A stretch of DNA of 64,000 nt from Micromonospora rhizosphaerae (lineage in GTDB: Bacteria > Actinomycetota > Actinomycetes > Mycobacteriales > Micromonosporaceae). A program made the translations under genes and the position numbers. Below, in pieces: positions 1 to 64,000 of this stretch; within the stretch, counting starts at the first letter, position 1, and the number at the start of each line of letters is the position of its first letter. A model generated the notes under the pieces. It saw nothing but the letters and a program-made list of their open reading frames with translations, was not told the origin of the DNA and did not search any database. The stretch spans positions 5,828,001 to 5,892,000 of the forward strand of contig NZ_FMHV01000002.1 of NCBI RefSeq assembly GCF_900091465.1, read 5' to 3'.

Positions 1-622
1 TGAAGTAGGCAGCGGCCCAGTCGCCCTTGGTCTTCTCGTTGGCCTCGACGCACGCCTTGCTCGGGCCCATATACACGCCGCGCTGGCCGGCGAGAGTGGG
101 GAGGAACGTCGGACTGGCTTGCTTCAGGTGGAATGCCACCGTGCGTGGGTCGACTACGGCGACTTCCTTCACGTTGCTCCAGTACTGTGCCGCCGGAGCC
201 TTCATCGCAACGATGCGCTGCCAGGTGAACCGCACCTCGTCCGCGGTGAACGGCGATCCGTCGTGGAACATCACCCCGTCACGCAGCTTGAAGGTGTACG
301 TCAGCCCGTCATCCGAAACCTTCCACTCCGTTGCAAGGGACGGGTGGATCTTGCCGCTGGCATCAAGATCGGCGAGTCGGTCGTAGAACGCGGTTAACGT
401 CTCGAGTCCGCCCCCGGTGGACACCTGCTGCGCGGGGTCCAGCGAGGTCGGATCGTTCGCCCGACTGATCGTCATGACGCCGGTTTCCGAGCCCGCCACG
501 CCCTTCGACTTGCCCGTGACATCCGCGGTGCACCCTGCACCCGAGGCACCCAACACGGTAGCTGCGACGAGCGCAGCAAGACGCTTGGTGGTTCCGAATC
601 CTCGGCTCCTCAACACACCCAC
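1..622 (-). CDS. ABC transporter substrate-binding lipoprotein, family 5 (partial)
   Basis: This encodes the N-terminal ~207 residues of a DppA/OppA-type extracytoplasmic solute-binding protein; the rest lies left of the window. The reverse strand starts with a Lys/Arg-poor leader, a hydrophobic stretch and a lipobox ending in ASGAGC, so the protein should be lipid-anchored outside the membrane. The family signature then follows: SRANDPTSLDPAQ, LADLDASGKIHPSLATEW, TYTFKLRDGVMFHDGSPF and FTADEVRFTWQRI. I chose GTG at 622 because AGGAG lies 11 nt upstream; GTG 616 or TTG 613 are also possible. It is divergent from the ATPase gene at 802, which probably energises the same importer. The permease genes are not visible. 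Substrate is probably a peptide, but SBP_bac_5 proteins also bind other ligands. Confidence 0.9.
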   Translation of the reverse strand, partial: MGVLRSRGFGTTKRLAALVAATVLGASGAGCTADVTGKSKGVAGSETGVMTISRANDPTSLDPAQQVSTGGGLETLTAFYDRLADLDASGKIHPSLATEWKVSDDGLTYTFKLRDGVMFHDGSPFTADEVRFTWQRIVAMKAPAAQYWSNVKEVAVVDPRTVAFHLKQASPTFLPTLAGQRGVYMGPSKACVEANEKTKGDWAAAYF

Positions 623-801
623 CTCACCATTCGCTCCTAGGGGCTGACCCGCGTAAGGCCGGCCGCGGTGCGTGAAAGCTAGCAGCCCATCGAGGCTTGG
701 GAAAGCACCCAAGTTGGAAAACTTTGTGTTCCATCCTGGCCGATTCGGCTCTACGATGGCGGGCGTCGTCGTCCGTCGTCCCCTAGCTGCAGGGAGCCAT
801 C
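623..801. promoter_or_regulatory. Divergent promoter region between SBP and ABC ATPase genes
   Basis: The 179 bp between two divergent gene starts must hold promoters for both. A small inverted repeat (TGGAA, 9 nt, TTCCA) near 715-733 could be an operator, perhaps for the FCD regulator encoded at 3239. No clear -10/-35 pair stands out, so this is inference from position. Confidence 0.35.
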
Positions 802-1815
802 GTGTCGCTGCTCGAGGTACAGGACTTGCATACGGAGTTCAGAACACGTCATGGCGTCGTGCGGGCGGTGGATGGCGTCACCTTCTCGGTCGAACCGGGG
901 GAGACGCTGGCCCTCGTGGGCGAGTCCGGCTGCGGGAAGTCCGCGACGGCGATGTCGATCATCGGGCTCCTACCAGGAGGCACCCGCGGCCGCGTCGTTC
1001 AGGGCACCATTCAGTTCGAGGGCCGCGACCTCAGGTCGCTCTCGGAGCGTCAGATGGAGGATGTGCGTGGTCGCGACATCGGCACGATCTTCCAGGATCC
1101 GAGCACGTCGCTGAATCCCAGCTTCACGATCGGCAGCCACTTGGTGGAGGCGCTGCGCCGACATTCCTCGCTGACCAAGGTGCAAGCACGAACACGTGCC
1201 GTCGAGCTCCTCAGCGAGGTCCGGATTCCCGATCCGGCCCGGCGTCTCGACGGCTACCCCCACCAGCTCTCGGGCGGAATGCGTCAACGCGTGATGATCG
1301 CCTTGGCGCTGGCCTGCGGCCCTCGTCTACTCATCGCGGACGAGCCCACCACGGCACTCGATGTGACAATCCAGGCCGAGATCCTCGCCCTGCTGGCTCG
1401 CATCCGTGAGGAACGTCGAATGAGCATGCTGCTCATCACTCACGACATGGGAGTGGCGGCGCTGACGGCCGACCGGGTGGCCGTGATGTATGCCGGCCAG
1501 ATCGTGGAGCATGCCGCCGTGTCGGAGGTGTTCGCACATCCCGAGCACCCGTACACCGAGGCGCTGATGGCCGCGATGCCGACAGTGGGCGGCACAAACG
1601 TACGGCACGGCCGGCTGTCGGCGATCGGAGGCGCTCCGCCCAACCTCATCGACCCGCCAACGCACTGCCGGTTTGCTGATCGCTGTCCGCATACGCGAGA
1701 GGCGGACGGATGCACCACCTCGATGCCGCAACTGCAGGAGCTTCGTCCAGGCCACTGGGTGCGCAGCTTCCATGCGGCAACCGAACGCATGCGGGAGGGG
1801 TCCCATGCCCAGTAG
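802..1815 (+). CDS. Peptide/nickel ABC transporter ATP-binding protein (DppD/OppD type)
   Basis: The 337-aa product is the cytoplasmic ATPase of a dipeptide/oligopeptide importer. Walker A is GESGCGKS (residues 40-47), the Q-loop is FQDP (97-100), the signature is LSGGMRQR (156-163) and Walker B is LLIADE (176-181). The C-terminal oligopeptide-family extension carries CRFADRCP and a further Cys. Length is normal. It starts at GTG with GGGAG a few bases upstream. Only one ATPase is present here; a DppF partner and the permeases are probably beyond the left edge with the lipoprotein. Its stop overlaps the start of the M20 hydrolase, so uptake and hydrolysis of the imported compound are co-expressed. 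Confidence 0.92.
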
Positions 1816-3217
1816 TTCAGACCCGATGAGCTGGGTCGACGCCAACAGCGAGCAGCTGATCGAAGAGTTGCGCGAGTGCTGCCGCATCCCATCCATCTCG
1901 GCTGAGGGCGGCCCTGCGATGGATGAAATGGCTCGGTGGTTGGGTGACCAGCTGGCACCTGTACTCGACGAAACCAGGGTCGTACCGGTCGCGAACGCCG
2001 CTCCCGCCGTCTTAGGGCGCGCGCAGGGCGCCCTGCCGTACACGATCCTGTTGTACTCGCACTACGACGTCCAACCAGTGGAGCCTCTCGGCGACTGGTC
2101 CGCCCCGCCGTTCGCCGCCGAACTGAGGAACGGCCGCATCATTGCCCGCGGGGTGGCAGACGACAAGGCCGACATCATGGCACGACTGCATGCCATCCGG
2201 GCCTTTCGCGCTACAGGTCGCCCGCTACCGTGCTCACTTGTCTGGCTGTCGGAGGGCGCCGAAGAAGTGGGTAGCCCGGGTCTGCGCCACCTGCTTGAGG
2301 AGTATGCTGAGCTGCTCCGGGCCGACGCCTGTATCTGGGAGAGCTACCTGCGACGCGACGACGGCCAACCCGAGATCGGCTTCGGTTGCCGGGGAATCGT
2401 CTACGTCGAGCTGACCTGCCGTCTGCTCAGCCGCGACCAGCACTCAGCGTTCGCGGGAGTGTTCAGGTCAGCCGCAGTCGAGCTCGCGCACGCGCTTGCC
2501 ACGCTGGTCGACGTCGATGGTCGCCCCACGGTCGACGGGTTCGGCGCCGACGCGACTAGGCCGGACGAGGGAGACGAGGCCGCCGTCGCCGCCGTGGAGG
2601 TGCCGTCGGCAGCGGAGGCGGCTCTGCCCGGTCGCAGGGTCCTGGTCGGCCGACCGAACGCCGAGATCAGCCGCCGCATGGTCCTGGAACCAACAATCAA
2701 CATCTCCGGATTCAGTGCCGGTTACACCGATCCGGGGGCCAAGACAGTGCTCCCTGCGCATGCCACCGCCAAGCTCGACATCCGTCTGGTCGATGGACAA
2801 ACGCCCGACGCCGTGGTCGATCAGCTGCGGAGGCACCTGGACCGGCACGGCTTCACCGACGTGAGCATTGAGGTGTTGCACAGCGAGCCGGCCTCGAAGG
2901 GACCCCGTGACTCAACGCTGGCTCGCGCACTCGTGCAGGCCGCTCGCGACTGCTTCGGCGAGCCCGTCGTCTATCCGATGGTTCCTGGGGCCGGTCCATT
3001 GCACATCGTCAACGAGGCCCTCGGCATCCATGCCGTCATGCCGCCCGGCTCCACCCGAATGGCAAGCGGCATCCACGGCCCGGACGAGAGCATCTCGGTG
3101 TCGGACTACCTCGACCACGTCAAGTTCACGGTTCGCATGTTCGAACGTGCCGCTGAGATCGAAGCGGCGTTTCAGCCCGACCACGGGGAAACCTACAATC
3201 TGACCATCACCGCCTAG
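1805..3217 (+). CDS. M20 family metallopeptidase/amidohydrolase
   Basis: The 470-aa product is a di-zinc M20 hydrolase of the CNDP/dipeptidase type, which cleaves dipeptides or N-acyl amino acids in the cytoplasm. Metal and catalytic residues are visible: SHYDVQ (H86, D88), ARGVADDKAD (D119/D120), and SEGAEEVG with the acid E153-E154 pair; the late motif SGIHGPDE holds the last His ligand. The ATG at 1805 follows GGGAGGGG and overlaps the ATPase stop by 11 nt, which supports translational coupling. Longer in-frame reading upstream is only the shadow of the ATPase gene. With the importer it probably takes up and hydrolyses a peptide or an amino-acid conjugate; the substrate cannot be read from sequence. 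Confidence 0.9.
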   Translation: MPSSSDPMSWVDANSEQLIEELRECCRIPSISAEGGPAMDEMARWLGDQLAPVLDETRVVPVANAAPAVLGRAQGALPYTILLYSHYDVQPVEPLGDWSAPPFAAELRNGRIIARGVADDKADIMARLHAIRAFRATGRPLPCSLVWLSEGAEEVGSPGLRHLLEEYAELLRADACIWESYLRRDDGQPEIGFGCRGIVYVELTCRLLSRDQHSAFAGVFRSAAVELAHALATLVDVDGRPTVDGFGADATRPDEGDEAAVAAVEVPSAAEAALPGRRVLVGRPNAEISRRMVLEPTINISGFSAGYTDPGAKTVLPAHATAKLDIRLVDGQTPDAVVDQLRRHLDRHGFTDVSIEVLHSEPASKGPRDSTLARALVQAARDCFGEPVVYPMVPGAGPLHIVNEALGIHAVMPPGSTRMASGIHGPDESISVSDYLDHVKFTVRMFERAAEIEAAFQPDHGETYNLTITA

Positions 3218-3238
3218 GTTTCGGGGGAGCCGAATCGA

Positions 3239-3997
3239 ATGAGTCAACAGTTTCAGCCGATCCAGGGGCGCGGGACCGTCGATGCGGTCGTTCAACGCCT
3301 CGGCCGAGTCATTCGACAAGGCACCTTCAAACCAGGGCAGAAACTACCGCCCGAACGGGTTCTCGCCGAACAGCTGGAGGTGAGTCGGCAGACCATTCGC
3401 AAGGCTATCCGCGAGCTGGAGAAGGCGCGGGTGGTCAGAATCGTCTCGGACGGTGGGCCGGCTAAGGGCGCCACCGTGGTGACCAGTTACGTTCCTGCGT
3501 ACCTCCTCGACGGGCCCGCCCCCGAACCCAACGTCAGTGAAGTCGCCAATGTCTTGGCCGCCCGCAGACTGTTCGAGACTCCGGTGGCCGTTCTTGCCGG
3601 ACACCTAATGACGCACGAGGACCACGAGCGGATCCGCGAGGTTCTCGACCTACAGCGGACGGCCAAGGACCTGGAGGGGGTTCGGCAGCTGGACCTGCGC
3701 TTCCACCTCGCGATTGCGGAGGCGACCCACAATCCCACCATCGTAAGTTTGATGCACGATCTGCTGGAACGTCTGGAGATAGCCCGACACGTCCTCGCCT
3801 ACGACCCCGATGCCGAGATGCGGGAGTCCATTGCGATGCACGAACAGACGCTGGACGCCATCGCCAGCCGCGACGAGCAGCGCATCAGGAAAGTGATGGA
3901 TGCCCACATGGCCATGATGGAGCACGCTTGGGAGCGCGTCACCGGCTACACCCTGCCGCTGCCACCCACCACCCCGCGCCGAAACGTCGAAGAATAA
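3239..3997 (+). CDS. GntR-family regulator with FCD domain (FadR subfamily)
   Basis: The 252-aa product has an N-terminal winged helix (PGQKLPPERVLAEQLEVSRQ, then TIRKAIRELEKARVV) and a C-terminal all-helical FCD ligand domain (DLRFHLAIAEATHNP, then MHEQTLDAIASRDEQR and DAHMAMM, with the His residues that bind metal in this family). FadR-type regulators respond to small carboxylates or acyl-CoA and usually control the genes beside them. It lies 21 nt after the hydrolase with GGGGGAG before ATG, so it belongs to the transport/hydrolase operon and is probably its own regulator. Confidence 0.92.
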   Translation: MSQQFQPIQGRGTVDAVVQRLGRVIRQGTFKPGQKLPPERVLAEQLEVSRQTIRKAIRELEKARVVRIVSDGGPAKGATVVTSYVPAYLLDGPAPEPNVSEVANVLAARRLFETPVAVLAGHLMTHEDHERIREVLDLQRTAKDLEGVRQLDLRFHLAIAEATHNPTIVSLMHDLLERLEIARHVLAYDPDAEMRESIAMHEQTLDAIASRDEQRIRKVMDAHMAMMEHAWERVTGYTLPLPPTTPRRNVEE

Positions 3998-4482
3998 CTG
4001 GTCCCGGCGACTCCGAGACCGCCGGCCGATCTTCCTAGTTGCACCGTCGATTCTTCTGCGTGCTGTTCATGGGCGAGGAGTGGGCGGCCAGCATATCTTC
4101 GCCTCCGATAAGACCGACCGGGACGTGTCGCATGTACGTGGCGGTGAGGTTGGAGCGCCTCCGAGTACCTGACCGTCCGGCTGCCGCGAGTGTTGCCGAT
4201 GACGTCGAGGCACTTGTTCGCCTGTTCATCGCGAGTTGACCCCAGCAGTGGTACGAGAGCGGGGGTATCCAGCAGGGTGTGGGTAGTTCGCCCGGCGGTA
4301 GCGGACCCGGCGAGCCCGATGGCGATGGACCCAACGTGGGCGCGGATCGACCTGTGCCAGTCCGCCTGAGCGTCCTTTCGTCGATCTGACGGTCGACAAA
4401 TATCCGGCATAGGCGTTACGCTCACGCCCAGTCCAGTCTGCGCGGGCTCGACAGCTTGACGGCGCGACGCAAAGGAATCTGC
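3998..4482. other. Gene-free stretch
   Basis: About 485 bases hold only short open frames with no recognisable motif on either strand. One reverse frame (about 4035-4330) has a weak protein-like look, but I recognise no family and no ribosome site. The promoter of the operon starting at 4483 should lie at the right end, though I see no convincing -10/-35 pair. Confidence 0.4.
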
Positions 4483-4878
4483 ATGACCGACACTCATGAC
4501 GCCGTGATCGTGGGTAGTGGCGTCAACGCGTTGGGCGCAGCGGCCCTGCTAGCGCGTGACGGCTGGTCGGCCGCGATATGTGAGCGCAACAAGCTGCCGG
4601 AGGCGCGACCTGCACTCGCGAGGCCGTGTTCCCCGTCTACACCGTGGAACTGGTGTCGAGCTGGAACCCGTTGTTCTTGGCGGGCCGGCGTACGCCGAGC
4701 TCGCCGACGAGCTGGCGAGGCGAGGGGTGAACTACCGCAACACCGACCTGCCGGCCGAGGTGGTGCGCTACGTGGTCGCCCCCGGCTCCGCGGCCAGCAG
4801 CGTCATTGTGCGGGGGGTCCAGGCCCAGCTGGCCGTAGGGCTTGCACAGGGGCGATGTACCAGGGCGCGGCCTACTAG
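4483..4878 (+). pseudogene. Broken FAD-dependent oxidoreductase (phytoene dehydrogenase-like)
   Basis: It starts well, with AAAGGAA before ATG and an N-terminal dinucleotide fold (DAVIVGSGVNALGAAALLA). After NKLPE the frame shifts; the next frame continues the same protein (GATCTREAVFPVYTVELVSS), and a second shift near 4680 leads to GPAYAELADELARRG in a third frame. The remainder is far too short for a ~520-aa family member, so there is also an internal deletion. The intact relative would be a large flavoprotein of the phytoene-dehydrogenase/NAD(P)-binding group. It is the first gene of the oxidoreductase operon and is dead as written, unless the shifts are sequencing errors. Confidence 0.75.
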
Positions 4879-4912
4879 AGAGAAGTTCGCAAGAGGTCGA
4901 GAGGAACGTGGG

Positions 4913-7075
4913 ATGGCTGAGCGGTCGTTCGCCACTGAAGTCCTGAAGCTGCGTCAGGGTGCCGGGAAGACGTTCACCGGCGAGGGGATCCTCGCGGTGA
5001 CCAAAGCGCTCCTGCAGTCCGGTGTCGCCTACGTGGGCGGCTATCAGGGGGCACCTATCTCGCACCTGATGGACGTACTGGGGGACGCACACGAGATCCT
5101 CGAGGAACTCGGCGTCTACTTCGAGAACAGCGCCTCGGAGGCGACTGCGGCGGCGATGCTGGCCGCGTCGGTGCACTACCCGCTACGCGGCGCGATCACG
5201 TTCAAGTCGACGGTCGGCACCAACGTAGCCTCCGATGCCCTGGCCAACCTGGCCAGCGGCGGCGTGACCGGTGGCGCGTTGATCATCGTCGGTGAGGATT
5301 ACGGCGAGGGCTCAAGCATCATGCAGGAGAGGTCGCACGCCTTCGCAATGAAGTCGCAGATGTGGCTGCTGGACCCCCGGCCAAACATCACTGCGATCGT
5401 GAACGCAGTCGAAACCGGCTTCGAGCTGTCCGAGGCGAGCAACACACCGGTGATGCTCGAGCTCAGGCTGCGCTCGTGCCACCTTCACGGGAGCTTCGTG
5501 GCCAAGGACAGCATCCGTCCGCCAATGACGGTCAAGGACGCCATCGAGAACCCTGTCCGCGACCTCAGCCGGATCGTGCTTCCGCCGGCGAGCTTCCTAC
5601 ACGAGCAGGAGAAGATCGCCAAACGGTGGCCGGCTGCGGTCAAGTTCATCCGCGAACGTGGTCTCAACGAGGTGTTCGGCGACGGGACCGCCGACGTCGG
5701 CATCATCGTCCAAGGCGGCCTTTACAACACCCTGAACCGTGCCATGGAACTGCTCGGCTGCTCCGACGCCTACGGCCGCACACGAGTTCCTATCTACGTC
5801 ATGAACGTGACCTACCCCGTGGTGGACTCGGAGATCCTGGACTTCTGCGCCGGCAAGCGCGCCGTCCTGATGGTCGAAGAGGGCCAGCCCGACTACATCG
5901 AGCAGAACCTCAACGCCATCCTACGGCGGGCGGGTGCGACAGCCGCCCTGCACGGCAAGGACCTCCTACCGGCCGCCGGCGAGTACACGGCGACGGCCGT
6001 GACCCGCGGACTGTCTACCTTCCTGCACACGTACCTGCCCGACGCGCTTGACGGGGAGCCCGCGCTGCTGCTCCCAGACGACGACCCGCGAAGCCCCTTC
6101 GCCGTCCGGGTCGCACCGCCGGTGGTGCAGCCACGCCCGCCGGGCCTGTGCACCGGCTGCCCTGAGCGCCCGATCTTCAGCGCCCTCAAGCTCGCCGAGC
6201 GCGAGACCGGGCAGCACCACGTCAGCGCCGACATCGGTTGCCATCTGTTCGCCATCAACGAACCGTTCAACCTCGGGGCGACGACCATGGGCTACGGTCT
6301 CGGCTCGGCCGGCGCTGCCGCGCTGAACTCCCAGGACGCCGACCACCGGACGATCGCGATCATGGGCGACGGCGGGTTCTGGCACAACGGCCTGACCAGC
6401 GGGGTCGGCAACGCGGTCTTCAACAACAACGACCAACTGCTCGTCGTCGTCGACAACGCTTACAGCGCGGCAACCGGAGGCCAGGACGTCCTCTCCTCCA
6501 AAGCCGACAACCCAATCCGGTCGACCAAGCACCCCATCGAGAGGGCGGTCCGCGGGATCGGGGTGAGATGGGCTCGGACGGTGACCAATACCTACAAGGT
6601 CGCGGAGCTACGGGACCTGTTCGTCCAGGCCCTGACCACCAAGGAACCCGGCCCCAAGGTCATCATCGCCCAAAGCGAGTGCCAGCTGAACCGGCAACGG
6701 CGCGTCAAGCCCGAGAACGCGAAGGCGATCAAGGCTGGCAAGCGGGTCGTGCAGGAACGGTTCGGCGTCGATGCCGACACCTGCACCGGCGACCACGCCT
6801 GCATCCGCATTTCCGGCTGCCCGTCCCTGACGATCAAGCCCAACCCGGACCCGATGCGCACCGACCCGGTCGCCACGGTGCTGGACAGCTGCGTCGGCTG
6901 CGGCGTCTGCGGAGCGAACGCTCACGCAGCGTCCCTGTGCCCGTCGTTCTACCGGACCGATGTGGTGCACAACGAGACCTGGTTGGACCGGACCCTCGCT
7001 TGGCTCCGGTCGGCGTGGATCTCAGTGTTGTCGGGGCGCGTCGAGCGCCGAGCTGCGGAATTCGAGGTGGCCTGA
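4913..7075 (+). CDS. iorA: Indolepyruvate-type 2-oxoacid:ferredoxin oxidoreductase, alpha subunit
   Basis: The 720-aa product oxidatively decarboxylates an aryl 2-oxoacid to the acyl-CoA. The N-terminal pyrimidine-binding half is marked by GYQGAPISHLMDVL and ENSASEATAAAML. The ThDP-binding half has LCTGCPERP, MGYGLGSAGA, IMGDGGFWHNGL and VVVDNAYSAATGGQ. A C-terminal ferredoxin-like segment has two Cys clusters, CTGDHACIRISGC and CVGCGVCGANAH, for Fe-S centres. Start ATG follows GAGAGGA; the longer open frame upstream is the end of the pseudogene. Its stop overlaps the next ATG (TGATG). Family members act on indolepyruvate, phenylpyruvate or related aryl 2-oxoacids; the exact substrate here is open. 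Confidence 0.93.
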   Translation: MAERSFATEVLKLRQGAGKTFTGEGILAVTKALLQSGVAYVGGYQGAPISHLMDVLGDAHEILEELGVYFENSASEATAAAMLAASVHYPLRGAITFKSTVGTNVASDALANLASGGVTGGALIIVGEDYGEGSSIMQERSHAFAMKSQMWLLDPRPNITAIVNAVETGFELSEASNTPVMLELRLRSCHLHGSFVAKDSIRPPMTVKDAIENPVRDLSRIVLPPASFLHEQEKIAKRWPAAVKFIRERGLNEVFGDGTADVGIIVQGGLYNTLNRAMELLGCSDAYGRTRVPIYVMNVTYPVVDSEILDFCAGKRAVLMVEEGQPDYIEQNLNAILRRAGATAALHGKDLLPAAGEYTATAVTRGLSTFLHTYLPDALDGEPALLLPDDDPRSPFAVRVAPPVVQPRPPGLCTGCPERPIFSALKLAERETGQHHVSADIGCHLFAINEPFNLGATTMGYGLGSAGAAALNSQDADHRTIAIMGDGGFWHNGLTSGVGNAVFNNNDQLLVVVDNAYSAATGGQDVLSSKADNPIRSTKHPIERAVRGIGVRWARTVTNTYKVAELRDLFVQALTTKEPGPKVIIAQSECQLNRQRRVKPENAKAIKAGKRVVQERFGVDADTCTGDHACIRISGCPSLTIKPNPDPMRTDPVATVLDSCVGCGVCGANAHAASLCPSFYRTDVVHNETWLDRTLAWLRSAWISVLSGRVERRAAEFEVA

Positions 7076-8724
7076 TGTCCAGCTGGGTTGATGGGCAGCG
7101 CCCGATCACGATCGCCATCCTCGCCATGGGCGGCGAGGGCGGCGGCGTCCTCGCCGACTGGATCGTCGCCATGGGCGAACGTGCCGGCTACACCGCCCAG
7201 AACACGTCCGTGGCCGGAGTCGCCCAACGCACCGGCGCAACCGTGTACTACGTCGAGATGTTCCCGCCGCCGCGCGGCAACCCGGCCGCTGGCGGCCGAC
7301 TCGAACCGGTGCTGAGTGTCTTTCCCACTCCCGGCGAGGTGGACATCGTCATCGCGTCAGAGCTGCTGGAGGCCGGGCGAGCCATCCAGCGCGGCTTCTG
7401 CACACCCGACCGCACCGTCCTGATCGCCTCCACCAACCGGGTCTATGCGATCAGCGAACGGATTGCCCTGGGCGACGGCCGAGTGGACAGCAACGAGCTG
7501 CTGGAGGCCGCCCACCGCGGCTCCAAGAAGTTCATCGGCACGGACTTCATGCAGCTTGCCGAACAGTCCCGGAGCGTGATCAGCGCCTCGCTGTTCGGCG
7601 GCCTGGCCGGATCCAACGTCCTGCCGTTCTCCCGCGAGGAGTTCGAGGCCGCGGTATGCGACTCCGGCAAGGCGGTGGACACCTCGCTGGCTGCCTTCGC
7701 GCTGGGATACCAAGCTGCCCAACAGCCACCCCCGCAACCTACTCCTCGGCCCGTCGCGCCCAAGCGCGAGCCGGTTCCGGTGGCCATCGGCCGCCGGCCC
7801 TCCGGGGACGGCGCCGCTGTGGCGGCAGCGGAGGAGGAGCAGAGGCGGGCGGTGGCCACGACCGACCCGGGCCACCTCGTGGGACCGGGCCTACAAAACC
7901 AAGCCAAGCGGGTGGGCACCGAGTTCCCCGAGGCAGCCCGGTCGATGCTGCTGCGCGGCTGCGCACGGACCGCGGTTTACCAGGACCCCTCCTACACCGA
8001 CCGCTACCTGGACCGGGTGGCACGGCTGGCGGCGCTGGAGCCGGACCCATCCGGTGAGGCGAGACTTACCACCGAGGCGGCAAGGCACGTCGCGCTGTGG
8101 ATGTGCTATCAGGACACCATCCACGTCGCCCTGCAGAAGATCCGCCGCGCCCGGCTAGCGGGGGTGCGCGCCGAGGCACACGCCGCTCCCGGTCAGCTGA
8201 TGCAGGTCCGCGAGTACCTCCACCCGCAGATCGACGAGATCACCGACACACTGCCCACCCGGCTAGGCCGTTGGCTGGCCGGGTCGGCGTTCTCCCGGAA
8301 ATTGGTCGCACGGCTCACGCGCCACGGCATGGTGGTGAACACCACCTCGATCATCGGCTTCACCATGCTGTGGGTGATGGCCAGGATGCGGCCGCTGCGA
8401 CCCCGGTCGCTGCGGTTCGGCCGTGAGCAGCAGGCGATCGACGCCTGGCTCGACCTGGCCGTCGCAACGGCGGCCGACGACTACGCCTTGGCCTGCGAGA
8501 TCGTCGAGTGTCAGCAGGTGCTCAAGGGCTACGGCCAGACCCACCAGCACGGAACAGAGAGCTTTACAAAGCTCATCGAGGCAGCCGCGACGTTGGCGGC
8601 ACTGCCCGACGCCGCGCCAGCGCTCGCCCGGCTCCGGTCGGCCGCCCTCGCCGACGAGGACGGCAAGGCGCTTCAGGCCGGACTCGCCGCGATCCAGAAC
8701 CAGCCGACGACCCGTAGCGCCTGA
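7075..8724 (+). CDS. iorB: Indolepyruvate-type oxidoreductase, beta subunit (gamma domain plus DUF6537-like tail)
   Basis: The 549-aa product begins with the 2-oxoacid:acceptor oxidoreductase gamma-type domain (AILAMGGEGGGVLADWIV, TSVAGVAQRTGAT, VIASELLEAGRAI). After a Pro-rich linker (about 220-250) comes a helical C-terminal half typical of the long IorB proteins of aerobic bacteria (CARTAVYQDPSYTDRYLDR, LGRWLAGSAFSRKL). It overlaps the alpha subunit by one base and so is made in equal amount. With the alpha chain it forms a two-subunit enzyme carrying ThDP and Fe-S clusters. It is followed 46 nt later by the cyclase gene. Confidence 0.92.
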   Translation: MSSWVDGQRPITIAILAMGGEGGGVLADWIVAMGERAGYTAQNTSVAGVAQRTGATVYYVEMFPPPRGNPAAGGRLEPVLSVFPTPGEVDIVIASELLEAGRAIQRGFCTPDRTVLIASTNRVYAISERIALGDGRVDSNELLEAAHRGSKKFIGTDFMQLAEQSRSVISASLFGGLAGSNVLPFSREEFEAAVCDSGKAVDTSLAAFALGYQAAQQPPPQPTPRPVAPKREPVPVAIGRRPSGDGAAVAAAEEEQRRAVATTDPGHLVGPGLQNQAKRVGTEFPEAARSMLLRGCARTAVYQDPSYTDRYLDRVARLAALEPDPSGEARLTTEAARHVALWMCYQDTIHVALQKIRRARLAGVRAEAHAAPGQLMQVREYLHPQIDEITDTLPTRLGRWLAGSAFSRKLVARLTRHGMVVNTTSIIGFTMLWVMARMRPLRPRSLRFGREQQAIDAWLDLAVATAADDYALACEIVECQQVLKGYGQTHQHGTESFTKLIEAAATLAALPDAAPALARLRSAALADEDGKALQAGLAAIQNQPTTRSA

Positions 8725-8770
8725 CCCGACGAACAGAGCCCACGAAACCGCCAAACGAAAGGAACCCCCG

Positions 8771-9541
8771 ATGGCCGACCTCAGCAGTCTCGCCGCCCGG
8801 CTGGTCGACGGTTCGGTGGAGGTGATCGACCTGACCTCGCCGCTGCACCCGGGCACCCCGATCCTCCAGCTCCCCCCGGAGATGGGACAGACAGCAACAT
8901 TCGAGCTGGAGGAGATCAGCAGATACGACGACCGGGGCCCGGCGTGGTACTGGAACAACTTCCGCACCGGGGAGCACACCGGCACCCACTTCGACGCACC
9001 GAACCACTGGGTGAGCGGAAAGGACCTCGACGACGTGTCCCAGGTCCCGGCCCAACGGCTGATGGGACCGGCCGTGGTCATCGACAAGACCGCCGAGGTC
9101 GCCGAGAACCCCGATTACCTCCTCGACGTCGGCGACGTGGAGAAGTGGGAGGCCGAGTACGGCCAGCTGCCCGATCACGCCTGGCTCATCTACCGCACCG
9201 GCTGGTCGGCACGCGGCGACGACCCGGCAGCCTTCGCCAACGCCGACGACAACGGTCCCCATACGCCCGGGTTGACCCCCGAGGCGGCTCGCTACCTCTC
9301 GGGGACCGGCATCCTGGGCTTGGGCGTGGAGACCGTGGGCACCGACGCCGGCGGCGCGTTCGCCTTTGATCCGCCCTTCCCGTGCCACCAGATGTTCCTC
9401 GGCGCCAACAAGTACGGCCTCACCCAGCTGCGCAACGTCGACAGGCTTCCGGTCACCGGCGCCCTCGTGATCGCCGCACCACTGCCGATCGTCAACGGTT
9501 CGGGAAGCCCATGCCGTGTCCTGGCCCTGGTGGCCCGCTGA
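8771..9541 (+). CDS. Cyclase-family metal-dependent hydrolase (kynurenine formamidase/isatin hydrolase type)
   Basis: The 256-aa product belongs to the cyclase family (KynB, isatin hydrolase), whose metal-binding motif HxGTHxDxPxH is seen as HTGTHFDAPNH (residues 69-79). The later family features GLGVETVGTDAG and CHQMFLGANKYG are present. Members hydrolyse an amide or lactam next to an aryl carbonyl: N-formylkynurenine by KynB, isatin to isatinate by isatin hydrolase. Start ATG has AAAGGAA upstream; the open reading 5' of it is a shadow of the previous gene. It ends the operon, before a strong hairpin. Being beside an aryl-2-oxoacid oxidoreductase, an isatin-type role is attractive, but KynB or other roles are not excluded. 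Confidence 0.9.
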   Translation: MADLSSLAARLVDGSVEVIDLTSPLHPGTPILQLPPEMGQTATFELEEISRYDDRGPAWYWNNFRTGEHTGTHFDAPNHWVSGKDLDDVSQVPAQRLMGPAVVIDKTAEVAENPDYLLDVGDVEKWEAEYGQLPDHAWLIYRTGWSARGDDPAAFANADDNGPHTPGLTPEAARYLSGTGILGLGVETVGTDAGGAFAFDPPFPCHQMFLGANKYGLTQLRNVDRLPVTGALVIAAPLPIVNGSGSPCRVLALVAR

Positions 9542-9554
9542 CGGATGTCCCTCG

Positions 9555-9588
9555 GTGTGCCGGTCCGGAAAATCCCGGACCGGCACAC
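9555..9588. terminator. Bidirectional hairpin terminator between convergent operons
   Basis: GTGTGCCGGTCCGG (9555-9568) pairs perfectly with 9575-9588 around a six-base AT-rich loop. It sits just after the cyclase stop and about 200 bases beyond the end of the oppositely transcribed mutase gene, where a two-way terminator is expected. No T-run follows, which is common in actinobacteria. Confidence 0.8.
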
Positions 9589-9790
9589 GACACCCAGCTC
9601 ACAGCCCGGCTTGCTCCCTCCAGCGGGGCGGACCTCGCTTAATGGATCAGACTCCGTGCCGTTCGGGACCAGCCCGAGTTCTGCGACGCCAGGGACATCA
9701 GCCGGATGGCACGGGTGAGCGGGACGGTCCTGTGGTCGCCGGCGCAGCGACCGGCTCGCGTACGCCACCAATGGGCGCAGTGCACCGACG
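9589..9790. other. Convergent intergenic region
   Basis: This is the rest of the gap between the hairpin and the mutase stop. I see no further gene, repeat or RNA in it. Confidence 0.4.
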
Positions 9791-11314
9791 TCAGTACGTG
9801 GCGGTGGACTCCCATGCACCGTGGACAAGTCGTAGCCGCTGCACGATCTCACCGATGGTGGCGTACGCCTTCACCGCGGCCACGCAGGCATGCACCACAT
9901 TCTCGCTGGCGCGCGCCGCATCAGACAGGTCCCTCAGGCAGCGCTCAACCGCGGCAGCGTCCCGCCCCTCCCGCAGCCGCCTCACCGACCGGGCCTGCTC
10001 CGCCTCCAGTGCGGGATCGATCGCGAACACCTCCAAGGGCTCGGCGTCCGCGGGCCAGCGGTTGAGGCCGACGACCACCCGCTCGCCCGTCTCGACCTCC
10101 CGCTGCAGCCGGTAGGCGCCATCGGAGAGCCGGCGAGCGAACCAGCCGTCCTCGACGCACGTCAGCGCGCCACCGCGCTCCTCGATCTCCCGTAGCGCCG
10201 TCCAGATGCGCTGTTCCAGGTCGTCGGTCAACGCTTCGACGGCGTACGAGCCGGCGAGTGGGTCGCAGGTCTGCGTGATACCCGTCTCGAAGGCAACGAC
10301 CTGTTGCGTACGCAGTGCCAGCGTCGCCGCCGCCTCCGTCGGCACCCCGACTGCCTCGTCATACGCCGACACGTGCATTGTCTGCACGCCGACCAGGCCG
10401 GCGGCCATCGCCTCCACCGTCGCCCGGACGACGTTGTTGAGCGGCTGCTGCGCCGTCAGCGTGGAGCCGGCCGTGAAGGCGAAGATGCGCAGCTGCTCGC
10501 TGCGCGGGTCGCGGGCGGCGTACGTCTCGCGCATGAGTCGCGCCCAGACTCGGCGGGCCGCGCGGAACTTCGCGGCCTCCGGCAGGAAATCGGTGGTGAT
10601 GGCCAGGAACGTGAACAGAGTCGGGGCCACTTGGTCGACGTCGAGCCCACGCCGGACCGCCTCGTCGAGATAGGCGCGAGCGTTGGCGAAGGTGAAGGCC
10701 ACCTCCTGTACGGCGTCCGCCCCGGACTCGCGCAGGTGGTAGCCGCTCATCGCGAGCGACACCCACCGCGGGACGTGCCGGGAGATGTGCTCGATCACGT
10801 CGACCGACAGCCGCAGCGACGGGGTGGGCGGGAAGATCTGGGTGCCGCGCGCGACAAACTCCTTGAGCACGTCGTTCTGAATGAACATGCCGAACTCGCC
10901 CGGGTCGACGCCGCGCTTTTCGGCGAGGGCGATGAAGAGCGCCGCCCAGATGTAGCCGATCGAGTTCGCCGTCGTGCGCACCTGCGAGATGCGTTCGAGC
11001 GGGATGCCGTCCATGAGGATCTCGATGTCGGCGAGCGAGTCGATCGCCACGCCGACCCGACCCACCTCCCCCGCGGCGAGCGGGTCGTCAGAGTCCAGAC
11101 CCATCTGCGTGGGCAGGTCGAGCGCGACCGAGAAGCCGGTGACACCGGCGTCCAGGAGTTGACGAAAGCGTTGGTTCGACTCCCGAGGCGTGCCGAACCC
11201 GGCGTACTGCCCCATAATCCATGGCGCGGGCTCGCTGGATACACCCCGTGTGTACGGGTACTCCCCCGGGCGCTCCGCGCCTTGGGGGGCGTAGTCGGAC
11301 TTCAGCCGTTCCAT
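9791..11314 (-). CDS. Acyl-CoA mutase large subunit (methylmalonyl-CoA mutase family)
   Basis: The 507-aa product is the TIM-barrel substrate subunit of an adenosylcobalamin-dependent acyl-CoA mutase: PYTRGVSSEPAPWIMGQYAGF, GVTGFSVALDLPTQMGLDSD, QNDVLKEFVARGTQIFPP, MSGYHLRESGADAVQE, TAQQPLNNVVR. The C-terminal B12-binding domain (DxHxxG) of one-chain enzymes is absent, so a small subunit encoded elsewhere is needed. Where methylmalonyl-CoA mutase has AHCQTSG this protein has FAFTAGS, so the substrate pocket differs; isobutyryl-, hydroxyisobutyryl- or aryl-substituted succinyl-CoA mutases are alternatives. Its start overlaps the ligase stop by 13 nt. It is the last gene of the reverse-strand operon. 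Confidence 0.88.
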   Translation of the reverse strand: MERLKSDYAPQGAERPGEYPYTRGVSSEPAPWIMGQYAGFGTPRESNQRFRQLLDAGVTGFSVALDLPTQMGLDSDDPLAAGEVGRVGVAIDSLADIEILMDGIPLERISQVRTTANSIGYIWAALFIALAEKRGVDPGEFGMFIQNDVLKEFVARGTQIFPPTPSLRLSVDVIEHISRHVPRWVSLAMSGYHLRESGADAVQEVAFTFANARAYLDEAVRRGLDVDQVAPTLFTFLAITTDFLPEAAKFRAARRVWARLMRETYAARDPRSEQLRIFAFTAGSTLTAQQPLNNVVRATVEAMAAGLVGVQTMHVSAYDEAVGVPTEAAATLALRTQQVVAFETGITQTCDPLAGSYAVEALTDDLEQRIWTALREIEERGGALTCVEDGWFARRLSDGAYRLQREVETGERVVVGLNRWPADAEPLEVFAIDPALEAEQARSVRRLREGRDAAAVERCLRDLSDAARASENVVHACVAAVKAYATIGEIVQRLRLVHGAWESTATY

Positions 11315-12861
11315 GTTGCCGTTGCCTCCGCATTGAGCTGCTCGCGCAGCTGCTTCTTGGCGATCTTGCCGGTGGAGTTGAGTGGGAAGGAGTCGACGAG
11401 GCGGACGTCCTTCGGCTTCTTGTACGACGCCATGCGCGCGCGGCAGTGCTCGATGATCGCCTCGGGGGTCACGCTCGTTTCCGGCTCGACGGTGACGAGG
11501 GCAACGACGCGTTGGCCCCAGTCACGGTCGTCCACTCCGACGACGGCGACCTCGTGCACACCGGGCACCTCGGCGACGATGTCCTCGACCTCGCGGGGAT
11601 AGATGTTGTAGCCACCAGAAATGATCATGTCGCCCTTTCGGTCGACGAGCCACAGCCGCTCGGCATCGTCCAACCGGCCGAGATCGCCGGTGTGCAGCCA
11701 TCCGTCCCGAACGCTCTTGGACAGGTCCGCCCTGCCCTCGGCGTTCCAGTAGCCCGGCATGACGTGGTCGCCGCGGGTCACGACCTCCCCGACCTCGCCC
11801 ACGGGCACCTCACGGCCACTCTCGTCGACGATGCTCACCTCGACGCCGAACGCCGGCCGGCCGGCGCTGGTCAGCAGGGCGGGCGCGTCGGTCAGTCCGC
11901 GTGCGTGGTCGGCCGCGTCGAGGATGGTGACCGGTGGGATGGCCTCAACCAGGCCGTAGTACTGGACGAGGTTGGGGGTGAGCCGCTCATGGGCCGCCCG
12001 GATCTGCTCCGACGGCATCGGCGCGCCGGCGTAGCCGAGCATCTTGAGTCCTCGCATGCGGTCGCGGTCGACCTCGGGCACGGCCAACAGGCGCGCAATC
12101 ATCGTCGGTACCAGCGCGGTGTGCGTGGCGCCGCGGTTTTCGACGGCGTCCACCAGCGCCTCGGGGTCCCAGGTGGGCAGGATCAGCTGGGTGGCTCCGT
12201 GCGCGAGGAAGGGCAGCACGAACAGTCCGCTCGTGTGGGTGATGGGACCTGCGTGTACGTACACGTCGTCCGGCCCGGGCAGCGACCCGACCACGTCGGT
12301 CACCATGTTGACCAGGCTTGCCATCCGGTTGCGGTGGCTGCGCTGCGCGCCCTTCGGATGTCCGGTGGTTCCGCTCGAGTAGTGCAGACCGCACAGCGAG
12401 TCAGGGTCGCAGGACAGCAGCAGCGGTAGCGCGCTCTGCTCGGCGAGCAGCTTCTCGTACGGCCGGCCCGGGGCGTCGCCAATGACGACCACCCGGTCCG
12501 GGTCCAGGCCGGACCGCAGCTCCTCGGTCTGCTCCGCGAACCGTGCGTCGTAGACGAGGGCCACCGCACCACAGTCGTCGGCGATTCGCGCCCAGTCGCT
12601 GGGGTGTAGCCGGTAGTTCAGCGCGACCCGCACCAGGCCGGCGCCCGGGATTCCCAGATCGGTCTCGACATAGGTGTTCTGGTTCGGCTGCAAATCGAGT
12701 ACCCGGTCCCCGGGCTGGAGCCCGAGCGAGCGCAGCCCGCGCGCCAGCCGGGCCACCCGCTCGCCGAACTCGGCGAAGGTCTGCCGGCCCTGCGGCCCGT
12801 CGAGGGCTCGGCGGCCAGCGTAACGGCGGGCGGATCGGGCGACGAGACGGCCGATGTCCAT
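11302..12861 (-). CDS. AMP-forming acyl/aryl-CoA synthetase
   Basis: The 519-aa product is an ANL-superfamily ligase that activates a carboxylic acid with ATP and CoA. Motifs in order: P-loop YSSGTTGHPKGA, A4/A5 region LGYAGAPMPSEQ and VQYYGLVEA, hinge region GWLHTGDLGRLDD and DRKGDMIISGGYNIYP, and the catalytic C-terminal Lys in NSTGKIAKKQL. ATG is preceded by GAGGAG and lies 4 nt after the stop of the NDP-forming ligase; the downstream mutase overlaps it. By context it could make the aryl-CoA that the monooxygenase at 16659 uses, or activate the carboxylic acid handled by the mutase. The motif set does not fix the substrate. Confidence 0.92.
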   Translation of the reverse strand: MDIGRLVARSARRYAGRRALDGPQGRQTFAEFGERVARLARGLRSLGLQPGDRVLDLQPNQNTYVETDLGIPGAGLVRVALNYRLHPSDWARIADDCGAVALVYDARFAEQTEELRSGLDPDRVVVIGDAPGRPYEKLLAEQSALPLLLSCDPDSLCGLHYSSGTTGHPKGAQRSHRNRMASLVNMVTDVVGSLPGPDDVYVHAGPITHTSGLFVLPFLAHGATQLILPTWDPEALVDAVENRGATHTALVPTMIARLLAVPEVDRDRMRGLKMLGYAGAPMPSEQIRAAHERLTPNLVQYYGLVEAIPPVTILDAADHARGLTDAPALLTSAGRPAFGVEVSIVDESGREVPVGEVGEVVTRGDHVMPGYWNAEGRADLSKSVRDGWLHTGDLGRLDDAERLWLVDRKGDMIISGGYNIYPREVEDIVAEVPGVHEVAVVGVDDRDWGQRVVALVTVEPETSVTPEAIIEHCRARMASYKKPKDVRLVDSFPLNSTGKIAKKQLREQLNAEATATWNG

Positions 12862-12865
12862 GTGC

Positions 12866-14914
12866 TCACTCCTCAGGGGGTGCCGCGTAGGCGGCGTCGA
12901 GGATGCGTGCTCCCCGGGGGAGCACGACTACGGGGTTCAGGTCAAGCTCGAAGCCGGCGGGCCAGGCGGCGACCGTGTCGGCGAGCCGGACGACGAGCTC
13001 CACGAGGGCGTCCGCATCGGCGCGCGTCCGGCCGCGGACGCCGGCGAGCAGCGACGCGACGCGCGTCTCGGCGATCATCTCCCGCACGTCGTGCGCGGTT
13101 ACGGGCAGCAGCCGGAGCGCCACGTCGTCGAACACCTCGGTGAGTACGCCGCCCGGACCGACCGTCAGCACCGGGCCCAACGGGCTGGGTGCCACGCCGA
13201 CGAGCACCTCGACGCCCTGATCGACCTGCTCCTCGACGAGCACGTCACCGCCCAACGCCGCGAGCCGGTCGTACGTCGCCGCGGCGTCGGCCTCGGTGAC
13301 GTCCAGTACGACGCCCCCCGCCTCGGTCTTGTGCAGCAAGCCGGGAACAACGGCTTTGCACACGGCGCGACCACCTGCCTCGGCGACCGCGGCCACCGCG
13401 TCGTCGCGATTCGCCGCGATCCGATGCCGCGGTACCGGCAGGCCGGTCGTCGCGAGCAGCGCCTTGAGTTCGGCCTCCGTGGCGCCGGGTGCCGGGGCGG
13501 GAATGCAGCGGCTACCCCCGGGGAGCGCGACGCCGCGGCGCGGCCGACTCACCTGCCAAAGGGCCGCGGCCGCGCGTACGGCACGGGCAGGGGTCGGGTA
13601 GGCCGGAATGCCGGCAGCGTGCAGGGCGGCGGCCGCCGCCGGCGCGAGGTGCTCAGCGCCGGTCCGCGCGGCCAGGACCGGCTTGCCGGTGGCGGCGGCG
13701 ATCCGCTCCAGCGAGGTGACCACCTGGGCGACGTCATCGCCGGTGAGGACGCAGAAGCACGCGACCACACAATCGACCTCGGGGTCGTCGGCGACCGCGT
13801 CCAGGGCCCGGTCGAACAACGACGGGTCGCCCATCACGGTGGCCGTGACGTCGACCGGGTTGGCCGTGGCGCCGAACGCTGGCACGATCTCGCGCAGGAC
13901 CGCACCGGTCTGCGGACCCAGGGATGCCAGCCGCAGGTCGTACCGCTCGATCGCATCGGCAGCGAGGATGCCGGATCCGCCGCTGGTCGTCACCACGGCC
14001 ACCCGGGGCCCGGCCGGGCGTCGGGGCTGCGCGAACGCCTGCGCGACGTCGAGTAGCTCGTCGACGTCCTCGACCCGCACGATGTCAAGCTGCCGCAGGG
14101 CGGCATCGACGACCCGGTCGCCAGCCGCCAGGGCACCTGTGTGCGAGGCCGCCGCCCGCTGACCGGCTTCGGATCGCCCCGCTTTCAGGAGTGCCACGGG
14201 CACCCCAGACGCGGCGAGCCGGCGCAGCGCGGCGCCGTCGGTGAGCGACTCGACGTAGCCGAGCAGCCCGGTGCACCCGGGCTCCTCGGCGAGCGCGCAG
14301 AGGGCTTCCAGCGCGGTGACGTCCGCCTCGTTGCCCGTCGTCACCACCTGGCCCAAACCGATTCTCCGCTCGAAGGCGAGGCTGACCGTGCCGTATCCGA
14401 GGGCTCCGCTCTGGCTGACGAAGGCGAGCGGACCGGGTACGAGCGCCGTCTGCGCGCCGGAGAACAGCGGACTGAACGAGGCCACCAGCCCGGTCTCGAC
14501 GCCGACGGCACCGATGCAGTTCGGGCCGACGAGCCGCAAACCCCCGGCCCGCGCCTTCGCGACGATCTCGTCCTGCAGCCGCGCGCCCACCTCGCCGGTT
14601 TCGGCGAAGCCGCTCGAGCAGACGATGGCGACCGGGACGCCGGCGGCCACGCAGTCGTCGATCGCGCCCGGCACCTTGTCGGCGGAGACGAGCAGCATAG
14701 CGAGCTCCACCGGGCCGGGGCAGGCCTGCACCGACGGGTAGGCTGGGAGGCCGAGCACCTCGCCGCCGTCGGGACGGACCGGATAGACAGCGCCCCCGTA
14801 GCCGTGGCGGCGGAGGTACTCCACGGGCAGCCGGCCGAGCGAACCGGGTCGCGCGGAGGCGCCCACGACCGCGACGGAGCGCGCCGACCACAGTGCGCGG
14901 AGCGGGTTGGACAC
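12866..14914 (-). CDS. NDP-forming acyl-CoA synthetase (acetate-CoA ligase family), alpha-beta fusion
   Basis: The 682-aa product is a one-chain ADP-forming acyl-CoA synthetase. The N-terminal CoA-binding Rossmann domain (SARSVAVVGASARPGSLGR), the succinyl-CoA-synthetase-like domain with the phospho-His in ASHTGALAAGD, and the ATP-grasp domain (KAVVPGLLHKTEAGGVVLD) appear in that order. It interconverts an acyl-CoA with acid plus ATP, and so can harvest ATP from a final thioester or activate an acid. I chose GTG 14914 because GTGAGGA lies 8 nt upstream; an in-frame GTG 14929 is the alternative. It leads a three-gene unit with the AMP ligase and mutase. Confidence 0.9.
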   Translation of the reverse strand: MSNPLRALWSARSVAVVGASARPGSLGRLPVEYLRRHGYGGAVYPVRPDGGEVLGLPAYPSVQACPGPVELAMLLVSADKVPGAIDDCVAAGVPVAIVCSSGFAETGEVGARLQDEIVAKARAGGLRLVGPNCIGAVGVETGLVASFSPLFSGAQTALVPGPLAFVSQSGALGYGTVSLAFERRIGLGQVVTTGNEADVTALEALCALAEEPGCTGLLGYVESLTDGAALRRLAASGVPVALLKAGRSEAGQRAAASHTGALAAGDRVVDAALRQLDIVRVEDVDELLDVAQAFAQPRRPAGPRVAVVTTSGGSGILAADAIERYDLRLASLGPQTGAVLREIVPAFGATANPVDVTATVMGDPSLFDRALDAVADDPEVDCVVACFCVLTGDDVAQVVTSLERIAAATGKPVLAARTGAEHLAPAAAAALHAAGIPAYPTPARAVRAAAALWQVSRPRRGVALPGGSRCIPAPAPGATEAELKALLATTGLPVPRHRIAANRDDAVAAVAEAGGRAVCKAVVPGLLHKTEAGGVVLDVTEADAAATYDRLAALGGDVLVEEQVDQGVEVLVGVAPSPLGPVLTVGPGGVLTEVFDDVALRLLPVTAHDVREMIAETRVASLLAGVRGRTRADADALVELVVRLADTVAAWPAGFELDLNPVVVLPRGARILDAAYAAPPEE

Positions 14915-15042
14915 GGCTGAGGTCCTCACGTTTCTCTTTCGATCGTCAAGATGCCAAACGTTTTCGGAGATCGGCAGTCGCCTCGTCTTTGCCGCTGTGG
15001 ACGGAAGGCGCACCGTCCGCGCGCCCTCCGCCCGTCAGCGGT
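14915..15042. promoter_or_regulatory. Leader of the ligase/mutase operon with GTCAAGAT motif
   Basis: The 128-bp gap between the MFS stop and the ligase start carries GTCAAGAT at 14945-14952, the same octamer (or one-base variants) found before three other genes of the aromatic-CoA cluster. On the reverse strand it reads ATCTTGAC. It may be the operator of the PaaX-type regulator or part of a promoter. Confidence 0.4.
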
Positions 15043-16401
15043 TCAATGTGCGGACGCTAGCTCCGTTTCTGCGCTGCCTTCGCAAGCGCCCTCCCGCCGG
15101 TCGACGGGCGACCGCGGTATCAGCGCCACCGCCACGGCGCCGACCAGCGCCGGGATTGCGAAGGCGTAGAAGTTCGCCGCCAGCCCGAGGTCCGATGCGA
15201 GCACCAGGCCGCCGTACACCGGGCCGACGATCGCCCCGAGCCGGCCAACGGCCAGAGCCCAGCCCAGGCCGGTGGCGCGAGCCCGCGCCGGGTAGTGGTT
15301 GGCGGTGTAGGCGTTGACGAGGATCGTCGTGCCGATCGTGCAGGCCCCCGCGACAGCGACGAGGGCGTACAGCGCCAGCGTCGGCAGCCGGAGGCTGAGC
15401 AGGAAGATGCACGCCGCGGCGGTGAGCAACATCGCCGTGATGACGCGTTTGGACCCGAGGCGATCGGCGGCGATCCCCGCCAGCGGCGTGCCGATGATGG
15501 CACCGAGGTTGAGTACCAGCAGGAACGCCAGCGCCGACCCGAGGGGATAGCCGGCCTGGCGCATGATCTGGGCCAGCCAGGTGTTCAAGCCGTACACGAG
15601 CAGGAGGCCGACGGCGGTGCCGAGCCAGAACAGCAGGGTCGCGACCAGATAGCTGCGGGAAAACAGCGAGGCGACGGCGGACCGCTTCGTCTCCTGCCGA
15701 TCCGGCGCCGACTCCGCGACGATGTCGCGCTCGTCGAGGACGAGCCCGAACCGGGCGGCCAGCCGCTCGGCCTCCTGGCGGCGTCCCTTGGCGAGCAGGA
15801 AACTCGGCGACTCCGGCAGCAGGGCGAACGCGAGCGGCACGAACAGCACAAGTGGCGCCATCCCGATCCAGAACATCGTGCGCCAGCCGAGCGCCGGGAT
15901 CGTTGGGATCGCAATGAGCGCCGCGAGGATGCCCCCCACGGAGTACCCGCAGAACATCAGCGCGTTGGTGAGGCTGCGGTGCCGTGGGTGGGCGTACTCG
16001 ATGGTGAGGGCGATGGCGGTGGGCACGACGCCGCCCAGCCCGATGCCGGCCACGAACCGGGCCAGGCCGAAAAGCTCGGGCGTGGGCGCGAGCGCGCACA
16101 GGCCCATGGCGAGCGAGAACCACGTCACGCAGCCGAGCATGATCCGGCGGCGACCCACCAGGTCGGTGACGGTGCCGACGACGGCGGCGCCGACGAGCAT
16201 GCCCATGAGCGCGTACGAGCCGATGCGGCCGGCCTCAGGCGGGGTGAGCGCCCACTCATCACGGCCGAGTAGCGTGGGGACGACAGTGCCGTAGACGATG
16301 AGGTCGTAACCGTCGAAGATGATCGCCGCGAAGCACATGGCAACGACGAGGGTCCGGGCATGGCCCCTCGGCTTTACGGGGGGTGTGGCTGTGTTGATCA
16401 A
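15043..16401 (-). CDS. MFS transporter, aromatic acid:H+ symporter type
   Basis: The 452-aa product is a 12-helix major facilitator of the AAHS group (PcaK/BenK-like). It shows FDGYDLIVYGTVVP in the first helix (D-G-Y-D is typical of aromatic-acid carriers), the loop 2-3 motif GTVTDLVGRRRIM and the loop 8-9 motif GIAADRLGSKRV. It should import an aromatic carboxylate across the membrane. TTG at 16401 is chosen: AGGAGG lies 4 nt upstream, and the start overlaps the stop of the preceding small gene in a TTGA arrangement. The carrier fits the CoA ligases and the aryl-CoA monooxygenase around it. Confidence 0.9.
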   Translation of the reverse strand: MINTATPPVKPRGHARTLVVAMCFAAIIFDGYDLIVYGTVVPTLLGRDEWALTPPEAGRIGSYALMGMLVGAAVVGTVTDLVGRRRIMLGCVTWFSLAMGLCALAPTPELFGLARFVAGIGLGGVVPTAIALTIEYAHPRHRSLTNALMFCGYSVGGILAALIAIPTIPALGWRTMFWIGMAPLVLFVPLAFALLPESPSFLLAKGRRQEAERLAARFGLVLDERDIVAESAPDRQETKRSAVASLFSRSYLVATLLFWLGTAVGLLLVYGLNTWLAQIMRQAGYPLGSALAFLLVLNLGAIIGTPLAGIAADRLGSKRVITAMLLTAAACIFLLSLRLPTLALYALVAVAGACTIGTTILVNAYTANHYPARARATGLGWALAVGRLGAIVGPVYGGLVLASDLGLAANFYAFAIPALVGAVAVALIPRSPVDRREGACEGSAETELASAH

Positions 16402-16631
16402 GGTCCCTCCTGAATTTGGGGGTAAACGGAGCGGACAGCGACGTTGTCTGAGCCGAGCCTTCTGAAGGCGTCGGCCAGGGTGGCCGCACCACACTCGTCC
16501 CAAGCGGCGACGAACCGTGCGCCGGATGCGACGAGGGCGTCGGTGACATGGAAGTTGCCGCTGCCGACCACACCGACCACATGGACGACGCCGAGTGCGG
16601 GGGTCCGGACGACCGTCTCCGCAGCGATCAC
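16398..16631 (-). pseudogene. N-terminal stub of a ThDP-binding enzyme
   Basis: This 77-aa frame matches the start of a thiamine-diphosphate enzyme of the acetolactate-synthase group (VVHVVGVVGSGNFHVTDALV, then ASGARFVAAWDECGAATLAD), where the family continues for another ~480 residues. Here it runs into unrelated sequence (LGSDNVAVRSVYPQIQEGP) and stops. It still has ATG, and its stop overlaps the MFS start (TTGA), so it may now serve as a leader peptide that couples translation into the carrier gene. Confidence 0.7.
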
Positions 16632-16658
16632 GCGTTCCGCCTTCCAGGGGTCAGGGAG

Positions 16659-19025
16659 TCACTTCGCCGGCTGCCATCGGGCGTGCCGGGTCCCGGGCTC
16701 ACCCTCACGGACAAGCTGCAGCCGCGGCTTTGGCCCGTCGGTACGCCCCGTCTGCGGTCTGCGGCGCCCCGCCTGCCACGGATCGGGCCACTCCGCGCCC
16801 GGTCCCCGGTACCCCTGCTCGGCAGCCGCATGCAGGGTCCAGTTCGGGTCGTAGAGGTGCGCGCGCCCGACCGCACAAAGGTCGGCCCGACCGGCCAGCA
16901 CGATCGAGTTCACGTCGTCGTACGAGCTGATCACACCGACCGCGATCGTCGCGATGCCGACCCGGTTACGGATCGCGTCGGCGTACGGCGTCTGGTAGGA
17001 GCGTCCGAAGGCCGGCTTCTCCTCCGGCGTCACCTGCCCGGTCGACACGTCGATGGCGTCGGCGCCGGCGTCGGCGAAGGCACTCGCTATCGCCACCGCG
17101 TCCTCGCCGGTGATGCCACCGGAGACCCAATCGGTGGCCGAGATGCGCACCGAGATCGGACGGTCCTGCGGCCAGACGTCGCGGATCGCGCGGAACACCT
17201 CGAGCGGGTAGCGCAGCCGGCCTTCCAGCGACCGGCCGTAGGAGTCAGTGCGATGGTTGGTGATCGGCGAGATGAAGCTCGACAGCAGGTAGCCGTGCGC
17301 GCAATGCAATTCGAGCAGGTCGAAGCCGGCCCGCGCGGCCATCTGCGCGGCCTGGACGAACTGCTCGCGGATCTCGTCCATATCGGCGCGGGTGAGTTCG
17401 CGGGGCACCTGGTTGACGCCCGGCCGGTAGGGCAGCGGCGAGGGCGCGACGAGTTCCCAGTTGCCATCGGGCAGCGGCTGGTCGATCCCCTCCCACATCA
17501 GCCTGGTCGAACCCTTGCGCCCTGAATGTCCGACCTGGATGCCGATTTTGGCCGTGGTCTCGGTGTGTACGAAGTCAACGACCCGCCGCCAGGCCGCCTC
17601 GTGCTCGGGGCGGTACATGCCAGCGCAACCCGGCGTGATGCGTCCGCTCTCCGAGACGCAGACCATCTCGGTCATCACCAGGCCGGCACCGCCGAGCGCC
17701 TTGCCGCCGAGGTGGGAAAGGTGGAAATCGTTGGGAAGGCCGTCGACCGCCTTGTACATGTCCATCGCCGAGACGATGACGCGATTTTTCAGCTCCAGGC
17801 CACGCAGCCGGAACGGTTGGAACATCGGCGGGCGAACGTCTCCGGGCGCCACGCTACGACGGGCGGAGTGGTCGGCGAACCACTCGTCGACGCGCTCGAC
17901 GAACTCGGGGTCACGCAGGCGTAGGTTTTCGTAGGTGACCCTACGGCTGCGGGTCATGATGTTGAACGCAAACTGCGGCGTCTCCTGGTGGACGTACTGG
18001 CCGAGGTTTTCGAACCACTCAAGGCTCGCCTGCGCCGCGCGCTGCGTGGAGAGCACCACCGGTTTGCGCTCTGCTTCGTAGGCCTCGACCGCCGCCGGAA
18101 CCGTCGGCTGCTCGTGCAGGCACGCCGCGAGCGCCAGCGCGTCCTCCATGGCGAGCTTCGTCCCCGAGCCGATGGAGAAGTGAGCGGTGTGCGCGGCGTC
18201 GCCGAGCAGCACGACGTTGCCGTGCCGCCAGGTCTCGTTACGCACTGTCGCAAAACTGATCCACTTTGAGTTGTTCGCATGCACCTCGTGGCCGCCGAGG
18301 ATGTCGGCGAACAACTCGCGCACCCTCGCGATCGACTTTTCGTCGCTATGTCCCGGCGGGAACTCCCCCGCGGCGAGCACGTCGAAGCCGGCGGCCCGCC
18401 ACACGCTCTCGTGCATCTCGACAATCAACGTCGAGCCAGTGGCGTTGTACGGGTAGGCGTGGATCTGCATGACGCCGTACGGCGTCTCGCAGACGTAGAA
18501 CTTGAACGCGTCGAAAACGAGGTCGGTGCCGAGCCACATGTACTTGCAGTGACGCACGTCGATGCTCGGCTGGAAGGTATCGGCGTACTTGGCGCGGATC
18601 ATCGAGTTGAGTCCGTCGGCGGCGACCACCAGATCGTAGCTGCGCGACAGCTCGTCGGCGCTCGGCGCCTCGGTGCAAAAGTGCAGGGTCACACCGAGGT
18701 CCCGGCAGTGCTCCTGCAGGATCTGCAAAAGGCGCCGGCGGCTCATCGCGGCGAAGCCATGGCCTCCGCTCGTCACCACCTCACCGCGGAAGTGCATGTC
18801 GATGTCGTCCCAGCGGGCGAACTCCCGCTCCATCGCGTTGAAGATGGCCTTGTCGGCGTGCTCGATACCGCCCAGGGTCTCGTCGGAGAACACAACGCCG
18901 AAGCCGAAGGTATCGTCGGGTGCGTTGCGTTCCCACACTGTGATCTCGTGCTGCGGGCCGAGTTGCTTGGCGAGAGCGGAGAAATACAGCCCACCCGCGC
19001 CCCCACCGATGACCGCGATGCGCAC
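16659..19025 (-). CDS. Bifunctional aryl-CoA flavin monooxygenase / old-yellow-enzyme reductase (salicylyl-CoA 5-hydroxylase or 2-aminobenzoyl-CoA monooxygenase/reductase class)
   Basis: The 788-aa product joins two flavoproteins. Residues ~1-375 are a PHBH-type FAD monooxygenase: VRIAVIGGGAGGLYFSALAK at the start and GNVVLLGDAAHTAHFSIGSG for the GD motif. Residues ~395-765 are an FMN old-yellow-enzyme TIM barrel: MFQPFRLRGLELKNRVIVSA, QVGHSGRKG, LLELHCAHGYLLSSFISP, SYGRSLEGRLRYPLEV. This fusion is known from salicylyl-CoA 5-hydroxylase annotations and from 2-aminobenzoyl-CoA monooxygenase/reductase of Azoarcus evansii, which hydroxylates and then reduces the ring. GTG 19025 is chosen because GGGAGG lies 5 nt upstream and relatives start MRIA; GTG 19031 is possible. 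It is divergent from an SDR gene. Confidence 0.92.
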   Translation of the reverse strand: MRIAVIGGGAGGLYFSALAKQLGPQHEITVWERNAPDDTFGFGVVFSDETLGGIEHADKAIFNAMEREFARWDDIDMHFRGEVVTSGGHGFAAMSRRRLLQILQEHCRDLGVTLHFCTEAPSADELSRSYDLVVAADGLNSMIRAKYADTFQPSIDVRHCKYMWLGTDLVFDAFKFYVCETPYGVMQIHAYPYNATGSTLIVEMHESVWRAAGFDVLAAGEFPPGHSDEKSIARVRELFADILGGHEVHANNSKWISFATVRNETWRHGNVVLLGDAAHTAHFSIGSGTKLAMEDALALAACLHEQPTVPAAVEAYEAERKPVVLSTQRAAQASLEWFENLGQYVHQETPQFAFNIMTRSRRVTYENLRLRDPEFVERVDEWFADHSARRSVAPGDVRPPMFQPFRLRGLELKNRVIVSAMDMYKAVDGLPNDFHLSHLGGKALGGAGLVMTEMVCVSESGRITPGCAGMYRPEHEAAWRRVVDFVHTETTAKIGIQVGHSGRKGSTRLMWEGIDQPLPDGNWELVAPSPLPYRPGVNQVPRELTRADMDEIREQFVQAAQMAARAGFDLLELHCAHGYLLSSFISPITNHRTDSYGRSLEGRLRYPLEVFRAIRDVWPQDRPISVRISATDWVSGGITGEDAVAIASAFADAGADAIDVSTGQVTPEEKPAFGRSYQTPYADAIRNRVGIATIAVGVISSYDDVNSIVLAGRADLCAVGRAHLYDPNWTLHAAAEQGYRGPGAEWPDPWQAGRRRPQTGRTDGPKPRLQLVREGEPGTRHARWQPAK

Positions 19026-19031
19026 CGACAC

Positions 19032-19108
19032 CTCCCGTTGTCCGAACCGACGGATCGAGAGTATGTTGTGTTTTCGTCGGTCGTCAAGGTAACGGTAGGA
19101 GATCGAGG
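19032..19108. promoter_or_regulatory. Divergent promoter with GTCAAGGT motif
   Basis: Between the monooxygenase and the SDR, GTCAAGGT lies at 19083-19090. Read on the reverse strand it contains TTGACG, followed after about 18 bases by TACTCT, a plausible -35/-10 pair for the monooxygenase operon. The same octamer recurs before other cluster genes, so it may also be a regulator site. Confidence 0.45.
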
Positions 19109-19891
19109 ATGGCTCGATGGCCCCGGTTTCGCGGACGCACGGCAGTGGTCACCGGCGGTTCGGGAGGCATCGGCCGCGCGATCTGCGACGGCCTGGCCGC
19201 CGAAGGTGCCGCGGTCGCGGTCGTTGACGTGAACCGCCCGGCGGTGGACGTGACGGTCGAGGCCCTGCGCGTCGAGCACGCCGTCGAAGCGGCCGGCTTC
19301 GTCGTTGACGTGCGCGATCCGGGCGCAGTGACCACCCTCATGCGCGAGGTTCACGAACGTCTCGGCGGGCCCCACGTGCTCGTCACGCTGGCCGGAGGTT
19401 CGCTCGGCACGCCACGGGACCTGGCGGAAATCGAACCCGAGCACGTCGATCTCGTCATAGACGTCAACGTCAAGGGGACGCTCTACTGCTGCCAGGCGGC
19501 CGTGCCGTATCTGGTCGCGGCCGGCGGCGGATCCATCGTCACCACCTCGTCGATCGGCGGCCGGCAGCCCTCGCCTGTCACCGGCGTCCCCTACGCCACC
19601 AGCAAGGCGGCCGTGCTGGGACTTACCCGCAGGCTGGCCCGCGAGGTGGGGCCGCAGGGCGTGCGGGTCAACGCGGTCGCTCCCGGGCTCTTCCTCACCG
19701 GGCGGCTACAGGGCATGTACGACGCCATGCCGTCCGCCGAGCGCGACGAAGTCCTCGACGCGATCCCGCTGCGCCGCTTCCCCGACCTGCGCGAGGCCGT
19801 GGACCCGATCCTGTTCCTCTGTTCGGAGGAGGCGTCGTACATCACCGGCGTAGTGCTCGACGTCAACGGCGGCCGCTTCATGCCGCTATGA
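19109..19891 (+). CDS. SDR-family oxidoreductase
   Basis: The 260-aa product is a classical short-chain dehydrogenase: TGGSGGIG nucleotide motif (15-22), VDVRD, ITTSSIGG-like Ser segment (TTSSIGGRQ), YATSK with the catalytic Tyr and Lys, and a C-terminal ITGVVLDVNGG. It oxidises or reduces an alcohol/ketone with NAD(P). AGGAG stands before ATG. Beside an aryl-CoA monooxygenase/reductase its likely job is a 3-hydroxyacyl-CoA or cyclic alcohol dehydrogenase step on the reduced ring; this is inference from context. Confidence 0.9.
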   Translation: MARWPRFRGRTAVVTGGSGGIGRAICDGLAAEGAAVAVVDVNRPAVDVTVEALRVEHAVEAAGFVVDVRDPGAVTTLMREVHERLGGPHVLVTLAGGSLGTPRDLAEIEPEHVDLVIDVNVKGTLYCCQAAVPYLVAAGGGSIVTTSSIGGRQPSPVTGVPYATSKAAVLGLTRRLAREVGPQGVRVNAVAPGLFLTGRLQGMYDAMPSAERDEVLDAIPLRRFPDLREAVDPILFLCSEEASYITGVVLDVNGGRFMPL

Positions 19892-20041
19892 GGCGGGCCC
19901 TCGCCTGAGAACGCTATCCTGCTCGGCGCCCATGCCGATCGCTCTCCGGCTCCCGGGCGTCCGGATGTGGTTGCACAATCTTTCCTGACCGACTTGGTCC
20001 AGCCACAATGGATGGTTATCAGTCGCTCGTGCGCGGCTCGC

Positions 20042-20479
20042 TCAGGCGCCGCTGATCAATTCACGCGCCTGCGGACCGGACTCCAGAAGCGCCTTGCGCA
20101 CCTCGTCCAGCCACGGCATCGTGCCGCCGACCTGTGGGTCGGAGCTGACCGCCACCATCGACCCGCGCGCCGCGACCTCGCCCCCACGGCGCACCTCAAA
20201 GCTGTAGGTGACCGACGTACGTCCGACCGCTGCAACGCGGATCTCGATGTCGACCCGGTCGCGGAACCACAGCCGCGCGAGGTAGTCCACCTCGTAACGT
20301 ACGCGCGGGACCACCCCGAACAGGTCGAGCAGTCCGAGCCGCTCGTGCAGGACGGATTCCGCCGACTCGATCCAGCGGATGACGGTGGAGTGGTGGTAGT
20401 GGCCGGCCGCGTCGGTGTCCGGCCACTCCACCCGTCGCTGGACGATGACGCTCGCCGCCTCGGTCGCCTCGATCCTCAT
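20042..20479 (-). CDS. Acyl-CoA thioesterase, 4-hydroxybenzoyl-CoA thioesterase-like hotdog
   Basis: The 145-aa product is a single hotdog domain with the family start VEWPDTDAAGHYHHSTVIRW; the Asp of DTDAAGH corresponds to the catalytic acid of 4-hydroxybenzoyl-CoA thioesterase. RVRYEVDYLARLWFRDRV is the central helix and strand. It hydrolyses an acyl- or aryl-CoA. I chose ATG 20479, which overlaps the stop of a small upstream frame (ATGA). In the cluster it may release CoA from a dead-end or final aryl-CoA. Confidence 0.87.
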   Translation of the reverse strand: MRIEATEAASVIVQRRVEWPDTDAAGHYHHSTVIRWIESAESVLHERLGLLDLFGVVPRVRYEVDYLARLWFRDRVDIEIRVAAVGRTSVTYSFEVRRGGEVAARGSMVAVSSDPQVGGTMPWLDEVRKALLESGPQARELISGA

Positions 20480-20676
20480 GGCACCACCGTCTCGGCCTGC
20501 GACTGGGCGGTCGCCGTGCTCGGCCACGGCGTCCGCGAGCAGTCAGGGCCCACCTTGTTCGGCAGCGAGCCGGCGGCGCCGGCGTGCAGCGGAAAGACGA
20601 CGATGCCGCCGAGGCCGAACGTGAACGCGAGCAACGGGGCGCCGGTTAAGACGGCGTCGCACGTGGGCTTGAGCAC
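20476..20676 (-). CDS. Small hypothetical protein coupled to the thioesterase
   Basis: A 66-aa frame begins at GTG 20676 with GAGGTGA about 6 nt upstream and ends in a 4-nt ATGA overlap with the thioesterase start, so translation is plausible. It has one hydrophobic stretch (GAPLLAFTFGLGGIVVFPLH) and no recognised domain. It could be a real small protein, a relic of a larger one, or only a coupling leader. Confidence 0.4.
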   Translation of the reverse strand: MLKPTCDAVLTGAPLLAFTFGLGGIVVFPLHAGAAGSLPNKVGPDCSRTPWPSTATAQSQAETVVP

Positions 20677-20679
20677 GAT

Positions 20680-20745
20680 GAATCACCTCAAGGGTCGTAC
20701 GCAATGCGCTTAGTCTGTCAGTACTGTGACGGAAGTCAAGAAAGC
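20680..20745. promoter_or_regulatory. Upstream region of the thioesterase unit with GTCAAGAA motif
   Basis: GTCAAGAA at 20735-20742 resembles the octamer before other cluster genes, and CAGTACTG nearby (about 20720-20727) is a perfect 8-bp palindrome. These sit just before the reverse-strand unit starting at 20676 and could be its operator. Confidence 0.35.
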
Positions 20746-21093
20746 GCGATAAGATTCAACCAACGGCCGATCGGTTCAGCCACGCGGAGCAGCCGTTTCG
20801 CCCCGTTGGCATCCGACCGCCGTGACGCCCGCGGAGTGCCCGACCAGCACGAGCCACACCTGCGGACCGAGCGCCTCTGCCGACCAGACCCGGCACCCGA
20901 TCGACGGCAAGGGCGACGTCGTCGAAGGTCCGGAGCCAGACCCCTTTGCTGGCCGACCCGGCGGAACTCGATCGACGCGACCGCCCACCGCGGGTGGCGC
21001 ACGGCGGCAACGTGATCCTCGAGCGATCAAAACGATCAGGTCGGGCGGCGGTGCGGGCCGCGCGAGCACCTCGCGGGGGTGTGTCGAAACCAC
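20736..21093 (-). pseudogene. Eroded alpha/beta-hydrolase (GHSAG) gene
   Basis: Three reverse frames together spell parts of an alpha/beta hydrolase of the arylformamidase-like group: HPRWAVASIEFRRVGQ in one, GVWLRTFDDVALAVDRV in the next, and VWLVLVGHSAGVTAV with the nucleophile elbow in the third. No single frame holds it, so it is frameshifted at least twice and truncated. It lies in the gap before the PaaX-type gene and its remains may overlap the promoter. Confidence 0.45.
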
Positions 21094-21121
21094 CGCGTCG
21101 TCCTGCCGCTATCGTTCATCC

Positions 21122-21973
21122 GTGACGACGTTGACGGCCGATCCACAGGGGGTCGGCGAGACCCGCGGGCTGCAGCCACGAGCCCTCATCGTGACCACGT
21201 ACGGGGCGTTCGCGCGGGAGGCCGGCGGCTGGCTTTCGGTCTCCTCCCTCATCCGGCTCATGGCCGATCTCGAGGTCGACGAGCCGGCCGTCCGCTCATC
21301 CATCTCCCGGCTGAAGCGCCGCGGCATCCTCGAGGCCGCGAAGCTCAATAGCTCGGCCGGCTACGCGCTCTCGGAGCGGGCCCGGGAAATTCTCGCGGAG
21401 GGTGACCGGCGCATCTTCCAGCGGCCCGTCTCCCGCCTCTCCGACGGCTGGGTGCTGGCGGTCTTCTCGGTGCCCGAATCCGAGCGCGACCGCCGGCACG
21501 TCTTGCGCTCGAGGCTGACGTGGCTCGGCTTCGGCACTGCGGCGCCGGGCGTCTGGATCGCCCCCGCGCACCTCTATGACGAGGCGCGCGAGGAACTCGA
21601 GCGCCTCGAGTTGACTTCCTACGTCAACCTGTTCCGCGCCGAGTACCTCGCCTTTGCCGACATTCGCGCCTGCATAGACCAGTGGTGGAACCTCGAGGGA
21701 CTGCAGCGGCTGTACGACGAGTTCCGCACGTCCTGGCAACCGGTACTAGCCCGGTGGCGCCGCCGCCGGTCGCTGGACGAAGGCCAAGCGTTCGCGGACT
21801 ATATCCGGGCGCTCACCCATTGGCGGCGGCTCCCGTTCCTCGACCCGGGGTTGCCCGTCGAGCTCCTCCCAGCCAACTGGCACGGCTCCCGCGCCGCCGA
21901 CCTGTTCGAGTCGCTGCAGCTTCTGCTGCGCGAGCCCGCTCACCGGCACGTCCGCGCGATCACTGGCCGTTAG
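21122..21973 (+). CDS. PaaX-family transcriptional regulator
   Basis: The 283-aa product matches PaaX-type repressors of aryl-CoA pathways: N-terminal winged helix (RALIVTTYGAFAREAGGWLS, LEVDEPAVRSSISRLKRRGI), the central domain with VLAVFSVPESERDRRHVLRS and RLTWLGFGTAAPGVWIAP, and the C-terminal helical part (HWRRLPFLDPGLPVELLP). Relatives repress phenylacetate genes until phenylacetyl-CoA binds. GTG 21122 is chosen; no Shine-Dalgarno precedes it and TATCGT lies about 6 nt upstream, so the message may be leaderless. It sits in the middle of the aryl-CoA cluster and is the best candidate for its regulator. Confidence 0.88.
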   Translation: MTTLTADPQGVGETRGLQPRALIVTTYGAFAREAGGWLSVSSLIRLMADLEVDEPAVRSSISRLKRRGILEAAKLNSSAGYALSERAREILAEGDRRIFQRPVSRLSDGWVLAVFSVPESERDRRHVLRSRLTWLGFGTAAPGVWIAPAHLYDEAREELERLELTSYVNLFRAEYLAFADIRACIDQWWNLEGLQRLYDEFRTSWQPVLARWRRRRSLDEGQAFADYIRALTHWRRLPFLDPGLPVELLPANWHGSRAADLFESLQLLLREPAHRHVRAITGR

Positions 21974-22395
21974 CCGGGTACGACCGCGATCCCCTGAACT
22001 TCAACGAGCGCCTCGACGTCCCAGAGCCGGGCCACGCCGATCCCCGCCATCGCCGGGTAGTCACGGCCCACCACCCGCCGCCAGACGGCACCGATCTCGC
22101 GCGCGTGCGACCGGTAGTCCTCCATGTTGACGATGTAGACCGTCAGGCTGACCAGGTGAGCGGCCTCGCCGCCGGACGCCTTCAGCGCGGTCACCAGGTT
22201 GGTCAGGGCGCGCTCGAACTGCTCCACGACTGTGTCACCGACGATGCGCCCGCCCGCATCGAGCGCGGTTTGGCCTGCGAGGAACACTAGCCGACCGCGC
22301 TCGACCGAGACAGCGTGCGAGAACCCGGACGGGGGCGCCAACTCGTGCGGGTTGACACGTTCCATAGGAGTTGGATTCCCTTCCCTCCGCGCCAT
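21970..22395 (-). CDS. RidA-family enamine/imine deaminase
   Basis: The product (141 aa from ATG 22395) is a Rid/YjgF/UK114 protein: NPHELAPPSGFSHAV, LVFLAGQTALDAGG, ALTNLVTALKASGGEAAHLV and YPAMAGIGVARLWDVEALVE, where the Arg of the family carboxylate-binding site is seen as VARL. Rid proteins hydrolyse enamines or imines to ketones and ammonia. GGAGGG precedes ATG 22395; ATG 22365 gives the length closest to relatives (131 aa). It follows the SDR by 19 nt. In a 2-aminobenzoyl-CoA route it would deaminate the enamine made by ring reduction. Confidence 0.88.
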   Translation of the reverse strand: MARREGNPTPMERVNPHELAPPSGFSHAVSVERGRLVFLAGQTALDAGGRIVGDTVVEQFERALTNLVTALKASGGEAAHLVSLTVYIVNMEDYRSHAREIGAVWRRVVGRDYPAMAGIGVARLWDVEALVEVQGIAVVPG

Positions 22396-22414
22396 TAGAA
22401 CACCCTCCGCTCCA

Positions 22415-23176
22415 TCAGGACTGGACGGCGCCGCCATCCACGTTGATGCCCTGGCCCGTCACCGCCCCGTTGACAGCGCAGAGCCACACCGCTTCGGCGA
22501 CCTCTTCTGGCGTGACCAGGCGCCCGATGGGCTGCCGGGCGGCGAGCGCCGCGCGGGCCTCCGCCAGCGAACGGCCCGTCTTCTCCGCGATCGCGGCCAC
22601 CGTAACATCGGTCATGGGCGTGTCGACGTACGCCGGACACACCGCGTTGACCGTCACGCCGCTACTCGCCAACTCGGCGGCGGCGGCGCGGACGAGCCCG
22701 AGAACCCCGTGCTTCGCGGCTGTGTACGCCGCGATGTAGGGCTCGCCCCGTTTGGCCGCGATCGAGGCGACCACGACCACGCGACCGAATCCGCGCTCGA
22801 CCATCCCGGGTACCGCCCGGCGTACGCACCGGAAGGGCGCCGTGAGCAGCAGGTCAAGCTGACCCCGCCACATCTCGTCGGTGGTGTCGGCGAGCTTGGC
22901 CGAAACCCCCGACCCCGCGTTGGCGACCAGCACGTCGACCGCGCCCCACTCGGCCTCGACCGCCGCGAATACCTCGTCAACGGCGGAGGCCACCGTGATA
23001 TCGGCGGGAAGCACGAGCGACGGCCCGGGCAACGTCGCGGCGACCTGCCCGAGCTGATCGGTGGAGCGCGCGGTGAGCGCGACACGATGACCCTCGGCCG
23101 AAAGTCGCTGCGCCACGGCGCGGCCGATTCCTCGGCCGGCACCGGTGACGAGGCAGGTACGCGTCGCGGCTGGCAC
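22415..23176 (-). CDS. SDR-family oxidoreductase
   Basis: The 253-aa product is a short-chain dehydrogenase/reductase: TGAGRGIG (11-18), ANAG, the catalytic Ser in VVVASIAAKRG, YTAAK with catalytic Tyr/Lys, and VTGQGINVDGG near the end. GTG start with GAGGAG 6 nt upstream. It is close to FabG/3-hydroxyacyl-CoA dehydrogenase types and sits between the RidA gene and the divergent thiolase, so a ring-alcohol or 3-hydroxyacyl-CoA dehydrogenase step is likely. Which of the two SDRs does which step cannot be read. Confidence 0.9.
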   Translation of the reverse strand: MPAATRTCLVTGAGRGIGRAVAQRLSAEGHRVALTARSTDQLGQVAATLPGPSLVLPADITVASAVDEVFAAVEAEWGAVDVLVANAGSGVSAKLADTTDEMWRGQLDLLLTAPFRCVRRAVPGMVERGFGRVVVVASIAAKRGEPYIAAYTAAKHGVLGLVRAAAAELASSGVTVNAVCPAYVDTPMTDVTVAAIAEKTGRSLAEARAALAARQPIGRLVTPEEVAEAVWLCAVNGAVTGQGINVDGGAVQS

Positions 23177-23256
23177 GGGGGACTCCTCGCCTGATTAGAG
23201 CTGACGGACACCCGCATCTTGTCAATCAGCGGCGACGACCGTCAAGATAGCGACAT
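23177..23256. promoter_or_regulatory. Divergent promoter with inverted ATCTTG/CAAGAT repeat
   Basis: ATCTTGTC (23216-23223) and GTCAAGAT (23241-23248) form an inverted repeat with one mismatch. TTGTCA at 23219-23224 and CAAGAT at 23243-23248 are 18 bp apart and could be -35 and -10 for the thiolase, which would then start at its own ATG without a leader. The overlap of repeat and promoter suits repression by the PaaX-type protein. Confidence 0.5.
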
Positions 23257-24453
23257 ATGAACGAGCTCAGGTCTCCCGTCATCCTCGACGCCGTCCGCAC
23301 GCCGTTCGGTCGCTACCGCGGCGGCCTGTCCGGGATCCGCGTCGACGATCTTGCCGCCCTGCCCATCGCGGAACTCGTCGCCCGCCACCCCGGGCTCGAC
23401 CCCGAACATATCGACGACGTGGTCTACGGCAACACGAACGGCGCGGGCGAGGAAAACCGCAACGTCGCGCGCATGGCGGGGCTGCTCGCCGGTCTCCCGG
23501 TCACGGTCCCGGGAACGACGGTCAACCGGCTGTGCGCCAGCGGCGGGGAGGCCCTCTTGCACGGCGCGCGTACCGTCGCGGTCGGCGAGGCCAACCTGGT
23601 CATCGCCGGCGGCGTCGAGGGGATGAGCCGTGCGCCGTTCGTCCTGCCAAAGCCGGAGGACGCGCTGCCCCGCAGCATGGAGTTGCACCAGACGACGGTC
23701 GGCTGGCGAATGGTCAACCCCCGCCTTCCCGCGCACTGGACCGGCTCCCTTGGCGGGTGCGCGGAGCGGGTCGCCGCCGAGCTCGGCATCGGCCGGGACG
23801 AGCAGGACGCGTGGGCGCTGCGTAGTCACGAGCGCGCGAGCGCGGCCTGGGAGACAGGGCTGCACGACGACTACGTCATGGCGGTGACGGCGCCGGACGG
23901 CACGGTCGTGCGGCGCGACGAATCGGTACGGCCGAACACGAACGCCGCGAAGCTGGCGGCGTTGCGCCCGGCGTTCGCCTCGGACGGGACGGTGACGGCC
24001 GGCAACTCGTCGCCGATAAACGATGGCGCCCTCGCCCTCCTCGTGGGCACACGCGGGGCCGCAGAGGAGTTGGGCCTCACCCCGCTCGGGCGCATCCTCG
24101 GCTCGGCGACCGTGGCCGTCGAGCCGGACCGCTTCTCCATCGCCCCCGTGCCCGCCGTCGAGCGCGCGTTGGCGCGAGCCGGTCTCGGGCACCGGGACGT
24201 CGACGTGTGGGAGATAAACGAGGCGTTCGCCGCGATGGTGCTCTCGACGCTGCGCGGACTGCCGGAGATCGACCTCGAGCGGGTCAACCCGAACGGGGGC
24301 GCGATTGCGATCGGTCACCCGCTCGGGGCGTCGCTCCTGCGGGTCGTCGCCGACCTGTGCCGGCAACTGCGCCGCCGCGGCGGCGGGGTTGGTGTCGCCT
24401 GCGCCTGCATCGGAGTCGGCCAGGGTCAGGCCATCGTCGTAGAGGTTCAGTGA
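23257..24453 (+). CDS. Thiolase (acetyl-CoA acyltransferase)
   Basis: The 398-aa product is a degradative thiolase: catalytic Cys93 in NRLCASGGEA, His354 in GGAIAIGHPLGAS, Cys384 in CACIGVGQG, and the family segments AVRTPFGRYRGGL and EINEAFAAMVL. It cleaves a 3-oxoacyl-CoA with CoA. No Shine-Dalgarno is visible before ATG and a promoter-like pair ends just upstream, so the mRNA may be leaderless. The enoyl-CoA-hydratase-like gene follows 11 nt later. It would perform the last C-C cleavage of the ring-opened chain. Confidence 0.92.
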   Translation: MNELRSPVILDAVRTPFGRYRGGLSGIRVDDLAALPIAELVARHPGLDPEHIDDVVYGNTNGAGEENRNVARMAGLLAGLPVTVPGTTVNRLCASGGEALLHGARTVAVGEANLVIAGGVEGMSRAPFVLPKPEDALPRSMELHQTTVGWRMVNPRLPAHWTGSLGGCAERVAAELGIGRDEQDAWALRSHERASAAWETGLHDDYVMAVTAPDGTVVRRDESVRPNTNAAKLAALRPAFASDGTVTAGNSSPINDGALALLVGTRGAAEELGLTPLGRILGSATVAVEPDRFSIAPVPAVERALARAGLGHRDVDVWEINEAFAAMVLSTLRGLPEIDLERVNPNGGAIAIGHPLGASLLRVVADLCRQLRRRGGGVGVACACIGVGQGQAIVVEVQ

Positions 24454-24464
24454 GGGAGCCAGAA

Positions 24465-25265
24465 GTGAAGGTCGAGGAGTTCACCGACGTCGCCTACGAG
24501 GTACGCGAGGAGGATGCCGTCGCGGTAATCACGGTCAACCGGCCGGACCGCTATAACGCCTTCCGCGGCCGCACAGTGGACGAGCTGATTAACGCGTTCA
24601 AGCACGCCTGGGCGGACAAGCGCGTGGCGTGCGTGATACTCACCGGCGCCGGCGACAAAGCGTTCTGCGCCGGCGGGGACGTCAAGGAGCGCGCGGAGAC
24701 CGGGTCCTACGGTGAGACCGAGTGGGGCACCTTCGAGATCGAACGGCTACACCGGATCATCCGCGACATCCCAAAGCCGGTGATCGCCGCCGTCAACGGC
24801 GTCGCGGTCGGCGGTGGTCACGTGCTGCACGTCCTGTGCGACCTCACCGTCGCGGCCGAGCACGCGCGGTTCGGGCAGAGCGGCCCCCGCGTCGGCTCCT
24901 TCGACGCGGGGTTCGGCTCGGCGTACCTCGCCCGCGTCGTCGGCGAGAAGCGAGCGCGGCAGATCTGGTTCCTCCTCGACCTCTACGACGCCGCGACGGC
25001 CGAACGGTGGGGACTGGTCAACCAGGTCGTGCCGGCCGAGCAACTCATGGAAAAGGCGCTGGAGTGGGGTCGCCGCATCGGGTCCTACTCCCCCACGGCC
25101 CTGAGGTTTCTCAAGCATTCGTTTAACGCCGACAGCGACCACATCGGCGGCCTGTCCCACCTGGCGTTCGACGGACTGGAACTGTTCGCGCACTCCGAGG
25201 AGGGTATGGAAGGCGCCCAGGCATTCGCCGAGAAGCGTCCGCCCGACTTCTCGCCGTACCGCTGA
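24465..25265 (+). CDS. BadI-like 2-ketocyclohexanecarboxyl-CoA hydrolase / enoyl-CoA hydratase family
   Basis: The 266-aa product is a crotonase-fold protein that resembles BadI of Rhodopseudomonas palustris more than ordinary hydratases: NRPDRYNAFRGRTVDELI, KAFCAGGD oxyanion motif (66-72), AVGGGHVLHVLCDLTVA, and ARFGQSGPRVGSFDAGFGSA with Asp147 in the place used by BadI and MenB. BadI opens a 2-oxocyclohexanecarboxyl-CoA ring with water. GTG start with GAGGGAG upstream; cotranscribed with the thiolase. The resemblance is from memory of the family and points to hydrolytic ring cleavage of an alicyclic CoA thioester in this cluster. Confidence 0.85.
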   Translation: MKVEEFTDVAYEVREEDAVAVITVNRPDRYNAFRGRTVDELINAFKHAWADKRVACVILTGAGDKAFCAGGDVKERAETGSYGETEWGTFEIERLHRIIRDIPKPVIAAVNGVAVGGGHVLHVLCDLTVAAEHARFGQSGPRVGSFDAGFGSAYLARVVGEKRARQIWFLLDLYDAATAERWGLVNQVVPAEQLMEKALEWGRRIGSYSPTALRFLKHSFNADSDHIGGLSHLAFDGLELFAHSEEGMEGAQAFAEKRPPDFSPYR

Positions 25266-25426
25266 ACGCGAGCCGAGGGCCGAGCGCACAATGCGGCGGC
25301 CCTGTACCTGCCGAAAAGGCATCCGTGCAGCTCGCGGGCTCTCTTGACGTCCAGGTCCGGCCTTCGCCTGGCCGAGGACGTCGCCCGTACCGATCGTCAC
25401 CGACGACTACGCGATGATGCCGCCTC

Positions 25427-26079
25427 ATGCTGCTGCGACTCGCGTACCTGGGCATCACGAACGCGTTTACGCTGCTGCCTGGCGGCGACCGTGACAAGGA
25501 CATCGAGATCCTGTCGTTGCGCCATCAGCTCGCGGTGCTGCAGCGCCAGCTCGACGCGCAGCGCGTCCGGTTCGAGCCAGTCGATCGGGCGCGGCTGGCC
25601 GCGCTACTGCACCCACTGCCGAGGCCGACCCTGCGGGGTCTGCGGCTACTGCTCCGGCCCGACACGATTCTCAACTGGCACCGTGACCTGATCACCCACC
25701 GCCACGCCGCGGCATCGCGGCCACAGCGACGCGGCCGGCCCCGCACCCTGCGCTCCATCCGAGTGCTGGTGTTGCGCCTGGCAAAGGAGAACGGCAGCTG
25801 GGGGTATCGCAGGGTGCACGGCGAACTGCTCACGCTCGGGATCAACGTCGCCCCGTCCACCGTCTGGGAGATCCTGCGCCAGGCCGGGATCGACCCCGGC
25901 ACCCGACCGGGCCGCCACCACCTGGACAGACTTCCTACGTTCCCAAGCCGAAGCGCTGCTGACCGCAGACTTCATCGAGACCGTGACGCTGACCGGAGCG
26001 CGGATGTACATCCTGACGGTGATCGAACACGCCAGCCGCCGCATCCGCGTCCTGGGCGTCACGGCGCACCCGACCGCCT
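25427..26079 (+). pseudogene. IS3-like transposase (rve integrase), 5' part, frameshifted and interrupted
   Basis: The frame encodes an N-terminal helical part (ILSLRHQLAVLQRQLDAQRV), the HTH region (WGYRRVHGELLTLGINVAPS) and, after a shift near 25915, the first catalytic strand (TADFIETVTLTGARMYILTV, with D) and RVLGVTAHPT. It is cut at 26080 by the left inverted repeat of another IS. A piece of its 3' end survives at 27330-27540, beyond that IS; roughly 100 residues of catalytic core are lost between the two. Confidence 0.75.
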
Positions 26080-27245
26080 GTGGGGCTCGAATACTCGGTT
26101 CGGCTGTCTGAAGAGTGGTTCTGTGCGAGCTCGAGCCCGGAGCAGCCATCGTGCTCGTGGCCATGAGCGCGTCGTTGCTGTACCTGCTGCTGCACCAGAT
26201 CCTGCAGATGTTGTCCCAGATCGCCCGCGACGGTGGGGCCAAGGATGCGGAGATTCTGGTACTCCGCCATCAGGTGGCGGTGCTGCGCCGACAGGTGACC
26301 CGCCCCGTCCTCGAACCAGCCGACCGGATGGTTCTGGCGGCGCTGTCGCGGCTGCTGCCCCGCCCGCGCTGGGTCCGCGTTCTTCGTCACCCCGGCCACG
26401 CTGTTGCGGTGGCACCGCGAACTCGTCGCCCGACGATGGACGTACCCACATGCCCGGCCGGGCCGGCCACCGGTTGACAAACAGGTCCGTGACCTGGTGC
26501 TGCGACTCGCGGCGGAGAACCCGTCGTGGGGGCACCGCCACATCCAGGGTGAACTGGTCGGCTTGGGCTACCCGGTGGCGGCCAGCACGGTGTGGAAGAT
26601 TCTCAACCAGGCCGGGATCGACCCGGCACCCCGGCGGTCCGGACCGACCTGGAAACAGTTCCTGACCGCCCAGGCTCACACAATCCTGGCCTGTGACTTC
26701 TTCACCGTCGACACGGTGTTGCTCAAGCGGATCTACGTGCTGTTCTTCGTCGAGATCACCACCCGGGAGGTTCACCTCGGCGCAGTGACCGCGCATCCAA
26801 CCGGCGCCTGGGTGACGCAGCAAGCACGGAACCTACTGATGGACCTCGACCAACGCGCGGCAAGCCTGCGGTTCCTGCTCCGCGACCGCGACAAGAAGTT
26901 CACACCTTCGACGCCGTGTTCACCGCCGAAGGCATCGACGTGATCAAGACCCCGCCGCAGGCTCCCCGGGCAAACGCGTTCGCCGAGCGGTGGGTGGGCA
27001 CCATACGCCGGGAGTGCACCGACCGGATGTTCATCGTCGGCCAGCGCCACCTCGCGGCCGTCCTCGCCGAGTACATGGCCCACTACGGCCACCGCCCACA
27101 TCGATCGCTCGGCCAGCAGCCGCCCAACCCGCCATCGGGAGCCACTGACTTGACCACCGCCAGGGTCCGACGGCGCCCGATCCTCGGCGGGTTGATCAAC
27201 GAGTATTCGCAGGCAGCATAGCCGAACCGGCTTTACGAGCCCCAC
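26080..27245 (+). mobile_element. IS3-like insertion sequence nested in an older IS
   Basis: Imperfect 26-bp terminal inverted repeats bound the element: 26080-26105 on the left and 27220-27245 on the right, agreeing at 22 of 26 positions (both begin GTGGGGCTCG and end CGGTTCGGCT when read inward). Inside is a frameshifted transposase. The element interrupts a related transposase gene whose two ends lie on either side. No obvious target duplication is visible. Confidence 0.75.
26115..27221 (+). pseudogene. Frameshifted IS3-like transposase (rve core)
   Basis: Three frames in series make one integrase-core transposase: 26115 to about 26373 ([19 protein letters not shown]), then to about 26907 ([40 protein letters not shown] with the first Asp, [10 protein letters not shown] with the second), then to 27221 ([20 protein letters not shown] with the Glu in the last segment, GGLINEYSQAA). 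Two frameshifts separate them, so the copy is probably inactive unless frameshifting rescues it. Confidence 0.8.
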
Positions 27246-27329
27246 AGGCTTCTCGTTTCTCCGTCTTGGTTTGGGGTCGCAAACCTGCGGTCGTGTGCTC
27301 GGCGGCAGGACATCAGTCTGTACCGATGT

Positions 27330-27540
27330 TGCGCGCGCGTCCGGTTGGTGATGGTCCGCCTGACCGTGCGCCGAACGTTGAAGGCCGGTACGTCCGTCAC
27401 TACAACGGGCGATGTCCCCATCGGGCGTTGCAGCTGCAGCACCACGCTCCGACCGACCCGTCGTCGACCTGACCCACGAACGGATCAAACGCCGACCCAC
27501 CTTCGGCAGGGCTCATCAACGAATACGAACGCGTCGCGTA
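27330..27540 (+). pseudogene. 3' remnant of the outer IS3-like transposase
   Basis: Short frames spell HYNGRCPHRALQLQ, then DLTHERIKRRPTF and LINEYERVA before TAA, matching the end of the neighbouring element's transposase (HYGHRPHRSL ... GGLINEYSQAA). This is the tail of the older copy that begins at 25427 and was split by the nested IS. Confidence 0.65.
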
Positions 27541-27561
27541 AAGCCCCAGCTCAGACCACCT

Positions 27562-27753
27562 GACCAGGGTATTGGCACCCCCACAGGCCGCATTCGAGGT
27601 CGTCGCGTCCGAGCCACTGTCGCCAGTCGTCGTAGGACTCGCGAGCACGGCCCGAATCTCGCCGTCGTAGCCGCGCCATATATCGCCTTGCCCGTCGCCA
27701 TCGACGTTCAGGGTGCGGAGCATGCGTGGACCGGTGACCGGATACTTGGACAT
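27562..27753 (-). other. Truncated hypothetical with FG-GAP-like segment
   Basis: From ATG 27753 the reverse strand reads RMLRTLNVDGDGQGDIWRGY, which has the calcium-binding look of an FG-GAP/VCBS repeat, and then runs into IS remnant sequence. It may be the start of an exported repeat protein cut off by the insertion. There is no clear signal peptide or ribosome site, so support is weak. Confidence 0.3.
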
Positions 27754-27839
27754 CGCGGCGTGATGGTCCCGCCCTGCCAGGGCACGTCCCTAGGTATAGC
27801 GACGTTGAGTGACAGTAGGCGTGCCATGATGGCGCTCCT

Positions 27840-28364
27840 TCAGGTCGTCCGGGCCTGACGGGCGCGCTCGTAGTGTCGTCGGGCTTTCATGCGGTTGCCG
27901 CAGATCGCCATCGAGCACCAGCGGGCATTGTTTGACTTGCTGTGGTCGATGAGATACAGCCGGCACTCCAGGTTGGCGCAGGGGCGTAGGCGCCCGGGGC
28001 TGGACACCCGTAGCGCGTTCCAGGCGAGCACCGCTCGGGCGGCCGCCGATCGCCCTTCGGGCAGGTTGAGGGTCCAGGTGAGTCCATCGGCGACGAGGGA
28101 CGGCCGGCAGCTCACGCCTTCCACGAACCGCGCGACGGAGGTCGGTTCTCCCTCACCACGGACGATGTCCTGCAGTGCCGAGCGCACGTCGATCAGGGAG
28201 CGCCACTCGTCCTCAGAGGCCGGTTGGCTGTGGGCGGTGAGCCACTTCCGGCCGGCCTCGAAGGTGGCCAGCTCATCACGTGCTGACCCGTCGATGACGG
28301 GTGTGGTGTTGAGCAGGTCGAGCAGCAGGATCTCATCGGTCTCGTCAGTCGCGGGCACGGTCAC
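27840..28364 (-). CDS. CGNR zinc-finger regulator (ABATE domain)
   Basis: The 174-aa product has the N-terminal ABATE stress-domain layout (LLLDLLNTTPVIDGSARDEL, followed by GRKWLTAH) and the C-terminal CGNR zinc finger: LRPCANLECRLYLIDHSKSN then ARWCSMAICGNRMKARRHYE, with four Cys in the order C-C-C-C and the CGNR signature. Such proteins act as transcription regulators next to small enzyme genes. It is divergent from the truncated alpha/beta hydrolase at 28448, which it probably controls. Confidence 0.9.
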   Translation of the reverse strand: MTVPATDETDEILLLDLLNTTPVIDGSARDELATFEAGRKWLTAHSQPASEDEWRSLIDVRSALQDIVRGEGEPTSVARFVEGVSCRPSLVADGLTWTLNLPEGRSAAARAVLAWNALRVSSPGRLRPCANLECRLYLIDHSKSNNARWCSMAICGNRMKARRHYERARQARTT

Positions 28365-28447
28365 AATCTAACCCCCAAACGTTGCTTGACAGGTTACATC
28401 AACTCGTGCTTGGGTCTAACCATCAAAGTGATTTAGAGGGGTTAGAG

Positions 28448-28950
28448 ATGACTGTTGTTCACTACCGCCACGCGACCGTGCAGGGCCAGCGGCTGTTCTA
28501 CCGGGAGGCCGGCCCGGCTGACGGCCCGGCGATCGTGCTCCTGCACGGCTTCCCGACCAGCTCGTTCATGTTCCGCAACCTGATCCCCGCGCTGGCCGAT
28601 CGATACCGTGTGATCGCTCCGGACCACCTCGGGTTCGGGCTCTCTGCCGCCCCGTCGGTCGAGGAGTTCGACTACACCTTCGATGCCCTGGCCGACCTCA
28701 CCGCAGGATTGCTCGACCGAGTGGGTGTGGGGCGATACGCGATGTACGTCCAGGACTACGGCGCCCCGATCGGCTGGCGCCTCGCGCTGGCCAACCCGGC
28801 CGCCATCACCGCGATCATTACCCAGAACGGAAACGGCTACGACGCCGGGTTCGTGGCCGGCTTCTGGCAGACCGTGTGGGACTACCAGCGCGAGCAGACG
28901 CCCGAGACCGAGGCAAACATCCGTACCGCGCTGACGCTCGAGGCGGCCCT
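28448..28950 (+). pseudogene. Alpha/beta hydrolase (haloalkane dehalogenase/epoxide hydrolase-like), 3' truncated
   Basis: After GGGGTTAGAG, ATG 28448 opens a good family N-terminus: GPAIVLLHGFPTSSFMFRNL, VIAPDHLGFGLSAAP, and the nucleophile segment VQDYGAPIGWRLAL (D in VQDYGAP). Similarity ends near residue 167 (NIRTALTLEA) where GC-rich palindromic sequence begins; a normal protein has ~290 residues, with the catalytic His still to come. The open frame continues to 29359 through Arg/Pro/Ala-rich nonsense. So the gene is cut by a repeat insertion or deletion and is probably dead. Confidence 0.75.
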
Positions 28951-29365
28951 TGACGGGCCGCACGCGCCGCCGCCTGGGCGCGCGCCGGCCGCTGCCGCTG
29001 TCGCTCTGCGGCCGTCACACCTGATGCCCAGCGGCTGGCGCGGAAAGCGGGGAGCCTGGAGGGCCGCCGTGGAACGACAGGCCGTCGACCGGTGGGTTTG
29101 TGGGCCGGCAGCCGGCCGGGCCGCGCGGCCACAAGCCCGCGGCGCAGAGCGTGTCACCGCCGGCCGTGGTGGCGATGCGGCGCGGAGTGTGCGGGGCCGC
29201 CCCTCCAAGGTCAAGGGCGCTTCGCGTCGCTGCGCGACGGCCCTGCGGGCCGCCCTTGACCCCGGAGCCTCTGCGACCCCTCGGGCCGGCAGTCGCCGGC
29301 AGGCCAGGGGCCTGCCCGGGGTGCACGCGCCGCAACGCCACCACGGCCTCGTCGCGTAGTAGGCC
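28943..29365. repeat. GC-rich palindromic repeat block
   Basis: This gene-free stretch is full of hairpins: GCGGCCC/GGGCCGC at 28943-28961, and GGTCAAGGGCG (29209-29219) with its perfect complement at 29251-29261, enclosing an inner CGTCGC/GCGACG hairpin. A related copy, in the opposite orientation, is at about 42240-42298 (shared CAAGG, CGCTTCGCG-like and CGGCCCTGCGG segments). It looks like a dispersed intergenic repeat family, here fused to the broken hydrolase. Confidence 0.6.
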
Positions 29366-29372
29366 GACGCCG

Positions 29373-30590
29373 TTACTGCGTCAAGTAGCCCGTGGAGTGA
29401 CTGGGCGACCAGGAGTGGCGGGGGATATGGAGGAGGGGCAGGAGGCAGAGTGCGCCTAGGGCGGCGAAGGTGAGGATGGCCCAGCGGGGGCCTGCGGTGT
29501 CGGCGGTGAGGCCGGCCGCCCACGCTGCGGGTGCTAGGACGCCGAGGGAGACGAAGCGGTGGATGGCGGTGGTTTGGACGCGCATGTCGGGATGGCTGAG
29601 TAGCTGGCGGGTGGTGAGTGCGGTGACGGCCCAGCAGCCGCCGCCGATTCCGCTGATGAATGAGGCGGCGGCGAGCAGCCAGGCGGCGGTGTCTGGGGTG
29701 GCTGTGGCGACTAGGAACGGGCCGGCGGCCGACAGGGCGGCCGCGAGCAGCAGTGTCGGGCCGCGTCCTGTGCGTCGTTCTGCGGTGCGGCTGAGTGCGA
29801 CACCTAGGGGTATCGCGACTCCGGCGGCGGAGAGCGTTAGACCGAGGATGCCTGGCGCCAGGTGGAGGGTGCGGATCGCGAAGATTGCGAGGAGGGCTTC
29901 GTAGCCGGCGAAGCCGGCGTTGAACAGGGCGCTGGCCCACATCAGTGCGCGCAGTGGCGGAGTGGCGAGTACGTACCGCCAGCCGGCGATGACTTGGCGG
30001 GCCATGCCGCCGGTGTCCGTGCGGCCGGTTGGGCTATCCGCGTGGATTGCGGCGAGGGTGACGACGCTGATCAGGTAGCTGGCGGAGTGGATGTATAGGG
30101 TGCGGACCGCGCCGACTGCTCCGACGAGCAGGCCGGCGGCAGCGGGGCCCAAAAGTCTGGCTGCAGACTCGGACAGGGCCAGTCGGCGGTTGGCCGCTGG
30201 TACCAGTTCGGCGGGGACCAGTGCGGGCACCACCGATTGGTATGCGATCTGGAACGGGACCGTGGCGATGCCGACCACGACGGCCACCGCCAGCAGCTGT
30301 CGATAGTTGGCCGCGCCGAACACTGGCACAGACAGGATCGCGGCGCAGCGCACGATGTCGGCGGCGAGCATCGTGCGGCGCAGTCCGAACCGGGCGACCC
30401 AGACGCCGGCCGGTAGCGCCACAATCAGGGAAGGTAGTTGGCCGGCCGCGGCGAGCCCGGCGACCTGTCCGGGTGTGGCGTGCAGGACTAGCACGGCGAC
30501 GAGGGGGAGGGCCAGGCGGGTGAGCTGATCACCGGCCAGGCTAACGCTCTGCCCTGCCCACAGGAGCGCGAACGAACGACCCAGCCTCAC
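29373..30590 (-). CDS. MFS transporter (multidrug efflux type)
   Basis: The 405-aa product is a 12-helix carrier of the MFS_3/enterobactin-exporter-like kind: FALLWAGQSVSLAGDQLTRL in helix 1, AGVWVARFGLRRTMLAADI for the loop 2-3 motif, SLIVALPAG, AANRRLALSESAARLLGPAA in helix 5. It likely exports a toxic compound. GTG 30590 is chosen since it overlaps the stop of the reductase gene by 4 nt (GTGA), a sign of translational coupling. The long upstream extension of the frame is only a shadow of the reductase. Confidence 0.9.
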   Translation of the reverse strand: MRLGRSFALLWAGQSVSLAGDQLTRLALPLVAVLVLHATPGQVAGLAAAGQLPSLIVALPAGVWVARFGLRRTMLAADIVRCAAILSVPVFGAANYRQLLAVAVVVGIATVPFQIAYQSVVPALVPAELVPAANRRLALSESAARLLGPAAAGLLVGAVGAVRTLYIHSASYLISVVTLAAIHADSPTGRTDTGGMARQVIAGWRYVLATPPLRALMWASALFNAGFAGYEALLAIFAIRTLHLAPGILGLTLSAAGVAIPLGVALSRTAERRTGRGPTLLLAAALSAAGPFLVATATPDTAAWLLAAASFISGIGGGCWAVTALTTRQLLSHPDMRVQTTAIHRFVSLGVLAPAAWAAGLTADTAGPRWAILTFAALGALCLLPLLHIPRHSWSPSHSTGYLTQ

Positions 30591-31120
30591 CGGCGGGCGA
30601 CCGGCTTGCTGGCCTTGCGAATTGTGTCGAGCAGGTCGTCGGCGTCGGCATTGAGCGCGTCGCTGGAGACAAAGCGGCCGTCGGTGAGGTGGTTGCGGAA
30701 CCGGACGAGCAGCGTGCCTACCGGCACCATCCCGAGGTGTACCAGCACCGGCAGCAGTGACTGCGCAGCCCGCCCACCCGAGGAGATCCCACCGTAAGCA
30801 ACGACGCCGACTGGCTTGCCGCGCCACTCGTGATAGAGGAAGTCCAGCGCGTTCTTCAGCGATGCCGGAAACGAACTGTTGTACTCCGGGGTCACAAACA
30901 CCAGCGCGTCACAGCCGGCAACCCGCTCACTCCACCGGCGGGTGTGTGCATGCGCATAGCGCCCGGTGGAAGCGTGCTCGGGCTCATCTAGCAGGGGCAG
31001 CCCCTGCTCGACAAGGTCGATGAGGTCACCATCCGAGCCGACTCGCCCTGCCATCCAAGCCCCGATCTGGCCACCCACCCGGCCTGGCCGGGTACTGCCG
31101 ATCACGATTCCCACGGTCAC
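30587..31120 (-). CDS. NADPH-dependent FMN reductase
   Basis: The 177-aa product is a flavodoxin-fold reductase with the phosphate loop GSTRPGRVGGQ, the PEYNSSFPASLKNALDFLYH segment that binds the flavin ring, and VVAYGGISSGGRAA. It transfers electrons from NADPH to FMN, quinones or azo/nitro compounds. GTG 31120 is chosen: AAGGAG stands 7 nt upstream; ATG 31147 has no such site and overlaps the operator. It heads an operon with an MFS exporter, divergent from a MarR regulator, a common arrangement for response to toxic aromatics. Confidence 0.88.
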   Translation of the reverse strand: MTVGIVIGSTRPGRVGGQIGAWMAGRVGSDGDLIDLVEQGLPLLDEPEHASTGRYAHAHTRRWSERVAGCDALVFVTPEYNSSFPASLKNALDFLYHEWRGKPVGVVAYGGISSGGRAAQSLLPVLVHLGMVPVGTLLVRFRNHLTDGRFVSSDALNADADDLLDTIRKASKPVARR

Positions 31121-31133
31121 AGCGAAACTCCTT

Positions 31134-31195
31134 GCTTGACACGTCATACAAAATGATTGACGTATCTTGCAATGGAACTGAATGACATGTCAAGC
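31134..31195. promoter_or_regulatory. MarR-type operator pair and divergent promoter
   Basis: GCTTGACACGTCAT (31134-31147) and ATGACATGTCAAGC (31182-31195) are inverted copies differing at one base; the second contains the perfect palindrome TTGACATGTCAA. Between them TTGACG (31157-31162) can be a -35 for the MarR gene, and TTGACA at 31193-31188 followed 18 bases later by CAAGAT a promoter for the reductase. Two operators flanking both promoters fit MarR autoregulation. Confidence 0.7.
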
Positions 31196-31209
31196 TTCTG
31201 CCCGATAGG

Positions 31210-31689
31210 ATGGTGCACATGGCGGATGGGGTGCGCTGGCTCGACGACGCCGAGCGGGCGGCATGGACGGGGTACCGGCAGATGAAACGGGCACTGGACG
31301 CCCGAGTGGCCAGCGAGCTGACGGCCGACTCCGGCCTGTCCGAGCCAGACTACGACGTGCTGAGCCTCCTCAATGATTCGGCGGCGCCGCGCTGGTGCAT
31401 CAAAGACCTGGGTACCCGGCTCCTTTGGTCACCCAGCCGGACCTCACACCACCTTGCCCGCATGGCATCCCGTGGTCTGATCGACCGGTTTCCCTGCGAA
31501 ACGGATGCACGCGGCACCGACATCAGCCTCACCGCCACCGGCCGCCGCGCCATCGAGACCGCCGCGCCTGCCCACGTCGAGTCAGTACGGCGCCATTTCA
31601 TCGACCAACTCACCCCCACCGACCTCGCCGATCTGGCTAGGATCACCAGCAAGGTCACAGCCCACCTCCGCTCCCTTGGTCAGCAGTAA
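31210..31689 (+). CDS. MarR-family transcriptional regulator
   Basis: The 159-aa product has the MarR winged helix: SGLSEPDYDVLSLLNDS, IKDLGTRLLWSPSRTSHHLA (recognition helix), MASRGLIDRFPCETDARGTD (wing), then LTATGRRAIETAAPAHVESV and a C-terminal dimer helix. It is divergent from the FMN reductase/MFS operon and very likely represses it and itself through the two palindromes in the gap. ATG at 31210 is used; a second Met lies three codons later. Confidence 0.9.
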   Translation: MVHMADGVRWLDDAERAAWTGYRQMKRALDARVASELTADSGLSEPDYDVLSLLNDSAAPRWCIKDLGTRLLWSPSRTSHHLARMASRGLIDRFPCETDARGTDISLTATGRRAIETAAPAHVESVRRHFIDQLTPTDLADLARITSKVTAHLRSLGQQ

Positions 31690-31772
31690 GTGCTCATGGC
31701 TGTCGGCGTGAGTCAGGAACACAATATGCTTCGCCGCCGGGATAACGGCGTTGCCTCGGCCAGGGTGCTTCA

Positions 31773-32814
31773 GAGCCTGGTAAATAAGGGTTTCAGGCCG
31801 GCGGGGGGTGCGCCGTGAAGATCGGCTGCGGCGGTGGTGCCAGCGTGTTGGCGTGACATGAGGAAGGGCCTCCGGTACGAGCAAAGGCGACTAAACCAGC
31901 ACGACCGAAGGCCCAACCCTGTCTGTATACCTTGTCGCCGGTGTCGCCGCATCCACCACCCCGGCCACCCTCGATGCTCACCTGCCCACCGCCCGGCCAC
32001 GGCACTACCCGTCCGACACCAGCGACGCCGAGTGGGCCGTCCTCGCCCCGTACGTCCCGGCCGGCACCGGACGTGGCCGGCCGATCATCTACCCTCGCCG
32101 CGACATCGTGGACGCGATCCGCTACCTCGATCGCACCGGCTGCCAGTGGGACGCGCTACCGGCCGACTTCCCCCACCACAAGCTGGTCTACCACTACTTC
32201 AAGACCTGGACCGCCGACGGAACGCTCCACCGCATGCACAACAGCCTGCGTGAACAGGTCCGCGCCCAGGTCGAGGACCGCGACCGGCAGCCGACGGCCG
32301 CGTTGGTCGACTCCCAGTCGGTACGCGGCGCGGAGACCGTCGGGCGGGCCAGCCGCGGCTACGACGCGGGGAAGAAGGTCAACGGCCGGAAACGGCACAT
32401 CGCCGTGGACACCTGCGGCCTGCTCCTCGCGATCCTGATCACCGGCGCCCACACCCAGGACCGCGACGGCGCCCGCCCCCTCCTTCAGGCGTTGCACGCT
32501 TGCTTCCCCGGCATCCGCCTGGTCTGGGCCGACAGCGGCTACGCCGGCAGGCTCGTCGACTGGGCCGCCACCCACCTCGCCCTGACCGTGCGGATCGTCG
32601 CCAAACTCGCCGGGCAGACCACCTTCGTGGTCCTACACCGCAGGTGGGCAGTCGAACGCACCTTCTCGTGGATCAACCGGTGCCGGCGCACCGTCCGTGA
32701 CTACGAACGGCTCCTTGAACACCACGCCGCGATGGTCCAATGGGCCATGATCATCGTTATGGCTCGCCGCCTCGCCCGTCACCAACACACCTGAAACCCT
32801 TATTTACCAGGCTC
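31773..32814 (+). mobile_element. IS5-family insertion sequence (TNA-target group)
   Basis: Perfect 25-bp inverted repeats lie at 31773-31797 and 32790-32814 (ends GAGCCTGGTAAATAAGGG inward). They are flanked by a 3-bp TCA duplication (31770-31772 and 32815-32817), as expected for the IS1031-like branch of IS5, which targets TNA. One transposase gene is inside. The element interrupts a stretch whose two sides read on as a short reverse-strand frame (PGRGNAVIPAAKHIVFLTHA), perhaps a lost gene. Confidence 0.9.
31919..32794 (+). CDS. IS5-family DDE transposase with no canonical start codon
   Basis: The catalytic protein has RHYPSDTSDAEWAVLAPYVP at its N-terminus, then AALVDSQSVRGAETVG (first D), KVNGRKRHIAVDTCGLLLAI, RLVWADSGYAGRLVDWAA (second D) and RRWAVERTFSWINRCRRTVR (E). 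Homology demands reading from about 31940, yet between the in-frame TAA at 31892 and GTG 32108 no ATG, GTG or TTG occurs; CTG 31919 is the only reasonable start. Otherwise a frameshift from an upstream frame, or the GTG at 32108 (losing ~60 residues), must be used. DDE residues are intact. Confidence 0.8.
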   Translation: MSVYLVAGVAASTTPATLDAHLPTARPRHYPSDTSDAEWAVLAPYVPAGTGRGRPIIYPRRDIVDAIRYLDRTGCQWDALPADFPHHKLVYHYFKTWTADGTLHRMHNSLREQVRAQVEDRDRQPTAALVDSQSVRGAETVGRASRGYDAGKKVNGRKRHIAVDTCGLLLAILITGAHTQDRDGARPLLQALHACFPGIRLVWADSGYAGRLVDWAATHLALTVRIVAKLAGQTTFVVLHRRWAVERTFSWINRCRRTVRDYERLLEHHAAMVQWAMIIVMARRLARHQHT

Positions 32815-32817
32815 TCA

Positions 32818-33057
32818 GAGTGTTCCCGCCCTCAGTTGGCAACAAGCAAGCAGCAGCGAACGGCCTGACGTCAGCCGCTGACATCAACGCTGGCGGTCGA
32901 GGCCGACCGAGCGCGGACGGGTCAGACCGAGTCGCAAGATCCGGAACCTGCGCGGAATGATCACGGCCATCGTAGGGAGCCCGCTTGACGTATGCCCTGG
33001 TAGGACGGGAGATGGTCCAGCAGGCGCTACACCCTTCCTAAACCGTCTGTCCCGCCA
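32818..33057. other. Gene-free stretch
   Basis: About 240 bases between the IS and the small HTH gene show no gene or clear repeat. The right part may hold a terminator for the HTH gene, but no strong hairpin is evident. Confidence 0.35.
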
Positions 33058-33258
33058 CTACTCCTCGTCGGGCTCGCCCAGGTGCGGACGGTGCTCCGCG
33101 ATCCACGATTCCACGTCGCGTTTCAGCCACACCGCGCCCATCCCGAGCCGGTCGTACGGCTCAGGGAAGTCCGGGCGGTCGATGATCTGCCGCGCCCGCT
33201 GTCGGCTGACGCCGAGGCGCGCAGCGATCTCCCCCGCTCCGTACAGGTGCCGTGGCAT
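33058..33258 (-). CDS. AlpA/excisionase-like helix-turn-helix protein
   Basis: The 66-aa product is a MerR-like HTH_17 domain: GAGEIAARLGVSRQRARQII for the helix-turn-helix, then DRPDFPEPYDRLGMGAVWLK and RDVESWIAEHRP. Proteins of this size act as excisionases or regulators in actinobacterial integrative elements. ATG 33258 has no strong ribosome site. Two direct repeats of AACTGGTCA lie just upstream (33281 and 33311). No integrase gene adjoins it now, so the parent element may be degraded. Confidence 0.8.
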   Translation of the reverse strand: MPRHLYGAGEIAARLGVSRQRARQIIDRPDFPEPYDRLGMGAVWLKRDVESWIAEHRPHLGEPDEE

Positions 33259-33280
33259 GGCCGCAGGGTAGCCAGGCAGT

Positions 33281-33319
33281 AACTGGTCAAACCGCAGCTC
33301 GTCTTACAGCAACTGGTCA
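33281..33319. promoter_or_regulatory. Paired AACTGGTCA direct repeats
   Basis: AACTGGTCA occurs at 33281-33289 and again at 33311-33319, exactly 30 bp apart (about three helix turns), in the region upstream of the HTH gene. Such iterated, phased sites are typical of excisionase/AlpA-type binding or autoregulation. Confidence 0.45.
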
Positions 33320-33371
33320 CGTTGCAGGATGCACCTTGACAAGTGGATAGCCATCGACGAACGATGAGCAC

Positions 33372-33644
33372 ATGCCGCTGACTGGGACACCCCACCCCAT
33401 ACCCGCAGGCCCACGACACCGCCGGGATTGGCGGACGAGATGGCGGCGATGCACCTGCGGCCCGCCCTGGCCGTGCCCCGATCGCGGCCCAGTACCCCCG
33501 GCCGAGCCCTCGCCGACATACCGGGGTGCCGCCTCGGTGCCGCCGCCACTATGGGGACGGGAGGTGACGGCGCTGTACCCGCCGATTGGGCGGGCAGGGC
33601 ACCTGACGCCCGCGCAGTCGCGCCGGGCAGGCATCCAGTGGTGA
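33372..33644 (+). CDS. Small WRC/PWPC-motif protein A
   Basis: The 90-aa product has WRTRWRRCTCGPPWPCPD, followed by YPPIGRAGHLTPAQSRRAGI near the C-terminus. The Cys-x-Cys-Gly-x-Pro-Trp-Pro-Cys pattern recalls small conserved proteins of unknown function found in actinomycete integrative elements. Its stop overlaps the next gene's start by 4 nt (GTGA), so the two are probably made together. The Cys residues may bind zinc. Function unknown. Confidence 0.65.
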   Translation: MPLTGTPHPIPAGPRHRRDWRTRWRRCTCGPPWPCPDRGPVPPAEPSPTYRGAASVPPPLWGREVTALYPPIGRAGHLTPAQSRRAGIQW

Positions 33645-33931
33645 GCGGCGCACCGGGACGCCCCCACGCGCCGATGCGCCCCCTCTGGCGGTGCCGCCGC
33701 TGCGGCTGCCCCTGGCCCTGCTCCCCCGCCCGTCTGGCGCTGCTGACGGAATACCGGGACGCCCGCTCGTCCCTGGCCGTATACCTCGCACTCGCTCTCG
33801 CTGACGCCCTGGATGATCTACACCGCCTCGGCCTCGACAACCGTGGGGTGCACGCCCGGTTCCTCGGTTGGCTGCGCTCGGAGCCTCCGGATAAGGGTGG
33901 CGACCTCCCCTCGCGCGGCGCTCGCCGCTGA
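33641..33931 (+). CDS. Small WRC/PWPC-motif protein B
   Basis: The 96-aa product carries MRPLWRCRRCGCPWPCSPAR, a Cys4 knuckle, followed by helical sequence ARLALLTEYRDARSSLAVYL and ALDDLHRLGLDNRG, then HARFLGWLRS. It shares the W-R-C-x-x-C-G-x-P-W-P-C motif with protein A, whose stop overlaps this GTG start. The helical C-terminus is typical of the family in Micromonosporaceae and Streptomyces elements. Function unknown. Confidence 0.7.
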   Translation: MSGAPGRPHAPMRPLWRCRRCGCPWPCSPARLALLTEYRDARSSLAVYLALALADALDDLHRLGLDNRGVHARFLGWLRSEPPDKGGDLPSRGARR

Positions 33932-34729
33932 ACCTCCTACGGTCACCGACTGGATGCCGGCGTCGGAAGGCCTCAGGGACGTCCTCGTCGCAGCCCCTCG
34001 CCGTCGTCAGCGGGCTGATGCCCGCCCGGCACCTGTAAGCCCACCGCCAGCTCACGAACATCGTCAACGTCGACGTCAACGAGACTGCGCCGCGCCAGCC
34101 ACAACGGCCTGAGGCCGTCGTCGATCCCGCGACGGCAGCGGTCAACAAGCGACTCGGCAAGTGGAAGTTGAAGAGAGTGATTGAAACGGCCTTGGCGCGA
34201 CAGCGGCGAGCGCTGTCGACGCCTCGGGCGGCTGGATCATTGCCGGGCTCGGACTCGCGGTAGCCGTCTGTCCGCATTGGCCCTGCGGGGCCGAGCGGGT
34301 GCCGATCGGCGTGCCGGTCCGCCGGTCTCCGGCCTCGGGTTGCTCGGAATCGACGTTGGGAGGATCGTCGAGCAGCGGTGAGCGGAGGCGTACAGCAGGG
34401 CAAATATGTCCGGTGAGGACGGTCCTCTGGACTCTGCCAGGCGATAAGCGCCTCACCCAAATGACCTGGGCGCAGGACTCTGGCTGCTCAGGCTCCCGGG
34501 TCGAATGCGCCGACACCATTGGATTGATCATGGTGAGCCGAAGCAGTGAGATCGTCCTCGCCTTCGGCACGCTGCCCACTCACCGGGGTTCACCCGAGGT
34601 CAGAACTGCTCCGGCATCGGGGTGTTGCATCCGCATCCGCATCCGCGGCCGCTACGCGACCAGGAGATAGCGGACGGTCCCGGCGCCTCCTGCTCCCAAG
34701 TTGCTCCCAATATAAGGGGCAACAGCGGA
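33932..34729. other. Gene-free degenerate stretch
   Basis: About 800 bases hold only overlapping weak frames. A plus-strand segment near 34060-34240 (TAPRQPQRPEAVVDPATAAV, then NKRLGKWKLKRVIETALA) looks like an eroded coding piece of unknown origin. The direct repeat TTGCTCCCAA (about 34699-34710 and just before) lies near the right end, beside the tRNA fragment. Confidence 0.4.
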
Positions 34730-34764
34730 GAAGCCCGTTACCGGCGATTCCGGTGACGGGCTTC
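34730..34764. terminator. Hairpin terminator downstream of the tRNA-Val fragment
   Basis: GAAGCCCGT-T-ACCGG (34730-34744) pairs with CCGGT-G-ACGGGCTTC (34750-34764) around a 5-nt loop, with one internal mismatch. It lies just beyond the CCA end of the tRNA-Val remnant, where the original tRNA terminator is expected. Confidence 0.7.
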
Positions 34765-34781
34765 CTACCTACCTATATTCA

Positions 34782-34826
34782 TGGTGGGCGATACTGGGAT
34801 CGAACCAGTGACCTCTTCGGTGTGAA
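34782..34826 (-). other. tRNA-Val(CAC) 3' fragment, likely attachment site
   Basis: The reverse strand gives the 3' half of a tRNA: anticodon-loop end TTCACACCGAAG, variable loop, T-arm CACTGGTTCGATCCCAGT and the acceptor strand with encoded CCA. The 5' half is missing; unrelated sequence follows after 34826. Integrative elements that target tRNA genes leave exactly such a 3' copy, so this is probably an att site of the mobile island. The intact tRNA and the partner att site are not in the window. Confidence 0.75.
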
Positions 34827-35049
34827 TGTTGATCTCGCCTCCCGTCACGGTTCAACTGATGCCAGCTGATGCCGTAACGTGCACGCTGGCCACCATCGGA
34901 TGTCGTACAGCAATGGATGACGCCGTACCTCTTGCTGACTTCTTGCTGATGTAGCGGCCCAACCGGGTCTGGTCTGCTACGAGCCCAACTGATGCCGGCG
35001 CGCCGGGTTGTCGCACCGCAGGCCAATGGCTAGCAGATTCCGCCACCGG

Positions 35050-38028
35050 TCAACTAGCTACTGTGTCCGATATCCGGAATCCGACAACTCCTTCGGGTCG
35101 CTCGGTCCACTCGAGGGCGACACCGACTACTACCTGCGCTACCGGCTCTTCGCTCTCACCTGAGTAATCCCTTACGACCGCCGCGACCCCATGATCCCGC
35201 AGAAATTGCCACTCACCGACGCCGTCGAGTGGCTGAGGGCTCCGCAGAAGTGGGGAAACGAGGTTCATATCGCACGCAACGCAGGCGCCGATCCCGTCGT
35301 CCGTCTCCACGAACATTCCTTGTTGCTGTCCCATCTGAACACCGCCACGGAAGAAGCCAAGGGCATCCGCAAGTTCCCAGGAATTTAGAACCACAAGGAA
35401 AAGGGTCCCGGACGCCTCTTCCTTGAGTGCCTCAGCCCGGCGGGCAATCTCCGCCACGCCTGCGTCCTGCCATGCCAGTCCGTCCACCAGCGAACGGACG
35501 ATGAATTTATTCTCGCCCCTGATCATTCCGTACGCCGCATTGCTGGCAAGCATTTCGGGTTCAGCAAGGACGCGTTCAGACGAGACGAAAAACTCGCGGG
35601 GAACAAGCGTGTTCAGATACAGCTTGGTGCCGTCACCAGGAATCTCATGAGGAGCATTTCGGGAGAAAGTGTTCGACAATCGATTAGAAGATTCGTCCAT
35701 CGCCTCCCTCAAGGCACTGATGAACCGCTCAACCCGTTCCGACTCTATCGCCGATTCTCGAATAGCTTGCTTCTCGGCCGATCGTCGTTGATCAACGAGG
35801 GCCTTCAGCTGCTGCTCCAAACGCTCGCCTTGAAAGGTAAAGGAAGGCACGAACCGCGAAAGCCGGCCCGCCAACTCGAAGGCATTGAGAAGAGATCCAG
35901 CCCGCGAGGCATCGTCTGCTGAGGGAACTCCAGGCGGCACAACTAGGCCCACCGCTGCGGCAACCATTAGCGCGGCGGAAGCTAGATAGGAGTCGAAGGC
36001 CATCATGTGAACCTGAAGCGGAATCTTCGTTTGCAGTTCCCATCTACTCCATGGGCGCCCCTGGCCTAGTACGCCCTCCCCCACTTCGACATATGCGGCC
36101 CACACGAGGTGCGCAGGGATTAAGCGAAGCAGTTTGGCAGCAATGTCTTCGAGCTGTTGAGAGGCATGCAGGTTCTCCGCTCGGTAGAGCGTCCATGCAA
36201 GTACCGCCAGAAGGGCAGCGGCCTTCGACTCGCTCGCCTTTCGGTCTGCGGCGCCGAATCCGCCGATGAGGTCGGAAGGCACTCCGAAATACGCTAATAA
36301 CCTCTCGAACAGGGCCGACCTTTCAGTATCGACGCAAATTCTCATCATCTCCGCGAAGACACCTGCTGATATTTCTTCGACCAAGCGCCGGGCCTGCATG
36401 TCATTTCGTACCTCAGCCCGCATGAAAAGCTGAGTGAGATTCTGAAGAGATACTGCCACATACTCAGCGAGGGCGTCGTCGGACGATTGCCCGAGGACCT
36501 CTGTGAGATATGCGGGATACAGCCCTAGGAATTCCCGCAGAGCGTCGTAATCTCCGGATTTAAATGCCAACTTGCACAGAGAGTAGGCATGGTCAACGGT
36601 TACATACAAACCTCTCCTTCCAAGGACCTCAATCGCGGATACCGCTATCTCTCGGACGTCGCGCTGCAGCCATCGCCAGTAGGGCCCGTAGGCGCTGAAA
36701 GAAAAGAGAATAGAAGGGTCTTGAATACGGCCAGTGCTCGCAAGAATTCGATTGAAAAGCTCACTGTAGACGTCAAGTCCCTGCCGCAACGAGCCAGTCG
36801 TTCCCGCAGCTATCGTCGACAACAGGCTGTCCTTAAGTGTGACGAGCTCCCCTCTTAGTCTTTCGTCGTCATCTTCGTCACCATCGCGCAATCGTATGCA
36901 ACCCCGAAGGTCATTCTCAAGAACCCTAACGCGGGGATCATCGGCCTCTAGACTTGCAGTGAGCGTAAAGATATGGCCTCCCGCAGGGACAACCTCATTG
37001 ATGCGGGAGTCCAGCAGAATAGCGGGCGCCGTGTCACGAAGTGAGCCTTCGACTCGCTTGGGCGGGGCTTCCTGAGTCGCCTCCGCGGGAAAATTGATCA
37101 ACCACATCCGGTGCAAATGCTTCGCGGCAATCCGTTGAAGTAGGCGATAGTTGACATCTTCAAGCCGAACGGATTGACCCACTATCACAAGTGGTATTCC
37201 GTCAGTGCTGCCAGAAGCTCTGGATCGGGCTCGTATCAGAGAGTCCCCGGGAAAAAGGTCGGCAAGGCGGGTGTTCGCCCTCGCCATGACGTCTAGCTTG
37301 TAAAGCCCGTCGCTCAACTTCTCCTGCAGCAGATTGAGCGCCCTAACAGCTGCGCGCCTTTCGTCAAGGAAGTGCTCGGCCGCACGGAAGTAGGAGAGGC
37401 CGATGAACAACATTGTCACAACAAAGCAAAAAAGGAAGCCTATGATGGCTCCGCCATCGCTGGCAAGCCAGATCGCGATTATGCCCAACGTAACGTTACT
37501 TGCGCCCGCGAACAGCAAGAGGCTCCGAAATAGAGTCTCGCGATATAGAACCTCACGGCTGCTTCGAATGGCCACTGGAGGATTGCTCGCAAGTTGAATG
37601 ACGAGTGCCAATCCAGCGAACGCGATCGCGGCGATCGAGGTCTGAACTTGCCAAGCAAGGCCTAGCGCTTCGCTGGCGTTGGCTGGGGCCCACGAGGGAA
37701 GGAAGGACACCTGCCGACTACGGAAGAGCACCGCTAAGGCGACCAGCGTGAAGAAGAGGGCCGAGACGAACCACACTGACTCTATCCATCTGCGGTACCT
37801 GGCAGCAGAGGTTGGCCGATATGGATGGGCTTGCTCGCTCTCGCTACGAACCCAGCCGTCCGTTGAGGTCCAGCCGGTCAGCCTCTGGAGACTCCGGCGA
37901 GTCCAGGTGGTCATCCAGCGTCCGACCGCCCTGACGCGTCTCAGAGGGTAGAAGACTGCTTGTGATGTTGCCTGCTCCATCGCTACCCCCGGATACATGG
38001 CTGGGTCCTCGCGCTCATATGTGATCAC
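35050..38028 (-). CDS. Large four-TM membrane protein of unknown function
   Basis: The 992-aa product has four predicted membrane helices near its N-terminus (about residues 85-103, 130-148, 167-189, 192-214), then a long soluble, mostly helical part with Arg/Glu-rich segments (EDDDERLRGELVTLKDSL, QRRSAEKQAIRESAIESERV). No nuclease, ATPase or protease motif is seen. GTG 38028 has GAGGA upstream. Base composition is clearly lower in GC than the flanks, pointing to horizontal gain. It is divergent from the 173-aa gene and lies in an island with DUF5677 and Shedu proteins; a membrane effector in phage defence is a reasonable guess, not shown. Confidence 0.8.
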   Translation of the reverse strand: MITYEREDPAMYPGVAMEQATSQAVFYPLRRVRAVGRWMTTWTRRSLQRLTGWTSTDGWVRSESEQAHPYRPTSAARYRRWIESVWFVSALFFTLVALAVLFRSRQVSFLPSWAPANASEALGLAWQVQTSIAAIAFAGLALVIQLASNPPVAIRSSREVLYRETLFRSLLLFAGASNVTLGIIAIWLASDGGAIIGFLFCFVVTMLFIGLSYFRAAEHFLDERRAAVRALNLLQEKLSDGLYKLDVMARANTRLADLFPGDSLIRARSRASGSTDGIPLVIVGQSVRLEDVNYRLLQRIAAKHLHRMWLINFPAEATQEAPPKRVEGSLRDTAPAILLDSRINEVVPAGGHIFTLTASLEADDPRVRVLENDLRGCIRLRDGDEDDDERLRGELVTLKDSLLSTIAAGTTGSLRQGLDVYSELFNRILASTGRIQDPSILFSFSAYGPYWRWLQRDVREIAVSAIEVLGRRGLYVTVDHAYSLCKLAFKSGDYDALREFLGLYPAYLTEVLGQSSDDALAEYVAVSLQNLTQLFMRAEVRNDMQARRLVEEISAGVFAEMMRICVDTERSALFERLLAYFGVPSDLIGGFGAADRKASESKAAALLAVLAWTLYRAENLHASQQLEDIAAKLLRLIPAHLVWAAYVEVGEGVLGQGRPWSRWELQTKIPLQVHMMAFDSYLASAALMVAAAVGLVVPPGVPSADDASRAGSLLNAFELAGRLSRFVPSFTFQGERLEQQLKALVDQRRSAEKQAIRESAIESERVERFISALREAMDESSNRLSNTFSRNAPHEIPGDGTKLYLNTLVPREFFVSSERVLAEPEMLASNAAYGMIRGENKFIVRSLVDGLAWQDAGVAEIARRAEALKEEASGTLFLVVLNSWELADALGFFRGGVQMGQQQGMFVETDDGIGACVACDMNLVSPLLRSPQPLDGVGEWQFLRDHGVAAVVRDYSGESEEPVAQVVVGVALEWTERPEGVVGFRISDTVAS

Positions 38029-38177
38029 AACTTCCTCAAGGGCGGCTCTTCGCCGGTCGCTGCCCGCAGGCCCGCGGATTGCCGGACATCACGGAGGCGT
38101 TCCGGGCACCCAAGATCTCCGTCTGGGTGGCAGGCTGTCATGCAGCCCACGCCGCCCTGACGCTCCAAAGGAGAGTG

Positions 38178-38699
38178 ATGGCTCGTCAGTATCGCGACAT
38201 CGACTTCCAACCAGCACCACCTGGTTGGCGCATGATCTTTCTCGCCGGCGACGGCAAGGGGGTCTGGACGTACCCCGTCCCGGGATGGCTGATCCAGGAG
38301 GAGGCCGATGACGAGTACGAGCCGCTGACCGGTACCGCGCCCCACAACCGCGAACGTCGTGTCATCCCGGCCTTCTGGAGCGCGGCCTTCGGTATCGAGC
38401 TACAACCCGCGGACATCGATGGCGATAATCCAGCCTGGGTGCTTGGGCCCGGACAGCCCGATCCGACTGAGGAGGAGATCGCGCAGGAGCATCGGAGCGT
38501 CGAAGAGACTGCGGCACGGGAAGCCAACGGAAAGCTCGCCGGCCGCTACTTCGACACCGTCATAGCCCCCCGGCTACGTGACGAGGGCAAGCGCGCCGAT
38601 CACATCTCGTACGCCCGGGGCAAGTACATCCGTGATACCTGCGCGGACCCAGCAGAGCTCGACAGGCTGCGAGCACACTTCGCTTCCAATGGCGAGTAG
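38178..38699 (+). CDS. Hypothetical protein (173 aa)
   Basis: ATG 38178 follows AAAGGAG closely. The product begins ARQYRDIDFQPAPPGWRMIF and continues GDGKGVWTYPVPGWLIQEE, an acidic middle, and a helical C-terminus (ISYARGKYIRDTCADPAELD). I recognise no family. It shares a divergent promoter gap (38029-38177) with the large membrane protein and may be its partner. A longer in-frame reading from 38079 lacks a ribosome site. Confidence 0.7.
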   Translation: MARQYRDIDFQPAPPGWRMIFLAGDGKGVWTYPVPGWLIQEEADDEYEPLTGTAPHNRERRVIPAFWSAAFGIELQPADIDGDNPAWVLGPGQPDPTEEEIAQEHRSVEETAAREANGKLAGRYFDTVIAPRLRDEGKRADHISYARGKYIRDTCADPAELDRLRAHFASNGE

Positions 38700-39040
38700 G
38701 CGCCGCATCGAGCGGCTTGACGACGAAGAGTCACGGATGGCTGACCGGCCGGCCTCGGTCCTGATGGGAGCCCCGGTCGTTATCGAGTGCTGTACATCGC
38801 TGCTGTACTGCTGGGCCCCCGCTTCAGGGAAGGCAGGGCCAGCCGGACCCCGCCGAACACTTCGACCCGAACGTGGGTGTGCGGCACCTGCTGTGCTTAC
38901 CCAAGCGGATTCGCCTCGTGGCTCTGTGAGGGCTGAGAATCTTGGTCCGCGCCAGGTTGCAGCAGCGAGCCGAGCACAGTGCCAGCCAAGCCGGCAGCCA
39001 GGGACCGACCAGCTCTGATCCGCCACGGCGACACCGTAGC
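38700..39040. other. Gene-free stretch
   Basis: About 340 bases between a plus gene and a convergent minus gene hold only shadow frames. No clear terminator hairpin or repeat is evident. Confidence 0.4.
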
Positions 39041-40330
39041 TCAGACGCGCCCGTCCGTCCCGATGCCGATTGGCGGCCCGGTTGTGCTCGGCTTGTGGTT
39101 GGTCGGGGCCGAGCTTGGGGCAGAGTCGCCGTTGGGATCACGCTGTCTCGGACGCTTGCTGGCACTGCTTGGGTGGCTGCTGGTCCCTTCAGCAGATGAA
39201 CGGTCACCGTTGCCACGATCCCGGCAATGCATCCTCTCTTCTCTCTGTTGGACGTCGGCCTGTAGCGATCTGAATACGCCCTCCGCGGCCTCCTCCATCA
39301 CAGCCTGAGCGAACGCTTCATCGAGCAACTGGTACTCCGCTGCGACTTGTCGACAGGTTGCAATAGACACCAACTCCAAGAGAGTCACAGCACCCCGGAT
39401 CAGGAGTTCGAAATTTTCGATCCGGCCCGATGGCCGTGTCGAGTTCAGATAAGACTTCTTTGTGTCGACGTTGCTGAGGGCCACATAAGCGCCAGCATGG
39501 ATTCCATGGTTCCCCGTAAGATAAAGGGCCCTCAACCCATTGTTCGTGGCATGCTTATCTAGATCCGCAAAAGTGATCCGACCAGGCTTATTCGGGAACA
39601 AGGGTCGCGCCCACTCGTACGGCCGTCGGATGTCGGGACCATAGAGGCTATACACCTCCTGGGCATCCTGTTCCGCCTCCGCAATCATCTCATCCGATGG
39701 CGGGAGCCAACCCACCTGAGCCCCATAGCGCCTTTGATCCCTGAGGTCGTCCAAGTACTCGACTGCGCTATAGCAGTGGTACCGCTCACACACCTCGTAC
39801 GGACCGGTGCCGATAATCCGATGGATCACACCGATTTCATAGAGGGTCCGCAGCCTTGCGAAAGCCCCGTCATCAAATCCTGCGAACACAAGCGGGGCGA
39901 TCTCCGTTGCCGTCCTACATGCCCGCGCATGGATTGTAAGGGTCATGAGAACCTTAAGGTTTTTCCCCGCGAGCCAACGCCCGTGGCTTCTTATGACCTT
40001 CTCGGCCTCATCCCTTTTCCCAAATCCTCTGATCATGGCCGCGAGGGATCTTTGATGAATCTCTTCGCTAGTGGCTAGGAGTTCGTCAAAGCTCTTGACT
40101 GTTGCCGCCCAGTCCGTGCCAATGGCTCGGCGGGCTGCTCGTGCCGTCTTTCGCCGTGATGCAATCCGATCGTTGGCGCTGCGCCGGATCGACTGGATAA
40201 AGTCGGGAGCAAGGGTTTCGGCCTGAGACATCGCCTCCTCAATCAACTCCTCGGGATTGAGGGTCGTGTGGTCCTTAGCCTGCGCGGCCCTGTTGTTGAG
40301 AAAGTTGAGCACGATGGACTCGTCCGACAC
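39041..40330 (-). CDS. DUF5677-like protein with disordered tail
   Basis: The 429-aa product has a helical N-terminal region (LNPEELIEEAMSQAETLAPD, RRTARAARRAIG-like basic helix) and a core that resembles DUF5677: RACRTATEIAPLVFAGFDDG, ARLRTLYEIGVIHRIIG, ERYHCYSAVEYLDDLRDQ, and a His-rich LTGNHGIHAGAYVALS. The last ~70 residues are low-complexity (Ser/Pro/Arg). GTG 40330 is chosen because GGAGGGG lies 8-9 nt upstream. DUF5677 proteins are frequent in defence islands; function unknown. Divergent from the Shedu gene, with a shared 191-bp promoter gap. Confidence 0.75.
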   Translation of the reverse strand: MSDESIVLNFLNNRAAQAKDHTTLNPEELIEEAMSQAETLAPDFIQSIRRSANDRIASRRKTARAARRAIGTDWAATVKSFDELLATSEEIHQRSLAAMIRGFGKRDEAEKVIRSHGRWLAGKNLKVLMTLTIHARACRTATEIAPLVFAGFDDGAFARLRTLYEIGVIHRIIGTGPYEVCERYHCYSAVEYLDDLRDQRRYGAQVGWLPPSDEMIAEAEQDAQEVYSLYGPDIRRPYEWARPLFPNKPGRITFADLDKHATNNGLRALYLTGNHGIHAGAYVALSNVDTKKSYLNSTRPSGRIENFELLIRGAVTLLELVSIATCRQVAAEYQLLDEAFAQAVMEEAAEGVFRSLQADVQQREERMHCRDRGNGDRSSAEGTSSHPSSASKRPRQRDPNGDSAPSSAPTNHKPSTTGPPIGIGTDGRV

Positions 40331-40521
40331 CTTGATCCCCTCCCCGTGACTTGGGTAGCCGGCCAGCCTACTAGACCGACTGTCCATCGTGAAGCCCCAG
40401 CTCATCCACACGCCTCTGCCTGGTCGTTTCTTAGACCGAGCTTGCGGTCGAGCAAGCAAGGCAGCTGGGCTCTCGGCTATGGGGACTGTTCAAACCGACC
40501 TCCGGCACGGAGGATCAGGGC

Positions 40522-41685
40522 GTGACGCTCGAACCGGTTCCCCTGGACACCACCTCACATCCTCCTGGCACCCGTGTGCGCCGGTGGTTGGATCTGGCCT
40601 GGAAGATTCCACCATTCGTCATTACCGATGACCTGGGGACCTCAACGCCAGAAGGCCACCTAGCGCCCGTGGACGGCATAGGCCGAGCCCTGCTTGTAGA
40701 CGACGAGAGCGCTGTCTATAAAGTGATTCAGGGTTCGAAGGAGGTAGTCTTCTCCATCGGAGAGGATGGAACATATTGCTTCACACCAATTGGGTGGGTA
40801 TTGGACCCGCAGGACAATCGGCAGACTTTGCGCCCGCTCGTCGAGGTTGGTTATGACAGTTATGAAATGGCGAAGTGGCTCTCGGTCATGACAGCACTGC
40901 TCGACGTGCCGTTGATTGCCAATTCACGGGCAGAGGTCGCAGTACTTGACAAGCTTTTCGATGATGCCATGACCGACGGAGTGGAGTTCACGGACTCGCA
41001 TGGCGAGAAGGTCCGACATCGTCCAACCGAAAATATCCGTTCCCTAGCGGCGGGGATGCGGCAGGTTCCACAACCGGCAGAGGTTAGTAACCTTTTCAAG
41101 CAGCTCGAGATTGCCCGCAACGCGAACGCGAGAGCCAAAGCAGTTATCGGCCGACTCGACGATGCCATAGACGAAATGACGGACCTTCTTGCCGCGTCAA
41201 GCCGCAATGAAAACGCCCTTCAAGAATGCCTCACTCGCAACCCCGCATTTTTTGGACCGAGCTACAGCCGGGTTATTCCGAAGCATCGCCTTGGTGCTGA
41301 ATATGTGACAGATTACGCGCTTGAGCTATCTGACGGCAGCGTGGATGTGGTAGAAATAGAGGCCAGCACCCACGCCCTCTACACGAACGCTGGCAATCCC
41401 ACATCAGCGTTGGTGCATGCCGAGCAGCAGGTGTTGGACTGGCTTGCCTGGCTTGACCAGAACTCGCCCTATGCACGGGTAAACCTTCCCGGTGTTCGGC
41501 GGGCGAACGGGCTCGTTATTATCGGCACGCGCTCTTCGCTAAGTCAAAGCGATGTGGAGCGGCTTCGCTGGCGCAACATGCTCTTCGGTGGCCGAATTGC
41601 GGTCCTTACTTACGATGATCTCGTTGTCCGATGCCAGGCACTGCGGAACTTGCTTCGTGAGGAGATGAATAGCGATGCGGTGTAA
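40522..41685 (+). CDS. sduA: Shedu-type anti-phage nuclease (DUF4263), variant active site
   Basis: The 387-aa product has a ~220-residue N-terminal part and a C-terminal DUF4263 domain: NPAFFGPSYSRVIPKHRLGA, YVTDYALELSDGSVDVVEIE, LVHAEQQVLDWLAWLDQN, ANGLVIIGTRSSLSQSDVER, IAVLTYDDLVVRCQAL. Shedu proteins are PD-(D/E)xK-like nucleases that protect against phage. Asp264, Glu278 and Gln303 are present, but where relatives have Lys (VEIK) this has Glu280 (VEIE). GTG follows GGAGG at 40509-40513. Either the Lys moved or the enzyme is altered or inactive. Confidence 0.85.
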   Translation: MTLEPVPLDTTSHPPGTRVRRWLDLAWKIPPFVITDDLGTSTPEGHLAPVDGIGRALLVDDESAVYKVIQGSKEVVFSIGEDGTYCFTPIGWVLDPQDNRQTLRPLVEVGYDSYEMAKWLSVMTALLDVPLIANSRAEVAVLDKLFDDAMTDGVEFTDSHGEKVRHRPTENIRSLAAGMRQVPQPAEVSNLFKQLEIARNANARAKAVIGRLDDAIDEMTDLLAASSRNENALQECLTRNPAFFGPSYSRVIPKHRLGAEYVTDYALELSDGSVDVVEIEASTHALYTNAGNPTSALVHAEQQVLDWLAWLDQNSPYARVNLPGVRRANGLVIIGTRSSLSQSDVERLRWRNMLFGGRIAVLTYDDLVVRCQALRNLLREEMNSDAV

Positions 41686-41713
41686 GACGTGAGGTTGCCG
41701 GCATTCGCAGAGC

Positions 41714-41874
41714 ATCCCAGTTGCCATCCCGTCTGCCGCCGACCCACACACCGTGGAGCGGGCCAGGGCCAGGGTGACCAGGTGGAGCGCCCGACCGGAC
41801 GTACGACCTGGTCACCCTGGCCCTGGTCTGCTCGGCTTGCCTGGGTCGGTGGCTGACGGGATGGCATCCCACCT
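41714..41874. repeat. Long imperfect hairpin element
   Basis: Two arms pair across 22 loop bases. The inner arm 41756-41783 matches 41806-41833 at 26 of 28 positions, and the outer arm 41723-41746 matches 41842-41865 at about 22 of 24. The total stem is over 50 bp. It begins 30 bases after the Shedu stop. It could be a MITE, a strong terminator, or a structured RNA belonging to the defence locus. No coding frame inside is convincing. Confidence 0.7.
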
Positions 41875-42300
41875 CAACCACCCACCCGCCGGAACCGTTC
41901 GGCAACTCCATCCTGGAGTCGTCTGGCCCCCGCCGGAGGCAAGGCTCTAACCCCGCCTCTCTCCTTCACCTTCCACCCCTTCCACCACCAACCCCCTTCC
42001 TCCCTGGGGCTCCAGCGACCCCGCACGGATCGTTCGGCAACTCCGTCCGCCCGTGGTGGCCTCCGGCTCTCGTAGTGCTGCTGGAGCGTGGAGAACGGGT
42101 GAGAGCGTGTCCGTCTGGCCCTGGTCATCTGCGGGACTCGTCACCGGGTCACCTCACTGACCCAGGGGTGACGCGCGGGGCGGGGTGTGGGGTTCGGGCC
42201 GGCTGACTTTCCGCCCCGGCGCCGTAGGCGGCCGGGGCGGCGGCTCCGCAGGGCCGTTTGCCGCGCCCCGACCCGCGCCGCGCGGAGCGCCTTGATCTAG
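41875..42300. repeat. Non-coding stretch with direct repeats, pyrimidine tract and GC-rich palindromes
   Basis: The 14-mer CGTTCGGCAACTCC occurs at 41896-41909 and 42031-42044. Between them (about 41950-42010) the plus strand is almost pure pyrimidine. CTGGCCCTGGTC from the hairpin upstream recurs near 42115. At about 42165-42298 a GC-rich block is related, inverted, to the repeat at 29209-29256. No gene is recognised. Confidence 0.5.
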
Positions 42301-42324
42301 TACAGGTCAATTCGGCAACAGATC

Positions 42325-42353
42325 ACCAGTAGGTGCTGTCCCGTCACGGGACA
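42325..42353. repeat. Copy of the AGTAGGTGCT/TGTCCCG hairpin repeat
   Basis: TGTCCCGTCACGGGACA (42337-42353) is a perfect inverted repeat and is preceded by AGTAGGTGCT. The same ~30 bases appear at 47702-47731. This copy ends four bases before the left end of the ISL3 element, so the IS may have cut it. Confidence 0.6.
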
Positions 42354-42357
42354 TGCT

Positions 42358-43833
42358 GGCTCTTCGAACTTGAGCGGGGCCGGCGCTGGCCCGCGCGGTC
42401 TTGATTCCCTGGGTGGAAGAGTCGCTCATGCTTGAGGACCCGCAGCTCTTCCATGATCATCTGAGTGTCGAGTTCGGACGATCACAAGTGAAAAGCTGCA
42501 GGCATGGTCAACGATACGACTCGGCTGCTGGGCCTTGACGGCCTAGCGGTGACCGGGGTGGAGCAGGCGGGTGATGGCACGCCGGTGGTGCATCTGGCCA
42601 CGGTGGATGAGCAGGCGCGATGCTGCCCGCGGTGCGGTCAGCGGGCGTGGCGGGTGAAGGAGTGGACCACGACCCGGCCGCGGGATTTGCCGGTGGCGGG
42701 TCGGGCGCCTCGGCTGCGGTGGCGTAAGCCCCGGTGGCGGTGCGACAACCGGGACTGCGAGCGTGGCTCGTTCACCGAGCAGGTCAGCGAGGTGCCGGCG
42801 CGGGCACGGCTCACGCGCCGGCTACGCCGCTCGGCTGGTACGGCGGTCGCCGACGCAGGCCGGACGGTGGTGCAGTCGGCCCGCGATCACCAGGTGTCCT
42901 GGCCGGTCGTCTCGGCGGCGTTTCGCGCCCACGCTGCCGAGGTGCTGCCAGCCGAGCCCGGCCCGGTCAAGGTGCTGGGCATCGATGAGGTCCGCCGCGG
43001 CAAACCGAGATGGGTCTTCGATGAGCAGGACGGACCGTGGAGCACGACCGCCGACCGTTGGCATGTCGGCTTCGTGGACCTGTCCGGCGGGCAAGGCCTA
43101 CTCGCGCAGGTCGAGGGCCGCACCACCGCCTCAGTCGTCGGCTGGCTCGCCGCCCGCCCAGCGGCGTGGCGGCACGCGGTCCAAGCGGTGGCGATCGACA
43201 TGTGCACGGTGTTCAAGGCCGCGATCCGCGCGGTGTTACCGCAGGCCACCATCGTCGTTGATCACTTTCACATGGTGCAGTTGGCCAACGCAGCGGTCAC
43301 CGAAGTCCGCCGCCGGGTCACCATGACCCAGCGCGGCCGCCGCGGCCGCAAACAAGATCGGGAGTGGCAACTACGTAACCGGCTCACCCGTTCAGCGGCG
43401 CGAATGCGAGCCGAGCACGTCGACACCCTCGTTGACGACCTGACCGACCTACCGGCGGCGATCGGGCAACCGATCCTTGCCGCCTGGAACGCCAGGGAAG
43501 ACCTCCTTGACCTCCTCGCCATCGCGAGGACCAACCGCAACCGGGCCGAGATCAGCAAGCTGCTGGGCAGGTTCTACCAGCGGTGCGCGACGAGCGACCT
43601 GTCCGAAATCCACCGACTCGCCACCACGACCGAGACCTGGTGGCCACAAATCCTCGCATTCATCCAGACCGGGATCACCAACGCCGGAAGCGAAGGCACC
43701 AACCGAGTGATCAAGACCGTCGCCCGCGACGCCTACGGCTTCCGCAACCCCGACAACCAGAGGCTACGCACCCGCTGCGCCACCACCCGACGCACACGCG
43801 GACACCTCCACCCGGCCTAACTTTCGAAAGGCT
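42358..43833 (+). mobile_element. ISL3-family insertion sequence
   Basis: The element holds one intact ISL3 transposase. Short imperfect inverted repeats are suggested by GGCTCTTCGAACTT at 42358-42371 and the complement of 43820-43833 (8 of 10 matches in the core around TTCGAA). Exact ends and the expected 8-bp target duplication are not certain. Confidence 0.65.
42504..43820 (+). CDS. ISL3-family transposase
   Basis: The 438-aa product has the N-terminal zinc-ribbon (ARCCPRCGQRAWRVKEW and RWRCDNRDCERGSFTEQ), an HTH (AGRTVVQSARDHQVSWPVVS), and the DDE core: VKVLGIDEVRRGKPRWV (D), VAIDMCTVFKAAIRAVLP (D), VVDHFHMVQLANAAV, and near the end ITNAGSEGTNRVIKTVARDA with the Glu, then YGFRNPDNQRLRTRC. 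Length and motifs are complete, so the copy may be active. Confidence 0.93.
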   Translation: MVNDTTRLLGLDGLAVTGVEQAGDGTPVVHLATVDEQARCCPRCGQRAWRVKEWTTTRPRDLPVAGRAPRLRWRKPRWRCDNRDCERGSFTEQVSEVPARARLTRRLRRSAGTAVADAGRTVVQSARDHQVSWPVVSAAFRAHAAEVLPAEPGPVKVLGIDEVRRGKPRWVFDEQDGPWSTTADRWHVGFVDLSGGQGLLAQVEGRTTASVVGWLAARPAAWRHAVQAVAIDMCTVFKAAIRAVLPQATIVVDHFHMVQLANAAVTEVRRRVTMTQRGRRGRKQDREWQLRNRLTRSAARMRAEHVDTLVDDLTDLPAAIGQPILAAWNAREDLLDLLAIARTNRNRAEISKLLGRFYQRCATSDLSEIHRLATTTETWWPQILAFIQTGITNAGSEGTNRVIKTVARDAYGFRNPDNQRLRTRCATTRRTRGHLHPA

Positions 43834-43937
43834 TCTATGGATCGGGCTCGATGGCGAGCCGGCGTTGGGAGCGGCGATGTAGCTATGCCGGCAGGGCCGA
43901 CCGCTCTCGCGCCGCGCGACTGCTGTTGGATGTCCTT

Positions 43938-44495
43938 ATGGCTGATCAGTCGGCGCTCTCGGCGGACGAAATCCTGGACATCGTGGACGAGCACGACCGG
44001 GTGGTGGGGCAGGCGCCACGCAAGGAGGCGTACGCCCACGGATTGCGGCACCGCTGCGTGTTCGTGCTGGCACGAGACGCGGAGGGGCGCGTCTTCGTGC
44101 ACCGCCGCACCGCGCGGAAGCTCGTCTTCCCATCGCTGTACGACATGTTCGTCGGCGGGGTGGTCGGCACGGGCGAGTCGTACGACGAGGCAGCACTGCG
44201 CGAGGCCGAGGAGGAATTGGGAGTGTCGGGACTGCCCGCGCCCGTACCGCTGTTCAAGTTCCTCTACGAGACGCCCGAGCACGCCTGGTGGTCCGCTGTC
44301 TACGAGACACGCTGCGAGCCGCCGGTCGACCCACAGGCCGAGGAGGTCGCCTGGCACGCGTTCCTCACCGAGGAGGAGCTGGAACGGCGGCTCGCCGAGT
44401 GGACGTGGGTGCCGGACGGCATGGACGCGTATCGCCGGCTGCTGGCGTGGCGAGCTGACCAGGCCGAGCAGCCTGTGCAGCGTCGATGCTTATAG
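43938..44495 (+). CDS. NUDIX hydrolase
   Basis: The 185-aa product has VDEHDRVVGQAPRKEAYAHG and RHRCVFVLARDAEGRVFVHR at the N-terminus and a full Nudix box, GTGESYDEAALREAEEELGV (G-x5-E-x7-REAxEELG). The layout resembles the IPP-isomerase-like and YfcD-type Nudix proteins that hydrolyse nucleoside diphosphate derivatives. ATG 43938 is chosen by homology; earlier in-frame sequence belongs to the IS flank. It stands alone after the IS. Confidence 0.88.
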   Translation: MADQSALSADEILDIVDEHDRVVGQAPRKEAYAHGLRHRCVFVLARDAEGRVFVHRRTARKLVFPSLYDMFVGGVVGTGESYDEAALREAEEELGVSGLPAPVPLFKFLYETPEHAWWSAVYETRCEPPVDPQAEEVAWHAFLTEEELERRLAEWTWVPDGMDAYRRLLAWRADQAEQPVQRRCL

Positions 44496-44781
44496 AGGAT
44501 CACCGTCCTCATCGACCGCCCAGCAGAGCTCCCTCACACCAGAGCAGGCGCCAACCGATCAAACCCCGATCAAGTTCGAAGAGCCGACATGCTTGACACT
44601 CGCGTCCCACCTGATACCCGACATGATCCTCAAGTGGGTCGCGCAGGCCCTCACGGTCCGCAACAGGGGCGGCGCATCGCGGCTACTTGTTTCATTGACC
44701 TGCGAGCGTTGCCCGGCCAGGCTCCCACAGCGATAACAGGTGTGAAGATCGTCCCCGGGCGACAAACGGGAGGTGGCTGCT
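44496..44781. other. Gene-free stretch
   Basis: About 285 bases without a recognised gene, repeat or RNA. GGGAGG at its right end is the ribosome site of the next gene. Confidence 0.4.
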
Positions 44782-45207
44782 GTGGGGTTCTGGGACTCCA
44801 GTCCGTTCGGCAACGATGACGCTGCGGACTTCGCCGACGCGCTGGACAAGACGACGGCGCAGGGGCGCATCGAGATGGTCGGCGCCGTGCTGGAACGCGT
44901 TGCTACTACCGGCATCAGCCAGGAACTCGATGCCGGTGACGCGCCCCGGGCGGTAGCAGCCGCAGCTTTGGTCGCCGCCCAGTGTCCTGCCGGTGAGCCC
45001 GTGCGCTCCAACTACGGTCCGTCCACGTCCATGCCGCAGTTTCCGGGCTACGTACGGCAACTGGCGATCACCGCCCTCGATCGCCTGGTCACACCGCCGT
45101 CCTGGCTTGCCGACGGCTGGAGGAATGACGCGACATGGCGTCGAACCATCAGCGATCTTCGCAACGTCCTCGACCCACCGCAGGCCGAAACCCTCTTCGA
45201 TCTGTAG
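44782..45207 (+). CDS. DUF4259 domain protein
   Basis: The 141-aa product starts GFWDSSPFGNDDAADFADAL, the DUF4259 signature (G-x-W-x-x-x-P-F-x-N-D-D-A-A-D-F), followed by AVAAAALVAAQCPAGEPV, YVRQLAITALDRLV and SWRRTISDLRNVLD-like helix (TWRRTISDLRNVLD). It is a small helical protein of unknown function. GTG 44782 has GGGAGG at proper distance; GTG 44773 abuts the site. The frame continues in style after the TAG (GVNAELTEHFDTSG), so the stop may be recent. Confidence 0.8.
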   Translation: MGFWDSSPFGNDDAADFADALDKTTAQGRIEMVGAVLERVATTGISQELDAGDAPRAVAAAALVAAQCPAGEPVRSNYGPSTSMPQFPGYVRQLAITALDRLVTPPSWLADGWRNDATWRRTISDLRNVLDPPQAETLFDL

Positions 45208-45454
45208 TCGGGCGTCAACGCCGAACTCACCGAGCACTTCGACACGTCCGGACGCCCTCGCCCCCACGACGATCGGCCACACAGCGTGACGCGCGGATTG
45301 CGGCATAGAAAGACGTCGCGCAGGCATACTCAGTCGCGTGGAAGCGTCCCGCCCGAGGCAACTCGCGTTCCTCATGCGCCCCACCGCACCGCGCAGCCCG
45401 CCGCTGAGGCCCATCCAGGCGACGACGCCGGCCGGGAGCCCGCCCGCGACTGGA

Positions 45455-45964
45455 TTATCGACTGTGCTGCATGCCGCGGACCATGCGAATCTCCCGCACC
45501 CCGCCCTCGACCTGGGCCGTCCCGTCGGCAACGAAGCCGTGCTTGCGGTAGAACGCCTGTGCACGAGGGTTCGGGTCGGCCACCCACAGCGCCACCGACT
45601 CCTCCGGATCGACGACCGCCTCCAGCAGCGCCGGCCCAGCACCCGTGCCGTGGTCGGCCGCATACACATAGAGCACATACAGCTGCCTCGCCCACGCCGC
45701 CCCGGCGTCCAAGGGCGGGCCTGACATGGCGATCCCGACCAGCTCGCCGTCCCGCTCGGCGACAGCCACGCGGTTCTCGCGATAGCGCTCGTCGGTCAAC
45801 GCGGCAGTCCAAAACCGCTCCCGAGCAGCCAGGAACCCTGGGTCGTCGAGCACCGCGTCCGACATGAGTCCCCGATACGTCTCCTGCCAGCACCGCACAT
45901 TCACACGTGCCATCTGCGCGACGTCCTCGACCCGAGCCGGGCGAGCAGTCAGCGAGGAACTCAC
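45455..45964 (-). CDS. GNAT-family N-acetyltransferase
   Basis: The 169-aa product is a GCN5-type acetyltransferase: TARPARVEDVAQMARVNVRC at the start, ENRVAVAERDGELVGIAMSG (strand 4), RQLYVLYVYAADHGTGAGPA with the acetyl-CoA loop (DHGTGAGPALLEAV), and PNPRAQAFYRKHGFVADGTA. It transfers acetyl from acetyl-CoA to an unknown amine. GTG 45964 is chosen by homology; no strong ribosome site is visible. Confidence 0.87.
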   Translation of the reverse strand: MSSSLTARPARVEDVAQMARVNVRCWQETYRGLMSDAVLDDPGFLAARERFWTAALTDERYRENRVAVAERDGELVGIAMSGPPLDAGAAWARQLYVLYVYAADHGTGAGPALLEAVVDPEESVALWVADPNPRAQAFYRKHGFVADGTAQVEGGVREIRMVRGMQHSR

Positions 45965-46440
45965 CGCCGAATCGTAGGCCGCCAACCGCCGCCCGCTACA
46001 CCAGGTCCGCCAGTACGCAGCAGGAGGCTTGGTTAGCGTCGCAGGACATCCGGGTTCCGGTGGACGAACTGGCTTTTTCCTCCGAGGACGGACATCTACT
46101 CGTTCCCCAGTTGGTAAGCGCCGGTTGGCTACCGGGCGGAGGCGACCCCGCACGTCACTGCTGTGGACGCCGCCCTGTCTGACATGAGCGGCGCGGAGCA
46201 TGCTCACTTGTGGACGGTTGAGGCGCTCCATGATGCCCCAGAGTGGGCAGGTGCCCGGGAGCTAGCCGCCCGCGCGTTGCACTTTCTCTAACGACCGCTC
46301 ATCGGCAAGTCCGGACGTCGGCTCCATTCGGTTGACATGACGCTCCGTAACGCGCGGATCGCGGCATGAGCGGATGTTCAGTTGGGCTCAGGCGAAGGTC
46401 TGACGCGGTGGCTGTGGGACCACGGGTCTCGTCGGGGATG
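45965..46440. other. Gene-poor stretch with small coding relics
   Basis: Two plus-strand relics are visible: SQDIRVPVDELAFSSEDGHL near 46050-46110, and in another frame MSGAEHAHLWTVEALHDAPE running to LAARALHFL and TAA at 46291. They look like parts of a lost gene with a frameshift between them. No family is recognised. Confidence 0.4.
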
Positions 46441-46446
46441 CGTCGG

Positions 46447-46477
46447 TTGACCTCAAGCAAACTTGAGGTTGCATGCT
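46447..46477 (+). promoter_or_regulatory. SoxR-type operator and promoter with 19-bp spacer
   Basis: ACCTCAAGCAAACTTGAGGT (46450-46469) is a near-perfect SoxR box. It lies between a -35 TTGACC (46447-46452) and a -10 CATGCT (46472-46477) separated by 19 bp, the overlong spacing that MerR/SoxR activators require. The gene downstream is a quinone reductase, a known kind of SoxR target in Streptomyces. Confidence 0.85.
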
Positions 46478-46516
46478 TTCGGCGTTCGCGTCGGCGAACG
46501 GATGGGAGTAGGTGGT

Positions 46517-47488
46517 ATGCGAGTGGTCCAGGCGATCCGTTTCGGGGGTCCCGAGGTGCTGGTTCCAGGTCAGGCGCCGGACCCGGTGGCCGGGCCGGGC
46601 CAGGTCGTGGTCGATGTGGCGGTGGCGGGCATGACGTTCGTCGAGACGCAGATCCGGCGTGGCACCGACAGGTGGCATGAACGGCCGCGGCTGCCGTACG
46701 TGCCGGGCGGTCTGGTGGCCGGGCTTGTGAGCGCAGTCGGCGCCCAGGTGGATCCGGCTTGGCTGGGGCGGCGTGTCGTGGCCAGTACGGGAGAGACCGG
46801 CGGTTTCGCCGAGCGGGCGGTGGCGCTGGTCGGGGAGCTGTTCCCGGTGCCAGACGGCCTCGGCCTGCCGGAGGCCACCGCCCTTTACAGCGACGGCAGC
46901 ACGGCGCAGGGGCTGGCCGAACACGCCAAGATCGGCCCAGGTGACTGGATTCTGGTCGAAGCGGCGGCGGGTGGGGTGGGCAGCCTGCTGGTGCAGCTCG
47001 CCCGTGCGACGGGCGCGCGGGTCGTCGGAGCCGCTCGCGGAGGCCGGAAGCTCGATCTGGTCCGAGAGCTAGGCGCCGACGCGGTCGTCGACTACTCCGA
47101 ACCAGGCTGGATCAAGCGGGTGCTCGAAGCGACCGGTGACGCGGGACCGGATGTGGTGTTCGACGGCGTCGGCGGCCAGATCGGGCGGGCCGCGTTCGAG
47201 GTGACGGCCCGCGGCGGCCGTTTCTCGGTGCACGGCGCCTCCAGCGGTGAGGCCACGCTTATCGACCCTGCGGAGGCGAGCCAAAGGGACGTGAAGGTGA
47301 TCGGCATCGAACAGCTCTTTGATTTCGGACCGCATGTGGTGCGGTGGGCGGAGCGGATGATGTCGCAGGCGGCAGCGGGACTCGTCCGGCCGATCATCGG
47401 GCAGACCTTCTCGTTGGAGCGTGCCGCCGATGCGCACGCCGCAGTCGAAAACCGCACCGCCGTGGGGAAGACCCTGCTGTTGATTTGA
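46517..47488 (+). CDS. NADPH:quinone reductase-like zinc-independent MDR oxidoreductase
   Basis: The 323-aa product is a medium-chain dehydrogenase of the quinone-reductase branch: MRVVQAIRFGGPEVLVPGQA, AVAGMTFVETQIRRGTDRWH, PYVPGGLVAGLVSAVG, the NADPH loop VEAAAGGVGSLLVQLARATG, and DVVFDGVGGQIGRAAFE. Zinc-binding Cys are absent, as usual in this branch. ATG 46517 follows AGGTGGT. It detoxifies quinones with NADPH. A SoxR box and 19-bp-spaced promoter upstream indicate induction by redox-cycling compounds; no soxR gene is in the window. Confidence 0.92.
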   Translation: MRVVQAIRFGGPEVLVPGQAPDPVAGPGQVVVDVAVAGMTFVETQIRRGTDRWHERPRLPYVPGGLVAGLVSAVGAQVDPAWLGRRVVASTGETGGFAERAVALVGELFPVPDGLGLPEATALYSDGSTAQGLAEHAKIGPGDWILVEAAAGGVGSLLVQLARATGARVVGAARGGRKLDLVRELGADAVVDYSEPGWIKRVLEATGDAGPDVVFDGVGGQIGRAAFEVTARGGRFSVHGASSGEATLIDPAEASQRDVKVIGIEQLFDFGPHVVRWAERMMSQAAAGLVRPIIGQTFSLERAADAHAAVENRTAVGKTLLLI

Positions 47489-47812
47489 CGGCCTGCGCCT
47501 GGGATCGCTGACCTGGCCACGTCATCCGCCGCTGAGGCTCAACGGCCCATGCCACCGCCAAAGCCGGACCACACGCTCATCGGCATGTGAGTGTGCCCAA
47601 GGCCGCTCATCTGTCACGGACTGTAACCAGGGCGACCAAGGCCGACTGTCGTGCATGTCCTGGGACGGATTCGTCAAGCATGTGGTGGGACTAGACAATC
47701 ACGAGTAGGTGCTTGTCCCGTCACGGGACATCCGTGACAGTGGCGTCCCACCAGATGCTTGACGCGATCCAGACCGTTGGCTTGCAGGATCTTGTGGGAG
47801 ACTCCCGCCGTG
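47489..47812. other. Gene-free stretch with nested hairpins
   Basis: Apart from the repeat described at 47674-47762, the stretch holds no recognisable gene. GTCAAGCATG and related palindromes near its right half may terminate the quinone-reductase transcript. Confidence 0.4.
47674..47762. repeat. Nested hairpin repeat (MITE-like)
   Basis: TCAAGCATGTGGTGGGAC (47674-47691) is matched at 17 of 18 positions by the complement of 47745-47762. Inside lies the perfect inverted repeat TGTCCCGTCACGGGACA (47714-47730). The inner part with AGTAGGTGCT is shared with 42325-42353. This looks like a small non-autonomous element or IS end. Confidence 0.6.
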
Positions 47813-48379
47813 ATGAGGGAGGCTGAGGACGAGGATGCCCTGGATGTCCGGGAGCTTGTTCCGGTCGAAGGCGGAACGTGGGGCGGGCTGCTGTTCGACA
47901 ACCCGAGGGTGGGGCTGGCCCCACACCTGACGTGGAGCTTCCGCTTTCCGTTCGAAGAGGTGATCCGGGACTACGGGAGCAGTCAGATCTTCCTGGACAT
48001 CGAGTGGCTACCTCTGCCCGGGGCCAGTTGGGGCAACATGACAGGCCAAGCGATTCGAGGCGTCGGCGAGCCTGCTGAGTCCAGCGTCTGCTTCTTCCAG
48101 CATCACCAATACGACCTCATTGACCTGGAGATCGTGGAGCAGCGTGATCTATGGATTCACGCCCGTGCCACGCTGACCGGTGACTTGGACGGCCTAGGCA
48201 TGGATCCTGTCACCGCCGACGCATGGCTTCGCTTCACCGGCATCCGGGTGTATCTGAGTGACATCACCTCGGCCGAATCAGCGCTTGCTCGGCTCCAGGA
48301 GTTCACCGCCCCTGAGGGGCTGTCGTACACGCCGACGCCCAACAGCCCTTCCTTCCGGTTCGAGCCTGCGGATTCCTAG
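47813..48379 (+). CDS. Hypothetical protein (188 aa)
   Basis: The product has LDVRELVPVEGGTWGGLLFD, FRFPFEEVIRDYGSSQIFLD, WLPLPGASWGNMTGQAIRG and RFTGIRVYLSDITSAESALA. Composition and codon use are normal for a real gene of the host, but I recognise no domain. ATG 47813 is taken as start; a longer in-frame start exists at 47759 inside the hairpin element and is less likely. Stands alone. Confidence 0.65.
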   Translation: MREAEDEDALDVRELVPVEGGTWGGLLFDNPRVGLAPHLTWSFRFPFEEVIRDYGSSQIFLDIEWLPLPGASWGNMTGQAIRGVGEPAESSVCFFQHHQYDLIDLEIVEQRDLWIHARATLTGDLDGLGMDPVTADAWLRFTGIRVYLSDITSAESALARLQEFTAPEGLSYTPTPNSPSFRFEPADS

Positions 48380-48442
48380 CGGCGTTCACGGCATCGCACC
48401 AGGTTGGCAGGCGCCATGGTCGCCCTAACCTTCTACGCCTCT

Positions 48443-49038
48443 TTACGCCGCCAGCCCGAGCAGCTCACCAGCGCGGGCGTTGAAGCGCTGAACTTCCGGC
48501 ACCTTCGGGTAGGGCTTCATCCGCCGCTGCAGGTCGCGCACGGTTTCGATAGCGCGAGAGGAGTTGACCGACGCTGACAGCTCGACAACCCGCGTTGCGC
48601 GAGACGCTGCAGCGTCTACGTCGGAGCGGTCGAGGTCGACCACCGCCAGCGCTGCCTCGCTCAGCGCGCCCCGGCGCGCTCTCCCCTGCCGCCGTGCGCC
48701 TGCGGCGGACTCCGTGGCGAACCGTTCGGTCTCTGCCGGCTCCTTGAGATCGCGGAAGCAGTGGGCCGCTTCGCCGAGAAGGTACGGAGCGTCGATGAAC
48801 TTGGCCCACGCGGGTTCCTCGTCGTGGTTGACCCGAGCGAACACCTGCTCAGCTCGTGCGACGGACGCAGCGGCGGCGGGCGCATCACCGACGGCTGCGA
48901 GGGCACGCGCCTCAAGGATGTGCAGGTCTGCGAGGCACGCCGTGGACTCACCTTCGGCCAGCCCTCGACGGCCAGCTCGGGCCAGCATCAGTGCCTCGCG
49001 CGGATGCCCGAGCAGGTTTGCCTGGTCTGACATTCCGG
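48443..49038 (-). pseudogene. 3' part of a TPR-containing regulator, split by IS701
   Basis: The reverse frame encodes the tetratricopeptide-like C-terminal region common in actinomycete XRE-type regulators: MSDQANLLGHPREALMLARA, ACLADLHILEARALAAVGDA, AWAKFIDAPYLLGEAAHCFR. At 49039 it meets the left end of an IS. Removing the IS and one CTAG copy restores the frame directly into LAQASNSTALGAHVLAG on the far side (about 50478-50545). The N-terminal DNA-binding part is lost or degenerate further upstream. Confidence 0.8.
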
Positions 49039-50477
49039 CTAGTACTCCAGCCGGGGATCGTGATCACGGCTCGATGAGGGCTTGTCGGGCGTAATGGCTT
49101 TTCATGGCGCGGGCTTGGTGGCGGCGTCGGCGGACCGACCAGAGCAAGGGATCGGTGTGGCGGCGGGTGGGCTCGATGATCAGGACGTTGAACAGGTGGC
49201 GTAGCTCGTTGACGGTTAGCGGGATCAGCCCGGCCGGGTCGGGCCGGTCGCGGTGAGCGGTGGCAGCGGCGAGGAAGGCGTGGGCGAGGATCGCCAGGGT
49301 GGTCCAGCGGTGCCAGGACGTCCAGCGGCGGTTCTGGTGCTGGTCGAGGCCGAGGCCGGTCTTCGCGGCTTGGAACGACTCTTCAATTTTCCAGCGGCGC
49401 CCGGCCACTGTGACGAGGGTGTGCAGCGGGACGGGTTCGGGTGACCAGCAGCGGTAGAAGGCCAGCTCGCCGGTTGTCCGGTTGCGGCGGATCAGGAGCC
49501 AGTGGTGTCCTCCGTGCTGGTCGCGGTGGGCGGGTAGGGCGGTGAAGGACCAGTCGTAGTAGCGGTGTCCCTTGGCGCCTCGACCGGCGGACACGCGCTG
49601 CCAGGCAGAAGCGGGCAGTCCCGTGGCCAGCGCGTCTACGCGGTAGACACCGAGGCTGGTGGTCACCTGATGTGAGCAGGCCACCGCCAGGACGTAGCCC
49701 AGTTGCAACTGACGAAGCTGGGCGGCCAGGCGCGGGTCTCCGCCGTAGGCTTCGTCGCCGGCCACCCAGCGGCAGGGCAGCCCGGCGGTGACCGCGGTCT
49801 CGATCATCCGGGACGCCAGCTGTGGCTTGGTCGCGAACCGCACCTGCTCCGGGACACCCGCCTCAGCCCGGCGTTGCGGGTCGTCGCACCACGATTTCGG
49901 GAGGTAGAGGGCCGCGTCGAGCATCGCGTGAACCACCTCGGTGGCGTAGACCAGATGCACGGCGAGCTGGCAGTTCTCGATCTTCCCGGCGGTGCCGGAG
50001 TACTGCCGTTGAACGCCGACGGTGTGCCGGCCCTTCTTCAGATCACCGGTCTCGTCGATGACCAGTACCGCTTCGGTGTCGCCGAACTGCTCGCAGATGA
50101 ACTCACGCACGTCGGCGCGGACCGCCACGTCGTCCCACTTCACCCGGGTCAGTAGGTCCTGCATCCCGTCCGGACCGGCGTCGCCGGCGTGCTCAGCGAT
50201 CGTCCAGCAGTTCTTACGCGGTAGCGGCGCCAGCAGGCCTCGGACAAAGTCCCGTACCCGCCGCCGGGGCTCCGGCCTGCGGAAACGTTGGCCGACAGTG
50301 AACAGCAGGTCGTCGAACAACATCCGCCATCGCTGGGCGTCTACCCTGTATCCGGCAGCCACCGCTGCGTCATGGTCAGTCCACACAACCGTCCATGATC
50401 GACGGTGGCTGCCCTCGTTCCCGCGCCGCATCACGCCACAGCTCAGCCAAGGTCAACATCCCCGGCTGGAGTACTAG
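49039..50477 (-). mobile_element. IS701-family insertion sequence with CTAG duplication
   Basis: The ends are perfect inverted repeats of 20 bases counting the target (CTAGTACTCCAGCCGGGGAT at 49039-49058 and its complement at 50458-50477). CTAG at both ends is the 4-bp target duplication typical of IS701. The one transposase inside is complete, and the host gene reads through when the element is removed, so insertion is recent. Confidence 0.92.
49064..50386 (-). CDS. IS701-family transposase
   Basis: The ~440-aa product has the family DDE segments: AVLVIDETGDLKKGRHTVGV (D), VQRQYSGTAGKIENCQLAVH, RWVAGDEAYGGDPRLAAQLR (D), and GRRWKIEESFQAAKTGLGLD (E), ending in RHLFNVLIIEPTRR. I chose GTG 50386 (product VWTDHDAAVAAGYRVDAQRW); an ATG at 50434 gives 16 more residues. 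Intact and probably active. Confidence 0.9.
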   Translation of the reverse strand: MWTDHDAAVAAGYRVDAQRWRMLFDDLLFTVGQRFRRPEPRRRVRDFVRGLLAPLPRKNCWTIAEHAGDAGPDGMQDLLTRVKWDDVAVRADVREFICEQFGDTEAVLVIDETGDLKKGRHTVGVQRQYSGTAGKIENCQLAVHLVYATEVVHAMLDAALYLPKSWCDDPQRRAEAGVPEQVRFATKPQLASRMIETAVTAGLPCRWVAGDEAYGGDPRLAAQLRQLQLGYVLAVACSHQVTTSLGVYRVDALATGLPASAWQRVSAGRGAKGHRYYDWSFTALPAHRDQHGGHHWLLIRRNRTTGELAFYRCWSPEPVPLHTLVTVAGRRWKIEESFQAAKTGLGLDQHQNRRWTSWHRWTTLAILAHAFLAAATAHRDRPDPAGLIPLTVNELRHLFNVLIIEPTRRHTDPLLWSVRRRRHQARAMKSHYARQALIEP

Positions 50478-50570
50478 GACGTGAGCACCGAGGGCGGTGC
50501 TGTTCGACGCTTGGGCAAGCCGGAGTGCCTGAATCAGGCCAGTCCGTCTATTGCCTATGGCAGGCGGCGC
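50478..50570 (-). pseudogene. Upstream remnant of the IS701-interrupted regulator
   Basis: Read on the reverse strand this segment gives GLIQALRLAQASNSTALGAH and VLAG, which joins in frame to MSDQANLLG on the other side of the IS. An in-frame stop occurs further upstream near 50575, so the gene was already damaged or its beginning lies in another frame. Confidence 0.65.
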
Positions 50571-50985
50571 TCATGCGTAGCTAAGCGGGTGACGAATCGT
50601 TATACAGGAACGAGATGTGAGCCACGACAAAGGTTGGCTGAACACCTCGGACAGAACGGCCCTCTGTTACCGCAGGGGGTCGTTCGCTTCAGTCCGGCCC
50701 GCGGACCGTCCACGCGGCCTAGAGGTGACGCCTCGCTTGTGAGGCGCATCCGGCGATGGTCGCAGCGTTCATCACCGTCCAGGACGTCCACGGTGACGCC
50801 TTGATCCGTCCGGGCGAGTCCGCCGACGGCTGGCTCCGTTGATGTCAACCGCGGATGTCAGCGCCTGCGGTGCCGACTCCGCGCCGAAGCATGGTTGCGT
50901 CTGCCTACCGCTACCTGTCCGCCCTCCCGCTTGACGGGGTATCCGACCGGCTCGCCGCTCCGATCGGATCATCTCATCGGCTGCT
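50571..50985. other. Gene-free stretch with short relics
   Basis: Two short plus-strand frames with host-like codon use (VAAFITVQDVHGDALIRPGE near 50760-50840; MVASAYRYLSALPLDGVSDR near 50890-51000) look like ends of lost genes. Nothing is recognisable as a family. Confidence 0.35.
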
Positions 50986-51165
50986 GCTTGTCAAGACGAC
51001 GTGACGGACGTTTCGGGGAGGATGCGGCCGGGCCGCCACCCGGGCAGCGGTGGCGTTGACCGCGGTGTAGATCGGCTTGATGTCGCGTTTCAGCTCGTCC
51101 CGGTACTTGCGGGAGGTCAGCCGGAACGTGTCGCGGATCAGATGGATCACGTAGGTTTGCACGGC
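50986..51165 (-). pseudogene. IS256-family transposase fragment
   Basis: The reverse strand reads VQTYVIHLIRDTFRLTSRKY and RDELKRDIKPIYTAVNATAA, a well-known segment of the middle of IS256/mutator transposases, and then runs into unrelated sequence. About 50 residues of a ~410-residue protein remain. Confidence 0.8.
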
Positions 51166-51196
51166 CCCACTTGATACACCGAATACGCTGTTATCT

Positions 51197-51979
51197 ATGG
51201 ACGAGCGGGACGACGGGTCGGCGGGCGCCGCCGCCGGTGCCGCTCCTGAGCCACCTGCCGACCCCCGTGACGCCCTCGAGGAGGATGAAGTCGAGGTTTC
51301 CCGGGAGCAGCTCCCGGGCGCTGACTTTGACAAGTGGGCTTTTGCTCTCGTTACCGTCGACATAGCGATAATCGGGCTCGTCTGGCTGATCTGGAGGCTT
51401 AGCTGGGACCAGCTCATGTGGATCATTATGGGACTCCTGGCGATCAGCGAAGGATGGATCAGGTGGCACGTCAACCCGCTCAAGCTGACTCACCACACAA
51501 CGGCCGACTGGCTCAGCGACAAAGAAGCGGTCCGCGTCAACCGGCCCTCCAAGCCGTCGGGTAATGCCTTCCTTTTCAAGATCCTGCTCGGACTTGTGCT
51601 GATCTGCGCAGGGACACCGACGGTCCCCGGACGGTGGATCGCGTCCATCGCAGGCCCTATTCAGACCGTCCAGGATGCGGTCACCAACGTGCCCGGCTTG
51701 ATCTTGACGGTGATCTTCCTGCCAATCCTCGCTTTGGTTCCGCTGGTAGTGGCGGTCTGCGCCATCGGGGCAACGCTGTGGGGATTGCGCACCCTAATCA
51801 CGCTCCCGTTTCGCAGGGGTCGGCTCAAGGAAAACCTGCTCAATGGTTTGGGCTTCCTTCTCGGCGGCCTCTTTGCGCTTGGCATGCTAGGTATGGCTGC
51901 ATATAACTTCGGGGATAGCTGGGACCAGATGGTCGACCTTGTACTGGAGCCCTACCGGGATATTGCCAGTTGGTTCTGA
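51197..51979 (+). CDS. Multi-TM membrane protein of unknown function
   Basis: The 260-aa product has an acidic cytoplasmic start (residues 1-45, many Asp/Glu/Ala) and about five hydrophobic helices: FALVTVDIAIIGLVWLIW, LMWIIMGLLAISEGW, FLFKILLGLVLICAGT, GLILTVIFLPILALVPLVVA, LLNGLGFLLGGLFALGMLGM. No family is recognised. ATG 51197 follows TTATCT closely, with no ribosome site, so a leaderless message is possible. It stands between IS remains and the integrases. Confidence 0.7.
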   Translation: MDERDDGSAGAAAGAAPEPPADPRDALEEDEVEVSREQLPGADFDKWAFALVTVDIAIIGLVWLIWRLSWDQLMWIIMGLLAISEGWIRWHVNPLKLTHHTTADWLSDKEAVRVNRPSKPSGNAFLFKILLGLVLICAGTPTVPGRWIASIAGPIQTVQDAVTNVPGLILTVIFLPILALVPLVVAVCAIGATLWGLRTLITLPFRRGRLKENLLNGLGFLLGGLFALGMLGMAAYNFGDSWDQMVDLVLEPYRDIASWF

Positions 51980-52145
51980 GCGGCCGCCGATGAGCGGGGC
52001 CCGCCGGAAGCCGACGGCTGAGGTGTGACACCCGGCGCGGAGAACCTCCCCGCCCATGACCTGCAGGACCTGGACGTAGCCTGGGCATCGCGACAACGTC
52101 GTTGGCGGCGCTGAACTGAGAGCGGCGCGGTTCCTGCTCGCGCGG

Positions 52146-53174
52146 ATGGGCATCACGCCTGAACAGCTCCTCGCCGAACCGTCCACTTCCCCGCCAACCA
52201 GGTCTATGCCCACCTTCGCCGAGTACATCGACCGAGTCTCTGGCGTCGTGACCGGCGGAACACGGCGCGTCTACGACACCTATTGGAAACGGGTACGGCA
52301 CGTCTGGGGTGACCGACGCATCGACGAACCCACACCTCTGGAAATCAAGCAACTCGCCGAGCAAACGAAGAGAACAGCAGTGGCGAGGAGGAACTCGCGT
52401 GGCGGCAGAACGGCAGCGGAACACCTGATCTCGTCCCTGCGGTGCCTCTACAAGTACGCGGCGGCGGACGGCCTGATCGCCGAAGGCGACAACCCTGCAA
52501 CGCGCGTCGGCAAGCCACGCCGGCTCGCCAGCACCCGCAGGGCGATTCCCGAGGCCCGGATAGCGGAGATCATCGCCGTGGCCCAGACGACCGGCAACGA
52601 CCCCGACCTCGACTCGTTGTTGCTGAGACTCCACATGGAGACGGCATGCCGCCGTGGCGGCGCCCTGGCGCTTCGTCCCTGCGACCTTGACTCGGCGCAA
52701 TGCCTGGTGCGGCTGCGCGAGAAGGGCGAGACCGTGCGCTGGCAGCCGGTGTCGCCGGCCTTGATGCGGCAGCTCCTGAGGCACGGCGAAGAGCGCGGAA
52801 CTGGCGATCCACGGGATCAGTTGTTGCGGTACCGCAACGGCCAACCGATCACGGCTCGCCGCTACGACTACCTGTGGCGGCGCATCGGCAAGCAGCTGTC
52901 CTGGGTCGCTGTACAACAGGTCAGCACCCATTGGCTGCGGCACACGACACTGACGTGGGTGGAACGGCACTTCGGCTACGCGGTCGCGCGGGCGTACGCC
53001 GGCCACGAGGGGAAGAACGACGCCGGTACGACCTCGACTTACGTTCGGGCAGATGTCTACGAGGTCGCGGCCGCGTTGGCCGCCCTTACCGGCGAACCAC
53101 ACCCGCTCGCGGTGCCAACGGCCAGTGTCGGCATGGCGGGGCGCCAAACCCGAGATCCGCACGCCGATGCATGA
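52146..53174 (+). CDS. Tyrosine recombinase/integrase (first paralog)
   Basis: The 342-aa product has the SAM-like N-terminal core-binding domain (TFAEYIDRVSGVVTGGTRRV, RGGRTAAEHLISSLRCLYKY) and the catalytic domain with ACRRGGALALRPCDLD (first Arg), STHWLRHTTLTWVERHFGYA (H-x-L-R-H) and STYVRADVYEVAAAL (Tyr). Sequence upstream of ATG 52146 continues the homology in frame (ELRAARFLLAR) but has no start before TAG, so the original N-terminus is probably lost. It faces a close paralog at 53297. Confidence 0.88.
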   Translation: MGITPEQLLAEPSTSPPTRSMPTFAEYIDRVSGVVTGGTRRVYDTYWKRVRHVWGDRRIDEPTPLEIKQLAEQTKRTAVARRNSRGGRTAAEHLISSLRCLYKYAAADGLIAEGDNPATRVGKPRRLASTRRAIPEARIAEIIAVAQTTGNDPDLDSLLLRLHMETACRRGGALALRPCDLDSAQCLVRLREKGETVRWQPVSPALMRQLLRHGEERGTGDPRDQLLRYRNGQPITARRYDYLWRRIGKQLSWVAVQQVSTHWLRHTTLTWVERHFGYAVARAYAGHEGKNDAGTTSTYVRADVYEVAAALAALTGEPHPLAVPTASVGMAGRQTRDPHADA

Positions 53175-53296
53175 TCCCATGCGCAATGGTGCGGTGGCCC
53201 TGGTCGGTGCCCGTCAGTGTGACGTCGACGCCGACCAGGGACCTCTGCGACCGCTGGGATGCCCGGCCGCCCGTCCGAGATGGTGGCCGGGCTGGC

Positions 53297-54322
53297 TCAG
53301 GCCAAAGGATGCGGCTCGCCCGTGAGGGCAGCCAACGCAGCCGCTACCTCATGGACGCTCGCCCGCACGTACGTTGCCGTGACGCCGCCTCCCCCGCTGT
53401 CCGTATGACCGGCGTAGGCGCGGGCCAGGGCGTAGCCGAAGTTTCTTTCGACCCACGTCAGCGTCGTGTGCCGCAGCCAGTGGGTGCTGATCTGCTGGGC
53501 TGCCACCCAGGGCAGATGCTTGCCGATGCGCTGCCACAGGTGGTCGTACCGGCGGTAGGTGATCGGTTGACCACTGCGGTAGCGCAGCAGCGGCGTCGCC
53601 GGTGGCGCTGGTCGGTCATCCACGTGCTGGTGCAGGTGGCGCATCAAGGTGGGCGAGATCGGCTGCCAGCGCACCGTGTCGCCCTTTTCGCGCAACAGGA
53701 CGAGGCACTGGTCCGGGTCGAGATCGGCTGGCCGAAGCGCCAAGGCACCGCCCCGGCGGCAGGCGGTTTCGGTGTGCAGCCGCAGCAGCAGAGTGTCCAG
53801 TGCCGGATCGTCGCCGGTGCTGGCCGCGATCCGGTTGATCTCCGCCAGGCGGTCGTCCGGCACCGCCCGGCGGGTGCTGGGCAGCCGCCGGGGCTTGGCT
53901 ACTTTCCTCGCCGGGTTGTCCGCCTCGGCCAGATGGCCGTCGGCGACAGCGTGGTTGTACAGACAGCGCAGGGCGGCGATGAGATGCTCGGCCGCGCTGC
54001 GACCACCGCGGGCGTTACGGCGGGCGATCACGTGCGTCCTGACATGCTCGGCCAGCCGCTCGATATCCGAGGGGGTGGGTTCGTCCAACCGGCGCTGCGC
54101 CCACTGTTCAAGGACGCGGTTCCAGTACGGGCCGTAGACCCGGCGGGTGCCGGCACTGACCGCATCGGAGACCACCGGGATGTAGTCGGCGAATGTTGGC
54201 GCCGGCGCACGGGCCGCACCAGCGTGCACCAGGTCGTCGGGGGAGATGCCCAGCCGCGACAGCAACACCAGCGCCGCGTCCAGGTCGGCCTGGCTGGGTG
54301 CGGAAGTCCTCTGCCCTGTCAT
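53297..54322 (-). CDS. Tyrosine recombinase/integrase (second paralog)
   Basis: The 341-aa product is collinear with the first recombinase: TFADYIPVVSDAVSAGTRRV, RGGRSAAEHLIAALRCLYNH, ACRRGGALALRPADLDPDQC, STHWLRHTTLTWVERNFGYA, ATYVRASVHEVAAALAALTG with the Tyr nucleophile. The R..HxLRH..Y set is complete. Its ATG overlaps the stop of the AbrB-like gene by 4 nt, so both are coexpressed. It is about 570 bases from the 3' end of tRNA-Leu, a usual position for an integrase that targets a tRNA. Confidence 0.92.
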   Translation of the reverse strand: MTGQRTSAPSQADLDAALVLLSRLGISPDDLVHAGAARAPAPTFADYIPVVSDAVSAGTRRVYGPYWNRVLEQWAQRRLDEPTPSDIERLAEHVRTHVIARRNARGGRSAAEHLIAALRCLYNHAVADGHLAEADNPARKVAKPRRLPSTRRAVPDDRLAEINRIAASTGDDPALDTLLLRLHTETACRRGGALALRPADLDPDQCLVLLREKGDTVRWQPISPTLMRHLHQHVDDRPAPPATPLLRYRSGQPITYRRYDHLWQRIGKHLPWVAAQQISTHWLRHTTLTWVERNFGYALARAYAGHTDSGGGGVTATYVRASVHEVAAALAALTGEPHPLA

Positions 54323-54789
54323 ACGGCCTCACCACCCAGCACGGCGGTGTGAAACGCCGTGATCATGGCATGGAGTGCGGCCGGTGGGTGAACCACGAGG
54401 AGCCCAGCGGCGGCGTCGGCGACCAGCAGCACCCGAGTGCCGGGCACGAGCCCGCACCAGTGCCGAACCGTCGCCGGCAGCCGCACCTGACCCGGCCGGG
54501 TCACCCGGAACACAGCGTGCGGATCCGCGGTGAGCAGGACAAGACCGCCGCTGACCCGGATGTCCAAGTGGGTACCCGCGACCCAACCCAGCGATGGGAT
54601 GACGGTGCCGTCAGCCAGGCGACCGTTGCAGTCGATCGCCGCCATCCCGTAGACCGGCGACGGTCCGCCCTGTGAGGCAAGCTGCGCGACCGGCAACGCC
54701 CGCCGAGGGTTCGCTGCCCCGGCCTGCCGGCTGCCATGCACCGTAGGCGGGACGACCGGAGACACGACGCGGGCGGTCACGATGGCCAC
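54319..54789 (-). CDS. AbrB/MazE/SpoVT-like DNA-binding protein
   Basis: The 156-aa product has a double-psi/swapped-hairpin look near its middle: AIDCNGRLADGTVIPSLGWV, HLDIRVSGGLVLLTAD, and VTRPGQVRLPATVRHWCGLV, RVLLVADAAAGLLVVHPP, the last being the AbrB-type repeat. It probably binds DNA and regulates itself and the recombinase, whose start it overlaps (ATGA). A perfect 10-bp inverted repeat stands 48 bases upstream of its start. Confidence 0.75.
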   Translation of the reverse strand: MAIVTARVVSPVVPPTVHGSRQAGAANPRRALPVAQLASQGGPSPVYGMAAIDCNGRLADGTVIPSLGWVAGTHLDIRVSGGLVLLTADPHAVFRVTRPGQVRLPATVRHWCGLVPGTRVLLVADAAAGLLVVHPPAALHAMITAFHTAVLGGEAV

Positions 54790-54836
54790 CCCCGCCCGCG
54801 GACGGAGATCGACAGGGCCGATAGGCCAGCAGTGGA

Positions 54837-54858
54837 GTGGTCAAGCGTGCTTGACCAC
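54837..54858. promoter_or_regulatory. Inverted repeat upstream of the AbrB-like gene
   Basis: GTGGTCAAGC (54837-54846) and GCTTGACCAC (54849-54858) pair perfectly around GT. The site lies between tRNA-Leu and the AbrB-like/integrase operon and is a likely operator for the AbrB-like protein; a terminator for the tRNA is the alternative. Confidence 0.55.
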
Positions 54859-54894
54859 CAGTACGTCAAATCACGCAGATATGCTGGGAAATTG

Positions 54895-54978
54895 TGTCCG
54901 AGGGGGGACTTGAACCCCCACGCCCTATACGGGCACTAGCACCTCAAGCTAGCGCGTCTGCCATTCCGCCACCCGGAC
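54895..54978 (-). tRNA. tRNA-Leu (GAG)
   Basis: The reverse strand folds as a class II tRNA: acceptor GTCCGGG (54978-54972) with its partner at 54902-54896, anticodon stem-loop CTAGC-TTGAGGT-GCTAG giving anticodon GAG, a long variable arm (TGCCCGTATAGGGCG) and T-arm GGGGGTTCAAGTCCCCC. CCA is not encoded. The gene is complete, and its 3' end points to the integrase side. Confidence 0.93.
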
Positions 54979-55213
54979 CTGCTCGTCCAGCCTACCCTGT
55001 CGGCCGGGGTGACCGCGTCACCCGTCCGCCGCCCCGGTGGGCCGCACGGGGGATTACTGTACACGGCCCGGGTGGATCATGCACATCGCCGTCCATCGGG
55101 TGGCCGGCCCGAGCGTTTCCGCAGGTCAGCGAATCGGATCCGGGTCATCCTCCGCGGCCGGGCCGCGCGATCCGTCGCGGCGGGTAGCGTCCGGCCGCCG
55201 ACTACCGGCAGCA
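54979..55213. other. Intergenic region before the core gene block
   Basis: About 235 bases hold the tRNA-Leu promoter on the reverse strand and the promoter of the following forward operon. The forward frame is open from 55037, but this part has no homology-like sequence or ribosome site. Confidence 0.35.
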
Positions 55214-57178
55214 TTGCTCACGTGTCCCACCCCGCCCCTGACCGCCGCTCAGCATCAGGCCCTCGCCCTGCGCTCCGCCGGTGATCTGGCGACCGCCCGC
55301 CGACTGCTCGCCGCCGCGATCGAGTCGGCCCGACCGGCGTACGGGGAGGACCACCCGGAGGTGCTGGGCAGCGCCCACCTGCTGGCTCGGCTCCACCGGG
55401 AGGCGGACGACCCGGCCGCCGCCCGCCGCGTCCTGGAAGAGGCGTACGCCGCCGGCGAGCGCCGCCGTGGCGACGGCGATCCGCTCATGCTGGCGATCTC
55501 CTTCGATCTGGCCGGAGTGGCGGAGGAACTGGGCAACCGGCATGAAGCCAGGCGGAACTACGCCCGCGTCGCCACCGCCGGGCCCGCGGTGCTCGGCCCC
55601 GACCACCCCGCTGTACGCGCCGCCCGGCAGTACCTCGGCGACGCCGCTCCCGGTCCCGCCGCACCTGGCTCACCCGCGGACCCTGCGGCGTTCGCCGGGC
55701 CGACGATGTCTCTGCCGGCCGTTCCCGCCCCACCGCAGCCCACGCCGCCCAGGATCCTGCCCGCCGCGACCACCCTTGGGACGCCGCCGTCCGCCCCGCC
55801 CGCGGCGACCGTTCCCGGATCGGAGTGGGCACCGCAGCCACCACGGCCGGACGGCCCCCAGCCGACCCGACCTCCGCCCACGCACCCGTCGCCCGCCCAG
55901 TCGCCCTGGGCGCCGCCGCAACCACCAACCCGGGACATGGCGCAGTCGGCCCCTCTCCTACCACCGCCACCCGTCATCCCGGCCCCCACCGCGGCGAGTG
56001 ACCCGTCCGCATCGGCTGCGGGCACCGGCGCGCCTGGCACGAGTGGCCAGCCAGTGGCGCCCGCACCCGGCTGGGCCAAGCCCACGATCCAGGTGCAGCA
56101 GATCGCCCCGCTACTCGAGGAGGAGGCGGTCCAGGCCGTCGCCGAGGCGCCAACCGCGTCGGCCAGCGCCGCGGCGACGGGCCCGGTGGCCACCGCACCA
56201 GTCAGCGCCCCGCCCACGCCCACCCGCCCGGTGAGCGCCCCACCAGCACGGAGCCACCCGGCCGGCACCTCACCAACACCGACCCACCCGGTGAGCGGTC
56301 CGCCCGGGCACCCGGCCGGCGCCACCCACCCCGTCAACGCGCCGTCCGTCCCACCGCCGGCGCACCCGGTCGGCCCGCCACCGCTGAACGGGCCGCCGGT
56401 CAGCGCGCCCCCCGTACCGCCATGGGGGCTGACCGCGCCGCCGTGGAGCAGCGCCGCGCCGCCGCAGCCGCTGGACCTGCCGGCGCAGGCCGGGCCCGAC
56501 GTGCCGACGGACGACGCCGGCGAGCCGGACCTCCCGGCCGCAGACCAGCCGGTGCCCGTACCGGAGACGGAGCCCGCCGCGCACCGGCCGCTGCCGGTCT
56601 ACGACGACCTGCTCGAGTTCCCGGAACCCGCTGCCGCCGAGTCGGCGCCCGAGGCGTACCCGCCGCCGGGGGCCTGGCCGGCGGTGCCGGCGCCGTTCCA
56701 TCAGCCGCCGGCGTACCCGGTGGCGGAGGAGCCCGAGCCGCGCGGTCGTAGCCGGACCGCGGTCGCCGTGGTGGCCGGCGCCGCGGTGGTGGCCGTGGCG
56801 GCCGCGGTCGGGGTCGGCGCGGTGGCGTTCAACCGCGACCCCGCGCCGGCCCCCGCGCCCGCGCCGACCCGGGCGAAGCCGACGGCCACCGGTGCACCCC
56901 CGGGTGACCTGCAGTTGCGCGACGACACCACCACGATCACCATCACCTGGACGGACCCCACCGGCGGCGGAGTGCCGTTCATGATTGCCGGGGGCCGGGC
57001 CGGGCAGAAGCTGGGCGTGATGGCCACCGTGGATCCGGGGCAGACCAGCTACACGGTCAACGGGCTGAACGGGAGGCTGGACTACTGCTTCACGGTGCTC
57101 GCGGTCTACTCGACGGACACGTTCGCGACGTCCGGTCAGGTCTGCACCGACCGGGAGCGCGCCACCCCGTCGCGCTGA
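55214..57178 (+). CDS. TPR / proline-rich / FN3 single-pass membrane protein
   Basis: From TTG 55214 the 654-aa product has a tetratricopeptide-like N-terminal region (QHQALALRSAGDLATARRLL, HPEVLGSAHLLARLHREADD, about residues 7-165), a long Pro/Ala-rich linker (about 170-510), one membrane helix (TAVAVVAGAAVVAVAAAVGV, about 515-540) and a C-terminal extracellular FN3-like domain (TTTITITWTDPTGG, SYTVNGLNGRLDYCFTVLAV). The start is uncertain; ATG 55037 or 55079 are in frame. It leads the conserved block with the FN3 protein, MoxR and DUF58 genes. Role probably cell-envelope related; unknown. Confidence 0.8.
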   Translation: MLTCPTPPLTAAQHQALALRSAGDLATARRLLAAAIESARPAYGEDHPEVLGSAHLLARLHREADDPAAARRVLEEAYAAGERRRGDGDPLMLAISFDLAGVAEELGNRHEARRNYARVATAGPAVLGPDHPAVRAARQYLGDAAPGPAAPGSPADPAAFAGPTMSLPAVPAPPQPTPPRILPAATTLGTPPSAPPAATVPGSEWAPQPPRPDGPQPTRPPPTHPSPAQSPWAPPQPPTRDMAQSAPLLPPPPVIPAPTAASDPSASAAGTGAPGTSGQPVAPAPGWAKPTIQVQQIAPLLEEEAVQAVAEAPTASASAAATGPVATAPVSAPPTPTRPVSAPPARSHPAGTSPTPTHPVSGPPGHPAGATHPVNAPSVPPPAHPVGPPPLNGPPVSAPPVPPWGLTAPPWSSAAPPQPLDLPAQAGPDVPTDDAGEPDLPAADQPVPVPETEPAAHRPLPVYDDLLEFPEPAAAESAPEAYPPPGAWPAVPAPFHQPPAYPVAEEPEPRGRSRTAVAVVAGAAVVAVAAAVGVGAVAFNRDPAPAPAPAPTRAKPTATGAPPGDLQLRDDTTTITITWTDPTGGGVPFMIAGGRAGQKLGVMATVDPGQTSYTVNGLNGRLDYCFTVLAVYSTDTFATSGQVCTDRERATPSR

Positions 57179-57325
57179 CCATTCCCCCACACACACGCTG
57201 AGTGTCCACAGCGCGACGGTGCGGGTTCCCCCGGCGTCGACCGGACCATATGATGTCTCCCGGCTCTGGGGAGGGTGGCACCGCGCGGCGCCTCCTCCCG
57301 CACCGACAGGGGGAGGCAGCCGGCA

Positions 57326-59950
57326 GTGGCCACCATCGAGGACGTCGCGAGCACCGGAACGGAGACCCCCCGGCGCCGCATCCGGATGCGGGGCGGACTG
57401 GTCACCATCGGCACCGTGGCCGCTTTGCTGGCCGCGATGGGGCTGACCGTCCTCGGGCTCGGCGCCGCCGACAACGCGGTCGCCAACTACGACGCGAGCT
57501 CCTGGTTGTGGAGCACCACCCGCAGCGAGATGGCCCGGGTCAACGGGGTCACCGCGCGGGTCGACACCCGGGTGGAGATCCCCGGCGCCCGTCGGCACCA
57601 GATGCAGGTCACCCAGACCGACCGGCTGCTGATCCTGCGCGACCTCAACACCGGCCAGGTCAGCTCGCTGGACCTGGCCACCCTCCAGATCACCGCGACC
57701 ACCCCGACCAGCCCCGGGTTGGGCGTCAACGTCGTGCTGCACGAGGACGCGGCGTTCGTGGTCGACGCGGTGCAGGGCATCGTCCGGCAGCTCGACCCGC
57801 GCTCGCTGACGCCGGTCGGCGAGCCGGTGCGCTATCCGCCGGGCATCACCGGCGGGTCGTTCGACGGCGAGGGTCGACTGTGGATCGCGGTGCCCGGCGA
57901 GGGCACGGTCTCGGCGATCACCGCCGCCGAGCTGCCCGCCACGCCGGGCGCGGCGCCGCGAGCCGGTACGGGGCTCAGCCCGAAGCAGGTCGAGACGTAC
58001 GACGTCACCGAGCCCAGCCACGAACTGGTGGTCTCCACCCTGGACGACGGTGTCGCGGTGCTCGACCGCACCTCCGCCACGCTGGTGACGGTGCAGGCGG
58101 GGCGGACGCAGCGGGCCAACCTGACGATGGCCGGTCCGGGGACTCTGCCGGCGCGGACCAGCGGGCCGCAGGTACCGGTGACCGTGGCCAGCGAACGGCG
58201 GGTGCACGTGGTCCGCGACGGCAGCGAGGTGCGGCAGTTCACCGTGCCCGGCGCGGGTGACCGCCTCAGCCCGGCGGTCGCCTGGGCCGGCCGGTTCTAC
58301 TGCGCCGACGAGACGACCGGCACCGTCTACTCCTTCGACGCCAACGGGCAACTGGTGGACACCATCAAGGGCAAGAGCAGTGGGCCGTTGGAGCTGGAGG
58401 TGCGGGAGAACCACCTCTTCATCAACGCGCCCAACTCGGCGATCGCCCGCGTGGTCGACGACAAGAACCGGGTCCGCGAGGTCAACAAGTACGCCAACGA
58501 CGTCCTCGGCGGCGATCCACCGCCCGCTCCCCCGCCGCCGCCCCCGCCGAAGCCCAAAGTGGGCAAGCCGAGCGCGCCCCGCGGCGTCACCGCCGCGGCG
58601 GGCAACGCGTCGGCCCGGGTGCGCTGGCGGCCGGCCGCCGCGAACGGTTCCGCGATCATCCGGTACGTCGTGGAGGGCGCCGGCACGCGCCACGAGGTGG
58701 GCGCCAACCAGCGCTCGGTGGAGATCACCGGACTGACCAACGGCGAGACGTACCGGTTCTCCGTGCACGCGGTGAACGCCAAGGGCGCCGGGCCGGCCCG
58801 GCGGAGCAACCCGGTCGTCCCGACCGCCGCCGTGCCGGATCCGCCGGCCAGCGTCACCGCCGAGGCCCGGCCCGACGGCACGGTGCTGGTCAAATGGCCG
58901 GCGGCCAACGGCCAGGGCAACACCATCGCCAGGTACGCGGTCACCGCCACCTCGGCCGGCACCAACGCCCCCGCCGGCGAGTCGACGAAGACGGAGCTGG
59001 TGGTGCCGGCCGGCGAGCTGGCGTACGGCACCCAGTACGCCTTCACCGTGGTCGCCGTCAACGACAGGGGCGCCGGATCGGCGGCCTCCCCGGTGAGCAA
59101 CACCGTCGTGCCGTTCGCCGCCCCCGGCCAACCGGCGGACCTGCGGGCAACCACGGTGGCCGACCGGCCGGGCACCATCGCGGTGCGGTGGTCGCCGGCG
59201 GTGGAGAACGGCCGCCCGGTGACGAAGTACCTGGTCGATGTGGCCGGCAGGATCAGCGAGGTGACCGACACCCGGACCACGGTCGGCGGCCTCGGCAACG
59301 GGCAGAACGTGACGGTGAAGGTGAAGGCGGTCAACGAGGCCGGCCCTGGCCCGGAGGCGTTCACCACCGCCCGCACGGTCGCCGCGCCCCGGGTCACCGT
59401 GACCGGCTCGTCGGCCGACGCGACCTCGGTGACCGTGACGTTCACCGTGGACGCGGGCGGCGGAAACGTGACCTGCTCGGCCGCCACGGGCGGGAGGACC
59501 GCCAGCGGCAGCTGCTCCAGCCTGCGGGTGACCGGCCTGACGCCGGGAACGGCGTACACGGTGACGGTGACCGCGACCAACGCCGCGGGCAGGGGCACCG
59601 CGACCCGGGCCCAGTCCACCGACCCGCTCTACGGCATCGCCACGTGCAACAACGGGCCGTCCGGCGACCAGCGCACCTACTGTGACGCGGACGTGGACGG
59701 GCGCAACGGCAACGAGATCTTCTCCGTGCCGCAGCAGATCAACGCCAAGCAGGTCGGCTGGGCGAAGCCGGGCACCCGGCTGCGGGCCTACTGCAAGAAG
59801 CAGGGGGAGAACATCGACTCCTGGATCTACAACAATCAGAAGCAGAGCACCTGGTGGGTGCAGGTCGAGTACTCCGGGCGGAACTACATCCCGTGGGCCT
59901 GGCTCAACCTGGAGGGCGGCGACAACATCAACCTGCTGCCCACCTGCTGA
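57326..59950 (+). CDS. Membrane-anchored protein with beta-propeller-like region and four FN3 domains
   Basis: GTG 57326 has GGGGAGG about 9 nt upstream. The 874-aa product has an N-terminal membrane anchor (residues ~25-47), an extracellular region of about 340 residues with repeated beta strands (RLLILRDLNTGQVSSLDLAT, VYSFDANGQLVDTIKG), a Pro-rich hinge near residue 396, four FN3 domains (about 413-501, 506-598, 601-685, 688-765) and a Cys-containing C-terminal domain (768-874; WWVQVEYSGRNYIPWAWLNL, SH3-like). It is an exported adhesion- or wall-associated protein. Followed 32 nt later by the MoxR gene. Confidence 0.88.
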   Translation: MATIEDVASTGTETPRRRIRMRGGLVTIGTVAALLAAMGLTVLGLGAADNAVANYDASSWLWSTTRSEMARVNGVTARVDTRVEIPGARRHQMQVTQTDRLLILRDLNTGQVSSLDLATLQITATTPTSPGLGVNVVLHEDAAFVVDAVQGIVRQLDPRSLTPVGEPVRYPPGITGGSFDGEGRLWIAVPGEGTVSAITAAELPATPGAAPRAGTGLSPKQVETYDVTEPSHELVVSTLDDGVAVLDRTSATLVTVQAGRTQRANLTMAGPGTLPARTSGPQVPVTVASERRVHVVRDGSEVRQFTVPGAGDRLSPAVAWAGRFYCADETTGTVYSFDANGQLVDTIKGKSSGPLELEVRENHLFINAPNSAIARVVDDKNRVREVNKYANDVLGGDPPPAPPPPPPPKPKVGKPSAPRGVTAAAGNASARVRWRPAAANGSAIIRYVVEGAGTRHEVGANQRSVEITGLTNGETYRFSVHAVNAKGAGPARRSNPVVPTAAVPDPPASVTAEARPDGTVLVKWPAANGQGNTIARYAVTATSAGTNAPAGESTKTELVVPAGELAYGTQYAFTVVAVNDRGAGSAASPVSNTVVPFAAPGQPADLRATTVADRPGTIAVRWSPAVENGRPVTKYLVDVAGRISEVTDTRTTVGGLGNGQNVTVKVKAVNEAGPGPEAFTTARTVAAPRVTVTGSSADATSVTVTFTVDAGGGNVTCSAATGGRTASGSCSSLRVTGLTPGTAYTVTVTATNAAGRGTATRAQSTDPLYGIATCNNGPSGDQRTYCDADVDGRNGNEIFSVPQQINAKQVGWAKPGTRLRAYCKKQGENIDSWIYNNQKQSTWWVQVEYSGRNYIPWAWLNLEGGDNINLLPTC

Positions 59951-59982
59951 CCGCGCCACCCAGCCGAGGAGCAGCCGCGCAC

Positions 59983-60978
59983 GTGAACACCAACGAACCG
60001 CTCGGCCAGGCGGAGGCGCAGGGCTTCGCCACCCTCGCCGCCCGGCTGGCCGAGAACGTCAACACGGTCGTGCTGGGCAAGCCGGAGGTGGTCCGGCTGG
60101 CGCTGACCGCCCTCTTCGCCCAGGGGCACCTCCTGCTCGAGGACGTGCCCGGGGTCGGCAAGACCACCCTCGCGCGGGCGATCGCGGCCACGGTCAAGGG
60201 CCAGTGGCGGCGGATCCAGTTCACCCCGGACCTGCTCCCCTCGGACGTCTCCGGGGTGACCATCTTCAACCAGGCCACCCGGGCGTTCGAGTTCCAGGCG
60301 GGGCCGGTCTTCGCCAACATCGTCATCGCCGACGAGATCAACCGGGCGTCGCCGAAGACCCAGTCGGCGCTGCTGGAGGTGATGGAGGAGCGGACCGTCA
60401 CGGTGGACGGCGTACCGCATCCGGTGCCGCAGCCGTTCCTGGTGGTGGCCACCCAGAACCCGGTGGAGATGGACGGCACCTACCGGCTTCCGGAGGCCCA
60501 GCTCGACCGCTTCCTGATGAAGCTCTCGGTCGGCTACCCGGACGAGGCGGTCGAGGTGGAGGTGCTGCGCGGGGCCACCGTCCGCTCTCCCGAGACGCTG
60601 AGCGCGGTCACCGACACCGCAACTCTCGGCGAGATGGTCCGGATGGCCCGCCGGGTGCACATCGCCGAGCCGCTCTACACGTACGCGGTGCGGGTGGCCG
60701 CGGCCACCCGTAGCCATCCGCAGGTGCGGGTCGGGGTCAGCCCCCGGGGTGTGATCGCGCTGACCCGGGCCGCCTGCGCGTACGCCCTGATCGACGGCCG
60801 GGGCTGGATCATGCCGGAGGACCTGAAGACCCTCGCCGAGCCGGTCTTCGCGCACCGGCTGCTGCTCACCCCGGACGCGCAGGTGCGCGGGGTGACCGCC
60901 GTCGAGGTGCTGCGCCAGGCGGTCGCCTCCGTGCCGGTACCGCTCCCCACCGGCCAGCCCGCCCCGGTGCACGGCTGA
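59983..60978 (+). CDS. MoxR-family AAA+ ATPase
   Basis: The 331-aa product is an AAA_3 ATPase: Walker A DVPGVGKTTLARAIA (GVGKTT 57-62), the MoxR signature FTPDLLPSDVSGVTIFNQ, Walker B IVIADEINRASPKTQSALLE, sensor 1 VVATQNPVEMDGTYRLPEAQ and LDRFLMKL, with a C-terminal lid (VSPRGVIALTRAACAYALID). It works as a chaperone for the protein complex encoded with it, usually through the DUF58 partner. GTG 59983 follows GAGGAG. Next gene starts 9 nt later. Confidence 0.94.
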   Translation: MNTNEPLGQAEAQGFATLAARLAENVNTVVLGKPEVVRLALTALFAQGHLLLEDVPGVGKTTLARAIAATVKGQWRRIQFTPDLLPSDVSGVTIFNQATRAFEFQAGPVFANIVIADEINRASPKTQSALLEVMEERTVTVDGVPHPVPQPFLVVATQNPVEMDGTYRLPEAQLDRFLMKLSVGYPDEAVEVEVLRGATVRSPETLSAVTDTATLGEMVRMARRVHIAEPLYTYAVRVAAATRSHPQVRVGVSPRGVIALTRAACAYALIDGRGWIMPEDLKTLAEPVFAHRLLLTPDAQVRGVTAVEVLRQAVASVPVPLPTGQPAPVHG

Positions 60979-60987
60979 GGCGCGGAC

Positions 60988-62145
60988 GTGGGGATCACCG
61001 CCCGCGGGGTCGGGCTGTTCGTCGCCGCCGTCGCGCTGCTCGGCGTCGGTTTCCGGTACGCGTACCCGGAGCTGACCGTGCTCGGCGCTGCGGCCGCCGT
61101 CGCGGTCGGGTACGCCCTGGCCACCGCCGCCTGGCGGCCCCGGCTGGAGGTGGAGCGCACCGCCGACCCGGACCGGGTGGCCCGGGGTGAGCCGGCCAGC
61201 ATGGCGCTCACCGTGCGCAACACCGGCCGGCTGCGGGCGGCGAGCCTGGTCGCCGAGGACCGCTGCGGCGACGCGCTGGTGCCGGTGCCGCTGCTGCGGC
61301 TGCGCCCCGGCCGGGACACCACGGTTCGCTACGACGTGCCGACCCGCCGCCGGGGCGTGGTGCCGGTCGGCCCGCTGCGACTGACCCGACGCGACCCGCT
61401 CGGTCTGGTCGCGCTCGCCCGCCCGTACGGGGGCACGGTGCCGGTCTGGGTGCACCCGCGCATCCACCTGCTGACCGCGGTGCCGACCGGGGCGGGGCGC
61501 AGCCTGGACGGGCGGGTCGACACCGTGCCGCACGGCTCGATCACCTTCGACTCGCTGCGGGAGTACGTGGTCGGCGACGAGCTGCGCCGGGTGCACTGGC
61601 GGACCAGCGCCCGGGTCGGCGAGCTGATGGTCCGGGAGAATGTGGACACCAGCCTGCCCAGGATCGTGGTGGTGCTGGACAACCGGGCGACCGCGCATCC
61701 GGAGCGGGTCGACGGGGCGGCCGAGTCCTTCGAGTCCGGCTGCGAGGCGGCGGCGTCGGTGGTCGCCGCGGCCGTCCGGGCGGACCTGCCGGTGAGCCTG
61801 ATGCTGGTGGCCCCCGCCAACGGCGACGCCCCGGCCACCGGTGGCGGGCCGTTGGACCGGCTCGCCGCGGTCGAGCTGGCCGAGGGCGGGGAGGACGTGC
61901 TGCGTACCGCGATGAGCCGGCTGCGGCAGGAGCCGCTCGGCGACACCCTGGTGTTCCTCACCGGGCCGGGGGGCCGCGCCGACCTGGGGCACGTCGGCGC
62001 GCTGCGCGGGGCGTACCCCTCGGTGGTGGTCGGGGTACTCGGCGCGGCGGAGCCGACGCCGGCCGGCACGGCGGGCCTGATGGTCGTGGACGCGGCCGAC
62101 GGCGCGGAGTTCGCCGCCGAGTGGGACGGGATCCGCCGGTGGTGA
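60988..62145 (+). CDS. DUF58 domain protein
   Basis: The 385-aa product has two N-terminal membrane helices (GVGLFVAAVALLGVGFRY and VLGAAAAVAVGYALATAAW), a beta-rich middle, and the DUF58 motif FDSLREYVVGDELRRVHWRT followed by a vWA-like fold (IVVVLDNRATAH). Proteins of this kind form operons with MoxR and transglutaminase genes. GTG start; its stop overlaps the next gene's GTG by 4 nt. Confidence 0.92.
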   Translation: MGITARGVGLFVAAVALLGVGFRYAYPELTVLGAAAAVAVGYALATAAWRPRLEVERTADPDRVARGEPASMALTVRNTGRLRAASLVAEDRCGDALVPVPLLRLRPGRDTTVRYDVPTRRRGVVPVGPLRLTRRDPLGLVALARPYGGTVPVWVHPRIHLLTAVPTGAGRSLDGRVDTVPHGSITFDSLREYVVGDELRRVHWRTSARVGELMVRENVDTSLPRIVVVLDNRATAHPERVDGAAESFESGCEAAASVVAAAVRADLPVSLMLVAPANGDAPATGGGPLDRLAAVELAEGGEDVLRTAMSRLRQEPLGDTLVFLTGPGGRADLGHVGALRGAYPSVVVGVLGAAEPTPAGTAGLMVVDAADGAEFAAEWDGIRRW

Positions 62146-64000
62146 GCCTGTCGACGGTCCGGGAGACCGGCGGCTCACCCGCCGGGCCGACACCGCCGAG
62201 CGGACCGACGCCGCCGGGCGGGGCGGCACCGCCGGGCGACGGCCCGTGGGTCCGGGCCGCGACGCGGGTGCTGCGGGGGGTGCCGGTGCCGCTCGCGCAG
62301 ATGACCATGATCGCCCTGGCCGGCGTTGCGCTGGGCCGGGTATACGCCGGGCCGCTGCTGACCCGGCTGGTCCTCGGCGCCGCGCTCGGCTCGGTGCTGG
62401 TCAGCGTCGCCGCCCGACGGCTGCCCTCCTGGCTGGTCGCCCCGCTGTCGGTGCTCGCCCTGGCCGGCTGGACGGGGCTGTCGCTACGGCTGGCCGCCGC
62501 GCACGCCGACCTGCCGGGGAGCCTGGCCGAGGTGACGGCGGACGCCGCCCGCAACGCCATCCCCCGGCTGTTGACCGCGATGATCCCGATGGAGCCGGCC
62601 CCGGACACCGTGCTGGTGCCGCTGGTCGCCGCCTGGCTGGCCGGGCTGGCCGGGGCGGAGGTGGCGCTGCGGGCCGGGCGGGTGCTGCTCGGCTACCTGC
62701 CGCCCGTGCTGCTCTACGCCGGCGCGCTCTACGTGGTGGGCCCGAACGCCGAGCCGGCGGTCTGGCCGACGGTCGCGTTCGCCGCGGTCGCCGCAGCCGG
62801 CCTGGCAGTCCCCGCCCGGCAGGACCCTGCGGGCACCGATCCCGCCGCCGGCCTCGCCCCGGCGGTACGCGCGGCGGTCCGGGCCCGCCTGGTCGCCGTC
62901 ACCGCGGCCGGCGTGGCGGCGGTGATCGGCTTCGCCGCCCTGCTCGCCCCGGTGGTGGCCGGTCGGGTCGACGAGCGCCCGGTGGACCCCCGCCGGTACG
63001 TCGAGCCGCCACAGGTCGAGTCGTTGGACGAGAACCCGCTGATCCGGATCTCCGGCTGGGCGCTGAGCCCGGACCAGAAGCTGCTGGAGGTCTCCACCGA
63101 GGAGGGCGCGAGCGGGCCGGACCAGGGCGGCCTCCGGATCCGGCTGGCCGTGCTCAGCGACTACGACGGGGTGACCTGGCGAGTCGGGGCCACCTACCGC
63201 AATGCCGGGCGGATCCTGCCCGCCGCCGAGCCGGCTCCGGGCGGCACCGTCGACACGGTCCGCCAGCAGATCACCGTGGCCGACCTGTCCGGGCGGCTGC
63301 TCCCCGCCGTCGCCACCCCCCGCGAGGTCACCGGCGCCCGGGTGGCGTACGACCCGGCGACCGGGACCCTGATCCGCCCGGAGGGGCTCAGCCCGGGGTT
63401 GCGCTACACGGTCACCTCGGCCCGGGAGCGTCCCGACGCGAACCTGCTCGCCACGGCGAACGTGCCGGCCGGGGACGCGGTGGCCCGGGTGCTGCGGGTG
63501 GCCGACGGGGCGCCGGAGCAGCTGCGCCGGCTCGCCGCCCAGCTCGCCGATTCCAACGGCGCGCCGTACGCCCGGGCCGCCGCGATCGAGGAGTTCCTGG
63601 CCGAGCATTACCGGGTCACCGCGGACGCGCCGAGCGGGCACGCGTACCCGAACCTGGCCTTCTTCCTCTTCGGACCGCGCAACGGCGGCGGGCAGCGGGG
63701 CACCTCGGAGCAGTTCGCGGCGGCGTTCGCGGTGCTGGGCCGGCTGGCCGGCCTGCCCACCCGGGTGGTGGTGGGCTTCGAGCCCAAGGGTGACGGTCCG
63801 GTTCGGGCCGTGGACGCGTTCGCCTGGCCGGAGGTGCTCTTCGAGGGAATCGGCTGGGTGCCGTTCGACCCGATGCCCCGGCCGGACTCCGAGCCTCGCC
63901 CGGTCGAAGAGGACTTCCGTCCCACCCCCGAGGACCCGCCCCCGTCGGAGGTGCCCGAGCCGACCCTGGAACCCACCGCGACGCCCCCGGCGGCCGCACC
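62142..64000 (+). CDS. TgpA-like transglutaminase-fold membrane protein, catalytically degenerate (partial)
   Basis: The frame is open to the right edge. After a Pro/Gly-rich start come about six membrane helices (TMIALAGVALGRVYAG, WLVAPLSVLALAGWTG, LLGYLPPVLLYAGALYVVG, VTAAGVAAVIGFAALLAPVV) and then a large extracellular part with the transglutaminase core: RGTSEQFAAAFAVLGRLAGL, TRVVVGFEP, VDAFAWPEVLFEGIGWVPFD. The usual Cys (GxCExF) is Ser522 and the usual His (HAW) is Phe560; only the Asp remains. It ends in a Pro-rich stretch at the window edge. GTG 62142 overlaps the DUF58 stop by 4 nt. Confidence 0.9.
   Translation, partial: MSLSTVRETGGSPAGPTPPSGPTPPGGAAPPGDGPWVRAATRVLRGVPVPLAQMTMIALAGVALGRVYAGPLLTRLVLGAALGSVLVSVAARRLPSWLVAPLSVLALAGWTGLSLRLAAAHADLPGSLAEVTADAARNAIPRLLTAMIPMEPAPDTVLVPLVAAWLAGLAGAEVALRAGRVLLGYLPPVLLYAGALYVVGPNAEPAVWPTVAFAAVAAAGLAVPARQDPAGTDPAAGLAPAVRAAVRARLVAVTAAGVAAVIGFAALLAPVVAGRVDERPVDPRRYVEPPQVESLDENPLIRISGWALSPDQKLLEVSTEEGASGPDQGGLRIRLAVLSDYDGVTWRVGATYRNAGRILPAAEPAPGGTVDTVRQQITVADLSGRLLPAVATPREVTGARVAYDPATGTLIRPEGLSPGLRYTVTSARERPDANLLATANVPAGDAVARVLRVADGAPEQLRRLAAQLADSNGAPYARAAAIEEFLAEHYRVTADAPSGHAYPNLAFFLFGPRNGGGQRGTSEQFAAAFAVLGRLAGLPTRVVVGFEPKGDGPVRAVDAFAWPEVLFEGIGWVPFDPMPRPDSEPRPVEEDFRPTPEDPPPSEVPEPTLEPTATPPAAA

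What the first reader, a model, noticed from the sequence alone, without database searches (positions are those of the whole stretch)
16659..25265. Likely actinobacterial aerobic CoA-thioester pathway for an aminated or hydroxylated benzoate
A monooxygenase/OYE fusion, RidA, two SDRs, BadI-like hydrolase, thiolase, thioesterase and PaaX regulator are packed together. The fusion class and BadI are known from 2-aminobenzoyl-CoA (Azoarcus evansii) and cyclohexanecarboxylate (R. palustris) metabolism. Joined, they give a coherent route: ring hydroxylation plus reduction, enamine hydrolysis by RidA, hydrolytic ring opening by the BadI-like enzyme, thiolysis. Using a BadI-type hydrolase after the monooxygenase/reductase is, as far as I recall, not the described route.
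Basis: partly seen in the sequence, partly recalled or inferred. Interest (0 to 1): 0.8.

Follow-up and report, generated by a model that had tools for sequence, protein, structure and literature searches.

The report
Anthraniloyl-CoA degradation cluster with B12 mutase
An actinobacterium carries a gene cluster that probably degrades anthranilate (a breakdown product of indole compounds) as a coenzyme A ester, and its gene content suggests that the ring is opened by a hydrolase and the product finished with a vitamin-B12 enzyme instead of the usual steps.

Summary
In detail: fusion monooxygenase/OYE, Rid protein, two SDRs, thioesterase, PaaX, thiolase and a BadI/MenB-like crotonase lie at 16659-25265. 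The unit is larger: at 4913-16503 lie IorA/IorB-like genes, an isatin hydrolase, a B12-dependent acyl-CoA mutase, two CoA ligases and a transporter, most of which recur near the fusion in other actinobacteria. Isatin hydrolase beside the fusion, and sister-cluster ligases related to a tested anthranilate-CoA ligase, favour 2-aminobenzoyl-CoA over salicylyl-CoA. Behind the fusion there are three alternative lower modules; of 62 fetched loci, none of the 17 with this crotonase shows the acyl-CoA dehydrogenase or cupin/thioesterase module. In 296 genomes of its class, all 10 with this mutase clade have the fusion and 9 the crotonase. Best model (chemistry inferred): 2-aminobenzoyl-CoA to 2,5-dioxocyclohexanecarboxyl-CoA, to 4-oxopimeloyl-CoA, B12 mutase to 2-methyl-3-oxoadipyl-CoA, thiolysis to succinyl-CoA plus propionyl-CoA. 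Mutase substrate and both ligase roles are unproven; Virgisporangium has fusion and crotonase without this mutase.

The parts
4492..4792 (+). Degraded remnant of an FAD amine-oxidase-type gene (AO1 type of sister clusters)
   Evidence: three short tblastn pieces, 50-69% identical to AO1 of L121, spanning residues 10-107 of 531
4913..7075 (+). IorA-like TPP 2-oxoacid:ferredoxin oxidoreductase, alpha (start chosen by me)
   Evidence: TIGR03336 264 bits, under cut-off 651; 74-76% identical copies near the fusion in L058, L078, L096, L121, L140
7075..8724 (+). IorB-like subunit
   Evidence: NF006179 699 bits, cut-off 348
8771..9541 (+). Isatin hydrolase (cyclase family)
   Evidence: best PDB matches are four isatin hydrolase sequences, 269-291 bits; PF04199
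9791..11314 (-). B12-dependent acyl-CoA mutase large subunit, divergent subfamily (MCM)
   Evidence: PF01642 582 bits; subfamily residues; co-occurrence
11302..12861 (-). AMP-forming acyl-CoA ligase (AMPL)
   Evidence: PF00501/PF13193; next to MCM in the loci where both are seen
12866..15013 (-). ADP-forming acyl-CoA ligase, fused subunits (ADPL)
   Evidence: PF13607/PF13549; nearest solved 4-hydroxybutyrate--CoA ligase (ADP-forming), 302 bits
15043..16503 (-). MFS aromatic acid transporter (start perhaps 16401)
   Evidence: TIGR00895 329 bits, under cut-off 419; 61-62% copies beside the fusion in L062, L063
16659..19031 (-). Anthraniloyl-CoA monooxygenase/reductase-type fusion (FUS)
   Evidence: NF006101 1256 bits over cut-off 1078
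19109..19891 (+). SDR1
   Evidence: PF13561; beside FUS in many BadI-type clusters
20042..20527 (-). 4HBT-type thioesterase
   Evidence: PF13279 39 bits, cut-off 25.5
21122..21973 (+). PaaX-family regulator (open frame from 20822)
   Evidence: PF07848, PF20803, PF08223; start candidates
21970..22437 (-). Rid-family protein, YPAM subfamily (RID)
   Evidence: PF01042 75 bits; Met at the R105 column; natural FUS-Rid fusion P0280
22415..23176 (-). SDR2
   Evidence: PF00106/PF13561; 42% to the SDR behind the Paracoccus fusion
23257..24453 (+). Thiolase, PcaF-like (THL)
   Evidence: TIGR02430 465 bits, cut-off 597
24465..25265 (+). Crotonase beside the BadI clade, predicted ring hydrolase (CRO; start GTG 24450 or 24465)

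Best explanation
It is an aerobic CoA-thioester pathway for anthranilate units, fed at least in part by isatin/indole compounds, with a third type of lower half. Proposed route: isatin -> isatinate (isatin hydrolase) -> 2-aminobenzoyl-CoA, either directly by the IorAB-like 2-oxoacid oxidoreductase (decarboxylation with CoA) or through anthranilate and a ligase; [quoted passage not shown] -> 2,5-dioxocyclohexane-1-carboxyl-CoA + NH3 (Rid protein, which would need no carboxylate-binding Arg because the carboxyl is a thioester); -> hydrolytic retro-Dieckmann opening by CRO to 4-oxopimeloyl-CoA; -> B12-dependent skeleton rearrangement by MCM to 2-methyl-3-oxoadipyl-CoA (4-oxopimeloyl-CoA is a succinyl-CoA analogue with a ketone where succinyl-CoA has its carboxylate); -> thiolysis by the PcaF-like thiolase to succinyl-CoA + propionyl-CoA (7 C = 4 + 3). 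A variant in which SDR1 first reduces the ring ketone and SDR2 reoxidises after the mutase is equally open. Shown: gene identities, conserved linkage, clade placement. Known for relatives: the FUS product. Inferred: every reaction below FUS, the IorAB reaction, and above all the mutase substrate. Odds: aminobenzoyl-CoA substrate about 0.85; hydrolytic opening by CRO about 0.65 (lowered from 0.7 after I rechecked that CRO stands outside the annotated BadI clade); the mutase step as written about 0.35-0.4. The figure below is for the frame: anthraniloyl-CoA route with hydrolytic opening and a pathway-dedicated B12 mutase.
For: Isatin hydrolase identity and its presence in 14 of 62 fetched FUS loci (L009 and L084 are one contig); of these 14, five also show IorA, five a TPP decarboxylase-like protein, four neither. 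Natural FUS-Rid single protein P0280. C7H8O4-CoA, possibly cyclohexanedione-carboxyl-CoA, was seen exclusively in anthranilate-grown Arthrobacter Rue61a (passages of PMC3534580). CRO is split from MenB (100/100) and lies in a 49-row set (96/94) beside the BadI set; relatives inside that set sit next to acyl-CoA dehydrogenase. Host: two PF02621 proteins, next crotonase only 36% identical. MCM clade: 10 of 10 genomes have FUS and 9 of 10 CRO, of 296 examined. The one mutase genome without CRO (G186) and the one FUS+CRO genome without mutase (G220) both end their contig where the missing gene would be expected. ADPL-AMPL-MCM are adjacent in the loci where all three are seen and run into RID in one family and in L187. 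A B12-binding small subunit lies near the cluster in L127, L130, L137, L162, and a 66% copy is in the host. No acyl-CoA dehydrogenase homologue in any of the 17 CRO loci. Steroid precedent: a MenB-related crotonase (EchA20) opens a ring, and 2-methyl-beta-ketoadipyl-CoA is proposed to give propionyl-CoA and succinyl-CoA (passages of PMC5380842).
Against: Virgisporangium (L014/G725) has FUS 85% and CRO 89% but no member of the mutase clade (best 45%), and no thiolase in the 22 kb held, SDR2 lying directly beside CRO. The MAG behind L012 (G726) also lacks the clade (completeness not given) and has no thiolase between CRO and SDR2. CRO is outside the annotated BadI clade and has lost its Tyr. Two CoA ligases travel with the mutase even in genomes that also carry the anthranilate-ligase type (G183, G102, G014, G254), and the route gives neither a clear job. 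Mutase positions that I recall as near the CoA moiety (R82, R87) are changed. Part of the mutase signature is not universal: MHV in 81 of 120, FIQND in 110 of 120 closest relatives. The SDRs have no assigned step. IorA is far below the indolepyruvate model's cut-off.
Confidence: 0.57

Rival explanations
1. Anthraniloyl-CoA pathway with hydrolytic opening, but the ADPL-AMPL-MCM block serves a separate acid (for example a branched short acid) that is merely co-inherited.
For: Two ligases next to the mutase make a self-sufficient 'activate and rearrange' block; in G183 and G102 the mutase gene lies about 15 and 20 kb from FUS; Virgisporangium has FUS and CRO without the mutase clade.
Against: All 10 mutase-clade genomes of 296 have FUS; in the f36 family and in L187 the block runs straight into RID (and SDR2); in the stretches fetched, clusters L073, L127, L130 and L134 hold it beside FUS, RID, THL and CRO.
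Confidence: 0.27
2. The mutase acts upstream, as a (2-aminophenyl)succinyl-CoA mutase in an iaa-type indoleacetate route that ends in 2-aminobenzoyl-CoA.
For: The Aromatoleum iaa pathway uses a B12 mutase, IaaGH (PMC8360864, passages and a legend); indole-related genes are in the cluster.
Against: No acyl-CoA dehydrogenase of the kind tested in the 17 CRO loci (the probe was the Paracoccus one, not IaaF); isatin hydrolase points to an isatin route; L073, L127, L130, L134 show the mutase without isatin hydrolase, IorAB or amine oxidases in the stretch fetched.
Confidence: 0.07
3. Salicylyl-CoA 5-hydroxylase route to gentisate, as the NCBI family name implies.
For: NF006101 name; the genome has a gentisate-dioxygenase-like gene, 261 bits, at C2:2034847.
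Against: That gene scores under the family cut-off 442 and lies about 3.8 Mb away, close to another FAD monooxygenase hit; isatin hydrolase, Rid and a ring hydrolase would have no use; a FUS-Rid fusion protein exists.
Confidence: 0.07
4. CRO is a MenB (menaquinone biosynthesis) that happens to sit in the cluster.
For: Its best curated scores and best solved relatives are MenB.
Against: Below the MenB cut-offs; split from MenB with 100/100; the MenB Tyr column is V/T/I/A/G in the 26 labelled cluster rows; host has PF02621 proteins. The classical men genes of the host were not searched.
Confidence: 0.02

Closest known systems
2-aminobenzoyl-CoA monooxygenase/reductase pathway (Azoarcus evansii; Arthrobacter Rue61a pAL1)
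   Same: FUS 65% identical to the pAL1 fusion; Rid, PaaX, thioesterase and ligase genes are shared kinds. No A. evansii sequence was compared.
   Different: pAL1 and pRLCBG43 carry an FAH-family hydrolase, a cupin and an acyl-CoA thioesterase near the fusion; no CRO-, thiolase- or mutase-type gene is annotated in the stretches shown.
Proteobacterial clusters (Paracoccus denitrificans PD1222, Ruegeria pomeroyi)
   Same: fusion, SDR, RidA-family protein, ligase.
   Different: an acyl-CoA dehydrogenase and an enoyl-CoA hydratase (28-31% to CRO); no BadI-type hydrolase annotated in the stretches shown.
BadI / aerobic cyclohexanecarboxylate-type hydrolases
   Same: CRO stands beside them and away from MenB; GSxD motif kept.
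   Different: outside the annotated BadI clade; under the badI cut-off; Tyr of BadI (3 of 3) replaced; partner is an oxygenase fusion.
Last steps of steroid HIP catabolism (EchA20, FadA6)
   Same: a crotonase opens a ring by reverse Dieckmann; 2-methyl-beta-ketoadipyl-CoA proposed to give propionyl-CoA + succinyl-CoA (PMC5380842, passages).
   Different: there the methyl branch is part of the steroid-derived unit; here it would be made by a B12 mutase. No sequence of EchA20 or FadA6 was compared.
2-hydroxyisobutyryl-CoA mutase / methylmalonyl-CoA mutase
   Same: PF01642; columns recalled as Tyr89, Arg207, His244 kept.
   Different: clade changes: (G)TIQND to FIQND, LRxHxQT to LRIFxFT, SLHTN to TMHV, R87 to G.
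iad auxin-degradation loci of Variovorax and Bradyrhizobium
   Same: iorA/iorB homologues; isatin, isatinate and anthranilate detected in Variovorax (PMC9613470, passages and a legend).
   Different: the passages seen end at anthranilate; no ring-hydroxylating dioxygenase was seen among the window ORFs that I scanned.

Membership tests
Anthraniloyl-CoA (2-aminobenzoyl-CoA) monooxygenase/reductase | N-terminal FAD monooxygenase fused to C-terminal OYE domain, above curated cut-off | tested here: met
Anthraniloyl-CoA (2-aminobenzoyl-CoA) monooxygenase/reductase | acts on 2-aminobenzoyl-CoA and not salicylyl-CoA | not testable with these tools
   context only
BadI (2-ketocyclohexanecarboxyl-CoA hydrolase) | score over TIGR03210 cut-off 467.6 | tested here: not met
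   289.7 bits
BadI (2-ketocyclohexanecarboxyl-CoA hydrolase) | inside the clade of annotated BadI | tested here: not met
   BadI plus the Marinobacter aliB-neighbour form a set (100/99) apart from the 49-row set holding CRO; CRO works like, but is not filed as, BadI
BadI (2-ketocyclohexanecarboxyl-CoA hydrolase) | Ser/Asp active-site motif and Tyr near the C-terminus | tested here: inconclusive
   Ser/Asp kept; Tyr lost in 26 of 26 labelled cluster rows
MenB | over MenB cut-offs and in the MenB clade | tested here: not met
RidA (archetypal imine deaminase) | carboxylate-binding Arg (R105, recalled) and TIGR00004 cut-off 106 | tested here: not met
   Met at that column; 53 bits
AdoCbl acyl-CoA mutase family | PF01642 / TIGR00641 over cut-off | tested here: met
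   582 and 564 bits
Methylmalonyl-CoA mutase proper | equivalog NF006944 cut-off and substrate-site motifs | tested here: not met
   494 of 876 bits, but that model is longer (721 positions); motif changes
Isatin hydrolase | closest to solved isatin hydrolases; Mn motif HxGTHxDxPxH (recalled) present | tested here: met
   HTGTHFDAPNH in the translation
Indolepyruvate ferredoxin oxidoreductase | IorA equivalog cut-off | tested here: not met
   264 of 651 bits; partner subunit 699 against 348

The most novel reading that the evidence does not exclude
Aerobic degradation of an aromatic ring through a coenzyme-B12 carbon-skeleton rearrangement: a new acyl-CoA mutase turns the ring-opened 4-oxopimeloyl-CoA into 2-methyl-3-oxoadipyl-CoA, so that a 4-oxo acid becomes a 3-oxo acid and thiolysis yields succinyl-CoA and propionyl-CoA with no acyl-CoA dehydrogenase; and isatinate enters as 2-aminobenzoyl-CoA without a ligase, by a ferredoxin-dependent 2-oxoacid oxidoreductase.
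Probability: 0.35. Interest if true: 0.82.

Novelty: new variant of a known kind. Interest (0 to 1): 0.62.

Why it matters
In the sources that I could read, the lower half of the 2-aminobenzoyl-CoA pathway is left open: a 2015 review says only that 'enzymes of beta-oxidation' act (PMC4539516, passages). The clusters offer three testable lower halves. If the mutase step is right it would be a new reaction for the B12 acyl-CoA mutases and would tie indole/isatin-type compounds to central metabolism in actinobacteria. Names such as 'naphthoate synthase', given by a source to close relatives of CRO, would be wrong for this clade.

Tried and rejected
MenB reading of CRO: rejected (classical men genes not searched). 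Salicylate/gentisate reading: weakened. Mutase as ordinary methylmalonyl-CoA mutase: weakened; the host has three further mutase-type genes (51, 43 and 39%) and the cluster one has its own motifs. iaa-type role of the mutase: weakened. AMPL or ADPL as the only anthranilate ligase: not settled; G183, G102, G014 and G254 carry the anthranilate-ligase type as well; the host shows none at E<=1e-60 (an empty answer, and the tool warns that it shows nothing without a positive control). Literature: 0 papers hold anthranil + methylmalonyl-CoA mutase + isatin + gene cluster. The search for 4-oxopimelate/2-methyl-3-oxoadipyl-CoA terms found 14 papers, 13 listed; four are on steroids or cholesterol genes, of which I read passages of one, and I saw only the listing of the others. 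Two broader searches listed 30 of 435 and 20 of 97 papers; judged by title and start of abstract only, none is on this route apart from papers already read in passages. The original Azoarcus evansii paper is not held; its gene list is recalled only and is not used. att-site search: no exact repeat of 14 bases or more of the tRNA-Leu region elsewhere in the window. No structure was predicted and no fold search was run.

Limits and dropped rows: the 62 loci were fetched through FUS or CRO searches and several are cut by contig ends, so the counts are not prevalences; L009 and L084 are one contig; 11 of the 62 show none of the three lower modules in the stretch held (genomes of at least six of them have CRO or the mutase elsewhere). 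Maps hide matches under 28-30% identity. One search left out rows under 230 aligned residues and repeats, and labelled five cluster sequences (L044, L107, L108, L173, L176) 'other'. One search took every Rid-type match of 110 residues or more in the loci. The 22 mutase orthologues are largely from one family. Hypergeometric and Fisher values treat genomes as independent, which they are not. The ordinary crotonases of the other clusters and the L141 genes were not scanned against family libraries.

Full report
OBSERVATION. The fusion (FUS) passes the curated family NF006101 (1256 bits, cut-off 1078). The crotonase (CRO) lies between MenB and BadI models and passes none of their cut-offs; its start is GTG 24450 or 24465, overlapping or just behind the thiolase stop. 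The thioesterase is real but low-scoring.

THE UNIT IS LARGER. On the minus strand behind FUS follow an aromatic-acid MFS transporter, an ADP-forming acyl-CoA ligase (ADPL), an AMP-forming ligase (AMPL) and a B12-dependent acyl-CoA mutase large subunit (MCM), the last two overlapping by 13 bases. Left of these on the plus strand are IorA- and IorB-like genes and a cyclase-family protein whose best solved relatives are four isatin hydrolase sequences (269-291 bits; the next match has 99). Before IorA lies a remnant of an FAD amine-oxidase-type gene that is whole in sister clusters.

CONSERVATION. FUS (E<=1e-150) occurs in 48 of 296 genomes of the window's class. In one family (f36 in the handles; 85 genomes, 22 with CRO) compact clusters read PaaX | MCM AMPL ADPL RID (SDR2) | THL CRO | amine oxidases, IorAB, isatin hydrolase | FUS SDR1, with or without the indole-type part. 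L187 (G007) has PaaX, MCM AMPL ADPL RID SDR2 THL CRO, then a TPP decarboxylase-like gene and isatin hydrolase. In G183 and G102 the RID-SDR2-THL-CRO block, the FUS-isatin hydrolase block and the ADPL-AMPL-MCM block lie apart on one contig. So the blocks move but tend to stay together in content.

CO-OCCURRENCE. In the same 296 genomes the mutase clade (E<=1e-185) is in 10, all of which have FUS; CRO (E<=1e-85) is in 20, of which 10 have FUS; 9 genomes have all three. Leaving out the window's own genome, 9 of 9 mutase genomes among 47 FUS genomes of 295 has hypergeometric P 3e-8; among FUS genomes, CRO against mutase gives Fisher P 2.5e-7. Relatedness is not corrected for. The two off-diagonal genomes look like contig breaks: G186 (mutase, no CRO) has a contig that begins at SDR2, and G220 (CRO, no mutase) one that ends inside AMPL (L188, L124). 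Real counter-cases come from outside the sample: Virgisporangium (L014 in G725), FUS 85% and CRO 89% but best mutase 45%, and the MAG behind L012; both lack the thiolase at its usual place. Ten of the 20 CRO genomes have no FUS, so CRO relatives serve other pathways too. In the lists of 120 best proteins, entries with the same longest-contig length of 1,485,555 appear for MCM, CRO and FUS (P0003, P0122, P0244), which I take to be one contig.

THREE LOWER HALVES. Of 62 fetched loci with FUS at 50% or more (window included; fetched through FUS or CRO searches), 27 have an acyl-CoA dehydrogenase (45% or more to the Paracoccus one), each with an ordinary crotonase of one of two kinds (18 and 9); 7 have the cupin/acyl-CoA-thioesterase set of pAL1, 4 of them with its FAH-family hydrolase at 45% or more; 17 have CRO, 14 of them with THL and 11 with MCM; 11 show none in the stretch held. 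The three do not mix: no CRO locus shows the dehydrogenase or the cupin/thioesterase genes (one, L132, has a 45% FAH-like match). The fusion is common by selection; the Rid protein is seen in 49 of the 62. Two proteobacterial plasmids looked at carry the dehydrogenase type; Arthrobacter Rue61a pAL1 and Rhodococcus pRLCBG43 the FAH type.

SUBSTRATE. For 2-aminobenzoyl-CoA: isatin hydrolase in 14 of 62 loci, five with IorA, five with a TPP decarboxylase-like protein, four with neither in the stretch held; IorAB and the decarboxylase-like protein are two plausible ways to decarboxylate isatinate. A tryptophan 2,3-dioxygenase lies beside the Ruegeria fusion. Ligases of sister clusters are 60% identical to the pAL1 ligase next to its fusion, and two Rue61a ligases have measured anthranilate-CoA ligase activity (PMC3534580, passages read; I match gene names to the record by position). 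For salicylyl-CoA: the family name and a gentisate-dioxygenase-like gene 3.8 Mb away. I put 0.85 on the amino substrate. That IorAB makes 2-aminobenzoyl-CoA directly is inference; iorAB homologues are also listed in iad auxin loci, where isatin, isatinate and anthranilate were detected in Variovorax (PMC9613470, passages and one legend).

RID STEP. A natural 954-residue protein joins FUS and a Rid domain (P0280; 78% and 62% identical), which suggests that Rid works next to FUS. The Rid proteins have Met at the column that I recall as R105 of RidA in 62 of 65 aligned rows, in actinobacterial loci and in Paracoccus and Ruegeria alike. I read this as fit for an enamine whose carboxyl is a CoA thioester. 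C7H8O4-CoA, which the authors think may be cyclohexanedione-carboxyl-CoA, was seen exclusively in anthranilate-grown Rue61a.

RING OPENING. In a tree of 59 crotonases the four MenB rows plus one further row are split from the rest with 100/100. The three annotated BadI and a Marinobacter neighbour of aliB form one set (100/99); CRO lies in another, of 49 rows (96/94), so it is beside BadI and not in it. The FUS-cluster sequences make up 31 rows with 89/79, not fully supported. Relatives inside the 49-row set sit beside acyl-CoA dehydrogenase plus SDR in Azoarcus KH32C and Rhodococcus ruber and beside acyl-CoA dehydrogenases in L091, L092, L094 and L139, as a cyclohexanecarboxylate-type ring hydrolase would (inference). 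The Ser/Asp motif GSFD is kept; the MenB/BadI Tyr near the C-terminus is replaced in 26 of 26 labelled cluster rows. The host has two PF02621 proteins (MqnA/MqnD family, label recalled), and its next crotonase is only 36% identical to CRO; its classical men genes were not searched. A precedent for a MenB-related crotonase opening a ring exists (EchA20; PMC5380842, passages).

THE MUTASE. It keeps the columns recalled as Tyr89, Arg207 and His244 of methylmalonyl-CoA mutase, and differs from methylmalonyl- and 2-hydroxyisobutyryl-CoA mutase and from four paralogues at several others, in most or all of 22 orthologues. Among the 120 closest database relatives F.FTAG and the Arg207 motif are in 120, GQYAGF in 116, FIQND in 110, MHV in 81. 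It is a separate subfamily. A B12-binding partner lies near the cluster in four loci and unlinked in the host. CRO on 2,5-dioxocyclohexanecarboxyl-CoA would give 4-oxopimeloyl-CoA, which a thiolase cannot cut. A mutase shift of the thioester carbon, as between succinyl-CoA and methylmalonyl-CoA, would give 2-methyl-3-oxoadipyl-CoA, a methyl derivative of the substrate of PcaF, the nearest named thiolase, and the compound proposed to end steroid ring catabolism as propionyl-CoA plus succinyl-CoA. This accounts for thiolase and mutase and for the missing dehydrogenase; it does not account for the two ligases, nor for Virgisporangium, and it is inference.

VERDICT. The finding is real and larger than reported. 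I rate it a new variant of a known kind of pathway, with a possibly new B12 reaction inside.

Noticed in passing
window 53297-54322 and 54894-54978: A phage-type integrase gene near a tRNA-Leu gene, with transposase genes at 32108, 42504 and 49064; two same-genus genomes show no FUS, so the cluster may lie in a genomic island. No repeat of the tRNA region was found in the window.
   Followed up: partly
P0280: A natural single protein of the monooxygenase/OYE fusion plus a C-terminal Rid domain.
   Followed up: yes
L045 11972-13618; also L046, L009/L084, L061, L187: A TPP decarboxylase-like protein (acetolactate synthase/sulfoacetaldehyde acetyltransferase relatives, no cut-off met) beside isatin hydrolase where IorAB is not seen: a candidate isatinate decarboxylase.
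   Followed up: partly
L121 6215-7807 and 7962-9503: Two divergent FAD amine-oxidase/CrtO-like proteins conserved beside CRO and IorAB in several clusters; role unknown; only a remnant in the window.
   Followed up: no
L141, L142, L143: CRO relatives (58-61%) without FUS in a different gene set with several genes of about 350 residues; judged by eye only, not identified.
   Followed up: no
plasmid hits: Three Haladaptatus records are counted among the 95 plasmid records with the fusion; not opened.
   Followed up: no
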